NCBI RefSeq assembly: GCF_040807025.1
Contig: NC_090967.1
Span: 6,316,001-6,380,000 of the forward strand
From: Struthio camelus
Taxonomy: Eukaryota; Chordata; Aves; Struthioniformes; Struthionidae
DNA: 64,000 bases
Direction of reading: 5' to 3'
The translations under genes were made by a program, and so were the position numbers. Shown one piece after another: positions 1-64,000 of this stretch. Below the pieces are notes generated by a model. It was not told the DNA's origin. It saw nothing but the letters and a program-made list of their open reading frames with translations, and did not search any database. Within the stretch, counting starts at the first letter, position 1. Every line of letters starts with the position of its first letter.

Positions 1-111
1 GGCCCGGGGACGCGACGGCGGACGGTGTCAGCCGGGCAGCGAGGCGGCGTCGGGGCGCACCGGGGGCAGGGAACCGGGGACAGCGTGGGGCGCCCCGTCC
101 CCTCGACTCAC

Positions 112-152
112 CGCGCGGCAGTGTCAGCGCAGATCAAGGGCACCTCGGGCAT
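112..152 (-). CDS. NR2C2AP: NR2C2AP (TRA16), first coding exon; gene continues off the left edge
   Basis: Read on the minus strand, an acceptor (AG at 175-174 after a pyrimidine tract) opens an exon at 173. An ATG at 152-150 gives MPEVPLICADTAA plus two bases of an Arg codon before a GTGAGT donor at 111. The pattern L-I-C-A-D-T-A-A-R corresponds to the N-terminus of human NR2C2AP as I remember it (LVCPETVSR, followed by VSSVLNR), and the intron falls right after the Arg. The position also fits, because NR2C2AP is the divergent neighbour upstream of NCAN in human. The family is a small (about 140-residue) discoidin/galactose-binding-like nuclear protein that binds and represses the orphan receptor NR2C2/TR4. 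Only 13 codons are visible, so the call rests on this short match plus synteny. Positions 1-110 are the next intron. Confidence 0.66.
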
Positions 153-339
153 CGCGGCGTGCGGCCCCGCTGCCTGCGGAGAGACGGGGCTCAGGGACGG
201 GGCCACGGAGCGCGGCGGGGACACCCGGGCAGGGTGAGGGTACCCCGGCTGGGCTGAGGCACCCGGGAGTCGCGGTTCTGAGTCCCGCGCCCATCCCCGC
301 GGCCTCGGACCGCAGCAGCCGCCACCGCCGCGTACTCAC

Positions 340-430
340 CGCCCGGCGCCGCGCAGGAAGAGGCGGAACTGCTTCCTCGGGGCCCAGGCGTTCGGGAACG
401 CCCCCCCCTCGCACAGTGCTCCGCCTCTTC
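340..430 (-). other. NR2C2AP: Putative non-coding exon 1 / promoter of NR2C2AP
   Basis: On the minus strand a strong donor (GCG|GTGAGTACG, GT at 339-338) is followed by 165 bases of intron and then the acceptor at 175. This makes 340 and above the likely 5' untranslated exon. The stretch is CpG-rich and lies divergent to NCAN. The upstream edge is not visible from sequence; 430 is a guess. Confidence 0.45.
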
Positions 431-680
431 CCCCCCCTCACCCCCGCTCCGGGGACCCAGGCGTCCCGGAGCGCCCTGCCCCCCTCCCCCAGCCCGGGGT
501 GGTGGCTCCGAGCTGCACAGTTGGGGCAGCACGGGGGGCAGCACCGGCCCGCCCCCCCCCCCCCCACTCGGTTCCCCCCCTCGGCCCGGCCCCCCCCCGC
601 CCTCCCGCCGCGACGCTCCAGGTGGCGCTGCCGGAGCGCGGCTCGCCCGGCTCGGGGGCACCGTGCGGGGGGGGGGGGGG

Positions 681-955
681 CACATCTGGGCCCCTCGGCA
701 CATCTGGGTGTCACCAGACACACGGGCGTCCCCGCACCTCTGGGCATCTCCAGACACACAGGGTCCCTGCACATCTGGGCATCCCTGCACCTCTGGGTGT
801 CCCTAGACACACAGGGTCCCTGCACATCTGGGCATCCCCGCACCTCTGGGTGTCCCTAGACACACAGGGTCTCTGCACATCTGGGCATCCCCGCACCTCT
901 GGGCATCCGCACACATCTGGGCATCCCCGCACCTCTGGGCATCCCGGCACACCTG
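681..955. repeat. Minisatellite, compound unit about 53 bp
   Basis: The unit reads roughly CACATCTGGGCATCCCC, then GCACCTCTGGGTGTCCC, then TAGACACACAGGGTCCCTG. About three near-identical long units run from 750 to 890, flanked by copies of only the 17-bp subunit. Frames on both strands stay open through it only because the repeat lacks stops; I see no gene. Confidence 0.85.
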
Positions 956-2880
956 CACCGGGGCGAGACACCGGCCTGAAGCGCGGGGTAGTCCAACAAA
1001 TCGCCTCTTCCCCCTCCGAGGCGCAGGCAGCAGCGGGGAGCTGAACGGCTGCACGCGGAGGGACAGGCACACGGACACGCACACACGTGTGCGCACGCGG
1101 TGGCTGCTTACAATTAACCTTCCCGGGCAGGTGGTGCCTTTGCGCTTGCCTGCAGTCCCCACGTTTTTGGGGCCCTGGCCCCCCCCCCGGTGCTCGGCAG
1201 CTCAGTCCTACCCTGGGCCCGTGTCTCCGGACCCCCCCCCAGCGCAGCCTTCCTGGGGGAGGCAACAGCAGCGAACCCCGAAGGCACCGTCTGCAGCGTG
1301 CGCGAACCTCCCCGGGCGCTGCCTGGGCGCATGAGTCACGCCGAGCGCGCCGGGCTGCCTTCGCTCAGGCAACAGCAAAAATAAAACCAGCCGAGCGCCG
1401 CAAAGCCTTCACCTCCCCCTCGCAGTGCGGCCACCCGCAGCGGCGGCGGCTCGCGGGCCGCGGGGCTCGCGCCGGCACGGCCTCCGAGCCCCTTCGCTGG
1501 GGCTGCACCCACGCGTGCACGCAACGACCCGCGGCGCGTCCAGCGGCACGCACGCCGCTGCACACGTGTGGCCCGCGGGTCACGCTCGGCCCGGCGCCCC
1601 AGCGGCCTCGCCGCCCGCAGAGCAAGGGGGCAATTAGCAGCCCCAGCCCACCAAGGGCGCAGAGCCGCAGCTGCAGCCACGTTGCTAAAACACCCCCCCC
1701 CCCCAACCACCCCGGCTGCCCCACAACCATCACCTGGTGCGGGGGGACCCGGACACGGGCCTGCAGCCGCCGCGGGTGCCCGGGGCGTCGCGCCCCGTCG
1801 CCGCAGGCCAGCGCTTTGCAGCCGCACCGCTGCTCCTGCCTCGCTCCGCGCCGGTGCCGGGGGTCTTGGGGCCAGGCGTGCGCTGCCGCGGGCACCTCTC
1901 CTCCCAGCCATTTCTGCTGGCGGAGCCTCCCCCCGCGCGCCCCCGGCACCTCGCCGCCTTTCTCAGCCGCCTGAGCCTCGCTGGAGCTGCCGAGCGGTGG
2001 GTCAACACCCCTCCCCAGGCAAAACCCCCCTCCTCTCGCCTCCCACCACCCCGCTTTCCTCTCCGGAGCTGCAAGCCGGCGAGGGGGGGGCTGCAGCCAT
2101 TCAGGGCCCCCTCGTTCCCCGGCGCTGCTTTGCCCGTGCAAAGGCTGCTCCAGGCGCCCGGCTCAGCGCTCTTCGGCCTCCGCGTCTTCCTCGGCCCGCG
2201 CGGGGCTCCTCTCCCCTCCGTGCTCTCGAGGAAAGACGTGGGCCGTAAATGCAGATGTTCAGCGTCGGCCCCCGCCAGGAGCTGCTCGGTCGCGGCAGCC
2301 GAGGCTCCAGGCTGCCTTCCAGCCCGGCACTTAGCAGCTCGCCGGGGGGGTAGTTTGCATGTTATCCAAGAGCTAATAGAAAGGCTGGTGCTTACCCAGG
2401 AGCCGGCGAGAGGCCAAGGCCCCCGCTCCGCTCCCGCGTTGCAGTGCCTGGGGCCGAGCTGCCGGCGGGGGCGCGCAGGGAGCAGGCGCCGGCGCCTTTT
2501 GTGCCCCGGGGTCCCGGCGCGGGAGCTTGGGCTGAGCAGCCCCGGCTGGCTCGGCGAGCCGTTTCCGACCCGGCAGCGGGTGTCGTGCCCCTCGCAGTTA
2601 ATTCCTGGCAGCGACTGATTCCCGCCTCCGTGCGAGCGCTGGAGAGCGGCGGCGATGCCGCGCGGGTGCTGCTCAGCGCCGCGGCCCCGCTCCCGGCGCA
2701 GGACCCTGCCTGCTCTCCCAGCAGCCCGGCCAGAGGCAGCTGGGCCTCTTCGCCTGCCGCCGTGCAGGGGACCCAGGGGACCCAGCCCCGGCAGGGCGCG
2801 CGGGGAAGGGCCAGGGCGCTGGCACGGCCCCGCCACCTCCCCGGCTGGGGGGATGCTCCAGCCCGCCGGCCAGGCGCTGC
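956..2880. other. GC-rich intergenic DNA, no gene seen
   Basis: This CpG-rich stretch has C-homopolymer runs (1180, 1690) and a TGAGTCA AP-1-like site near 1332. There is a small AT-richer island at 2350-2400 (GTAGTTTGCATGTTATCC, which contains an octamer-like TTTGCAT). Open frames on both strands overlap heavily and reflect high GC. No splice-consistent coding exon was recognised. Confidence 0.5.
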
Positions 2881-2884
2881 CGGG

Positions 2885-3060
2885 GACCCGGCGCTGTAAT
2901 TAATGCTCTTGGCTGAATGATAACGTGGCAGCACCTCGCGAGCAGCTCTCCGCCCTGGGAAGGAGCTGGGCAGCTCAGGGGCTAATTTCTCCCTCTGGAA
3001 AGAGATGGATTAAGGGATATAATTATTATTATCTTATCACGAGCACGCCGTTAAGGCCGA
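2885..3060. promoter_or_regulatory. AT-rich island with homeodomain/GATA-like sites (possible conserved enhancer)
   Basis: Inside very GC-rich DNA this segment carries TAATTAATG, GGCTAATTT, GGATTAAGGG, and ATAATTATTATTATCTTATC with a GATAAG on the reverse strand. Such site-dense AT islands in GC-rich flanks of neural genes are often conserved enhancers. Without an alignment this is inference only. Confidence 0.3.
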
Positions 3061-3299
3061 TGCGGGTGGGAGAGGCCAGGCTGCGAGGGCAGCGTGCCCC
3101 GGGGCCGGCGGACGGGCTGGCTCCCCGGGCGGCGGGTGCCGAGCTCGGCGGCAGGGAACGGGGCTGCCGGCGGCGTTCCCGGCCGGGCCCCTCTCGCCCC
3201 AGCGCCAGGCCGGCCGCCAGGCGCCCAGCTCGGGCAGACCCAGTCCCAGCGCGGGCGGGCGGCAGGATTCGGGGCACTGCTGGAAAAGCGGCGCCTCCG

Positions 3300-3460
3300 C
3301 CGTGAGCAGGTGTCAGGGAACGACGTGCCGCTAATGAGCGCTTGCTCTGCTAACGGGCGATGCTGCTGGGCTTTCCCGCGCCGGCGGGGCAATTACGCAG
3401 CCGGCAATGGCTAATAAAGCAGCTCCGGCCCTGCAGCTAATTATCCCCGGTGTCAGCAGA
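3300..3460. promoter_or_regulatory. Second AT-rich island, clustered TAAT cores
   Basis: Four TAAT/ATTA cores occur within 160 bp: GCTAATGAGC, GCAATTACGC, GGCTAATAAAG and CTAATTATCC. The surroundings are GC-rich and hold no open coding structure. This is a candidate regulatory element upstream of NCAN, judged by composition only. Confidence 0.3.
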
Positions 3461-3846
3461 GCCGCGTCCCGCCACGGCCGCAGCTGCGAGCCGGGCGGCT
3501 GCGCGGCATGGGGCTGGCACCCTGGGGACCCCGGGGCCACGGAGCTGCTCCGGCTGCGTCCCCTGCCCGCGCTCCAGCCTCCCGGCTGATGCTCGCTTTG
3601 ACCTTCCCGGGGCCCGCGGGGGTAGGGATGCCGTGGGAAAGGGGCTGAGCCGGGGGCCGGCGTCGCCCTGGGCGCCCGGGTCCTGCCGCCGAGGGTGCCA
3701 CCGAGCCCGTGGCCTCGCGCCCCGGTGACCTCCCTGCAGGAGGGGAGGGCGCTGGCGTGTCCCGCGTCCCCGCCAGGGCTGGGGCGCTGGCGGAGGGCGA
3801 GGGAGCCGGTCCGGGCTGCCGGGAAGCGGAAGGGGGAAGGGAGGGA

Positions 3847-3864
3847 GGCAGTTGCCATGGAAAC
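3847..3864. promoter_or_regulatory. RFX-type X-box
   Basis: GTTGCCATGGAAAC at 3851-3864 is a near-palindromic RFX dimer site (consensus GTTNCCATGGNAAC). It is preceded by GGCA and followed by an AT-rich tail with ATCGAT. The identical 18 bases recur at 30805-30822. Confidence 0.55.
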
Positions 3865-3999
3865 AGAAAATAAAATCGATGCATCCTGCCGGCGGGTTTG
3901 CGCAGAAGTTGTGCCTGGCGAGGGCAGGGCACCGGCCGCCCCGGGGCTGCGCGAGCCGGCGCCCCGCGAGCTCCCCTCGGCCCTGTCCCCGCGGGCGCA

Positions 4000-4200
4000 G
4001 GCAGGACGGACGGACGGACGGACCCTGCAGATCCAGCAGGGCACGAAGGGGGAACAATACCAGCAGCAGCCGTCCGAGGGCCAGGCGGATCCTGCAGCGC
4101 TTCGGCGGCGGGATGCGCGGGGCGGCGTGCACGTGGCAATGCCCGGCCCCGGCCGCCCGCTCCCGTGGAGCCGTCCGTCCGTCCGTCTGTCCGTCCTGCC
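4000..4200. repeat. Inverted repeat of (GACG)n / (CGTC)n arms
   Basis: The arm at 4000-4023 (GGCAGGACGGACGGACGGAC and on) is the reverse complement of 4177-4200 with one mismatch in 24. The arms are separated by about 150 bp. The flanking GGCAG is shared as well as the GACG microsatellite, so the pairing is more than two random short repeats. Confidence 0.6.
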
Positions 4201-5454
4201 GCCCGGCTGCCTCTGCCCGCGCCGGCGCCCCGAGCGCTGGCCCCAGCTGTGCTGGCAGAGGCCTCATTAACGAGCCGGGCTCCGGATGAATGTGGCAGCT
4301 CTCCTGGAACGGGCTTCGTTAGCCGGCGGGAGACCTGAGCGGAATAACAAGCGCCGGCGCGGGACGGGGTCCCCACGCGCGCCGCGGCCGCCACCGGCCC
4401 ACGCTCCTTGCCCTGGCACCGATGCTCCGGGCAGCCTCCCGGGCTCGGCACCCGGAAATCTCACCCGCTCGGAGCCGGGATCCCCGTGAGCCTGCGGTGT
4501 CCCCGCAGCTTTGCCCATTCACCGGTGTCCGGCCGCTTTCCTCGGCTCGGGCTCTTGTGGCCCTCTGCGGGAGGGAAGCCTGACGGAGACCTAGCAAACT
4601 CGTGTCACGTGTGGCTCCTGGCTGCAGGGCCCAGGACCCTCTGCCTTCCTCGCACCTGCCTGGGGTGCCACAAGCTCTGTCCCTGCACGGGACCCAGTGC
4701 CCCGCGGCCGGAGCCGGCCCCGTCGGGGCTCCCCGCGCCGCGGACGGTCCCGGCCCCTCCGCGGCAGGCGCCCTCAGCCGCTGCGAGCACCCCGAGGAGC
4801 CCAGCCACCGCCGGCCCCACTCGTCCCCGTCACAACAAAGGAAAACATCTTCGGAGGGAAACTGCGGGAGGGTCGTCACGGCAACACTGCAGCAGGATTT
4901 CGCCGGAAAGCCATCGCTCGGGCTCCAAAGGATGCACCGAGCGCCGTGCCGGGGGACACCCGGGGCGAAGCCACCGAGCTCCCAGCGCTGCTGCTGGCTC
5001 CGGGGGCCGGGGCAGGGCCGGGTCCTCCCGTGCCATCCTGGACGCGTGCCGCTTCCTGGGAGCATGCAGGGCAGAGCGGGGAGCACGTGGGATTTGGGAT
5101 CCCGACAGGGCTCGGCGGTGTCCGGCCAGGGCTGTCCTACAGCCAGCGGTAAAACTGGCGGCCCGAGGGAGCCAGGGGTGCAGAAAGGACCCCGAGCCCA
5201 GCAGGACAAGGATGGGGAAGCGGGGGTGCCGGTCGGGGCTGGGCGCCGCGGGGCTGGCGTGGAGCCGGGGCCGGCGCGGGCTGCGGGCAGCTCCGGCAGC
5301 AGCCGTTTGCAGCCGAACCCACAAACGCAGCTCCGAGCCCGAGGGTCGCGGCTGCAGCCCCCCAGAGCTGGCCCCAACACCCGTCCCGCCGCGGCGGCTC
5401 CCGGCCGCCTCCTGGTCCCCGCCGCGGGAGCAGCTGCCAGCGCGGGGACGAGCG

Positions 5455-5600
5455 GCGGGGGGAGAGGTGTCTATTAAATCCTCATCCATAAGCCGCGCTG
5501 GCTGGTGTCTGTTATGACATTTATCTGCACTCGAGAGGAGAGCTCCGATAACTCACTGCCGGCACCTTCACTCAGCAAGACAAATGGCCGGGAGCAGCTT
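5455..5600. promoter_or_regulatory. AT-richer island upstream of NCAN
   Basis: TCTATTAAATCCTCATCCATAAG and GTTATGACATTTATCTGCACTCGAG (quoted in parts) lie in GC-rich DNA. They contain TTAAATCC, CATAAG, TGACAT and GATAAC cores. The composition suggests a regulatory element; there is no coding evidence. Confidence 0.25.
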
Positions 5601-5954
5601 AGCCGCCACGCTGCCGCCGCGCTCCCCTCCCGTGGGGCCGGGGCTGCTGGGGAGGGGACAGCGGGTGACCCCCGAGCCGGGGCCGAGCCGCTGGAGCAGC
5701 GCGGTTGGATGTCCCCAGCACCAGCCGCCGTCTCCGCTCCCGCGGGGCCGGGGGGCTGGCTGGGAAGGGTCCTTGGAGCGGTGCAGGGAGCGGCGGGTGC
5801 AGCCCCCCGCACGGGCCCTGCTCCGCGCCGGGGCCCCGAGCGCCGCTCCGGCGCACGGCTGCAACCCCGGGGTGATGGCCGCATGGGCACAGACCCGCCG
5901 CGCCGAGCGCGCACGGACACGCGCGATGCCCAGGCAGCGGGAAGGAGCCGGGCT

Positions 5955-6060
5955 GGGACATCCACTAATCTAATCCTCCGCTCGTGTCCGATTCGTCGTG
6001 CGGATCAGAGCCTGGATCAGCGCCGCCAGCTTTTCAGCTTAGGAAAACGAAGAGAAGGGA
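5955..6060. promoter_or_regulatory. Possible OTX/CRX-type site cluster
   Basis: ACTAATCTAATCCTCCG contains the TAATCC core bound by OTX-class homeodomains. It is followed by CGATTCGTCGTGCGGATCAG and a GGATC. This is a weak, motif-only call. Confidence 0.2.
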
Positions 6061-6609
6061 AGAGGGGTTGAGCAGGGGCTGCGAGCAGGGAGCGCGGGAC
6101 CTGGCGGCTGCCCGGCCTTGGGACCGCTGGGCTCGCCGCGGGCATCGGACTGTGCTGGCCGTGGGGTCGTGGGGCTCGCCGGGCCCCGCTGGTTCGCGCC
6201 TCCAGGAGCAGCCGTGCCCGGGGCCCGTCCCCACGCGGGGCGCCCCGTCCGGGAGCCACCGGACAGTCCAGCGCGGTGCTCAGCGCATGAGCCGGGTGGC
6301 TAGGGCTGGCGCGCCGTCGCGGCCTGGTCCGGTGGCTGAAGCGGGATGCTGAGCATTACAGGGGACCGGAGTCCCGCAGGGCAGCGACGCCAGACACCTG
6401 GGTGTGCTCGGGTGGGAAGCGGCTGGGGCAGGACGCCTGGGCCCCTCTCCCCGCTCTCGCTTGGCAGCGGGTGCTGGGCTGTTAACCCCTGCCGCTCTCC
6501 CCGGCGCCTGGGCACCTATGGGGGAGGCCAGCTGCAGGCGCACAAAGGAGGGGAACAGAAGGGCTCTGTGCGGGGACAGCGCAGGCCTGTGGCAGGCACT
6601 CACAAAAGG

Positions 6610-6730
6610 CAGGAAGCGGCGCCTGTATGGCAAAGTCCTATACAATAGAATAGGAAATGAGAACTTTTCTATCGGGTTTCCGTGGGCCCATCCTATAGAA
6701 GTGAAAGGGGCGACGTCTCCGCCGCGGCGC
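6610..6730. promoter_or_regulatory. AT-rich island with CCTATA/TATAGG inverted motif
   Basis: The segment TCCTATACAATAGAATAGG and, about 50 bp on, CATCCTATAGAAG stand out from their GC-rich flanks. The function is unknown. Confidence 0.2.
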
Positions 6731-6949
6731 TCTGCCAGCCGGTGCCAAATCGCAGGAGACAGGCTGGCATTCTCCGTTCAGGCCGGCAGGTTCAGCGGGG
6801 TTCCCGCGCCCGGCTGGGGTACGAGCACCGCTTTCGCCCACGTTGGGTAACGCTCCCGGCATCGCCACTCCCTGCCATGTCTCAGCCCTTTTGTCGAGGT
6901 TGATCAGGCCTTGACTCATCCCCAGCATCTTCCTCCGCGCCTCCCTGCA

Positions 6950-7640
6950 GCCCCAGGGACTGGAAGATGCTGCTGCATGTGCTCTGCCCGCCTGAAAGCC
7001 CTGCTGGGGCAAGGGGCATCCTCGGGGCTGGCTTGTCACAGCCCCTCGCTAGCAAGCTGCATCCCCGGGGCAGCACGGCCCAGGGAGAGAGGCAGGAGCC
7101 AAGAGCAGCCTGGTGCCCCCTCTCTCTGGAGACTGATTCCTATTTTGGGAAATCTTTTGGGCACTGATTTGTGGGAGAGCAAGGGGGAAGCACTGGAAAA
7201 TGTCCCACTTTTTGGACCCCCCCTAAAAGCGTAGGTGCCCCCAGGCGGGAGCCAGGGCAGGGATGCGGATGGGATGCTGTGTGTGTGTGTGTGTGTGTGT
7301 GCGCGTGAGCGCGTCCAGGCTCAGGGCTGATTTAGCAGGGCGCAGAGGGGCTGGAAGATGCTCTCTCTTTTGGTGACCCCCCCTAAAGCCCCGCTTGGCT
7401 GCGCTGGTGCCCGGGCAGGGCTGCGGGATGCGGTGCATGCGCGGGGGGAGGCGCGTGTGTGTGCTGCGCTCTGCACTGATGTACAGGAGTGCCGAGGGGC
7501 TGCAAATGCCCCCTTTTCTTGGAATCCCCCCCAAAAGCATACCGGGGGGGGGGAAGGAGGGCGGGCTGCCTGCTGGCTGGGAGGGCGCAGCAGGGACTGG
7601 AAGACGCCCCCCTTTTTGGAAACCCCCCGAAAAACCGTGC
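6950..7640. repeat. Diverged tandem array, 4-5 copies, 95-160 bp spacing
   Basis: A core of the form G(A/G)CTGGAAGATGCYCYYYTTTTTGGAAYCCCCCCY-AAA recurs at about 7192, 7349, 7497 and 7592, with a weaker start at 6957. Each copy is followed by GC-rich DNA with GGGCAGGG/GGATGCGG-like stretches. The copies are clearly related but diverged, so this is an old local duplication. It ends about 300 bp upstream of the NCAN promoter. Confidence 0.6.
7278..7304. repeat. (TG)n microsatellite
   Basis: About 12 uninterrupted TG units run into GCGCGTGAGCGCG. It sits inside the diverged tandem array. Confidence 0.95.
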
Positions 7641-7929
7641 CGGGCCCCAACCGGTGCATGGTGGTGGTGGGGGGGAACGGGGCGGCCCCGGGGCCGGGGG
7701 GGGGGGGGGGGGGAGGCGGCGCATGCGCGGCCGCCCCTCGCCCTGCGCCGGGCAGCGCGGAGCGGCGCGGAGCGGAGCGGGCGCGGGTTCGCCGCCGGCT
7801 GCGGGCAGGTGGCACCGGCGGGGGGGCCGCGCCTGCCGCGATTGGCCCGGCCCGGCCCGGCTCGGCTCGGCCCCCTCCGGGGGGGGGGCCCGGCCAGCTG
7901 CCTTCCCCCCCTCCCCAACACTCTCCTTC

Positions 7930-8034
7930 CCCAGCCTCCGCGCCCCGCTTTTAAGCCCCCGGTGCTGGCGGGGCGCTCGGTGCGCGGCTCCATCGGCGGC
8001 GATGACCCCCTGCGCGCTCTGAGCCCGGCTCCAG
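7930..8034 (+). promoter_or_regulatory. NCAN: NCAN promoter and untranslated exon 1
   Basis: A CpG-dense region (7640-8170) contains CTTTTAAGCC near 7948, a weak TATA-like box. About 60 bases later comes an exon-like stretch ending at 8034 with a strong donor, CCAG|GTACGTG. The next plausible acceptor on this strand that joins to a coding exon is at 13480, giving a 5.4-kb first intron. An untranslated first exon is the rule in lectican genes. The transcription start was not determined. A short upstream frame (8002-8022, ATG to TGA, MTPCAL) lies in this exon. Confidence 0.5.
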
Positions 8035-9204
8035 GTACGTGCACCGGCACCGGCACCGGTACCGGCCCCGGCTGCGCCCGCGCCGCCCCGCCCGCGCCGC
8101 GCCCCCGCCGCGCCCCCGCTGCGGTGCCGGGGCCGGTACCGGGGCCGGGCCGGGCGGTGGGAGCGCGCGGGGAGGGGGCGGCACCGCTACGGCAGGTAGC
8201 GGGACGGATCGGGGCTGGGGGCGCGCGGGGGGACAGCGGGGCTGGGGCAGCCGGGGGGCCGCGGCTGTCGGATCGCGGGGGCGCTGGGACCGGGAGGGGA
8301 CACTGGGGCTGGGGAACCGCCACTGGCGCTTGGTGCTACCAGGACTGCAGCTAGGGGACAGCGGGCCTTGGGGACACCGGGACGGGGCCTGGGGGACGCC
8401 GGGGGAACCGGTATCGCTAGGGCTGGGGGGACACCAGTGCGGGGGCCAGCTGCACAGGCAGGGGCTGGGGACACTGGGGACAGCAGGGTTAGGACAGCAG
8501 AGCTGGCAGAGCTGCTGCAATGCTGCCCAGGCAGCCGGGGCGGCGCAGGCGGAGGTGGCAGCGGCCGGCGGCCGTGTCCCCACCGCGGCTTTCCGGCTCG
8601 CCTCGGCCCCTTCGCTGGCGCTGCCGCCCGCTTCTCCGGCGGCGCCGACGGGATCGCTGTCACCCTGGCAGGGACGAAGCCAGAAAGTTTTTGCAGCCCG
8701 GAGCTGGGTCGCGGGCGGGCAGCCCACCCGACGGGCTGGCATCGCGGCGGGGGCTGCGAGGGCTCGCCCCCCCCGGGCAGGATGAGTCCTTGCCCATATC
8801 CTCGTGGTGAGGATGCTGAGCACGGCGAGGCCGGGACGGATGGACAGAGCGGTGCCGTGGGTCGGAGCTGCCTCCCGGCGCGGGTACCAGTGATGAGTTG
8901 GCTGGGGCTCAGCGAAGTTCCCCAGAGCGTTTCCCGGTGAGAAGCGTGCAGCAGGGCCCGGTGCTGCACGCGGCTCCGCGCCAGGCTGGCCAGCCGGAGG
9001 CCGCTCGCCCCGCCGGCCTCCTCCCGCGGTTTTGGGCGGGTGCTGGCGCGGCGCTGGGAGACGTTTGCCGGCGTGCCGGCAGCACGATCCGCCCGCCGAG
9101 GGGGCCGAGCAAGCCTCCAGCCTGGAGCAGGGCTCGCCGTGATGCTGCGATGGCTTTTGGGCTCCTGCAACGTGCTTTCAGCCTCCCTGGGAGAGACAGA
9201 AAGC

Positions 9205-9245
9205 AAAAAAAAAAAAAAAAAAGAAAAAAAGAAAAAAAAAGAGAG
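9205..9245. repeat. A-rich tract
   Basis: A run of about 40 A residues is broken by three or four G residues. It follows CAGAAAGC and is followed by GAGAGAATTC. No target-site duplication or SINE body was recognised next to it. Confidence 0.85.
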
Positions 9246-10054
9246 AATTCTAAAATAAAGGCTGCAGACTGTCTGCCTAATAAAAATCACACCCAGCAAA
9301 GGGCCCATATTGGCCAGGATCACAGTTTCCCGAGGTGCTAATTTATTCTCGCAGGCTGGGGGGGCGCGGGAAGCGTCACGTTGCCTGCGAGCTGTGACGG
9401 CAGCGAGGTTTGCAGAATTCCTTTGTTGTGGGCAGAGAGGAGGCGAAGCGGAGCCAGACCTGCAGCCGGGCTGCCGGCTCCCGCCGCGGCCGCCGCAGCC
9501 CCGCGGGGTGCCCGGGGTGGGGGGGGGCGCCGCCACCCCCGCCCCGCGCCGGCCCCGGGGGCGGCAGAGGTGCGGCCGCTCCGCCAGGGCAGGTGGGTGC
9601 CGCCGGGCGCGCGATGCTCGCCGGGCCCCGCTGGCGCGGCCGGCCGCGGCGCGTGGGTCCTGCCGAGGGTGGTGGTGGTGGTGGTGGGGGGGGGACTGTG
9701 CACCACCTGCCAGGGCAGGATCGGCCCCGTGGGGTGCCCCTGGTGGGGGCCAGGCTCCGAAACGCCCCTGCTTCTCCTCTCGCCTCCGCGCGTCCCGCCC
9801 TGGGGACTGCAGTGACCCATGGGGACCGCAGAGGTCACAGTCCTCCGCGCCGGGGCTGGGGGCACCCCAGGACACAGACCCCCCAGCCCGCCGTGGCCAG
9901 CCTGCCCGGGGGGAGCCGCAGGGACCCCCCCCCCGGTGCCTCCCGCAGCCCTGTGGCCAGCTCACGTCCCCCCGCGCCGCCTGTCCGTCCACCCTCCTCC
10001 CACCCCTCCCCGCTGCCCCCCAAAACTCCCCGGGTCGTCCCAGCACCCGATGGC

Positions 10055-10230
10055 CTGGGAGGAATTAAGCTATGTTTCATCTGAAGCTAATCACCAGCCC
10101 CGGCTTTACATATTCATGAGGCCGATGAATTATTCATGATGTGACAGCTAGTGACAGATGTGAAAATTTTCGCCCTGGCTTTTGGGGGGGGGGGGGCAGC
10201 TTTGCACCAGCGTTATTTTAAATTTCTCTC
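10055..10230. promoter_or_regulatory. Strong candidate conserved enhancer in NCAN intron 1
   Basis: Between two GC-rich blocks lie GGAATTAAGC, TACATATTCATGAGG and GAATTATTCATGATG (POU/OCT-like), then TGACAGCTAGTGACAG (paired TGACAG, MEIS/TGIF-type) and a run AAAATTTTCG. The two ATTCATGA and two TGACAG copies are closely spaced. Their density and the sharp change in composition argue for function, though no alignment is available. Confidence 0.42.
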
Positions 10231-11299
10231 GCCTGCCATCGCTCTGCCTCTCCCTCGGCTCGCGGCTGGGGCCCGGGCCGGGCGCGCGCTCCTCGCCGCC
10301 GCCAGCAGCGGAGAGCGTCGCTTCCCGCGCCGCTGGGGTCCGGCCGGGCGGTCGAGGCCGGAGCGGAGCGAGAGGCCGCGTGCCCGGCTCTGGGCAGCAC
10401 CCGCTGCCGCTCGAAGGGCGCTCGGCTCCGCGCACGGCCGGGCACCCACGGCCGGGCCCCGGCACGGCGCCTCCCCCAGCCCCAGCCGAGCCCCTCATCC
10501 GGCTCCGGGCCGAGCACCCGTCCCGCCGCCCCCGGGTTTGGGGACCCGTGCAGCCGGCGGCGGGAGCCTCGCCGGTGCTGCCCGAGCCGGATAGTGGGTT
10601 AGTGGATCAAGAGGAGGTGGGAGGGAGCCGGTCTCGATAATTAACGAGGCGCCGAGGCTCGGAGGATGCTGCCTGGCTCCTGACTGCTGCATCTTTGGTG
10701 GCCCCTTGCCGGGGGACCGCACCGATGGGGGGCGGGAAGAGGGGCCGCGGCCCCGGCGCTGCCCTGCCCTGCGGCACCGTGCGCGCCGCTTCCCCCTGAC
10801 CTTGGGGTAAACTTTTGCGGGCTGCAGCCGGCCGGGCGCGGGGCCGGGCCGGCCGCCTTCGGTGGCGGCTGGCGGGGGCAGCGCGCCGCTCCGGCCCTTC
10901 TTTGTCTCCGGGGCTCGAAGCAGAGCCCCCCTGGTGCTTGCAGGTGAGGGGGGGGCCAGCAAAACAGCCCTCTCCCCGGGAGAGCCGCGGGATGGGGTGG
11001 GGGGTGCACACCGGGGCAGGGGAGCAGCTGGGGGTCCCTGGCACCGCAGCCCCTCCGCCGGCTGCGGGGCCCCCCCCCCCACCTCCCACCGCCGCTGCGC
11101 CTTCCTGCTGCGAAAGCAAAACCTGCAGAAACGCTGATGTCAGGGAAGGCGAGCGGCCGCGCAGCAGGAGCCGCGCTGCTCTGCAGCCCCTCGCTCCCCC
11201 TTCGCCCCCAGCCCGGCCCCCCCGGGCTGCCCCCGCACTGTCATCCCCAGCGGGGGCCACCCATCCGCCCGCCTGGCCCGGGCCCGGCGGCTGCTCCGC

Positions 11300-11385
11300 A
11301 GCCCGCTCAGATACCGGTTACTAATCCAAAGAGCAACTTTTGTGTTTAACATTTAAATAAAATATTGAATGTTTACCCAGCGGCG
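11300..11385. promoter_or_regulatory. AT-rich island in NCAN intron 1
   Basis: ACCGGTTACTAATCC leads into TTTAACATTTAAATAAAATATTGAATG (quoted in part). It is an isolated AT-rich stretch within very GC-rich intron. A plus-strand AATAAA is present at 11356, but no exon upstream makes a transcript end likely. Confidence 0.25.
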
Positions 11386-12154
11386 CTGGCCGGCGTTTGC
11401 TCAGCCAGGACCCGTCTGCAGCACGGCGGCTCTGGGCAAAGAGCGCAGAGCTGAGCGCGGGGTTCCCACGCTGGCACGTCAAAGCTGCTCTTCGGGGTCC
11501 CCGGCCGGCTCCCTTCGGCTCTGCTGCGCCCGGCCGCCCCAGCCGCGGCACAGGGCCGGGGTGGTTTGGGATGGGGCAGCCCTCGGCCGCTGCGAACGGG
11601 GAGCCTGGGAGGGTGTCGGAGCCGCGTGCCGGGAGAGGAGGAGGACGGAGAAGGGGAAGGTCTCGGCAGCGCGGGTGTCGGGGTGGGACCCGGCACCGCG
11701 TGGGAGCGGGAGCCGTCCGCGCTGCTCCGTCCGCCGCCTTCCCGCGCGGGCAAACGCCTCGTTTGCACTTCAGAAGCAAAAAAAGTCGCCTGAAAGCTGC
11801 AAGGGGGAAGTGTTGGAGAGATGCAAAAAGGGAAAACGTGGGTGAAAAGGGGAAAAAAAAAAAAAAAGGAAAAATAAAACAGGGAAACGTGGGTGATTTC
11901 AAGCTCTGCCCCAGGAGAGGCGCGAGCGTGGCGCTGAGCCCCACGCGGCGCCCGGGGCCCCCGTCTCCTCCGGCTGCTCACCCTGCGCACCCCGATCCTG
12001 CACCCGCCGCCCCGGTGCGGGCCGGAGGGTCCGGCGAAAGCCGCGGCGGGCGGGAGGGAGGGTGCGGGGGCCGCCCGGGAGATGCCCCTTCCCGCACCTG
12101 GGCGCTGGCGGTTCCTGCTGGAAGCGCTTTCTTCTCCCCTGGCGCCCTGGCAGA

Positions 12155-12260
12155 AAGTCAAAATTAGCATTTCAATGGGGAGGAGCTGGAAGCTCCAGCG
12201 CTCCAGAGCTCCATAACGTCAAGTGTTTTTTGCTGGTTTGTTTGTTGTACGGAGCGGGAA
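12155..12260. promoter_or_regulatory. AT-richer island in NCAN intron 1
   Basis: It contains GTCAAAATTAGCATTTCAATG and CCATAACGTCAAG (CRE-like ACGTCA). Between these an inverted GAGCTGGAAGCTCCAGC can form a small hairpin. The regulatory role is inferred from composition and motifs only. Confidence 0.25.
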
Positions 12261-13487
12261 GGCAGGAAAAAGTTTAGCCTTGCTTTTCGTCTTGGCCGGA
12301 GAAGCGGCAGCCGGGGGCTCTGCGTCCTCGCCGCGAGCTGGGCACGAGGAGGGGGAAGGCGGCGCGGCGTCCGCGCAGGCGTCGAGCCGCAGCCCGGCCC
12401 CGTGCCCGGGAATCTCCCCCCGAGGTCGTACCTGGGGATCGAGTCGTCTCGGGATCTTCTCTTGGGGGCAGCAGGTGCCGCAGAGCTGATGAGAGCGCGA
12501 AGCGGGAGCCAGCAACGTCTCAAACGCTTTCTTCTTTAGAGAGAGAGAGAGAATAAAGTCCGTGTTTGCTCTCCTCCCAAAAAGGCCGTTTTCCAGCGCC
12601 GAGCTCCGGGGTCTCTCTTCTCCTCACCGTTTCCCTCTTTGTTCCTATTTTTGTTCCATAAAAGCACAAGAGACAAAGTGAGAAATCAAGGGCTGGAAAT
12701 TGGAGCACCAGGGAGAGGGCAGCTCAGGGCGCGAGCCCATCGCGGGGCCTCAGGGCTGCCAGGACCTGGCTCCGGGCTCTCCTTCGAGCTCACAGCTGCG
12801 TGGTGCCAAGCCCCGGCACAGCCCCCACTGGGATTCGGGGGGCTGGGGGTGCTGGTCGGCACGGCCGGTCCCCTGCTCGGTGGGGCAGGGGGGTGCCAAG
12901 GGGGTCCCAGGCTCAGAGCGGGGAGGGGACGCGGGGCCGGTGCCCAGCTAAAATCACAGCGCTTTGAATCCCCAACGCAGCGCAACGGGGCCGTAAAGCC
13001 CAGCAGCTCTCGTGCTCGCGCCCCGAGGCCGGTTTGTGCCACTTCCCTCCTAGAGTGGAGCCCCCACGATGCAGAAAAAATAATAACTGGGGGCCGGCCG
13101 CAGCAAGACAGATGAATGGGAGGTTTCCGGCGAGCGGCGTTGCGCTCGCTCTGCACGCCCGTCTCCAGCGCCCGCTGCACGTTAGTGCCGGGGGGAGAGC
13201 GAGCGCTGCCGCTGGCCCGTGGAGGGATGCCCCGGGGGGCACGACGGGCTGCTCGTCCTTCCTCGCGCTGAGCCGGAGGCGGCTTCACCCCAGGAGCGAT
13301 ACCCAGCTCTCACCAGGCTAATGCCGTCGCGCTAAGTGGAGCTAATCCAGCTCTCCCCGCTGTCTCCTCCCTGCGGCTCCCAGGAGGCAGGGAGGCTGCG
13401 GAGGGTGATTTATGGGCCGCCGCCGAGCAAACAGGGATCAGGTGAGCGTTAGCCTTCAGCGCCCCGCTCTCTCGTTGCAGGTCAAGG

Positions 13488-16400
13488 ATGGTCCATGTGA
13501 TGGGGGATGCCGGCTGCTGGCTCCTGCTCGGGCTCTCGCTGCTCCCCGCCGTGCTGGGTAAGTGCCGCCCCCGGGCACGGCGGGAGCCCCGGCTCCTTTC
13601 CAGCCGCCCCTGCGCGGGGCGGAGGGTCGCTGCGGCCCCCGGCACCGCGGGGATGCTTGCTCGCAGCCGGCCGCCCCGCGGCTCCCAAGGGTGGGAGGCG
13701 GAGGGGAGCTGGGGCAGCAGCTCGTGGGCGACGAGCACAGAGTCATCGCAGCCGCCAGCGCTAAAGAGCTGGGGATAATTAGCCAATAACAGTGAGCAGC
13801 AGCAAATAACGAACTATCAGCCACAATAAATAGTGAGGGTGAATAAGAAGCAGCCTGAGCGGAGGGTTCAGCCTGCAAGCTGTGCTGTGCCGGGGAGAAG
13901 CTGCCGGGCTGGGCTGCCGTGCACGCGATGCCCCGGTGTCCCTGGGGCTCCCAGCCCTGCGGGGGGCAAAACGCAGCGGCCGGAGCTGGGGGGATGCGGA
14001 GGGCGCCGGGCGGGAGCAGGGGGGGCGGCTGGGATCGCGGCCTCGGCCTGCTGGGCAATTAGCAAGGGAGAAGCCCCCCGGCCGGCTGCGTGGCTGGGAT
14101 CCGCCGCGGGCGAGACCTTAAATCCTTCACCGCCATCGTGGGATGCCTGCGAGCTCCGGCGCGGGGCCGTCCTGCGCCCTCGGCGAGACCAGCGCCGGGG
14201 CACGTGCGTTCGCCAGCGCCGCCCCGCGCGGAGGGCAGGCACCGGGGTTTGCTCCGCAGAGCCGGGAGCACGCTGGCTGGTGCCAGGATTAGTGGAGGAG
14301 GAGGAGGAGGAAGCCTTTATCGCTGCCAGGCGTTAGCCCAGGTTGAGGGTGCTTTTCCTGCCTGGTGCATTTGGTGCCACCAAATCACTGGTACGGCGTC
14401 CTGCTTCACACTCCTCCTCGGGGGAATTGGTGGCACCTGATGCAGAGCCGGCATCCTTCCCCTCCCCGCGGCGCCCCCCAAGAGCCCCGCAGCCTCTCGC
14501 TGCCTGCCCGTCCCCCCAGTATCTGGGCGCCTCTGCCCGCAGGCTCGCAGGACGGCGGGAAGGTGATCCGCATCCGCAAGGTGCAGCACGAGGCGGTGCG
14601 CGCGGGGCTGGGGGAGCCCGTGGCCCTGCCCTGCCTCTTCCTGCTCCAGCCCTCCGCCGCGCTGGGGCCCAACGAGCCCCCCGACCCGCCGCGCGTCAAA
14701 TGGAGCAAGGTGCGCTCGGCCGCCGGCCGCCGGGAGGACGTGCCCATCCTGGTGGCCAAGGACAACGCGGTGAAGGTGGTGAAAGCCTACGAGGGCCGGG
14801 TGTCGCTGCCCGGCTACCCCCGCGACCGCTACAACGCCACGCTGCTGTTGAGCGCCGCGCGGGCCAGCGACGCCGGGCTCTACCGCTGCGAGGTGGTGGC
14901 TGGCATCGACGATGAGCAGGACCTGCTGCCCGTGGAGGTGACGGGTGAGAGGGCCGGGTGCTGCGCCACTGCGGGGTGGCATCGCTGCGCGAGTCCAGCG
15001 CGAGTCGCGGGTGCTGTGCAAGCTGCCCGTGCGAGCCAAGCCCCCGGTGCGAGCCAGGCTCCCCGTGCAAGCTGTGCAACCCGTGGACCCCTTGCACCCC
15101 CGCCCATGCAACCCGTTCATCCCATGCAACCAATGCACCCCATGCTGCCTACAGAAGCCACCTGTGCAACCCGTGCACCCCATGCAAACTGTGCACCCTG
15201 TGCACCCTCTGCCACCAATGCACCCCATGCACCCCCCATGCGCCCCATGCACCCCATGCTGCCTATGCAAGCCGCCCATGCAAGCCGTGCCACCCGTGCA
15301 AGCCACCTGCGCAACCCGTGCACCCCATGCAAACTGTGCACCCTGTGCACCCCATGCCACCAACGCAAGCCAAGCACCCCGTGCATGCCTTGCGCCCCAT
15401 GCGAGCCGCCTGCCCCGTGCAAGCCGTGCCCTCCGCTCCCCCTCCAGGCGTTGTCTTCCACTACCGGCCCGCCGGCGAGCGCTACGCGCTGACCTTCGCC
15501 GCCGCCCGGCGCGCCTGCCTGGACAACTCGGCCGTCATCGCCTCGCCCCGGCACCTGCAAGCCGCCTTCGAGGACGGCTACGACAACTGCGACGCCGGCT
15601 GGCTGGCCGACCGGACCGTGCGGTGAGCGCGCAGCGCCGGTGCAGCCCGCCGCGGCGCATGGCCGCGGGAGCTGAGCGCCCGCCGGGCCCCTCTCCCGCA
15701 GGTACCCCATCACGCTGTCCCGGCCGGGCTGCTACGGAGACCGCGACAGCCTCCCCGGCGTGCGCAGCTACGGGCAGAGGGAGCCCGGCGAGGAGTACGA
15801 CGTCTACTGCTACGCCAGCGAGCTGCAAGGCAGGCGGCGGCTGCGGTGGCGGGGGGGACTGCCGTGCCGGCAGCGTCGGGGTCTCCGTGCAGCCCTTACC
15901 CATCCCGGTCCCCCACTGCGGGGAAAGGCGCCGAGCCCCGGGCTCCGGCCGCGTGGCGGAGCGGTGGGAATGGTGGCTCGCTCGTCCCCGCGTCCTTGCG
16001 GGGGGGCCGCCGCCGGGCTCTGCCTCCCCGCTGCCCCCGGCGCCTCCGACGGGCTCCGCTCTGCCCCGCAGGGACGGTGTTTCACGCCACGGCGCCGGGG
16101 CGGTTCACGTGGCAGGGGGCCCGGCGGCACTGCCAGAGCCGCGGGGCTTCGCTGGCCACCTCGGGCCAGCTCTACCTGGCCTGGCGGGCCGGCCTGGACC
16201 GCTGCGACCCGGGCTGGCTGGCCGACGGCAGCGTCCGCTACCCCATCCGCGAGCCGCGGCGGAAGTGCGGCGGCGAGGCCGCCGGCGTGCGCACCGTCTA
16301 CCAGTTCCCCAACCGCACCGGCTTCCCCCAGCCCGCCTCCAAGTTCGACGCCTACTGCTACAAAGGTAACGGGGACCCTAGCGGGGACCCCCCACCCTGC

Positions 16401-19400
16401 GCCCCCACCCCGGCCGCTGCGCTGGGAAACGGCCGGGGAAATGGCTGTGGATGGATATTCAGTCGGGGACCGAATCGGATAAACGCGGGGAGGGAGCGCG
16501 GCGCGGACGGCTCCGTGCAGAAGGCGCCGAGAGACCCGGGGGGGAGGGTGGGAGGGGGCGCCCCGGGGTGGCCGCCGGCCCCTCGGCGTCCCCGCGGTGC
16601 CACGGGTCTCGCCGCAGCGCGCCCGGCCGCGGGGCAGCCGACGTCGGAGGAGCCGCAGCGCCGGGTGCCCGACGGCGACAACCTGCTGCTGGAGCAAGCG
16701 GAGGAGCGCGAGGAGCTGGGCGCCTCGGGTGAGGCCCCCCGCCACCGCCCCGGCCCCCCGGCCCAGCCGGCGGCCCCGGGGCCCGGCGAGGACGAGCAGC
16801 TGCAGCCGGCGGCGCGGCCCCGCCAGCACCAAACCCTCAACGTGGTCGAGCAGGGGCCGGCGAGCAGCTCGCCGCCGGGCTCCCGCCGGGATGCACCCAG
16901 CCCGGCGCCCTCGGTGCAAGCAGGAGACCCCGCGGCCGCCGCGCCGCCGCGCCGCCTGCCCGACCTGCGGAGCCCGGAGCAGGTGAGCGGCGCCGCGGAG
17001 GACCCCGGCGTGCCACCGGCTGGACCCCGCGCCCCGCCGACGAGCAGCTCGGCCGGCCTGAACGGACGCTACTTCCAGCTGCGGCGCCCGGGCCGGGAGC
17101 CGGCGGGGGCCGGGGAGGCACCGGGGACGGTCACCCCGGCCCCCGCGCTGGCCCCGCAGGGGAAGGGGGCTGCGGACAACGCCGTGGAGGTGCGGAGCGT
17201 CCCGCCGGCCGGCGCCGAGAGCCTCCGCGGCGAAGGCACCTACCCGCTCTCCAACGAGGTGGAGGAAGAGATGGGCTACAGTGAGTGACGCCGGGATGCG
17301 CCGGGGGCGAGCGCACGCCGAGCCGGAGCCGACGGGCTCTGCCATCTCTCTTGCAGAGCCACTGGGACGCCAGGGCCCCGCGGGGACGGCGACGGCCCCA
17401 GCGCCCCCCTCATCGCCGCAGCTGCTCGCCCATGGGGGTTCGCCGCGGTGGAGCCCCCGGACGGCCCCGCGTGGCCCCGGGGCGCCGGCACCGTCCCCGG
17501 CACCGTCCCTGTCCCCAGCTGCCTCCGCCGGTGCCCGCGGAGACTCCCCCCCGCCGCCCGCCGCCGCCGAGGACTTCTCCGGGGACGCCGCGGCCAAGGA
17601 GGACGGTGGCTCCGTGCCGCCCCCGGCCCCGCTGCTGGCCGAGGACCCGGGGACCGACGGCACCGACGGCGCGCCCGAGAGGCAGAGGAAAGCGGTGCCC
17701 GTCCTGCACCCGCCCGTCCCCTCCGCGGGGCTCCCCACGGCGGCGGCCGCCCCGGCTGCCCAGGAGGCGCCGAGCCCGGGGCCCGAAGCAGCCGGCAGCT
17801 CCCCGGCGCGGGACGTCCCCTCGCCTGCACCTCCCCACCGGGACCCGCGCGGGGACGGGGCGACCGGCAGCACCCCGGCCCCGCGGCACGAGGCCGAGCG
17901 CCCGGCGGGTGACGCTGAGGACGGACCCGCCGGCTCGGTCCCCACCGCCCCACGGGCCACCGAGCGCAGCATCTGCGAGCCCGGGGCCGCGGCGGAGCCC
18001 ACGGCCACGCAGCCCCCCGCCAGCCCCGGCCCCCCGGTGTCCCCGAGCTCCGCCGGCGGCCGCCCGCCCCTGGCCGCGGCACCCACCGCCCCGCAGCCCT
18101 GGGTGCCCGGGGAGGAGCCGCGGGCGCCGAGCGCGGCGCCGCTCTCGGAGCCCTCCACGGCCGCGGCGCCGCGGGGCTCCCCGCTGACGGAGGCCGGCAG
18201 CGGCAGCGGAGAGGAGCCCCCGCCGGAGGAGACGGGGCTGGTGGCCTGGACGGGCGAGAGCAACGGCAGCCTGCCCGGTGAGTGCAGCCGCCCCGGGAGG
18301 GACGGGGACGGGGACCCGGCCCGCTCGCAGCCCGCCCTCGTGCCCATCACCTTCCCTCCCGGCCGCCCTGGTCCAGCAGGTACATACAGACAGATGGATT
18401 CGATCGTAAGGCGGAGGTTTGGGGGCCTCTCTGTTTTATCCAAACCCGCGGGCTCGTGGCGGCGTTTGCCCAGCCCTCTGCTCCCGACCGCCATGGGCTC
18501 GGAGCGCATCCTGGGTTTGTCAAAGCGAGCCGTGCTGTTAAGGTGAACTGGGAAACCATCCCCTTAAATATTTAATATTTGCAGTTGCTAATAATAATAG
18601 CTAGAGAGGCAGCTGCTGGCAGCGGATGTTTAGCATACAGAGCCTGTAAGTGTCTGGGAAAAAGGCAACAAATACATTTAAAGTTTAGAGGCACCGAGAG
18701 GCAGAAAAGTCAACACGGTTAATACGCAGCGGCTTGAAGCGCCTGCCCGGCTGCGAGCGGAGCTGCCGAAACCTGGGAGCGGAGCCGGGGCCAGCCGCGT
18801 CCCCGCGGCGCCTGCGCCCTCTCCGGGAGCCGGTGGCGGCAGCGGGCACGGCCGCGCGGGCAGCTCACGGCGCCGCTCCTGCCTTGCAGCCCCGGCCGAG
18901 CCCTGCGAGAACAACCCCTGCCTGCACGGCGGGACCTGCCGGGCCAACGGCACCGTCTGCAGCTGCAGCTGCGCCCCGGGCTTCACCGGCGAGAACTGCG
19001 AGATCGGTGAGTGGCCGGAGCAGCCGTGCAGGCGGGGACGTCGGGGCCGCGCTTGCGAGACCTCCCCGAGCTTTTCCCTGCGGCACCGCGTCCAGGAGCA
19101 GGAGCTTTGGTCCAGCTTGCTGCCTCTCCCCGGCACGGCACAGAGGGTGGCCGCGCCGGCCGCGCTCACCGCTTGCGCATCGCCTTGGGAGCGGGAAGGG
19201 GAAAGCAGGTTGCAGCTGTAATTCCCGCTCAGTCGGCCTCGTCCTCGGGGCCGGCGCCGGAGCTCGCTCGCCGCGGCATCGCGTGCATCCCCGCGGGCGC
19301 GTGCTCGGGGCCGCCGCACGCCCGCAGCTCCCGGCGCCTCTCCCCGCAGACATCGACGACTGCCTGTCGAGCCCCTGCCAGAACGGGGGCACCTGCATCG

Positions 19401-22241
19401 ACGAGATCAACTCCTTCATCTGCCTCTGCCTGCCCAGCTACGGCGGCAGCCGCTGCGAGAAAGGTGGGGACCGAGGAGGGGACCGGCTCGCCGTGGGGGT
19501 GCACGTGGCAAGAGGACCCAGGAGTCCTGCTCCTGCGCTGCACGCCGCGGCGCCCTCCCAAGCGGGACGGGGACCTCCTCCGCGCACCCGTTCCCAGGGC
19601 GTCCCGGGCACCCGGCACCCTCCCATCGGCATCGCCGTCTCCCGGCAGACACGGAGGGCTGCGACCACAACTGGCACAAGTTCCAGGGCCACTGCTACCG
19701 CTACTTCGCCCACCGGCGCTCCTGGGAGGACGCCGAGCGGGACTGCCGCCGCCGCGCCGGCCACTTGACCAGCATCCACTCCCGCGAGGAGCACGGCTTC
19801 ATCAACAGTACGCAGGCGGCGGGGCAGGCGCGCGGGGACGCCGGCCCGGCGCTGCCAGGAGCAGCCCTTCCCTCTCCAGCCCCGGCTCTTCCAGCTTGGA
19901 AGCCGGGCGCCGGCTGCCAAGGCGCAGCGAGCAGCTCAAGGGCCGGTCCCGGGAGCCTGGGAAATGCCCCGTGCTGACTTGGGCCATTTCGTGACAGGGA
20001 GCTGCCAAGCCGGGAAATGCAGCCTGGCCTTGTTTCGCTCCTTTTGCATGTGCATGCAAGCTGGTGCAGAGGGCACATGCGCTCGCTGCACCCGCCGGCT
20101 TTGCAACAGCCCTGTCATCCCACTTGGAGGGAGCACAGGAGGGTTTGGCACCTTGTTCTGGTGCCTTTCGAGCATCCAGCACCTCTGGGTGCTCTTCGTA
20201 TTCGCGCCGTGTGAGATGGAGGTGTCCTGGAGAGGGAGACAAGCCTCACGCGTTTCTCTGTAGGCTTCGGGCATGAAAACACCTGGATCGGGCTCAATGA
20301 CCGGATCGTGGAGCAGGACTTCCAGTGGACAGACAACACCGGCTTGGTGAGGCCAGCCGTGCTGGGGGCGAAGGCGTGGGGTGTACGGGGTGCGTGGGGT
20401 GCCAGGCGCCGGGGCACTCATCCTCTCTCCTTTTCCCCCAGCAATATGAGAACTGGCGGGAGAACCAGCCTGACAACTTCTTTGCGGGCGGTGAGGACTG
20501 CGTGGTGCTGGTGTCCCACGAGATTGGCAAATGGAACGACGTGCCCTGCAATTACAATCTGCCCTACATCTGCAAGAAAGGCACAGGTACCGCCTGGCCC
20601 CAGCCCCAGCATCCCTCCGGGTACCATCCCTGTCCTACAGCTCTGGCATCCCTCCCCAGGCACCATCCCCATCCCACGGCCCCATCATCTCACCAGGCAC
20701 CATCCACATCCTGTGGCCCCGGCATCCATCACAGGTACCATCCCCATCCCACAGCCCAGCATCCCTCCCCAGGCACCATCTCCATCCCATGGCCCCATCA
20801 TCTCACCAGGTACCATCCCCATCCCATGGCCCTGGCATCCCTCCGGGTACCATCCCCATCACATGGTCCTGGCATCCCTCCTGGGTACCATCCCCATCCC
20901 ACAGCCTCATCATCTCACCAGGTACCATCCCCATCCCGTGGCCCTGGCATCCCTCCAGGTACCATCCCCATCGCATGGCCCTGGCATCCCTCCCCGGGTA
21001 CCACCCCCATCCCACAGCCCCATCATCTCACCAGGTACCATCCCCATCCCATGGCCCTGGCATCCCTCCCTGGGTACCATCCCCATCCCACAGCCTCGTC
21101 ATCTCACCAGGTACCATCCCCATCCCATGGCCCCGGCATCCCTCCCCACATACCATCCCCATCCTGTGGTCCCAGCATTCATCACAGGTACCATCCCCAT
21201 CCCGTGGCCCTGGCATCCCTCCGGGCATCTTCCCCCTCCCACAGCCCCGTCATGTCACCAGGTACCATCCCCATCCCATGGCCCCAGCATCCCTCCCCAC
21301 CGCTCCTGGGCACCTCCTCGTCCTCAGAAAACCTCTCCCCTCTGCTGCCGTCACAGCCCTTCGACAAGGAAAACTCAAGCAGCTTCCCTTAATCTCCATT
21401 TTTTTCCCCCCACAGCTTAATTCTTCCCTCTCCACTTTAATTTGCTTAATTTGCCGCCATTAAAACTATTAAGTTCTCATTCCTTATCTTGAAAGTTATA
21501 TTAACCTCCAGCTGTTCGTGCCGAGCCGGAGGAGTACGCCTCCCGCTCCCGCCGGCCACGTGTAATGATATATCTGTCCCGATAAGGCCATTAATTAAAT
21601 ATGTAAATCCTCGGCGAACACCTTGGTGCAAAACTGTCGGAGGAGCCTCTTGACGGACGGGATTTATAGCCAAGCCGTCCGCGGGCGTCGGAGCCGGCGG
21701 TGGGGCGTTAGGCAGGGCTGGGCCGGCCCCGCGGCCGGCGGGGGCGCGGGCTGAGCGCCGCTCGTCCCCGCAGTGCTGTGCGGGCCCCCGCCGGAGGTGG
21801 AGAACGCCTTCGCCGTGGGGAAGAAGAAGGAGAAGTACAGCATCCACGCCAGCGTGCGCTACCAGTGCGAGGAGGGCTTCACCCAGCGGCACGTGCCCAC
21901 CATCAAGTGCCACAGCAACGGGAAGTGGGACCGACCCAAAATCCTCTGCACAAAACGTTAGTGGCGCCCGGGGAAGGGGGGGGGGACGCGGAGCCCGGCG
22001 GGACGGGGAGAGGGGGGTGCAGGGGCGGTCGGTGCCCCCCCAACCTCACCACCCCGCGTGTGTCCCCCCCCCCCCGCCCTTGCCTCCGTTAGCCAGGCGG
22101 TCCCACCGGGCCCGGCGCCACCACCGCCACCGCCACAGCCACCCCCACCACCAGCACCACCACCACAAACCCCGCAAGGAGCGCAGAAAACACCGCAAGC
22201 ACCTCCGGCTGGACTGGATGGAGGAAGGCCACTACTTCTAG
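13488..22241 (+). CDS. NCAN: Neurocan core protein (lectican chondroitin sulfate proteoglycan), 1200 aa
   Basis: Coding exons: 13488-13557, 14543-14944, 15448-15622, 15702-15829, 16072-16365, 16618-17280, 17357-18277, 18890-19006, 19350-19463, 19649-19807, 20264-20346, 20442-20586, 21774-21956, 22093-22241. The frame is unbroken and phases match the lectican scheme (128, 294, 159, 83 and 145-bp exons). Order: signal peptide (1-23), V-type Ig with Cys pair (24-157), Link 1 (to 258), Link 2 (to 356), low-complexity Pro/Ala/Ser-rich centre (357-884) with an acidic SGSG glycosaminoglycan site ([14 protein letters not shown]), two EGF modules (to 961), C-type lectin (to 1090), Sushi (to 1151), and a His/Arg-rich tail ending HYF. 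Links bind hyaluronan; the lectin end binds tenascins in brain matrix. The end [12 protein letters not shown] closely matches human NCAN and separates it from brevican. The start gives an ideal signal peptide. Intron 5 uses a GC donor. Pro-91 corresponds to human Pro-92. Confidence 0.95.
13730..13860. promoter_or_regulatory. AT-rich island in NCAN intron 2
   Basis: GGATAATTAGCCAATAACAG (contains a CCAAT), then AGCAAATAACGAACTATC and CCACAATAAATAGTGAG, lie 170-300 bases after the signal-peptide exon. SOX-like ACAAT/AACAG and homeodomain-like cores cluster here. The rest of intron 2 (13860-14540) is GC-rich without features. Confidence 0.28.
15000..15445. repeat. Minisatellite filling NCAN intron 3
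   Basis: Degenerate 12-18-bp units are built on GCACCCCATGC / GTGCAAGCC. A higher-order period is visible: a block of about 41 bases starting GCAACCCGTGCACCCC occurs at about 15168 and again at about 15312, some 144 bp apart. The array runs to within a few bases of the acceptor of exon 4 (15447). Confidence 0.85.
15828..15834 (+). other. NCAN: Non-canonical GC donor of NCAN intron 5
   Basis: The exon ends CTGCAAG at 15829 and the intron begins GCAGGC. Cutting here gives the 128-bp Link exon and the phase-1 boundary that every lectican has. The reading frame then joins correctly to exon 6 at 16072. The nearest GT (15843) would add residues and break the phase. Confidence 0.75.
18560..18745. 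promoter_or_regulatory. AT-rich island in NCAN intron 8
   Basis: CCTTAAATATTTAATATTTGC, GCTAATAATAATAGCTAG and an E-box-containing CAGCTGCTGGCAGC lie next to each other in an otherwise GC-rich 612-bp intron. A further stretch with AATACATTTAAAG follows. It is a candidate intronic enhancer; conservation is untested. Confidence 0.35.
20600..21300. repeat. Minisatellite in NCAN intron 13, unit about 37-38 bp, carrying donor-like CAGGTACC
   Basis: About 18-19 units alternate between two forms: CATCATCTCACCAGGTACC-type and GGCATCCCTCCNGGTACC-type. Each is followed by ATCCCCATCCCA(C/T)(A/G)GCC. The exact octamer CAGGTACC occurs eight times and CAGGCACC or GGGTACC variants fill most other units. 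The true exon-13 donor just upstream reads ACAG|GTACC. Confidence 0.9.
21405..21640. promoter_or_regulatory. AT-rich island before the Sushi exon of NCAN (candidate enhancer)
   Basis: A 230-bp AT-rich segment is set between a minisatellite and GC-rich DNA. It contains repeated TTTAATTTGCTTAATTTGC, GCCATTAAAACTATTAAG, TCCTTATCTTG, TGTAATGATATATC, and GGCCATTAATTAAATATG. It has several homeodomain cores (TAATTA) and two TTTGC repeats. There is no open frame of note. Confidence 0.4.
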
Positions 22242-22772
22242 AGCCGGGCGGCGAGGAAGCACAAGGGCCCCCGCGGGCGCCCGCCCCCCTCCCCGCGCCT
22301 CCGCGCCGGGATGCCGTGACTTTTCCCGAGCCCCTTCCTCCCCCTTCGCTCCCATCCCTCTTTTATAAACCCCCCCTTTTGCTTTAGCTCCTAGGATGCC
22401 CGGCCCCGTAGGGATGAGGACTGGGAGGGGGGCGGCTGCCCGTGCATCCCCCCCCCCCAGGCTCCCCCCCCTGCCCCGCACGCCCCGCGCGCGGCCAGCG
22501 GCAGCCCCCGAGCCCCCGGCGTAACGCCCCTTGTCCCTGCCGCCGGCTCCGCGCGGCGCCCCGTGTTCGGGTGGGTTTCGCGGGGGGGAGAGGTTTTCCC
22601 CCTTCCCGTTGGTGGCCGGTTGCCCCTCGGAGCTGGCGTGTGCGTGTGCGTGTATGGCGCTTCCTGAGCTGTGCTGTCGGCGACGTGACGGCCGTGTCCC
22701 GCGTGCCCCCTCCCCGGCCCCCTCCTCCGTGCCGTTTCTGACTCTCTGCGTTTCTGTACTGCTGGACATTTT

Positions 22773-22778
22773 AATAAA
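22773..22778 (+). terminator. NCAN: NCAN poly(A) signal
   Basis: A canonical AATAAA lies 532 bases after the stop codon and is followed by a T-rich stretch and TTGCTCGG. Cleavage is expected near 22795. The 3' untranslated region (22242-22795) is GC-rich with a C-run at 22450. Confidence 0.8.
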
Positions 22779-23128
22779 TTTTTTTAACAGTTGCTCGGCC
22801 CTGGCGGTGTGCTTTCCGCAGCGCGGGGAGCGCGGAGTCCCGGGGAGGGCGACGCGGGACGGGACCCCCGAGCCGTCCCCGCGGGGCGGCAAAGCGGTTC
22901 GTTCCCCGCTGCTAAATCGATGTCAAGCCACCGCAGCGCTCCTCGGAGCGCCCGTGCATCGCCGTCGCCGTCAGCCCGGCGGCAGCTCGGGCCCCGCCGC
23001 GCGGGAGGAGCAGCCGGTCCGGCAGCCCGGCCCGGCGCAGGGCTTTGCCCCCGGCCCCTCCAGCCGCGGCGGCCGGCAGCCCAAGGAGACGCACGAGCCC
23101 GGCTCGGTTCTCAAAAGCTGCCAAAGCT

Positions 23129-23134
23129 TTTATT
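23129..23134 (-). terminator. HAPLN4: HAPLN4 poly(A) signal
   Basis: TTTATT on the plus strand reads AATAAA on the minus strand (AAATAAAAGC). It lies about 950 bases past the HAPLN4 stop. The likely cleavage site near 23110 leaves only about 300 bp to the convergent NCAN end. Confidence 0.6.
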
Positions 23135-24079
23135 TCATCCAGGAGCAGCTCGCTACCACCGCAAACGCCCCGGAGCCGGGGCTCGGCCTCGGCGGCTCGG
23201 GCGTCCGGCGGCCCCTGCGCCGAGCGAGGAGGCTGCCGGCGCTCGCGGGGTGTCCGAGCCTGCCCGTCCCCCCGGCTGGATTTTGGGGGCAGGTGAAAGC
23301 AGGCGGCGAGCGCGGGCTCCCCGCCGCGACGCCCCTCTCCGAGGCGGACGGGCCCTGCCCGGCCCGGGGCAGCGCGGAGCGGGGCAGCCGGCCCGAGCAC
23401 GAGGACCGCGGAGGCTCGGACCTGCTTTGCGCCAGCAGAGCCTTTTGCACATGCAATACGCTGATTTAGAGAGCAATAACTGCAGCTGCAGCGGGCTGGG
23501 GAGCCAGCAGCCCGCACTGGGTCCCGGCGCAGGCTTTGTGGCTGGGCTACGGTGTTATTTCTCCTGCTCCATGCCTCAGTTTCCCCAAGCGTTACTTGTC
23601 TTGCTCCACGGCACGCGGTGGAGCAGGCGCCCCGGCACGGCGCAGCCCTTCCAGCTCAACGTCCCGGCCTCGAGGCCACGTCCTGGCGCCGCGCCGGGCA
23701 GCGCCGCCCTCCGCCAGCGCCTGGAGGCTCCAAGCAGCAACGCTGGGGAGGCGCTGCCCCCCCAGAGTAAAGGCGAAAAAGGAGGGGGGGGTCCTGTCTG
23801 CAACGGGGCAACCGGGGGCTGCTCGTGATGCAGGGCAGAGCAGCCCCCCCCCCGCAAGGACCCCCAACAGCCCCGCCGGGGAGCCCCAGCCCCGAACCGG
23901 AGCCCCCCGACGTCGCTCCGCCTCCGCGGCCACGGGGAAGCAGGGACGGGTGCCCCTCCATCCCCATCCAGAGCCCAGCGCCGGTCGGCCGGGCACGGGC
24001 AGGCTCGGGGGTCCCGGCAGAGCCCGGGGGATGCTCTGCAGCCGCTGCCGGACGGCGCCGGGGGAGCCCCGGGGCCGCG

Positions 24080-27083
<3,004 letters not shown>

Positions 27084-27639
27084 CTGCAGAGGGGACGCAG
27101 AGCCCGTTAAACGCCCGCCGGCACGTCGCCCCGGAGGGCACGTCCCTGCCCGGGGACGGCACCGGGCTGAGCCGGAGCGAGGCGGCAGCGCGGAGCAGAC
27201 GGCCCCGAGCTCGCCTCTCGCCCCGCGCTCGAGGATGAGCCCCGGCGACGGGGAGCTGCCGCGGAGGCCGCGTCTCTGCCCGGCGTCCCGCGGCGCGGCG
27301 AGGCCGCCCCAAGCCCGGCTCCCACCCGCACCCCGTTGCCTGCGCGGATGAGAGCAAACGGACCCAAGCGCAGGCGAGGGAACTGGCTGCAGCGCGGCCC
27401 TTGCTGGCCCTGCTGCGCGGGGGGCTCCTCCGCGCTCACCAAGGACGTTGTTTCCGGAGTTGGTGGCGCTTTTGCAGGCGAGGGAGGGCAGAGGCGGCGC
27501 GCCGAGCGGCCCCCAGCCGCCCCTCGGGGGGGAGCGGGGCCCCGTAACCCGGTCCGGCTCCGGGCTCCCGCGGGGACCCCTGCGGCGTCTGCCCTCCCGC
27601 CCTGGCCTGCGCGCCCCCCGGCAGGAAGACGGCGCTGAA

Positions 27640-27770
27640 CTCCGATTCACCCGCTCAGTTACAGCCGGGATGAATATTTCATGGCACAAGCTCCAGGCAG
27701 GATCTGTTTAGTTATTTATGTCGGCGCTGGCACATCTGTAAACTGAACTGATGGCGCTGGAGGAGGCTGC
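27640..27770. promoter_or_regulatory. AT-richer island in HAPLN4 intron 1
   Basis: GGATGAATATTTCATGG, GATCTGTTTAGTTATTTATG and CACATCTGTAAACTGAACTG stand out from GC-rich flanks. They include an E-box (CATCTG) and ATTTCAT/TTTATG cores. It is a candidate enhancer; the call rests on composition. Confidence 0.3.
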
Positions 27771-27989
27771 GGCTGCCCGGAGCCCCGTGGTGCCCCGCGC
27801 CGGCCGCAGCCCCCCTTCCCCAGTGCCTCCTGCGCGCTGGACCCCCCGGACGCCCTGTCCGGCACCCCAGGGTGCCATCCGCCGCTGTGCGCTGCCCGGT
27901 GACCTCGGAGCTGCCCCAGATCCGGGCCAGGGGCTGCTCTGCAGGAACGAGCTGCCCCGAGCGCCGGGGGCTCAGGGAAGGAGTGGGGA

Positions 27990-28625
27990 TGGGGGCTGGA
28001 CTGCCCCCCCCGGGGGTCTCGGTGACCGGCTGCAGGGCTGGGGGACTGGGCTGCGCCCCCCCGGGGTCCCGATGCACGGCTGGGGAACAAGGGGACCAGG
28101 CTGCCCCCCCGGGGTCCTGGTGACCGGCTGGGGGACTGGGCTGCCTCCCCGGGGGTCCCGGTGACTGGCTGGGGGACAAGGGGCCCGGGCTGTGCCCCTC
28201 TGGGGGGTCTCGGTGCCCAGCTGAGGGACAAGGAGCCAGGCTGCCCCCCTGGGGGTCCCGGTGCCCAGTTGGGGACCTGGGGGACCGGGCTGCCCCTCCG
28301 CGGGTCCTGGTGCCCAACTGGGGACAAGGGGACCGGGCTGCTCCCCCCGGGGGCCCCGGTGACCGGCTGGGGGACTGGGGAGCCAGGCTGCCCCCCCCCC
28401 GGGGGTCCCGGTGCCCGGCTGGGGACAAGGGGACCGGGCTGCTCCCCCCGGGGGTCCTGGTGCGCGGTTGGGGACAAGATGACTGGGCTGCTCCCCCCGG
28501 GGGTCCCGATGCCCGGCTGGGGGGCTGGGGGACCGGGCTGCGCCCCCCCGGGGTGCCGGTGCCCGGCTGGGGGGCAGAGGGGCCGGGCTGCCCCCCACCC
28601 CGGGGTCCCGGTGCCGGTGGGGACA
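27990..28625. repeat. GC-rich minisatellite in HAPLN4 intron 1, unit about 49-50 bp
   Basis: Around 12 units of the type GTCCCGGTGCCCGGCTGGGG-(ACAAGG)GGACCGGGCTGC followed by a C6-G5 run. On the minus strand the frames stay open for hundreds of codons because the unit lacks stops; this is not coding. The G-runs in every unit make G-quadruplex formation possible. Confidence 0.9.
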
Positions 28626-28896
28626 GGGGGCCCGCAGCTGCCCCCGCGGAGGTGCCGGTGCCGGTGCGGGGGGGCCGGGCCGGTGCAGTGTTGCAGTGCG
28701 GGGCACTGCGGCGGCAGCCCCGGGGCTGCGGGACGCCGGCGCCCGAGAGCGGACGGACGGGCTGGAGGGGGCTGGGGAGAGGGGTGGGGGGCCCGGTGCC
28801 AGCAGCAGCAGCCCCTGCCCGGGACCCCCGGGACCCCCGGCGCGACCCCCCGCGGGCTCCGCTGCAGCGAGCGGAGCCGCAGCGCCGCGCACTCAC

Positions 28897-29100
28897 CGCG
28901 TCCGCTGCGCGGCCGGTGCCGCCGCCGCCGCCGCCGCCGGGAGGGGCCGCGGGCGCTGCCCGCAGGAGCCGCCGCTCCGCGCAGGGGGCGGCACCGGCAC
29001 CGGCTCCGGCTCCGGCTCCGGCAGCGGCGCTGCGCAGAGCCGCCGGCTCGCCAAGGTCACCGGCCCCCGCCGCACCGGCAGCTCTGCGGGATAACGGCCA
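28897..29100 (-). promoter_or_regulatory. HAPLN4: Putative HAPLN4 untranslated exon 1 and promoter
   Basis: A strong minus-strand donor (GACGCG|GTGAGTGCG, GT at 28896-28895) ends a CpG-dense stretch containing a (GCC)7-like run and repeated GGAGCC units. Splicing from here to the acceptor directly before the ATG (27084) would give a 1.8-kb first intron. The exon 5' edge and transcription start are not determined. Confidence 0.5.
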
Positions 29101-29159
29101 AGCACCACCCCCCCCACCCCCCAAAAAGGATGCTCCGGGCAGGGCAGGGGGGGGAAGGT

Positions 29160-29640
29160 GCGTGTGCACGGAGCGGCCCACCCGTGTGCACCCACCTGCT
29201 TGCACCCACCGCCACGCTGCACCCACCCGCCTGCGCCCACCGCCACGCTGCACCCACCACCCCGCTGCACCCACTGCCACACTGCACCCACCCGCCTGCA
29301 CCCACCCTGTTGCACCCACCACCCCGCTGCACCCACCCGCTTGCGCCCACCCACCTGCGCCCACCGCCCCGCTGCACCCACCACCTCGCTGTACCTACCC
29401 GCCTGCACCCACGGCCAACCCTCTGCACCCACCGCCATGCTGCACCCACTGCCCCACTGCACCCACCCCGCTGCACCCACCGCCTCACTGCACCCACCAC
29501 CACGCTGCAACCGCCACCCCGCTGCACCCACCACCACGCTGCAACCGCCACCCCGCTGCACCCACCCGCCTGTGCCCACTGCCATGCTGCACCCACCCGC
29601 CCGTGCCTGCCACGTGCCCTCGTGCACCGCTGCACCCGCT
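29160..29640. repeat. Minisatellite upstream of HAPLN4, unit about 17 bp
   Basis: Tandem CTGCACCCACCNCCNCG-type units, about 27 copies, vary only at a few positions. The array lies in the 0.9 kb between the HAPLN4 promoter and the TM6SF2 3' end. Open frames in it are repeat artefacts. Confidence 0.9.
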
Positions 29641-29972
29641 GGCAGCCCCGCGCCCAGCACCGAGGGCCCGGCCAGGGCAGCGCGCTGGCACAGGCGGGAC
29701 GGGGGCAAAGTCCTGGCCCCGAGGTGGCGGAGCGCGGCCAGCTGCTCCCCGCCGCCGGCGCAGGTCACCGCGGCCTCCCTCGCCGCCCGTCGGCGCAGCC
29801 CGGCCGCCCCAGACGAGCCGGCCTGTCCCGCTTTGCCTGGGGGCCCGGCAGCCCCCGCAGAGGGTGGGAGCGGGCGGAGCGCGGGCGAACGACGTGGGCA
29901 CCCGGCGCGGCGGGGGGCGGTCCCCAGCAGGAGTCGAGGGGCACACGGGTTAAAAAGCCATACCTTCCGTCG

Positions 29973-29978
29973 TTTATT
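29973..29978 (-). terminator. TM6SF2: TM6SF2 poly(A) signal
   Basis: TTTATT (minus AATAAA) lies about 390 bases after the TM6SF2 stop in GC-rich DNA where such a hexamer is rare. Cleavage is expected near 29955. Confidence 0.65.
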
Positions 29979-30366
29979 TTGTAAACAGCAGTCCCTGGTC
30001 CCCACAGCGGAGCATCACAGGGCGCCGGGGGTACCGGGGCTGGCCGGGACGGCGTCCTCCGGGTGCCGCGGCGCCTCCGTCCTGCCACCGCGGCGGCCGG
30101 CTGGGCGTCCCGGGCACCGGCCGAGACCTCGGGTGCACAGAGCACCGGCACCTCGGTGCTGCAACACCCGGGACCAGCAGCGCCCGGGGCTGTTAGGGGA
30201 CGCCGGGGGCAGCACGCGGTCCCCGGGGACGCCTGGGTGGGCTCGGCCGGCCGGGACGCCCTCCCTCCTCTCCCGGGCTCGGCCCGGCCCTGCAGCGGGG
30301 ACGGGCCAGGACGGGCCAGCAGCACCTCTGCCCGCAGGCGCCGGGGTTCGGGGCGGCCGGCACTCG

Positions 30367-33300
30367 TCACTGGTGCTTTTTGCCCTTGTCGAGGCTGGCG
30401 GGAGCGGCGGGCAGGAAGAACTCGGGGCGGCGGAGGCAGCGGTAGGCCAGGAGCTGCGGGCCCAGCGCGTAGAGGACGTTGGCGAGGAGGAAGCTCCACC
30501 AGACGTCTTCGGGGGTCTGGTAGGGGAAGGGGGTGCGGGCGTGCAGCGAGGAGCCCAGGTGGGAGAACTGCGCCTGCAGAGCACAGGGCAGCTCGTGACG
30601 CGCGCGCCCCAAGGGGCAGAGGGCCAGGCCAGGCCAGCCGGGGCTCTAGCGGGTACGTCCGCATCTGCCAGCCTCGCGCACGTGTCCCGCGGACCCCGTG
30701 TGTCCTATCTACAGATCTGTGGGCCGCTCGCTCCAGTCTATTTCTGTCAAACTAATCCCGGGCTCCATTCAGATCCACTGAGAAAAAAGTAATTATCAGG
30801 CTCTGGCAGTTGCCATGGAAACTGCTCCGCAGGCAACCGCGGGGACCGGGGGGGGGGCAGATCGGCGCGGGCCGGCCCCACCGCCCGGGACACGCGCGTG
30901 AAGCCCGGAGCGGAGCAACGGGGGCTCCGTCCAGCCTCCCCTGGCCCGCGGCGCTCCGCCAGGGCGGCCCCTGCCTCCCCGGCACCCCTTACCTGGGCCA
31001 CGGCTCCGGCAAACACCAGGCTCCAGTCCGGCATCCAGGTGCAACCGGGCCGCACCAGCCCGTAAATGCAGAGGCAGAAGAAGGGGAGGAGGTAGAACAG
31101 GTAGACCAGCATCTGGGGGCACACGGAGAGCGGTCACACCAGCCCCCGATGGGCCACGGCCACCGCCGGCAAGGGCGGTGGGATGAACGAGCGAGGGGGC
31201 AGCCAGTGAAGGACCCTGCACCCCGAGGGGCTGGGAAAGGGGGTCCTGCCCGGGACAGGTCCCAGCACCACCCGCCCCGGGCCCTGGGGACAAACGCCCC
31301 GAGCCTGCAGCGGGGCGCCCGGCGATGCTGCCGGCAGCTCCCTTGGGCAGTTGCCTGGGGCCGGGCTCCATCGCCGTGGGGTCCAGCGGGGTAACCCTCC
31401 CCTCCGCCGGGGGCAGCCCCGTCTGCGCTCACCTGCACTTTGGGGTAGGCAACGGGGTCACGCAGGTATGGCTCGTGCTGGTAGATGTACTCGAAGCACG
31501 AATCGGCGGGACAGTCCAAAACCACCTGGGGACACAGAGCACGACGATGGAGGTGGGACGGACGCACCCTCCCGAGCCCCGAGCACCCGCCCGGGATCCC
31601 AGCACCCCACCGTTGCCCGAGCATCCGGTGCTGGTGCCGGGCCCCAGCACTCACCAACCCTCTGAAGAAGGTGAAAGCTGCAGCTAGGATCAAGAACAGG
31701 ACGAGGCCCAAGTCCTGGGGCCGCTGATGCAGACCCTTGTGCTGTTCCTCGGCAATCTGGGAGATGGAAAAGGCCACGTTTGCTGCTGCTTTCCCCGTGA
31801 CCGAAGCTGCCAGGCCCAGCCCCACGAAGGGGACTGCTGAAGGCTCCCCGGTTGCTCCCCGCTCAGCTCCTGCTCGATGTTCCTGCCCCAACCAAGGCGC
31901 CCAGCCCACGGCCTTGCTCACCTTATCAGCAGTGAGGCCCGGCAGAGCCTTGGGCTGGTGGAAGAGCCTCACCCCAGCCCAGATGGGGATCAGGACATAG
32001 GGCATGTTGAGCAGGAAGGCCGGGCTGATATCGGAGCTGTACTTCCCTGGGGAGGAAGAGCACAGGGTTAGGTACCGCAGAGCAGCCAGTGCCCAACACT
32101 GGTACCTGCCGGTTGCCCCAAAATCAGGGTGCTCCCAGCGCCGCATCCGCTCCCCGTGCAGGGCCTGGGCAAAGACACGCTTGGCCTCATGCCCTCCACT
32201 GCCCACGAGGGCAACTGACTGGGATAAACTCGTTTGCTCAGGGAGCACCTCTGGACGGGCTGGGGGACACAGGCAGACTGGACGGATCAGCGAGGGCTGG
32301 GGGTCCCCTTCTGCTGAGGAGCAGAGCCCCCAGGCGCGCTGGCAGCTGGTCCCCTTGCATCCCCATACCTATCAGGTTCCCAAGCAGGAACACGACGATG
32401 CTCATCATCAGAGAGCCCAGCCAGAAGAGACCCAGGTTCCTGTAGCTCTTTCTGCAGAGACAGCGAAGGTCAGACACCTGCAAGGCTCAGAGCTTCCCTT
32501 CCCCTCCAAGCTCCCCTTGTGCTGCCCCCTCCTGCCCGCCCAGCTCCAAACACCGGCTCTGTGGAGATGCTGCGACCCTGGAGACGCTGGGACGGCGCAG
32601 CAGCCCAGCGTCACCGTGAAGTCTCCCAAGAGCTCGGTCTTGCAGGAGAGTCTGGTGGCTTTTAGCCCCAGCTCTGAAGATCGGGCACCTCGCGAGACTG
32701 CTGGAGCTCCCCGGCCTTAACACCAGGCCATCCTGGGGCCAGCTGCACCTCGCCACCCTGCCCCTGAGCCCCTCACCTTTGGCTCATGGCTGCGATCATG
32801 GCGAGGTAGAGACCGTAGTGGATGATGCCGTCCCAGTAACAGATCATGATGCCGTGTGCCGTGCGCAGGTACGGCTCGCCCTGCCCGTCAGAAAGGCTCA
32901 AATCATAGAGCTGCTGGGGGGTCGAGCACCTTCCCCCAGCCACCCCCGTGCCCCGCTGGGGACGGAGGGACGGAGCTGCTCTCCCGTTCGCCCCTGCGGG
33001 AGCCAGGACTGCTCCGTTCGGCTGCTCTGCCGAGGGGCACAAGTGGCTCCAGGGACTCCAGGGGCAGGAGGTGCATCTGCGCTTGACGGGTGCCCAGAGC
33101 TGCTCGCTGCAAGGCTGCGGCGTGCGAGATCCCGAGGTCGGAAAACACAGTACCTCCCTCACGTAGATCTCCATGAAGCCAGAAATGTAGCCATCCTCCT
33201 CCAGCGAGATGATCAGGTCGATGACGGAGGTGAAGGAGAACACCACAAACACTGCAGGCCGAGAGCGCCAGGGACCAGCTCAGCTCTGAGCCGGGTCCGA

Positions 33301-36300
33301 TGTGCCCAGCGGGGAAAGGCCCAGAAATCCCCAACCTCCGCTCCCAGGGCCAACGGCGGATGGAGCACCCGGGGACCCCGTGGAGGACTCACCGCAGAAA
33401 AGAGGGTCCTGGAAGCGGCTCCCTTCGCTTACAAAGTAGACGATGGAGAAGAGGCCCGCAAGCACCAGCGCCCCTGTCAGCATCAGCGCCCCAGGGCTAC
33501 TGCGGAAGAGGCAGGAGAGGTTCAAGCCCCCCGGGGAGAGGATAAAGCCCCGCACAGACATGTGCGCCCCATTTCGCCTGGTCCTGGGTGAAAGAGCAGG
33601 GAGACTGGCAGGATTGGACCTTGCATTCCCCTGCCCAGCTCTCCGGCTCCGGGACCTCCGGCCTCCGAGGAAGCTCTGGGCCCAGCAGCCCGTGATAAAC
33701 CCCAGGTGAGCGGGAGCACAGGAGAAACGGCCACGAGCCGCCGCAGACGGGAAGGAACTGCTTTGCGGTGTCTCCTGTGCAGGAACAAGGGAGACGTCCC
33801 AAACCGAGGGAACCCAGCTCTCCCGGAGGGCCAGGCCATCGTTGCAGTGGGCAAAATGCCAAGGCGCTAATCCAGGCAGGCACTGCAAGCTGGGTTCCTT
33901 CTGAAATGTATTTTTAGTTGGAATCATTATGATTTTCATCTCCCTTCTGAGGAGCAGAGCTGCCAACCCCACTTGAATACATATGGCTGTTAACTGATGC
34001 ACTATTATAAGAGACCATGTAAACCGATTATAAAGCGAATCTATAACGAGGAGATAGATACTGCAAATTCCTCCTAAGAGTGTGAATAAGTTGGGGGGAA
34101 ATCTATCCCGAGCTAGCTTCTCTTCCAAGAAGAGCAATTGCATTAGTTGTAGGAGCTACAGGTCTGGTCTAGCTAATATTTTTGCTTCTCAGCCTGTAAA
34201 GCTGAAAATATTAAGGTATTTTTCACTCAAGCCTTTAACCCTGTTACCAAAAAAGTTAAAGTCACGGCTAACTCTCTAAAGACACTGGTGTTAACAGCTT
34301 ATCCTGCAGAAGTACCTTATTATCAGCCCAAGAGGTCCTTTGTGCACCACAGACTAACGCGTAGACAGAGGAAGGAGGCTAGCCGCCCTTTTTGCTCCAG
34401 AATTACAAGTCTGAGAACAGTTCGTGCCTCACTTTAGGTGGCCGCAGAAATACCAGCCTTGTGTTTGCCTTGTGCACTCAGGCTGCTTTTCTGGGGACAG
34501 GGAGATTCGCCCATGCCGGGGCTGTGCAGGACCCAGCACACGGGTCACACCGGTGCTGAATGAGGCCGAGACCGGTCCTCACCCCCTGGCAGCTCTCGCT
34601 GAGAGCTCAAAACCGAAACAGATAATATTAGAAAAAAAAAACCAATCAAATTCTGAATTGCCACAGTAAAAGCGCATTATTACTACTGTATATTTAATTA
34701 CCACATGACTAATTACTTCCAGAGAATGATTAATTCAAAAATCAAATATGGAGCTGGCTATTGAGTAGCTGGACACAACCCAGGGCTCCTCAGGTCATCG
34801 CAAGATACAACCGTACGTGCGATAGGGCTTAAAATACCCCAGGGCGCACTACCAGGCCAGGGGGGCACACGTGAAAGGTCGAACCCGTTCCAGCGTTTTG
34901 GGGTCTGCATTTGGGACCAACAGGTCATTCTGCGATCGGGGAGGGTGGCCGGCTTTGAGGACACCATCACTCGTTTCACAGCAAGGACCAGCCCCGCCAG
35001 GAGGGGGACGGGCTGAGAAACCGCATCCCTTCCTCCTCCTCCGTCCGCAGCGCGCGGGAAGGAGAACACCAGTGCCACGGGCCGCAGTCTGGGGGACGCG
35101 CTGGAGGCGTTAGCGCTTCCAACACTTACAGGTGATTTTCATCTGGTACCGCGTCGAGCGGAAGGGCTTTGGATTTCATTAGGATGGATAAAGAAAGGCA
35201 CGTTGGTGGCTGGGCTGGAGCGATGCTGTGGCTGCGCAGGGACGGGGGAAGGCCGGGGACGCTCTGAGCAGACCGGACTGGAAGGAAAGGACTAGACCGG
35301 AAAACAGGAACAAAAAGCAGGAGGTCTTTAAGTTAATCAGGCGGTCAGAAAAGCGCTGATTCTACAGTCAAGGCGGAGAAAAAGTTTGTCTAAAATACAT
35401 TCCTGCTCCAGTGGTAAAGCAAAGGCAGAAATTAGCTATAAAAAGAAATATATAACAACTGGGAAAAAGAGGATAAAGGGTGCCTGGCAGAAATTAAAGG
35501 ATAGGAAGAACACAAGGGATGCTGAAAGAACATAAGGGAAAAACCCATAGCTGGCAGGTTTTGGAGAGTGAGACTAAGAAGATAGGAGTAACCAAACAGT
35601 GCGTGCTTTTACATATCTGAGAAATAAAAGAAGTAATTCAAGGTGGTGTTATGGCCTCGGTGAGCTAACCAGAAAGCTGATCACAACCACGTCCATCTAA
35701 TGCACTCAAACACTAGCGGTGTGGCCAGCTGGGTACCAGCCTGCCGCACGCTGCTGAGAAATTGCCACGAGAGCACGGTAGGCGGCTAAGGGACGCGCTA
35801 AGCACCCAAAATACAGCTGTCCTCGGGGCACCGACAAAGTTTTACACAGCAATAAAACCGAAAGCAGCAGCGCTATCAGGCAGCGTGGCGAGGACAAGAG
35901 GCTGCGGCAGAGGGCCGGGCAGGCTCAGCACCGGCCGCGCTCCCGGCAGGAACGAGCGATCGCTCTGGGAAGAGAACTGGGAGCCCGGAGCCGGGTCCCA
36001 GAGCCGCAGCTCAGCGCCCACGGAGGTGCAGCTGCGGCCGGAGAGGACAGTGCCAGGGGCTCTCTGTCTCTGCCCCGGGAGCTGCGCTGGTGCCAGCCAC
36101 CTGGAAAGGATGCTCGTAAATCGGGGGGTGCTGAGCACCCTAACCCCTGGAGAATCGGCACTGTCAGCAAGCCCCGTTAGGCTCCGCGTTGTGCAAGAAG
36201 CCCAAGTAACGCTGGCACGCGTTTACTTGCTGATAACAGGATTTAAAAGTCGCAAACGCAGCCATGATCCACATCTGCGCCATCCCAGCCTGGAGCAGCC

Positions 36301-36560
36301 CTTCTGCGGGCTCAGCTGGGACAGATGCCCCCCGGACCACCGCACGGCCCCGCTCCTCACCGCACCGGACCTGACCGCGTCCACCAGCGCCCTGCTGGAC
36401 CCAGCGCCCTGCCCCGGAGCGAACCGCACCGAAGGCCGCGTCCGGTGCCAGCCCGGCCCCGCACTCACTCCGCCAGGGCAGGCACGCTGTTCACGCCGAA
36501 GGCCACGGGGAAGGCGAGCAGGGAGAGGGCGAGCGCGCCCGGCACGGCGGGGAGCTGCAT
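30367..36560 (-). CDS. TM6SF2: Transmembrane 6 superfamily member 2, 376 aa
   Basis: Ten exons on the minus strand: 36560-36469, 33499-33393, 33251-33154, 32880-32777, 32451-32369, 32046-31922, 31756-31655, 31525-31433, 31112-30993, 30573-30367. All have GT-AG borders and join in frame to a protein one residue shorter than human. It is a polytopic ER/ERGIC membrane protein with two EXPERA-type modules, needed for lipid loading of VLDL in liver and intestine. Family hallmarks visible are EPYLRTAHGIMICYWDG, EPYLRDPVAYPKVQ and ALGPQLLAYRCL. The C-terminus, KGKKHQ, is a Lys/His-rich tail like human KKQH. Position 167 (codon at 32032-32030) is Asp in KYSSDISP, where human has Glu-167, the site of the E167K liver-disease variant. 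TM6SF1 is excluded by synteny. Intron 1 (33500-36468) spans the composition boundary. Confidence 0.94.
30690..30850. promoter_or_regulatory. Candidate regulatory element with RFX X-box in TM6SF2 intron 9
   Basis: Between exons 10 and 9 lie TTTCTGTCAAACTAATCCCG, AAAAAAGTAATTATCAGG and GGCAGTTGCCATGGAAAC (30805-30822). A half-site-like GGCAAC follows at 30832. The X-box is a complete palindromic RFX site. The intron is otherwise GC-rich. An enhancer role is inferred. Confidence 0.45.
33500..36468 (-). other. TM6SF2: TM6SF2 intron 1 (contents)
   Basis: The 3' third near exon 2 is GC-rich. From about 33,890 the sequence becomes AT-rich, with runs such as GTATTTTTAGTTGG and TATATTTAATTACC near 34,690. 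No coding exon, transposon body or tRNA was recognised. GC rises again from about 35,900 towards the promoter. Confidence 0.5.
33840..33960. other. Sharp GC-to-AT composition boundary
   Basis: To the left, from 1 to about 33,850, introns and spacers are strongly GC- and CpG-rich. From about 33,890 (CTGAAATGTATTTTTAG and on) the base composition is AT-rich and remains so to the right edge, except at the two CpG-rich promoters. The boundary lies in TM6SF2 intron 1. Confidence 0.7.
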
Positions 36561-36860
36561 GCCCGGAGCCGCCCGGGGCCCGCTGCCGCCACCGCCGCCG
36601 TCCGGAGTCGCCGCCGGAGCCCGTGGACTTCGGCCCTGAGCAAACAGGCAGCACCTTAAAGCGCCGGAGCCGCCCCAGTCCCCAGCACCGGGGGAAGGCT
36701 GGAGCCGGGGGGTCCAGCGGAGGCAGCAGGAGCAGAGGCTCCCCGGGGCTCCGGCCCGGCCCCCCCGGCGGGCTGCCTTCACACCTGCAGCCGTGCCGGT
36801 TACGTGCACAAGCGCACAGCTCACCGCTGTGCACAGCATCTCCGTTACCCGGGGCTGGGC
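36561..36860 (-). promoter_or_regulatory. TM6SF2: TM6SF2 promoter / 5' untranslated region, CpG-rich
   Basis: The start codon at 36560 lies at the edge of a CpG-rich block (about 36,330-36,830) within AT-rich DNA. The 5' side contains (CCGCCA)n-like repeats and ends near TTACGTGCACAAG. The transcription start cannot be placed by eye. Confidence 0.5.
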
Positions 36861-36869
36861 CGGTTCGTA

Positions 36870-39300
36870 CAGCCCAGAGAGCTGCCTTGAGAAGCAGCAG
36901 GAGCTGCTACGGGGGAAAGAATAAAACCACTCCAGAAGATCTGAATGCTTGAGGACTGGGTTTTTTTTTTGTCTCTTCCCAATTCATTCTAGAAACTGTA
37001 AGTACTTAAAAGAGCCAAGAGGACGCACCTCTTCAGATCTGTAAGAGGAAAAGAGAAGGGGAAAAGCTGATGAAAGCCAACACTTCATCTATGCCTTTAA
37101 TAATGAATTGAACTGAGCAGAAAGCCGGAGTTTCAAGGTCTGCGAGTCCAGCAGGGAACCCAGCGTCAACCTGACCTCCTCCGCTTAAACTCTCTTCTCC
37201 AACAGAAACAGCTACCCCCATGCCAGCCCAGGGAGAGACCTGGCTTAGCAGTAAGCCACTGGGCACGCACTGGAAACATCTACAGAAATGAAGCTGTATT
37301 TAGCAGACCTCAAATGCTGCCGCTCAACCTTTCACCTTCCTCACAAAGCCTTCACAAATGAGCCACTGTGTCACTCTTTTGCCCCGTTGCTTCAGAGTCC
37401 GTGCACAGAAGTAGCAGCCCTGCACTTTGCCCTGGGCTAGTTCATCATTCCTTTGCAGGAGTAACTCTGAATGTGCCCCGTTTGCCTCGTCAGCACCGAG
37501 ATCCTGAGCAGGCGGTCGCGAATGCATGCTAACGACGCTGAAAGTCTCACGTCTGCCCATGCCCAGCAAGGGAAGGCAGCTCGTGCCACAGCCCTACTGG
37601 CGCCCGTAGCTCTTCCATCACTTGGGCAAGGCTCCCGCAGCCTCCAGAGAAGGGAGCGCACCGGGGACCAAGGGAGGTCGGCCTCCGGGGCTCCATAGCG
37701 AGACCTGACGTTGGGGCTGCGGCTGGGAAAGCACCAGCCAGCCCTACTCATATAGGGAAACGTCTGGTATGAAACGCAGCATGAAACCCATGCAAGAAAA
37801 GGGATGAAACCAGGTAACGTGGGCTGATTTGAGGCAATAACCTTCAAATCTTCTGCCACCCAGCCCTCTAAAAATGTCACTTCAGAGTCTTCCTGTGGCT
37901 GCCTTTGTTCCGTTAATAAGCACTCCAGGTCAGGTACTCTCCACTTGTACAGCATCTGCAACAATGGGATTTCATTTCTGGCTGGAGCACTACTAAATTA
38001 AAGCAGAAGCATCTAGATTAGTCCTGCAGAAACATCCTGTATGGCTACCATTACATCTGAGTAGGGAACACTTCCTGCTCTTGCAACAGCCACTCAAAAC
38101 AAACAAACCCCCACCCGTTTGCCTCCCCCCAGCGAGGTGGGTTCAGCGCTCTCTCCCCCGTGCCATATCGTCACGGCTGCAGCCAGCAAGGGCACTCATG
38201 CCCGATCACTCTTGCGTTCACGCAGACCAGGCAGCTGGCAAGGCGTTCTCATGGCACGCACCAGGGACCTGGAATTTACTCTTTGATCCAAAATAGTCCA
38301 AATTCGGTGATCTTCTGGGCATGCTGCAGCAGCCATCTGTTTGATATGGTTTCTAAAGACTAAATCCCTGCTTTGCAGATGAAGAAGAAAAACGATTGTT
38401 TTAAGTGGCTCGCTGAGTTTCTGCAGAGCTGACCCACAGGTCTCTCTCAGGTAGCGGCAGGGTATGTGGAACATTGCGTTATTTACAATAACATCATAAG
38501 AAAAACAGAGCACAGAAAAGCACATACCGATGCACATGGTCCGCAGGCGTTACCAAAACAGAAGGGGCTCAGGAACACCCAGGCCACTACGTTGAAACAA
38601 AGCAATAAAACAACTTTTGCCAACACGACACCAACCAAGCACACAGTAATCGCTGTATTATCAGATTACCTTTAAAGGCCCAATCAGTAATAACAGAAAA
38701 CCTGTCCAGTAGCACTTACCCTGCCTTTTAAGACCATGCTGTGACCAGGTCATTGCCTGTGCTAATAGGATATATTACTACATATGTCCACAATAAAAAG
38801 TGATTCTGAAAATGCCGCCCACTCCCTCACCTGTAAGCCCCCACCTTTACAAAACCGAGTTGTGTGAAGTGAACAGCTCAGCTTCAGTCTCTGTAAGCTA
38901 CGGAAAAGCAGCTAAGTAGCTCTGGTTTGTTTCAGCCAGATTACCTGCAAGGCAAACCGGGAACCAAGAACAAAGCAGCATTACCCAACACAGGCAGAAA
39001 CTAAATGGATCAGTTTCCTAACTTACTAGGAAAACACCTTAAGTGACCTTAATAGTTTGGGAAGAAGCTTGACCATACTGAAGTCCTGCTAGATTTCCTG
39101 TCTTCATTTTCCAACATTTTATCATTATTCCCCAAGCGCTGATTAGCCACAGCGAGTGCAATACCCCTGTGTACAATGGGTGTTTGAGTGCATGCACTGT
39201 ACTGGCACATCTCGCATTCCCCAAAGCCAGCTGAGCTCCACGGTTGCAAGGTGCTCACATATTGTGATTATTTCAAAATGACCCCCTACCGAATTTACTG
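36870..39300. other. Intergenic region between TM6SF2 promoter and SUGP1 3' end
   Basis: This is AT-rich DNA. A 175-codon minus-strand frame at 37437-37964 has no recognisable domain, no splice context and no homologue I know, so I do not call it a gene. There is a T-run at 36960. The segment at 38,360-38,430 has faint SINE-like similarity. Nothing else was seen. Confidence 0.45.
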
Positions 39301-39311
39301 TTTTGAATATT

Positions 39312-39317
39312 TTTATT
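39312..39317 (-). terminator. SUGP1: Candidate SUGP1 poly(A) signal
   Basis: TTTATT (minus AATAAA) lies about 1.1 kb past the SUGP1 stop. An alternative copy is at 39553-39558. Either may be used; the sequence alone does not decide. Confidence 0.4.
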
Positions 39318-40429
39318 GAAAGCCAAGCCTTTTACTCTATGTGGTTAAGAAAAGTTAACAAAAGAGAAACACATGCTAAGTGGCAAGATTTTGGTATGTA
39401 GACTGAGGAAAAACAAATGTAAAAAAAGACTTTGCTCTGGTTCTTTCCTTCCTACCACTTTGCAGAAAACAGTCTCCTGACCTATGAAATCCCATGGCAA
39501 GATCACTTTTTCCAATGATTCACTGATTAAAAAAATTAAGGAACAAATGAGTTTTATTTTATTTACAGACTGAATGAAGAAAAAATTATAGTTGCAGAGA
39601 TGTTCAATATGACAAAGTCCAAATTGCCTTTGATAAACTATGTTTGAAGGCTTGGTTCTTCATCACCCGCATCCACACAAAGTATTAGCAAGTCTCTCGT
39701 TTTGCTGGGAAGCTGTGGGTGAACTTAGTGTTCAAGAAAGCAAGAGGCTGTTGCCTCTGAAGTTGAACAAACTTCCCCGTGCCCCTCAGTCCTCGCAGCC
39801 ATGCTCCACACGCTGATCCACGCCTTAACTTCCATAGGGCAGAGGTATAACAACTAGGCACTATTTTTGCAATGTCAGCTGGAGGTCAGACTTGAGACTT
39901 CTGACTTCATGACAGCATCAAAACCCAGTTCTTCAAGGAATAAAGACTAAACAATGGCCCCAAAAGTCAGGCTGGAGACAGTCCCTTGTTATACTTGCAA
40001 TAAAAAACAAAGACAGGGCAGCAGAAGCTGCTTATCTGAACAACAGATGGATCTGCCATTATGCAAAAAATGCATTCCTTGATAAGTAACATGGCACTGA
40101 ACTATAAACGAATGGAGTCCCTGAACTATTCCTATTGGTATCTTTGGTGCTACCCTTCCACTCTGCAGGGCACCGAATAAAAACCTCTCTCCACTGTCAC
40201 CTGCTGTTTTCTCTTTTCTGAATACCATCCAGGCCTTGTTATGACACAGTTGTCATGACACTCAAGTGTGCAGTGAGTGGGCTCGCAGGCCTTTCTTCTG
40301 GGTGAAAGATGGTATTGTGACTTCAATAAGTTGTACAATATTAGCAAAAAAGAGAATGATAATGCAATTTTATAACATTTCACAGTAAAATTACAATTGT
40401 TTTGAAAATATGTTGTCCCAAAAACACTA

Positions 40430-43400
40430 TCAGTAGTAAGGTCGCCGTGGATTGTTCTGTGGGGGAATAACAAGAGAAATTTAACCAAAATTGCCATCTT
40501 CAGAGAACAATGAGCATTACAGCTTAATAACTATCTGAGAACACCACTGAAATGCAACATTTCTGACAGTGAAACCTGCGATTTCCCATTTTCCCCATCC
40601 TTTCTAGGCCTGTTGGCATGCTGAAGATAATATAAGCTCTTGCAAACTCGAAAGCCTTTTGCAATCAGAAAAATGATTATTCAAAATAAACCACGCTAGG
40701 ATTCAAGGACAACCCATCAGCTTCCTTTAGGGGCAGCGTTTATACTTGGCAAGTACCAAATCAAACTGGTAGACCATAGAAAACAAAAGTGCATATCCAA
40801 AGATGTTTTGGTAATGAAGATTTGATTCAACATGAAAACAGAATTCAAGAGAAACTTTCAAAGCATTCGCTTTCTTGGCTAAGCATTAGAAACACTCCCA
40901 CCCTTTATAAAATAAGCACAGAAGGTTCAATGAATTTGTCACTGTGTCTAGCCTGGTTTAGGGACCACCTTACCAATGGATTTGGCCGGAACCGGTAGGC
41001 CAGCATCATTCTTTTACGGAACGCCTCATACTCATCATCCTCCTTGGTTAACTCGGCTGGACGATCAATGCCAAAACCAGCTCCATCCACAGCAGTAGTT
41101 CCCCTGTTTGAAAAGGGGGAACAAAGCCTCTGCAGTAAATAGATGTGACGGATCAACTTCCTGTTCACCAGAAATACCTGCTGCCTCCTGTATTCAGAGC
41201 TCAGAGAACAAGAACCGGGGAGCACTGGACGTCATCACACAGAAAGCACTGCATCAGGAGAGACAGCTATTACGGAAGGGCTTATTGCAGTTGCCACGTT
41301 TCTACCTTGCCCTTCCAAATCAATGACACTCGCTATTGTTAGATAGAAGCAGTAGTGTCAACATATATTTGCTTAACCTTTTAGCTCTGGTACAGGAATA
41401 TAGTCTATGTTTTGGATGCCTCCCTACCGAACCATGTTCTGACTGGCGGATTAACCTTTGGCAACTGAATGCACTGATTTGTACCTTGCTGATTGGAGGT
41501 AGACAGAACGTTAAACAAAGCACCTGCTCCCATGCCTTCACTCCAAAATAGCTCAGAAGTGAAAATGTTTCTTTTCTGTGCATGTTAGGCACCTTCCTAG
41601 CAACTCTTAGAGCATCAGAGATGGTAGAGCCATAGCAAATCACAACCCTTGCTCAATCCTGCGATGGCCAGGAACTGCCTTTTTTCTATTGTTTGCAAAC
41701 CTCACTTTTTTGATCACAGCAATCTTATTACAGGTCTTACTTGAGCGAATAAGCGCATTATCAGAGAAATTTTCCTCAGAAAGAAGAACAGAAGTGCTTT
41801 GTAGGCATATTCTGTATTGTGCAGTAAACAAACAACTGTTACTTATAAAAGGATCTAATGTTAAAAACAATTTAGAGTATTTCCTATCACCAATATTTGA
41901 TTTTTGAAGTTCAGCATATGCTACAGACAGATGATCCACCTAAAAAAATGCTAATCTATGTTTGGATGGAACTCTCATGTATGTAAGGTTTTATTACATA
42001 CAAAACCTGATCACATCAGAAAACTTCTGTGCAACAGAGTGACATCAAGAGCTGCATGATCACACTCAGAGCTCTTGGACAGGGGATAAAACATCTTTCA
42101 AATACAGGTCTAGCAGTATTGTTTACTAGTAAACGCCTTTTCATACACAGTATACCAGGAACTAATAAGCAGGCATTAAGAGCACTCCAGCCGCAAAAGG
42201 CATGTTCTTTGATATTTAAACAGATCTATTACTTTAAAGACATGGCAACGCTGACATTCCCTACGCGAGCTGCGGACAAGTGAGCTGGAGACAAGTATCG
42301 CCTTCATTTTACAGATGGGGAAACCGAGGCACAGAGGGCACCTCTCAGAAGAATATACCATGCAAATTGAAAGTAGAACCAAAATACTCTTGGCTCAGAT
42401 CATACCTGCCTGGAGTAAAGTAACAAACCGAGTCCTTTGGGGGAGGGGCAGGAGAGAGACACAGGGACACAAACAAACCAAAAAAAGAAACGATTTTTCT
42501 CCTTTGCTGAAAAGATTCTATATTCTGTTCAAGTGATGAATTGCAGTCATTCATTGCAGTTCCTTCCAAGGAAGCATCAGTTATTGGCCTAAGAGGAGAG
42601 GAACAGATCAATAGTGGAAGAACTCTGCTTACTTGCTGACTGGGTTTTTAATCCCCTGTCCATCCGAGCCAAGTCCCTCGCCTTCCTTCCAGCCCATCTT
42701 CATTAGCATTTGATAACCTATGTTTTCCACAGTCAGTTTGAACTCTTTATATTCAGAATAATCTGGCTCACGGCCTTCCTGCACAGAGACAAAAGGTAGC
42801 GTTGATTAATTTGTATACGTATATATGCACGTATCTCTGTGGGTTGAGGGGGAGAATCAACTTCAGCTACTGGAGGTGGCTGGACAGTTCTGGCAAAGAT
42901 TTAATAACTAGCATGATTTCTTGGGATTCCATTTCTGCACTACCACAGAGAAGAAAACAGGTAAGTGATAAAGCACCGCACAGCCACACAAGCCCTATAA
43001 CATAATCTGCAAGAAGCAGGGAATGCTACCATGAGATTAAGCTGAGAAATATTCAGCTCCTGAATTTAAAGTTGCTCACTGGATCAAGCTTCAGATACAG
43101 CTCTTATTTAAATCAACATCTCCAGGGAACCTCAGACCCCATGCTGGTTACAAGAAAACATTATCAGGGATGCCAGCACCAAGAAATTCTGCAGTTTAGG
43201 AAGAGTTGGCAGGTGTGAAGAGCTTTGCATAAGCTTTTTGTAGGCTTTATACTTTACTGCAACTGTCTGGATAAAAATTCAAATTTTCCTTGCTTGGCAT
43301 CAACAATCACTTATCCTAAACCACAACAGCAAACACATGGCAGGTAGTCTAAGAGGTTTGTCTATACTTTCCGCGAACCCCCCCAAATCCTGTCCAAATA

Positions 43401-46400
43401 GTCTGTGCTCTGATTTGCTACAGCTGTTTCTCTGCAAAGAGCAGAAAACCAACCCCTTACTTCCTACAGGAGGGTAACAGAGCTCCCATTGTCAGGGCAC
43501 CCAGAAGTAGCTCAAAGCTCCAAGGTGACCGACTACTGTGGAAGGGGCTGAACATGCTTGAAGCCTTTCTCTCATTTCTACTGGACAAGCCTGAAGCGTT
43601 GCTGCTGTGCCCCAAGAAATCTCCGCTATTTCACCTTTAACGCCTTAAATGTCTCCATGAATTTCTCCAGCTCATCAGGTGGAAGAAAGTCTCCAATGAA
43701 ATGTTTCCCTCTGCCCATCTGGGTCAGCTGCTCGGCCCACTCTGCCCAAGACACAGAGGAGAAAAGATAGCAATAACGCGGTGTTCTTCAACTTGGAAAT
43801 TCAGAGGGTTTTGTGAAGCATAAAGCCTCACAGGAACAGACAGATATTATCTCCACTTTACAAGCAGGGAAATCAAGGCACAGGCCAATGAAAAGCGACC
43901 CTGTAACTCTCGCTCTGACAACATGATCTCAGAGGCCTCCCTCTAGAAGCCTTTGTACAAACTGCAGAGCAAGCGAGACGCTTGCACGGCAGGCCCTCAC
44001 ACACCTCGCGTCTTGTCCATCTCCATGCGTCGAAGCTGATGCTCCCACGTCCCCAGCTCACTGTCCACCTCTTCATCGCTGTCATAGCCATGCTGGTGCT
44101 GCTGAATTGCCTTTTCCCACATCATCTGCATCTCCTGCATGGCTCGCTTGTGTTTCATGATCATATCATACATCTGCTGCATCTAAGGGAAGAGAAGCAA
44201 TAGTCCACCCAGTAAGAAAGTCAGTCTATAGGCAGCAGGGCCTGCCACAGAGGCCTGAAGAGTTCTGCAGTACAACCCACAGCTGCTTTAACCTGCATTC
44301 TGTATTGCAGGTACAACAAATTTCTGCAGGCAGTGCTGTTGCTTGATCTGATCAGCTCTCTTCTCAGATCAAACAGGAGTATTTATGCGCTGGTGCCTCT
44401 GAGAGGGGCATCTCGAGATTAGCACTGAGGACAGCTGCCATCTGATCATTCCCGCATAGTTTAAAACTGCCCTCACATCCCAGCAAAAGCCAATTCTGCT
44501 CTCTTTCCACCAGAGCTTGCACCTATCCACCCACCTTCTCCCCACTGCTAAAGCAGCACATAACCGGCTGCAGATGTGACACAACAGACCTTATAGATTT
44601 TAGGTTTTAGTGTGATAGGACAGCAATTGGCTGGCTTAATTCATATCCCCCAAAGTCCTGTAAGATATTTCTGCTGACTGCAGCATCACATGATTCTTAG
44701 GCTTTCAGCACAAACCCTAGAGATTTATTTGTTGGGCCACTGGGAAAATTTCTTTGCTATCTCCACCTCCATTTCCCCATCTAACCCAGCCATGCTGCAC
44801 TGTAATATGCTAGGACACAAATGAACTTGGAAATCACTTCAGGACATTACCTCCTGCTGCTCCTTCAGCTGCTTCTTCTGGGCTTCCGAGAGCTCTGTCA
44901 CACCCACTAAACCAACTGGTTTCCCTTTTTCATAACCAAGACCCTTGAGGTCCTGAACTGAAATAAGCACATGTTAAAAGATTTTCAAAAATCTGAGACA
45001 GCTGTTGACATCAGTAAAACCATATCTCAAGATCCCCTCAGGAAGTTTCACACTCATTTCATAGTTCCAGCATTAAGACATCTAACTCCAAATAGCGACC
45101 TGGTAGAATTTAGGGACTCACAGGAGCAAGAAAGCCACCAGGGCTCACCATCCCTGCCCGCCAGCTCACAGCATTCCCTCATTCTGGTCCAATGCTCTGC
45201 CCATACGCTGTTAGTGGACTCACAACTTACGTCTCACCTCCTTGGAGGTCAGGCTGCCTGACAATCTGCTAAACCATCCAGGCTTTAAAAATTATTTTTC
45301 CTTTCATCTTAATTCTCCTCACAAGGCTTCCTTACGGACCCCGTTCATTGCAAAGAGTGATACTTAATTATTCACAATTGAGTCAGAAGCTTATTTGAGA
45401 CTGTCAGCGTATTGTCTAATCTGTGCACGTAGGCGTATGCCGATTACTGTGTAAACAGTAACTTCATTCAAAATGGAAAGCAAATGACCACATTAAAGAC
45501 ACGAGCATTATCCTTCTTTGGAAGTCACCATTCCCCAAAGAGATTTTAGTTTCTAGTCTACAGGCTCAAGAATAACCTAGCCAGGGATGTTGATCCTCGC
45601 TTTCAAAGCAGGAGCATTTTAAGTCTCAGCTTGAGAATCCCACTGATGTATCCTCCTTTTTCTGCAGAGGCCCATTTGGAAGCTCCTGCTTTGGAATGAT
45701 TTTTGCTGCTGCATCAGATAAGGCCTGACATTAGATATTAAGATTACCTGGGCAGGGAACCTGCTGGTTTAAAACGACAGCACTCTGTGTTCACGGGTCA
45801 AGTCAAAAAAAAAAAAAAAAGACTATTTTTAATTGGTGCATCATGAAAAAGAGCAATAGAAACATTGGTGGAGCTGCAAAAGAGAGATCTGCAAAGAAGA
45901 ATGCCTTGCAAACCTGTTTCATATATATCTAGCAGGGATGGCAGCTCCCCTCTAAAGCACCTCAGCGTTTAGATCCCAACAGTTAAATATTTAAGGGATT
46001 AAAAGAAGACACACAACCACACTTGAAAATATGTTGCATTTTTCAATACAAAGAGAGGGATTTCTTTCTAATGACTGCAAAAGCCTCAGTTTGAATGCAA
46101 GTCCAGACTACATCTAAACGATGCTTCATTAATTATTCATTACCTATTAATTATGAAGCCCAATAATAATAGGATCATTGTTCATGACACCAAATCTCCA
46201 TGCAGCATGCTAATTAGGCCCCAGGGGTTGTCTTCTCCCTTCCTCTTACTCTCCCTCAGGGCAATTTTTTCTGAGCACTCATATCTCCCCTCCTTTCCCA
46301 CATGCTTTTGGCCAAGCATGTTATCATTGCAGAGTGGCTTCCTTACACTCCAGCCTCCCAAGGAGAACATAAAACAGTGCATCATCCCTCCCTCACACAG

Positions 46401-49400
46401 CTAGAGCCTAAGCACATTCACACCAGCGCCAGGAGCCTGCTCTGCAGGAAGAGTTATGTAAAACACCGCAAAAGGTTTTCTGAGAGAAGGGAAGCAAGAA
46501 GCAGCGTTACAGAAGGCCTGGTGCTAGGAAACACACTTTCAGCTCCAAGAAATAACAGCAAATAAAAAAAATAATCTATCCATTATTGGTTAAGAAAACT
46601 GATTTCTGTCTCACAGAGAACAGTGAAATTTAGAGACAGTTTTAATGAATAAGCTAGAGCTATTCCATGTAAAACTTGCAGCAAATAACGTTGCCCCGAA
46701 AGTTACGCGAGACTGGGGCACTTGAGCACCAGCCCTAGCCAGAGATTCACCTCCTGTCTCGGAGCACGGGAAAGCTTTCTCTGAATGCACAGAGGAAGAC
46801 TCTTTGCCCTTCACAGAGGTCACCAACTCTTTGGCTTAGTTCTGAATTGCATAAACACTCAGGCTAAGAGCCAGGCAAGGCTCAGGAGGCCCTGCTAACT
46901 GGTGGCTTGCCAGCATATATAACAACCTTAGGAGAAAGGTAAGGCTGTGGCATCATCTTTTACATCCCAGAAAATACACAGCACAGCTCCTCCTTGTGCT
47001 AAAACTACATCTGGTTTGTCTGACTGGTACGGTGTCTGCAGACTTGATGATGAGATGATGCTGAAACAGTCGCTGTAGACATTTAGCTCTGGGGGGTATT
47101 TTGTAGTCTTGGCCAAACGTACAACAATACATGCAGGAAAAGTTGACAGAAAGAGCAAAGCTCCACCTCAAGCCACATCTGAAGTTAGAAAAGTCTGTTT
47201 GCAAACAAAACCAGTCAATATATTTACATAAAAACAGACAATAAGATTTAAGCTCATTACAACAGGGTAGCACCAGGCAAACATTAGGCAAAAAATAAGG
47301 ATTTGCTTCTCAGTCTCGTGTTCAGCAGGCCTGGGAAAAAGAGCTGTTTTGCAATATATATTTCTTCTTGAATGACATCAGCTTTGCTTACAGGGTTAAT
47401 GGTGCAGTCTATCTGCAGCATTGGCAGAAGAATATCTGAAGGTTTATCCTTTACCCACATGCCCAAAGAGGAGCTTCTTACAACAGGAGTGAATGTCCTT
47501 TAAGGACAACAGGAGAAATAACAGTACAGAAGTGCCTGATTTTTATAGTCTGAAGATCATATTCAATCAAAACGAATCAGACCCAACCCAATCCAGTTTT
47601 AGGTTTCAGAATATTCAAATGATATCCCTTAATTTTCTATTAGTCCCCAGAGTCCACTAATCACAATATCCCTGTTCTACTCAGCTTTTCAGACAACATC
47701 AATAAATTTAAGAGTCTTGTTTCTATCCAAAACAGCTACATTTTCTCCTCTATATGATACCGATTTATTACTATGAGTAGACAGGAAAAGAATGAGACCA
47801 ACAGTCCTCCACTAAATCCAAAGAAATTGCTAAGAATACAAGGCTGAGATATGGATATTTAGGAACCAAAGCACAATGTGCAACTCTAGACTTCCACAGG
47901 ACCATGGGTGCAATTTGGTATTCTGTTCACCTGTCAGGTTAAAGATGTTAATTCTAGAAAGGGATTAGTTTACCTGAACCATTAAAAGAAACCTTCTCCC
48001 TGTAGAAGATTAACAGCAAATTAATGGTTGATTTGTTAGGCCTGGCAAATTGTTTACTGTCCTTTTCTTCTACTCAACACAAAGCCCTGTAGAAAGGGAG
48101 CATGAATACAGCTAGCATGTCCCCGTCTAATTAAGGGGAGGCTAAAAGGAAGAGCCGGGGAGATTTCAGCAGGAAGCATGCTGAAAGGAGCACATGGATA
48201 CCCTTGCAGCCCCCCACTGCAAAAGGAGGTATTAAGATGAAATTCTATACTTGTTTTGATAATACCTGCCCAGCTTCAGCATCTAAGCTTCATTACTGTC
48301 TGCAAGAAGAGAGGGAGGGAGGGAAGGAAGGGGGGGAAAAAAAAAAAGAGACTGTAGATGTACAAAATGAAGGAAGAGCTTTGCATCTGATTTCTGGTCT
48401 ACTAGAAACAGCAGGTCAGGGTCAAATGAATGGGGCAGCCAGGCTGGCATCTTGTCTTATACATACAAGTGAGATGTACGGACAAGACTTCTGTGTAGGG
48501 GTGCGATCAGTAAACAGAGCTTCAAAATTACAAAGAAACTTAACTTCATCTACATTTGAGGTGCTGCGTGAGGAGCTAGAGTCCTTCCTTCCTGACCTCT
48601 GCCGCAATCAGATACCACAGTATATACAGACAACACTACATCTTATCCAAGCTTAACAAAACTATCAATATTTGAGCAATTATCTCCTCTAAAACCCAGC
48701 CAAAGCAGAAGACCCATTGACTTGGAGTAAAGAATTTTACAGGACGACCATGTGTTGAGAATTATCTGTGGTCTCAGCCTGTAGCTCAGAAAATTATACC
48801 TTGTTTTACATTACTCGTCCCACTTTGTCTGTTCTGCTATTGCTTTTTGAAATAAGTCCTTATTGAGACAGGTATTTATTACTTTTTCTGCGACTCTAGA
48901 CTCATACCATTAATCTCCTCAGTTCGCCAACATCAACTACCTTATCTTGTGGCTTTTCTTTCTCTTTTTCATATCCTTTCCCCATACCACGCTAATTGGG
49001 CAAAGGATTCAGATACACCCCCTTCAATGTCTGCGCTCACCTGATGTCACTGGATGACTCAGTTTTTGTATGCATCTCTGTCTACCTAATTACCTATCTG
49101 CACATGCACTGATGGGCCAGAGTTCAACCTTTGAGAGCTCACTAGAAATGCCTAGAATGGAAGAATTATCTTCCAATACTCAGAGTGAGCTGCACCTCCC
49201 GGGTGAACTTGGCAGGTGAAGTAATAGGGGCATCAGCCTCAGCACTGGGAGAGGACTGTGAACCCTGACTGTAATCAAATGAACTGAAAGGGGTATGAAT
49301 TTGAACTGGAAGTTATACTTCTGTCTCCCAGCACCTGAGGAACAGCTATTCTTATTTAGCCTTCTGATCAGTCAAAATAAGATGGAAGTGCTACCCAGGG

Positions 49401-52400
49401 ATTTTAATCTACCATGGGGAATAAGCACAGTCAGCCTTTGATATTTGTTTTCTGACAGTCTCTCTTCCTGAAGTGAAATAGCCCTAAATAGCATACAAGC
49501 TGAGGCTGTAATGAGCTACAGCCCAGCAGGGTTTTAGAGATAGCTGAAGAATGATAAGATCCAGTCCCTGGTGTCAGCAAGATAAAGCTGTTTATCTGGG
49601 TTTCCACATAGGGAGAGTTAGCTGCTAGACCTGGCTTAAAGATATAGGGCTAGGGACCGAGAAGATTACAAGAGATAGACTTCTCAGGTTTCCTGTTTAC
49701 ACAGCCAACGAGGCCAAGGCAGAACATACTCCCAAAGAAAAATAGCTAATCAACCCAATATACAGACCCACTAACCTGAAAGCGGGGAGGGAGAAGAATC
49801 CAACTGATGCTGGACAAGCTGTGGGAGAGGCAATTCAACCTTGTCTTCCTCTGGCCCCCACCTGCTCTTCCGCTTCTTTTTAGTAGTGCCTGTGGCAGTA
49901 GCTGTCGCAGTAGCAGTAGCTGTGGTTGTTGCTGCTGCTATTGTTGTAGCAGTAGTTGTAGGTGTCTGATTAGATGGAGTCAAAGAGGATGACGGTGAGG
50001 GTGAGGGCAAGGGTGAGGGCGAGGGCAAGGACGATAAGCACGATGGTGACGGTGATGCCTCTGGAACGGTCTTCCTTTTCAGACTAGTTTCTAGATGCAA
50101 GGGGGCACACACGGAGCTGGTTTTGGCCTTACGGAACTCCTCCAGTTTCTGCCGGTAATACTTGTAGCCTTTGCTGTTTGGCTCATATAAAAACCTAATT
50201 AAAAAGAGAGAAAAAGCTTTTGTACGTTAACAGTCATATCCAGGGGTTGACCTATATCACAGATTGGTCACGGCTTCCCTTTTCTACAATTTGTGCTTGC
50301 AAAACCAGCCTTCCCACACAGTTCCTTACTCTCCAGCACCATCCTGTGTATATGTCTGTGCAATGCAGGGCTCTGCGTGCTTGTGCAAGGTAGACTGCAA
50401 GCTTTTGGGATTAGGAAGCGTATTTCCCATTCGTAAGTGAACTACAACTATTTACGGTGCCCAATAAACACACAGTACTAAAAAGGATCACATTACATCC
50501 GTAGAAAAGGAGGGTCCTCCCACAGAATACACTTGCCTTCCAGAACACGTTTGGAAAGATTGCGAGGGCTCTATAACACACCAGGTTCCAGTTCACAGAA
50601 GAAAAACAAAAATAAAACCCCTATTCAGGTCTTACCAATAGAAATGCCAAACCGCTGGCTAAAGAAACTGCTCCCACCCTCTACTCAACCTGGATGCCTA
50701 GACACTAGCAGCCTGTTTAATTTTACCATGACTCCTCCTGCTGCCTCATACATAAAAACATTGCTTCAGTTGCTACCCCTTCCAGAAATAAGCCTCTCTG
50801 ATCTTTTGGTTGAAATAAAACTCCTTAATCTCTGTGGGAAGAACAGGAGTGGTCCTCAGTCTAGCAGCTACATAAAAATCAACACGCTAATGTTGGTTAC
50901 AAATGTGTTATTTTGGGAAGCTTCTCCCCAGTTTAAATACTTTAAGCAGAAACTTTGTCTCTTTATAACTCCTCTACAACCTTCCCTTTTTAGAAGATCA
51001 GTTTAATACTCTCTTCTGAGAGAAGAGACACTCTCCTGCAGAAAATGGAAAAGGCCTGTTACCTGCTACATCTATTGCTGCTATGATCCCCCACAGAACA
51101 CAGGCAAACACAAACCCAATCTCTGATGTATTTTAAAATTCACTAACTGTTGTCTTGTGCCCCTCAATTTGATTAACAGCACTAACTTCAAAGGGAATTG
51201 CTTCGGGACTGAACACAGGGCAGAACTGGACACTCTCTAAGGGAAGACTGATGAAATCCAAACAGAGGAGACAGGGTTTAACTTGACTGTGCTCAGATGG
51301 GATCATGAGTGGGGCTTTAAGAAAATAATTTTAAAGGAAAATAAATAATGAAGCAGCTCAGATATTAGCACATCTGTCTAATATTATTCACAATTATTCA
51401 CAAGGGCACTGCTCCAGAGGGCCAGAAGGCAGCAAATAAAATGCCAAAATTTCAGCAACAAAATAAAGCTTGCTGAGTCTCACTTCGCTCCCAAGGAGCG
51501 CACCAAATTGTTTGTAAGGGCAGAAAAATGAAACACGCATGAGACCAAAGGGAGACATTAAACAGGTGCCAGTGAATGCTGAAGAGAACAATTCACATCT
51601 GATAGGCTGAGAAAGATTTTTCCGAAGGGGGACCTAACGGTGAAGGAGCGCTACCTGCAAGTTAGTGAAGATGCTGTGTAAAAAGCAACCCAGGGAATTA
51701 ATCAGACAGCAGCAGTGAGAATGAGTGGTGGCTGGGGGCCCACAGCAAACAATCAGCTGCAGGGAATAGTATAAAGGTTAGAATTATACTAGTACATTGC
51801 AGCAGAAAGGCGATGGGGAGAGAATGAAGTTGTAAATTAATTTTAGGGAAAGCTGTCATTGGAGGAGAAGCACCAGACAGCCCGTTTAAAAAATCGCCAC
51901 CCTTTCACAATGCTTTGGGCTTGACTAGCCAAAGGGAGTATCTTGCAGTACAGAGCAAATAGAATGGCAGTCCCACCGCTTTGTAAAGCCTTGCTCTGTG
52001 GAGCGAACAACACTTCTGGCACAAATCAGCGTCTGCTACGAACAACGAACACTAACCTATTTGGATGCTAAACAGATACATGGAAGAGAGCCCCTGAACC
52101 TGTTCTGAGCTCATACAGACTTCCAGGCAGGACTTGGGCTTAAAGACAGCAAAAAGAAATAGACAAAGACAGATTAAAAGAAGAGGTAACGCACAGGTAA
52201 CAAATGGATCAGCTGATTGGAGGACAGGCCTCCAGTTTCATTATTTCTAGCACAAGTTTAGGAAAATATGTATTCATTCCTTGTAAATAAAAAGGAAGGC
52301 CTGTAGCAGGATAATGAAGAAAGGGTAACAAGATCAGGAAGAGCCTTTAATGTGACAAGCAGCCTAGAAACGTAGCATGGAAAGAGCTGTAGGAGAGAGG

Positions 52401-55400
52401 GACATCAAGATAGACAGAAGAAACAGGTAGAGCTGGACAAGCAAGGAATATAATCCAAAAGGACTTGGCTACAAACACACATTGCATATGTTTACAAGTT
52501 AGTTCGAGTAGGGTTAACGGCAGATTTCTTTGTTCTCTTCCCAGCTTTGACCCTGATTCTTTCTATGGCTCTGGGCAAATCGCTTCCTCTCCTCGCACCT
52601 TGGTTCAAACCGTGACGCTTAAATAACGTTTCCAAAGCTATTTCAGAAACAGCTTGGAAATGCAAGAGTATTACTGCTAAAATTGCACTGTCACTTGTAA
52701 CTTCAGACTTACCGCAAGTTTGTCTATTATTTTCCTCAAAAAAGGCCCTGCCAAGCTCTCTGCCCTCCTTTCCTCCCTCCCCCAATACACTCAGCTGCAG
52801 GTTTCTTCCTTACCTGAAAGCATGGTTCTCTCGGTTGTTCTGCAAGGCAATAGCTTCCACCTCAGGACCCCCGTCTGCTATGAACCTGGCCAGTTTCTCA
52901 GCAAAGTTCTTTGTCTCTTCATCCTCTGGGGGTGAAACTTTAAGCAGGCTGTCAGTACTGGGCCCAACTCACACAAGCAACAGTCAAAGCCTATCTGTTC
53001 TAAGAACCCCAAGAGTAGAATAAGGGCAAAAGGTCGAGTTTATTTTTTTAGAAATATTACACATAAACAGTCAAAGAGTTTATAATCACAAAAATATGAT
53101 ATTGCATAAAGTGGTACAACAACTTTGTAATCAGAGGAGCGCCCCTTCACACATCAATTTCCTCTATGCCAGGAGCTAGATGAGAGCAGATTAACAAACA
53201 AACCAGCTTTTGGCTTCAAAGATGGATGTTTGTTTCTCTCTATTGCAGAGGAAGCCTGCTTCTTCCTCTTGTGTTAGGCCATTTTCCATAGCATTACACC
53301 TCAGTACTCTCAATCATCTCTAGTTTGAAGTATTGGCCACTGAAGTTGAGAGGCAAAATGAGAAGGCCCTAGAAAAAGCAGCAAAACTAATAAGGCACAG
53401 TAACCCCACTTGCACCTACTGTCACTATGCATCTCCTTGCCATTTTAGGGGAGGGTTGTAGGACAGAAGAAACTCTCCATGGGATAGTCCCAATCCTCAC
53501 CTGGAAGAGGTGGTTACTGCAGCCTTAGTCCAAAGGCACAGAGAAGGCTCAACCCATTAATATCTCAAGCATATTTGATGTTTATAAGGAGCCGGGCAAA
53601 TATGTTATTTAGCCAAGACAGCCTTATATGACATTTGCTACCTGCACAGTACCAGTGCCAGTACTCCAGCGTGCTGGCACAGGACCAGGAGGCAGAAGAC
53701 ATGATTATAAGCCATGGGCAAGTCATAACCTTTCCTTGCTTCAATATTCCACACCTGTAAAGTATGGATAATACTGCTTAGCTTCCAAACTGTTGTAACA
53801 GTTGATATCGGTAATAGACTGTAGGCTGAAAGGGCTTGTTAAGTCATGATTTGTTTGAGCTGTTAACTCATCAGCATGACAACTAAATTGCATTAATGCT
53901 CCTTTTCACAGGAAAGGAAACCGACACAGAGAAGCTGAGTCATTTGCTAGGGCCACTCAACAGGCCTATAGCAGAGGCTGGACGAGAAGGCCTAACGCCT
54001 GCCTCGCAGACCACATCTCACCCACTGAACGCCTTGCCTTCCGTCTCCTAACACGGTTAACCAGGTTCTGCGCCCGTTTTGCCAACAAATAGGTATCGTG
54101 GGCGCAGATCATCCACTTCTGCTGTTTTCCCACCTGAAACCACAGCCCCCCTATTTGCAAGGATTTATGTCCCAACAGAAGATAAAAGCTTCAGATAGGG
54201 AAACAGCAGCAGAGATGGGCATGTTCAACAAACAAACAAAACGTTTTCACTGATAACGATTCAAACAAGAACAACTGAGAAAAAGCATTTTACTCAATGT
54301 ATTTTCAGGACTGAAAACATATTTCCCAGAACACAGACAAGAGAATCATTTTCCTTTTAGTTCACTTCGTTAAGGATTTTGGAGAACGCCAGGGAAGCCT
54401 CTTTCATGAGCCTGTATATCGAGCATGACACAGTTTGGGGCGGGCTTGGGAAATAATCATTTTGGCACAAGAGTTTGACGCCATAGTGTCACTATCTCCT
54501 TCCATTTGTGACTTTTTGAAATTTTATTTACAGGCAGCAGACTGACAGCCAAATATCCACCTCAACTGTTTCCAAAACAGATCTAACAAGCAGTTACAGA
54601 GAGTGGGAAAGGCACAGGTAGCTTCTTTAATCATAGACTATTCTCCAGATCCCAGTCTTAATTACCTTTCTCAGAAGAGGATGCCTGAGAACTTTGATTC
54701 TCTTTTCTTATCTCTGCCACTTTCTTTCTGTAGTAAAGGAATTCTCTGCTGTTCTTATCATGTAAAAACCTAAGGCAGGGGGTAGGGGAAGAAATGAAGG
54801 AAAAAGGGCAGAAAATATGCATCAGCAACAGCTATACACAAACACTGATACACTAGGATGTAAATAGCTCAAAAGACTAAATAGAAAGAGAAGAAAAATT
54901 ACTCAGAATGCACTTATAATTTGAATTATAAGATCTTTAGCATCTATAAATGCATTTCGCTCTAAGGTCTCATATCCAAATGTTTTGTGCCACTTGACCA
55001 AGGGAAAAAAAATATATATAGATCAGTCTCTCCCTCTCATATAAGAGAGAATCGTATGTCTACAGCTACATAGCATATCGATGGCAGAGGAGATGGAACA
55101 GTCTGGAGATCCAGTCCAGTATCCCCAAATGCTAGATGATGCTGGATGCGCAGCCAGATCTCCAAGTTTTCTTCCTAATCCTGCTAACTGATCTGTATCC
55201 TCAGCAATGTCACAGTACCACTTTTGGTCTCAGCTTCCCCCATTTTAAGACAATTATTCAAACAGATCTCAAATCCACCAAAGGATAATTAAACCAAAAA
55301 CATCCATAAGAGCTGCATATATAAGGCTGATATTTTTCTCCTACAAAGAGACAGTGTGCTGCTTTGGAAGACAAGAGTCATCACCACACTTACGAAAAAG

Positions 55401-58400
55401 CTGGGTTATCCTTGTAATCTTCCATAGCGACCTTCTCTAATTCTGGTCCCCCTTCAGCCACGAACCTAGCCAGCTTTTCCACCACTTGTCGGGTCTCCGC
55501 ATCCTCTGGGGGTAAAACTTTAAGCAGGCTGTCAGTACTGGGGTTCAACTCACACACCAAACAGGCAACAGGTACATTACTTCTAAGAACCACAGAGGCA
55601 GACAAAAGTAGAACGGGGATGGGAAGAAAGAGGATGAAATGGGGGATCCAGTCTTACACAGCTGTACAAATCACAACTCCTAGGTTACCATCAGTCTCTG
55701 CACTCCCCTTCTAGAGACTAAGTGATCTGATTCGATGTTTTCCCCATGCAGAAAAGCTTAAGACTTGGATCACCAAAAATTAGGGTACAACTTTAATTTG
55801 CCACAGAATTTGGTTCTGACAATTCTACTCCACACAAAACACACGATGAGAAGGGAAGAGGAATTTGGATTGTTTTTTAATAGCCACATTACTCATGAAA
55901 GATTACAGCTTCCAGTTCCTAAGACATCAGTCTGTATCCAGACACCAGAAACAGCTTGTGTAGCTGCAGCATACAGTTCTTCCTCCTGACACATGCCCGC
56001 CCATGGCTCAACCCTCACTTGGAGCGAATCCCAGAGAGGAGAGCTCCATCTCCAAGAAACTGCACTTTGGTTTCTGTGCCAAGAAAGGAACCCGCTAACA
56101 CTGATCGTGATCGAGGATCTGATGTAGGACACGTTCAGTGGGAACTAAACAGACATTTACCTAGACAGCAATGCTTCAGATAAGGTGCTGAACAAAGAGC
56201 ACGCAGGAGCAGAGTTGTCCACACTGACCTAGACTAAGCTTGAACCCAGGACCTGTTAATTAAGGATCCACAGTCTGTCTTTATTCTCTGCAGCCAAAGG
56301 CTGTATCTCACATTCCTGCAGTGTGTTTCACACTTACGTTCAGACTTGTTAAGATTATGCTTTTAAAAATTCCCATCAGAAACAGCCTTTTTTAAAACTT
56401 AGTGAAATGAACTACGACACAGAGCTTAGCGTGACTTATTTAGCAACTCCAATCTAATTTTATACCTGATTTTTCTTGTATGTGTCTTGATTATTTAGAT
56501 CATTAAGCAAACGTGCCTTCTGGCTTCCTAGTCTATCGTATTCAGAGAAACTTGGTTATTTAAACACTGCAATATTCTTCACTGCTTTTCTATCCCTTTT
56601 AAAGCAGTCAGGACCTCCAAGGTGAGATTTTCTAATAAAACTTTGAACATAGATGGCAACTTTGATTTTACCTGGTCATTATTTCATAACTTGTATTTTA
56701 TATATATACATATATGCATGTGTATATATATGTATACACACACACACACATATACATATATACATATATAGAGATAGATTTTTCCCTCCACACATCCATT
56801 CTCAAATGCAGACATTTCATTTTCTATCATTTAGAAATTAAAATTCTGCTTCAAATATAGGATTTTATACATATATAGACAGACAGATAGCTTTTTAAAG
56901 ACAACCATGCACTAGCCAGGACAGATTTCAACTGCAGGGGAAAAAAGGAAAAAAGAAGCAAGCAGAATTCTTACAATTAGCAAGAAATCAGGCTCCATTA
57001 ATAGCAGAATATATTCCTTCTCTCTGCACTACTTTTAGAGATTATACACTGGTCAAGTGCTTGCCTTGATAGCTCAGAGGCATCCCCCCCTTGGAATCCC
57101 CTATGCACAAAACAGGCTTGGGTCACTTGCCATAGTTGGGCCATCTCCCACACTGAGCTCAGGCTGGATGAATAACACCCAACAGCTGGCAGGGAGTTCC
57201 CTCTTCATAGTCCATGCAGCCCTTAGCTTTTTTGCTGAAGCTGGCTATGGAGTCCACTAGCATTAACGGTGTCATTTGTACTTCAGGATGCATAAGTCTG
57301 CACACAGGATATGCAGGGAGGGGACAATTCCCCCTCCCTCTCCCCCAAATCCAACTGCTAATGGGAAAGCATTGAGGGAATCCCGTTCCCACACTCAACC
57401 CCTATCACCAGGGTAACTGAACCTGAATAAACAGCATAGCACAAGATGTCATTTACCTTTAATTTCCAACCACTGCTCATAATCCTCCTCCTCATCTTCA
57501 TCTGGTGACTGAAACACACTGAGGCGGTTAACGACCGGGGTCTGTTTGGAATGGGAGTAGTTCTTCACTTGGTGCAACATGCTGCTCAGGACCTGACCAG
57601 GGCGCTTCCCAAACAGCATAGGTTTCTTCCCAACGTTTGATGCAGAAGTGTTTGCCGAGTTATTAGTAGAACCTGGAGGAGGTTCTTAGAAAAGAACGAG
57701 GGGAAAATAATTCCTGCGCGTCCTTACTGTTTTAATCTCAGAAGGTTACAGATAACAACTTAGGCAGTAATACAGCTGCAACAGGCAGTTATTTTAAGAG
57801 TAAACTGAAGACATTAACTGGTAAAAGCCAGGTAACTAAATGAAATTTATGATGGTTTCTACAAGGTAAAATTCAAGCTAGAAAAGCAATCCTTGTCTTT
57901 ATAGCACGTACTGACGGCAAAAGTGCAAACGTCCCTATCGTATACCATCTTAAAGAAAGACTTCAATCCAAACTTAAAGGGGATTATCATTGTTTTAGAA
58001 TTTACTCAGACTGGTGACAGCTTATAGCTAAGTTTCTAATGTGAACACACATGGAGGCAGCTCATACAAGGCCAGTATCATCAAGAGAAGAAGGCCTCCT
58101 GTTGCTCAGAAGTTGACCTACCAGTACTTGACTTTTCCTTCTGCAGCTTGAGAAACTGCTGGAGGAAACTGCCATCATTAACAAACTTGTTGGAAACAGA
58201 GGCTTCATTTTCAGTACCTTCATCTCTAAACAGAAAAAGAGAAGTAGGTGATGGTACTCAGCATCTTCCCCAGCCCCCTCATACGCATTTATTTTAGACA
58301 GAAAACAAGATAAACATCACTGATTACTAATCTCTCTCAGTTAACGTTGACAATGCATCTACCTTTTTGAAAGCACAAGAACCATTCAGCTTGCTGCTTA

Positions 58401-59248
58401 CTGCCTTTACCCATGCTCTCCATTTGGCTTGTTTGCTATCACACTGAAACAGGATTTCTACTTGCACTGTTATGCTACTCTGCTTTTACAAACTCCAGGC
58501 AAGCATTTAGTCAGAGAACTGTGTTAACTCTTAGGAGTTTCTATGTTAACATGATTATAACACAGATAACAAACAGGAAGCAGAAGGGAAACAGTAAAAG
58601 AGTGCTAAAAATGTGATCCTTGTTAGGACACAGTTGTTCTCACTAGTATGTGAAAAATTGCAAGCCTGGGTAGATCAATTAAACTTCAAGTATCCCAGCA
58701 TTGCAAATTCTGACACGCAATTATTCAGTTATCAATTTCAGCCTTCTTACTGCTTGCCTCCAAGCACGAGGCCTTCATAAGACTTGCCTATCCAATTTCG
58801 TTTGACACGTTTTCTGCCAGTTAAGCTCAAACCCTAAAGGCACCATTATTGACACGTACTCTCCAAACAGGGGCAGCTGTTGTATGCTCAGATAGTTCTG
58901 CCTTGCTTGCTGCTCCAGCCTAGCCTCAATCTCTCTTTTTTTCTGCGCTATCAGCTCTTCCTGATGAAGGATGTTCACGTTCGTCTTTGCCGACTTAGAC
59001 TGCGCGACCCCAAACCACCTGCTGGCCTTCCCTGCAGAAAAAGGGGGGGGGGGGGGGGGGAAAGCAAAATGAGGGCCGGCGCAGGCCCCGAGCGGCCGCG
59101 CCTGAGCCGGCCCCGCTCTCGCAGGGGGGCCGTCGCCCGGCCTCGGGGCGCCCCCTCAGGCCGTCCACGGCGAAACCTGGGGCCGGGCCGAAGGGCGCCG
59201 CGGAGCCCCCGGGACGGCCGTACCTGGAGCATCCCTGGGGTTGTCCAT
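40430..59248 (-). CDS. SUGP1: SURP and G-patch domain-containing protein 1 (SF4), 664 aa
   Basis: Fourteen coding exons, minus strand: 59248-59224, 59031-58860, 58225-58122, 57684-57457, 55517-55394, 54769-54666, 52937-52814, 50194-49776, 44957-44851, 44182-44005, 43741-43635, 42778-42633, 41103-40974, 40456-40430. All phases agree and the frame is open to NNPRRPYY. Order: N-terminal motif [18 protein letters not shown]; acidic [19 protein letters not shown]1 (177-235); SURP2 (253-315); Ser/Pro then Thr/Ala low-complexity stretch; nuclear-localisation-like [18 protein letters not shown] (about 399); coiled Gln/Met-rich region; acidic [21 protein letters not shown]-patch (about 580-630). The protein is a U2 snRNP/SF3B1-associated splicing factor that recruits DHX15 through the G-patch and supports correct branch-site use. 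It is 19 residues longer than human, mostly in exon 8. The last exon codes only eight residues. Confidence 0.96.
41104..42632 (-). other. SUGP1: SUGP1 intron 12 (contents)
   Basis: AT-rich intron between the G-patch exon and exon 13. Apart from a MIR remnant at 42292-42352 I see only short unsupported frames and TA-rich stretches. Confidence 0.45.
42292..42352 (-). repeat. MIR SINE fragment
   Basis: TTCATTTTACAGATGGGGAAACCGAGGCACAGAG (in parts) is the reverse complement of the MIR segment CTCAGTTTCCTCATCTGTAAAATG. It is a short and strongly diverged piece in SUGP1 intron 12. Confidence 0.65.
43800..43925 (-). repeat. MIR SINE fragment
   Basis: ATTATCTCCACTTTACAAGC, GGGAAATCAAGGCACAGG and the following bases follow the antisense MIR consensus with many changes. 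It fills much of the 263-bp intron between exons 11 and 10 of SUGP1. Confidence 0.55.
44958..49775 (-). other. SUGP1: SUGP1 intron 8 (4.8 kb, contents)
   Basis: AT-rich intron. It holds an A16 run (45805-45820), a purine run of GGGA/GGAA units (48306-48352) and scattered short frames. One of these (48204-48656, 150 codons) has no coding signature. No complete transposon was recognised. Confidence 0.45.
48306..48352. repeat. Purine-rich simple repeat
   Basis: GAGGGAGGGAGGGAAGGAAG is followed by G7 and A12, forming a polypurine tract in SUGP1 intron 8. Confidence 0.9.
52535..52625 (+). repeat. MIR SINE fragment
   Basis: TTTGACCCTGATTCTTTCTATGGCTCTGGGCAAATCGCTTCCTCTCCTCG (in parts) follows the sense MIR line CTGTGTGACCTTGGGCAAGTCACTTAACCTCTC. 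It is diverged and lies in SUGP1 intron 7. Confidence 0.45.
52814..53030 (-). other. SUGP1: SURP2 first exon plus its duplicated-looking upstream intron flank
   Basis: The exon is 52937-52814 ([18 protein letters not shown] and on), 124 bp, entered in phase 1 and left in phase 2. Upstream intron bases 52938 to about 53020 align with the flank of the SURP1 exon (55518 to about 55600). The first 27 intron bases plus the first 17 exon bases are almost identical between the two copies. A good branch-site match (TACTGAC) stands 18 bases before a weak acceptor (CTGCTTAAAG). Confidence 0.8.
53690..54045. repeat. Two MIR SINE fragments in opposite orientation
   Basis: 53690-53800 follows MIR in the plus direction (CATGGGCAAGTCATAACC, then ACCTGTAAAGTATGGATAAT). 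53880-54045 follows it in the minus direction (TTCACAGGAAAGGAAACCG, then CACAGAGAAGCTGAGTCATT). Together they form an inverted SINE pair inside SUGP1 intron 6. Both are old. Confidence 0.6.
55394..55605 (-). other. SUGP1: SURP1 first exon plus its duplicated-looking upstream intron flank
   Basis: The exon is 55517-55394 ([18 protein letters not shown] and on), also 124 bp with the same phases as the SURP2 exon. Its acceptor context (TACTGAC branch-like motif, CTGCTTAAAG end) is the near-identical partner of the one at 52938-53020. Confidence 0.8.
55605..57456 (-). other. SUGP1: SUGP1 intron 4 (contents)
   Basis: AT-rich intron with a TA/CA microsatellite at 56697-56778. I found no coding or RNA gene. 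The 3' end carries the flank shared with the SURP2 intron. Confidence 0.45.
56697..56778. repeat. Compound (TA)n/(CA)n microsatellite
   Basis: Alternating TATATACATATATG, GTGTATATATATG and a (CA)8 run make up an 80-bp low-complexity stretch in SUGP1 intron 4. Confidence 0.95.
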
Positions 59249-59807
59249 TTTGGAGCTCCCGTCCCACACTGCACCGCGGCTCCGCGGGCGGGAAGGGAAG
59301 GGAGAGGCGGAAGCGCCGGGGCCGCAAAGGCTTCTGGGAGTTGTAGTCCGGCAGCTTTTTCCGCCTCCCCCGCAGCGTCTCTGAGGGCAACGAGGCCGGA
59401 GAGGGGGGTATAACCCGCTCCATGAGGGGCTGTCCCCCACCACCCGCCCCTCTCGACCCCCTGCAGGGCCCGAGGGGGGGAGGACTACAACTCCCATGAA
59501 CCCCTGCGCGCGGAGTCTCACTCTCGCCGCCGCCTCTCGCGTTGCTCGAGGAGGGAGGAAGGAAGGAAGTGGGGGGGGGGAAAAGGACGCCGTTTCCCAT
59601 CAGCCTCCGCGCGCGCGTCGCGCGGGACGCCCGCCCCCACCTCTGGCGGGAGGACTCCATCTCCCAGGCGCCCCCGCGCCGGGCGGCGGCCGCGGCGGAC
59701 TCCATATCCCGGCCGCCTGTGCGCGCGGCGCCGCGCGGCGCCCCGCCCCCTTTCTCTCCCCCTCCCCCTCCCCCCCCCTCCGCCCGTGTTGTCGCGGCGG
59801 CCCTGAG
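59249..59807. promoter_or_regulatory. SUGP1-MAU2 bidirectional promoter with ZNF143-type sites
   Basis: Only 559 bp separate the two start codons. The block is CpG-rich and without a TATA box. The 13-mer ACTACAACTCCCA, which fits the ZNF143/THAP11 motif ACTAYRNNNCCCR, occurs at 59335-59347 (minus) and 59484-59496 (plus). Degenerate copies ACTCCATCTCCCA (59654-59666) and ACTCCATATCCCG (59699-59711) follow. Such sites are typical of divergent housekeeping promoters. A YY1-like ATGGCGGC overlaps the MAU2 start codon. Confidence 0.8.
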
Positions 59808-62800
59808 ATGGCGGCGGTGGCGGCGGGCGCCGCGGGCTCGGCGGCCGGCGCGGCCCCTCAGCAGCAGCCGCCGCCTCAGCAGCAGCAGCCGCAGCAGGCG
59901 GCGGGCGGCGCGGCGGGCTCCGGGGAAGGGGGTGGCGGCGGCGGCGGCGGAGGAGGAGGTGGCGGCGGCGGCGGTGGCGGCAGCGGAGGAGGAGGAGGAG
60001 GCAGCGGCGGCGGCAGCGGTGGCGGCGGCGGTGGGCCCGGCCCGGGGTCGGGGTCAGGGTCGGGCGGTGGCGGCGCGGCCGGGGGCGAGTCGTGGTACCT
60101 GGCGCTGCTGGGCCTGGCCGAGCACTTCCGTACGTCGAGCCCGCCCAAGGTGCGGCTCTGCGTGCACTGCCTGCAGGCCGTGCTGCCCCGCAAGCCCCCG
60201 GCCCGCATGGAGGCCCGCACCCACCTCCAGCTCGGCTCCGTCCTCTACCACCACACCCGCAACGGCGACCAGGCCCGCGGGCACCTGGAGAAGGCGGTGA
60301 GCGGCCGCGGGCCCGCGTGGGGCTGGCCCCGGGGGGCTGGGGGGCCCTGTCAGAGGGGCCGGACTGTGATACGCGTACACTAACCCGCTGTCTTCTCTTG
60401 CAGTGGTTGATATCGCAGCAAGTATCCTTTTCCCAGCTGCCTGGAAGGAGAGCGTTGCTGCCTGGCCGACTCGCTTTTGCAGCGTGGGCGCTGATACAAA
60501 ACACCTCTGCAAATAAGAGCCTGGCCCTGGGGATGGGGATTTGGCCAGCATTTTTAACGTGCTTCCGCAGTTGTGGGTTGTTTTCTGAGTGCTCATCCTG
60601 TATTAAGGATTTTTGGGATGTTGGAGTGTTGCTGTGTTGCAGGCGATGCTTAATATTTACTTAACTCTGCTGCTAGATTCCCCAGTTTGAAGATGTTAAG
60701 TTTGAGGCAGCGAGCCTTCTGTCTGAACTGTATTGTCAGGAGGTGAGTGCGCTGAGGGCAGTTCAGAAAGTGTCAATCGTGGGCTGTCTGATCTTGGGGC
60801 TGAAGGGCTGCTTCTAATCTTACTGCTTTGATCTTAGAGTAATATGTAACTATTGATGGTAGGATTTACCAAATCTTTAGAGCTCGGGTGCAGTGTAACT
60901 ATAGAGCGCTACAATGTAAATCTGAAAGACTTATTTTTTCATTCTTGCAGTTGCCTCTGCCCTTGCAACGTTCGTCTTCCATAGCAAAGGAAGTTTACTT
61001 CGCCAGAGTATTTCTTTAGCCCTTACTAGGCTAATTAGCCCGTGACAGGCTAATTTAGGAAGTGGGGGGGGGGGGGGGAGAAGGGAATAGAAAGTTTTCT
61101 GAGGCTTCTGTTGTGTTCCTTGATTATATCTATTCTTTTTCTCTAGGAAAGCTTTAATTGGTCTTTTCTTTCCATAAAACAAATCCTTGCCTTTTCTAAT
61201 ATGCATTTTTTCCTGTGTGTGAGAGAGTAGCAAACAAAGGAGTTGATCAGCTAATACTTCTAAGCAAACTTTGAGTCAGTTTTAGGTGTATGGTTCTGCA
61301 TGTCGAATATTTGTTTATGTTGCTTTACTTGTTTTAAGGTTCTTTGTTTAGCAGACTTTAAATGGGGATCAGCGCAGAACGCATCTTGTTTAAGTGTTCT
61401 TAGTGATGAAAGTTCCTGGTAGCCTGTTTTTTTTATGTTGACTAGGATGTGTGTTTCCGTTTCAGAATTCAGTGGATACAGCAAAGCCTCTGTTACGCAA
61501 AGCCATTCAGATCTCGCAGCAGACTCCGTACTGGCACTGTAGACTACTTTTTCAACTTGCAGTAAGTGATTTATGCTGATACCCTGTGGCTGGGAAAACA
61601 TCTGTATAGTTCTTAAAAAGCGATTGCTTTTGTACTTTTTGGAAGGAAAAAGAGCTTGAGTGTCTCTTGTTTGCAATCACTGGTATTAATGCAGAAACAA
61701 AAGAAGAAGAATTCGTGCTGTGAAATAGTGATACATTGCTAGACTGTTCTTAAAGTGCTACTTTTCCTGAGTGACCCAAATTGTTAAGATGGAGACCATA
61801 TCCAGAAAACTGATGATCAGTAGGAGGAGCAGATTATTGCTGACAAACTATTCCCTGTTTTTTTCAGGTTATGCCATTTTTCTGCTGCTTTTGTAGAAGA
61901 CAGGAAAGGTTCCTAAGGAGCCTTAAGCTGTTTGACACAAGAGCTGAGGGAGTTAATTGCTCTGTAGAGGTACTTTTCATCAGAGAGATAGTTAGCAAGT
62001 AATTTTATCTTTGAAGATTGTCTTAATGGTCTCCCGTACTTGTCTTCCTCTCCCTTCCTGATGAGCTTAAACAAGCAGGCTGACTTCCTTGAAGAGGAAT
62101 TGCTGAGCTCCTTTGTATAGTTTAGGAACACTGAAACATGGAGAACCTTACTTTCCTATCGATTAAAGGACAAATGTTTACTCTGCAATGAGTTAATGCC
62201 TGAGTACTCGCAAGGAGCTTAAATGTTTTTTTCTCAGTGCCTTTGAATAGATCCTTCCTCAAAGCTTGACATTCTTTACTGATTTCTTTTCTGTGTGGTA
62301 TTTCCTTTTTGGCTTTTGCTTGAGCAGAGGGGCCTATATGTCTCACAGCCTCACTGTATGGTCTACCGTTTTTTGGCTTTCTACCTGAGGTAGAAAGAAA
62401 AGAAAGACTTTTTTTTTCCTTTTTGAGAATGCCAAATGTTCCTGGCAAATGGGTCTAAGTTCAGGTGATACATTTTACATGTTCCAGTTGGATACTTTGT
62501 ATCTCATGTAAAGCACAGGAGTAATTCAATTAAAAAAAATTGCTAAGCGAGTTCACTATGAGAATGCTGACCCATTATGGCTTTTTTTCCTCCCTTTTCT
62601 TTCAGCAACTACATACACTTGAAAAAGACTTAGTATCTGCATGTGACCTTCTAGGAGTTGGAGCAGAATATGCTCGGGTGGTGGGATCAGAGTATACCCG
62701 GTAGGTTCCTTACACTTTTTTTTTCCCCCCTCCTACAGAAAATATTTTGGTTTGCTCTGGTTTTATTTAGAGATGTGCCTTGTGATTGCTACATGGGCTT

Positions 62801-63921
62801 TGCAGGCAGACCACTATTTCGGGGTCTGCTCGTAGATCTGAGAATTTCTCTTATACATAGCTCTTCCATTTTTTCTGTTAAACTCAGTACTGTTCATTAA
62901 GACTCTCTGCTTTTTTTTTTTTTTTTTTTTTCAAACTGAACTTTTACTCTCTTCTCAACAAACATTTTCCTGGTAGCCTAGCTTTGGCCTCAGAAATTAC
63001 AGTAATTGGAATTGTTCACATCTTAGCTACAAACCTGAGGCTCAGATTTTAATTCCTGGCACAATGATTGGACTGTTCCATCTACCTTTTAAATTTGCTT
63101 TCTGTGGCAGGTTCCTTAATCTGTTTTGACTAGTGCCCTTGAAATGGAGAATAGCACACGTTTTTCCTCAGGGGTTTTATGTACAGTCATGGTTTGGGTA
63201 ACTTTGTGTGCTTGTATAACAGTTTTGTTTTATTTCAGAGCACTATTTCTGCTGAGCAAAGGGATGGTAAGTTGGATATACTTTTCTAATAAAATACTTA
63301 CTTGCTTAACTAGTATAAAACAGGTTACAGAGCAATAGAATATGATCGGCCCAGCTGTAGGTTTTTTGTTTAAGGTATTTTGCATGCTTATCTATGCTTT
63401 ATATACTCTGCTTTGTTCATGTAGGCAAGCACAGTATTGAAATACTTATGAAATAAGCCCTAAGACAGCAGGATTCCTTTGCTATGTGAAATTCTTGTGA
63501 ATAGAGCTTTATTTCCTTTATTAATTATGACAAATATGTGTTTTCTGGAAGGAAAAAGGACAACTGCAAATTGTCATCTGAGAACTTTTAATTAAGGATG
63601 AAAAATCAGTCATGTAAAAAGCCTGGTGGTCTTTCAAATGGGTGCCTTTAAGTCCATTTTTACTTAAATAATAGATCAACTTACCTGAGGCTCTGCTGTG
63701 GTTCTCTGAGTGTTAAAATTGTTTCTTGAGCACAAAATATAATGAATTTTTATTTTAAATAATAGCTTCTTCTAATGGAACGGAAGCTGCAGGAAGTGCA
63801 CCCTCTCCTTACCCTCTGTGGGCAGATAGTTGAAAATTGGCAAGGAAACCCCATCCAGAAAGAGTCGTTACGCGTATTCTTCTTAGTTCTGCAGGTGACG
63901 CATTACCTGGATGCTGGGCAG
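59808..63921 (+). CDS. MAU2: MAU2 chromatid cohesion factor (SCC4 homologue), N-terminal 316 aa; continues beyond the window
   Basis: Exons 59808-60296, 60404-60421, 60677-60742, 61466-61561, 62606-62700, 63239-63266 and 63766-63921 join in frame; a donor (CAG|GTACGTG) at 63922 shows more follow. From SWYLALLGLAEHFRTSSPPK on, the sequence is nearly identical to human: RLCVHCLQAVLPRKPP, ARTHLQLGSVLYHHT, QFEDVKFEAASLLSELYCQE, LLRKAIQISQQTPYWHC, DLLGVGAEYARVVGSEYTR and HPLLTLCGQIVENWQGNP. MAU2 is an all-helical TPR-repeat superhelix that clasps the N-terminus of NIPBL and loads cohesin onto DNA. The start follows the human MAA- N-terminus. The segment before SWYLAL is expanded to about 100 residues of Ala/Gln then poly-Gly, versus about 25 Ala/Gln-rich residues in human. 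Exon 2 is an 18-bp microexon (WLISQQ). Confidence 0.95.
59936..60088 (+). repeat. MAU2: (GGC)n/(GGA)n coding trinucleotide tract of MAU2
   Basis: About 50 codons are almost all Gly, broken by Ser and later Pro/Ser (GPGPGSGSGSGG). Codon use mixes GGC, GGA, GGT and GGG, so the tract is not a fresh pure triplet expansion. It lies immediately after a Gln-rich part (QQQPPPQQQQPQQ). Confidence 0.85.
61063..61078. repeat. G homopolymer run
   Basis: About 15 G residues lie in MAU2 intron 3, within AT-rich intron. No other feature was recognised in that intron. Confidence 0.9.
62911..62931. repeat. T homopolymer run
   Basis: About 21 T residues lie in MAU2 intron 5, possibly a SINE/retropseudogene tail in reverse. 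No body was recognised beside it. Confidence 0.9.
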
Positions 63922-64000
63922 GTACGTGTGAGTTGTGCGGCTTCGTAGTTCCCATGTTATGAGAACTGGGGAAAGACTACTGCCTTGAAAGTAGCTAATT

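Follow-up and report, generated by a model that had tools for sequence, protein, structure and literature searches.

Conserved intron flanks around regulated exons, as in control of the poison-exon type, are a known class in splicing-factor genes. Classical gene conversion needs long near-identical homology to start exchange, and SUGP1 helps choose between branch points and AGs that lie only a few bases apart. For the class of conserved flanks, the accessible part of PMC11357089 supplies an example; the accessible part of PMC7790757 describes AG pairs affected by SF3B1 mutation or by the loss of SUGP1, in which a cryptic AG precedes the canonical one by 10-30 nt.

We analysed the acceptors of the two SURP exons of SUGP1 in a window of Struthio camelus DNA, the whole stretch of 64,000 nucleotides. 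As in conserved regulated-exon flanks, the gene encodes a splicing factor, some 80 intron bases and the exon edge are alike, and skipping of either exon, each of 124 nt, would shift the frame; the likeness, however, is one seen between two paralogous acceptors within one genome. As in gene conversion between tandem duplicates, a sharp-edged tract of high similarity sits in strongly diverged copies, but this tract spans only ~98 nt and the exons are ~57% identical outside it. As in tandem alternative or SF3B1–SUGP1-sensitive AGs, two AGs lie 12 nt apart, with a strong branch-point-like site near a weak upstream AG, whereas here the upstream AG is the canonical one implied by the protein and the second AG is a candidate only. 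A literature search that took in few subscription papers returned no report of twin SURP acceptors, nor of SUGP1 in connection with gene conversion.

Extent and edges of the acceptor cassettes

SUGP1 lies on the minus strand, and the flanks of its SURP exons are therefore found at higher coordinates than the exons (Table 1). The initial annotation had described near-identical acceptor flanks despite diverged exons, which alignment and shuffling bear out. The identical intron run is real but measures 25 bases (CCCAGTACTGACAGCCTGCTTAAAG) rather than about 27, or 28 when three exon bases are included; TACTGAC is present in both copies at -20 to -14, where 18 bases before the junction had been given. 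Two further intron blocks do align in both copies, nearly in register: TGTGTGAGTTG, the reverse complement of the region first given as AACTCACACA, starts at -38 and -39, and GGTTCTTAGAA, which reads TTCTAAGAACC on the strand used before, starts at -71 and -74.

The final 78/80 intron bases align in 82 columns, 65 of them identical, with 25/25 at the junction, and the distal flank differs at 11 of 51 ungapped aligned bases and in 6 gap columns. The exon starts are, as first described, nearly the same (17 of the first 18 bases), and similarity falls steeply beyond them, with 60/106 matches in bases 19-124. Third codon positions agree in 6/6 of codons 1-6 and 9/35 of codons 7-41, and codons for the same amino acid are identical in 5/5 cases inside the tract versus 7/18 beyond it (Fisher p 0.024). 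In the intron, the next two segments beyond about -80 do not rise above shuffles (462 and 290 of 500 reach the observed score), and the introns have 17 11-mers in common, none of which starts more than 74 bases from the junction or at offsets that differ by more than 3 between the copies. The segment is thus more alike than its surroundings and sharply bounded on both sides, as expected of an ectopic gene conversion tract.

Such edges suggest that gene conversion, or a template switch at microhomology, may have copied ~98 bases (~-80 to ~+18) between the SURP acceptors, long after the exons themselves had been duplicated; the flank would have decayed since, with ordinary purifying selection still acting on the splice core and the codons. 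We hold this as a tentative possibility, of less than even probability. Besides the fall to shuffle level beyond the tract and the sudden loss of codon identity, the distal decay, with its indels and differences that are not significantly clumped, matches the expectation for a copied piece that evolves neutrally. However, exons of such low identity outside the tract offer poor homology for classical conversion. Homology around the tract at the time of the event may have differed from that of today, which is 60/106 in the exon and at shuffle level in the flanking intron.

Table 1. Coordinates of the SUGP1 SURP exons, their acceptor cassettes and related elements in the window.
Feature	Position	Strand	Remark
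SUGP1 SURP1 exon	55394..55517	-	124 nt, phase 1 to 2; matches 1ug0; PF01805 hit
SUGP1 SURP2 exon	52814..52937	-	124 nt, phase 1 to 2; matches 1x4o; PF01805 hit
Exon after SURP1, peptide ...SSSEK, second half of SURP1 domain	54666..54769	-	acceptor flank not common with cassette
SURP1 acceptor cassette, 80 intron bases and exon bases 1-18	55500..55597	-	flank/exon alignment
SURP2 acceptor cassette, 78 intron bases and exon bases 1-18	52920..53015	-	flank/exon alignment
SURP1 identical 25-nt core: TACTGAC branch-point-like site and AAAG acceptor	55518..55542	-	
SURP2 identical 25-nt core: TACTGAC branch-point-like site and AAAG acceptor	52938..52962	-	
GGTTCTTAGAA block, SURP1 flank	55581..55591	-	
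GGTTCTTAGAA block, SURP2 flank	52998..53008	-	
SURP1 12-nt segment TTTTACCCCCAG between two in-frame AGs	55506..55517	-	AG offsets 0 and +12
SURP2 12-nt segment TTTCACCCCCAG between two in-frame AGs	52926..52937	-	AG offsets 0 and +12
TTCTAAGAACC, exact complement of GGTTCTTAGAA block	57681..57691	-	likely acceptor of exon preceding SURP1, from the frame

Build of the acceptors

In both acceptors, TACTGAC is a strong site when judged against the general branch-point consensus. Its adenosine is 14 bases upstream of the final G of a weak AAAG, and another in-frame AG follows 12 bases into the exon. AGs occupy the same offsets in the two copies (-20, -11, 0, +12 and +14). Pyrimidine content is 0.59 in both, versus 0.88 for the two following exons. 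The lone difference in exon bases 1-18 (TTTC/TTTT) retains a pyrimidine before the second AG and changes Ser/Leu. TACTGAC is probably the branch point used and AAAG probably the acceptor used, the latter supported by the reading frame and by solved chains that carry VSPP; the cassette may set the level of SURP exon inclusion.

The core, -25 to +18, differs at 1 of 43 positions versus 11 of 51 in the distal flank (Fisher p 0.005), and intron bases alone give 0/25 versus 11/51 (p 0.013); these cuts were set after the identical run had been seen, and when the cut is widened by three columns and gaps are scored as differences, p is 0.15. By two of the three cuts the core thus changes less than the flank, so that selection would be needed even if the segment had been copied. 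The distal blocks show no significant clumping (permutation p values of 0.35 for the longest run and 0.09 for the two longest), folding of the cassette RNA is no better than that of shuffles (z 0.39 and 0.56), and Rfam returned no matches at gathering score in 43000-60000.

The GGTTCTTAGAA block of the two flanks is exactly complementary to a sequence at the probable acceptor of the exon that precedes SURP1, with predicted duplexes of -17.4 and -22.5 kcal/mol, energies that stand without a control. With a probability of ~0.06, at least one of the 17 shared 11-mers would find a complement in the gene by chance, and for this reason we treat this pairing only as a lead.

Uniqueness of the cassette

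The initial annotation had proposed comparison with shuffled sequence, and the likeness withstands it: the 100-nt intron flanks reach a local score of 70, and the maximum among 5000 dinucleotide shuffles is 33. The flank from -29 to -100 alone scores 29, reached by 3/5000 shuffles and by 3/19615 random 72-mer pairs from 44000-59000. Ordinary splice-site consensus does not produce this likeness; none of 1000 shuffles reaches the score of the SURP acceptors, and the other two junction pairs tested are unlike, the SURP donor flanks scoring 17 (125/1000 shuffles) and the acceptor flanks of the following exons 18 (85/1000).

The 20-base core, allowing up to three mismatches, matches twice in the window, both times exactly, versus 0.00 expected. 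Across the 1.45-Gb genome it again occurs exactly only twice, and none of the listed places has one mismatch. The 172 genome places within three mismatches of the core, an excess over the 24 of a reversed control pattern, could speak for chance, for a mobile element or for an error of assembly. However, 13 of the 14 listed places with two mismatches score 30-35 with the cassette versus 99 for the true pair, having little beyond the core in common with it, and a 301-base query gave no hit besides these two at E up to 0.001 in a search that skips very common words. These genome searches revealed no further copies of the cassette, as a dispersed repeat would have. Assembly duplication, named earlier as a possible refutation, would hardly leave 11 substitutions and 6 gap columns between the two intron flanks and is therefore unlikely. 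No shuffle reaches the flank score, and we consider all three sources very improbable, largely refuted by these searches and comparisons.

SURP matches (PF01805) number 15 in the genome (loci L003-L017), four of which, L008, L011, L013 and L014, are SUGP1. The 11 loci outside SUGP1 reach a best local score of 27 with the cassette, set against 101 for the true pair rather than against shuffles; sequence upstream of the SURP match was inspected in 6 of the 11. At L012, probably the SURP exon of SUGP2, the acceptor is an ordinary TGTTTTTTGCAG, which argues that SURP exons as such have no need for the cassette. Of all junctions, SURP loci and core-like places that were tested, these two acceptors alone carry the cassette. 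In prokaryote and virus contigs the core (25 bases for prokaryotes, 23 for viruses) had no match, and the SURP proteins gave 179 and 20 pattern-matching stretches, respectively, with no relative among them; these results are uninformative for birds.

Solved SURP domains

The solved chains 1ug0 (SURP1) and 1x4o (SURP2), both of which we take to be mouse, share residues 1-5, VSPPE (5/5). Residue 6 is different in the two, and of the seven residues 7-13 one agrees, an edge that nearly coincides with that of the present gene. This edge, unexpected from a lineage-restricted event, disfavours lineage-restricted copying as the whole explanation. VSPPE lies outside the SURP fold and ahead of the Pfam match, whose first residue is 10 in SURP1 and 11 in SURP2; it could be held by the protein rather than by the RNA.

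SURP1 had been said to read PPEDAE, which is correct, and 1ug0 reads PPEGAE. The Asp at residue 6, present here in both copies, fits conversion as first argued, but the argument is thin, since identity between the paralogues here and not between the solved chains occurs at positions 6 and 9, with the reverse at position 2. Position 7 is copy-specific in each of the two copies, so no single tract can take in position 9; for the same reason, a copied tract cannot pass codon 6.

Splicing constraint or copying as possible explanations

We favour the reading that the twin acceptors are held alike by the same splicing demand, to which, from the sequence comparisons, we assign a probability of about 0.48, ahead of conversion or template switching. 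The SURP unit of SUGP1, a SURP exon and the exon after it, would have undergone an ancient tandem duplication. The bodies of the exons and the introns would then have diverged, to the point that third codon positions outside the cassette now appear random, with the ~98-nt cassette kept at each acceptor if both exons depend on one unusual splice signal. That signal would consist of the strong branch-point-like TACTGAC, the weak pyrimidine-poor AAAG, the in-frame AG at +12 and the two upstream blocks, and selection on splicing would hold it.

Several observations argue for such constraint: the core is nearly invariant relative to the distal flank, by post hoc cuts; the AG offsets are identical; the TTTC/TTTT difference spares the pyrimidine before the second AG at a Ser/Leu cost; the near-identical edge of 1ug0 and 1x4o lies ahead of the Pfam SURP match; and the SURP acceptors are pyrimidine-poor relative to those of the following exons. 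In human SUGP1, skipping of exon 8, which may or may not be a SURP exon, leads to nonsense-mediated decay according to the accessible part of PMC11431473. The ordinary acceptor of the probable SUGP2 SURP exon counts against constraint, as do the unclumped distal blocks, the unremarkable folding and a possible role of the protein in keeping VSPPE.

The choice between conversion and constraint put forward at the outset is thus supported in part, with neither proved, and recent lineage-specific copying is disfavoured both by the differences already present in the distal flank and by exons that are a poor substrate for classical conversion. A constrained cassette that is occasionally re-homogenised by copying would account for sharp edges and age together, since constraint alone leaves a neutral-looking distal flank and copying alone leaves the edge shared by 1ug0 and 1x4o; this reading requires two causes, and we think it unlikely.

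Significance for SUGP1

A still less probable extension of splicing constraint is that the twin cassettes form an autoregulatory sensor. Depending on the level of SUGP1, splicing would use one AG or the other, with or without V-S/L-P-P, or the two SURP exons would jointly change in inclusion, feeding back on SUGP1. The copies would stay alike because selection would act on a single sensor that is read twice. For such a sensor, the overlapping pair consists of TACTGAC with the weak AAAG and the CAG 12 nt on, which CTTAA and a pyrimidine run could serve.

If the segment was copied, it shows, cleanly and on a small scale, how the acceptors of old tandem exons can be homogenised. If it is constrained, the gene of a factor for branch-site choice would carry two coupled, unusually built acceptors, and these would allow a direct test of SUGP1 self-control, which would then be relevant to SF3B1-mutant cancers and to lipid-associated SUGP1 exon skipping.

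The duplicated SURP unit of SUGP1

SUGP1, which has two SURP domains, lies on the minus strand of the window, as established by exon translations and by SURP domain matches to solved chains. The two domains, SURP1 and SURP2, match chains 1ug0 and 1x4o, respectively, both named splicing factor 4. The duplicated unit comprises two exons, a SURP exon and the exon that follows it. Given the shared length and phases of the SURP exons, loss of either would shift the reading frame.

Exons of the duplicated unit of SUGP1
Feature	Position	Strand	Description
SURP1 exon	55517-55394	-	124 nt, phase 1 to phase 2
Exon after SURP1	54769-54666	-	second exon of SURP1 unit
SURP2 exon	52937-52814	-	124 nt, phase 1 to phase 2
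Exon after SURP2	start 50194	-	second exon of SURP2 unit

A sharp-edged cassette at the SURP acceptors

The two SURP acceptors share a sharp-edged cassette of about 98 nt within copies that are otherwise strongly diverged, a likeness of paralogous acceptors that is true, clear and localised. Aligned in gene orientation, the two flanks agree at every one of the 25 intron bases nearest the junction; the alignment of the terminal 80 (SURP1) and 78 (SURP2) intron bases has 82 columns, of which 65 are matches, 11 mismatches and 6 gaps. Within the exons, 17 of the first 18 bases match and 60 of the remaining 106. These counts bear out the initial annotation, which described near-identical acceptor and intron flanks at diverged SURP exons, a further 50 or so aligning intron bases, and exon starts that differ once before similarity falls. 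Its proposed comparison with shuffled sequence agrees: the 100-nt intron flank scores 70, whereas none of 5000 shuffles exceeds 33. The -29 to -100 flank alone scores 29, a value at least equalled in 3/5000 shuffles and in 3/19615 random 72-mer pairs from the gene region. Artefact or chance is a very improbable source of the likeness.

Successive intron segments match at 25/25, 19/26 and 19/25 ungapped positions out to about -80. In the two segments beyond, the observed score was reached by 462/500 and 290/500 shuffles, and from -139 to about -200 by 49/500. All 17 11-mers common to both introns start at most 74 bases from the junction, with offsets differing by at most 3. Third positions agree throughout codons 1-6 (6/6) and are near random in later codons (9/35).

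Both acceptors place the TACTGAC adenosine 14 bases ahead of the last intron base, with a pyrimidine fraction up to AAAG of 0.59, compared with 0.88 at the two following exons. AG dinucleotides occupy identical positions in both copies: -20, -11, 0, +12 and +14. AAAG is probably the acceptor used, because of the reading frame and the presence of VSPP in the solved chains; splicing at the +12 AG would shorten the protein by V-L-P-P or V-S-P-P while keeping the frame.

At 57668-57691, probably the acceptor of the exon preceding SURP1, the sequence contains an inverted repeat of 7 bases, AGAACCT/AGGTTCT, along with a pair of in-frame AGs spaced by 12 nt; TTCTAAGAACC at this site is exactly complementary to the GGTTCTTAGAA block present in each SURP flank.

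Specificity within the gene and genome

Two other junction pairs were scored, and likeness of this kind was not found at either: the SURP donor flanks (score 17, reached by 125/1000 shuffles) or the following-exon acceptor flanks (score 18, 85/1000).

Across the 1.45-Gb genome, the 20-base core has exact matches in two places only, the SURP1 and SURP2 acceptors; no place was listed with one mismatch and 14 with two. The 13 of these 14 that were compared are not cassette copies: they have little in common with the cassette outside the core, scoring 30-35 against 99 for the true pair. Allowing up to three mismatches gives 172 places, compared with 24 for a reversed control pattern, an excess that may be a composition effect. 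A 301-base query over SURP1, in a genome search that passes over very common words, returned SURP1 itself, SURP2 and nothing further at E up to 0.001.

A Pfam SURP scan of the genome gave 15 matches, and at the 11 outside SUGP1 cassette likeness scored at most 27, against 101 for the true pair. One match (C26:6195252-6195341; locus L012, G000:C26:6193752-6196841), which from its neighbourhood is probably SUGP2, lies on the same contig about 175 kb from SUGP1; the acceptor of its SURP exon is ordinary and pyrimidine-rich.

The window also holds GC-rich minisatellite arrays in which repeat units of several lengths overlap (20603-21296, 28001-28662, 29177-29597, 680-955 and 15019-15402), and dispersed repeats, mutually about 69-76% alike with two of three pairings inverted (16142-16293, 24142-24347 and 25273-25471), possibly an old interspersed repeat.

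Constraint and copying

A shared splicing constraint would keep both cassettes alike, a tentative reading to which we give a probability of about 0.48. It is favoured by the spread of differences, 1/43 in the core against 11/51 distally (p 0.005) or, for intron bases only, 0/25 against 11/51 (p 0.013), although the cuts were set with the data in view, and widening them slightly while also scoring gaps raises p to 0.15. The constant placement of the AGs and the lone exon-start change, which keeps a pyrimidine, also favour constraint; the distal part, with no known role, its blocks, which are not significantly clumped, and the probable SUGP2, which lacks the cassette, speak against it.

That copying produced the likeness is a possible but less probable account, to which the sharp edges, the neutral look of the distal flank and codon identity of 5/5 at the exon start versus 7/18 (p 0.024) lend weight. 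The initial annotation had offered conversion or constraint; the choice stands, with lineage-restricted copying disfavoured. Chains 1ug0 and 1x4o are also alike at residues 1-5, unlike at residue 6 and match at 1/7 in residues 7-13, an edge close to that in this genome, in a segment preceding the Pfam SURP match; present-day homology outside the tract is also low. Amino-acid sites are balanced: at 6 and 9 the paralogues are identical in this genome and differ between the solved chains, and site 2 shows the opposite pattern; since codon 7 is copy-specific, no single tract could include site 9. Constraint and copying acting together is unlikely.

According to PMC7790757, mutant SF3B1 selects cryptic AGs that lie 10-30 nt upstream of the canonical AG, and altered SUGP1 has most of this AG pattern in common; a review notes that nonsense-mediated decay follows when exon 8 of human SUGP1 is skipped (PMC11431473). 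We infer that this AG choice and exon skipping are relevant to the twin acceptors, and on that ground the cassettes might serve as an autoregulatory sensor of SUGP1 level, through acceptor choice or SURP exon inclusion, which we consider improbable. The cause of the likeness lies between two known processes, constraint or, with less probability, copying.
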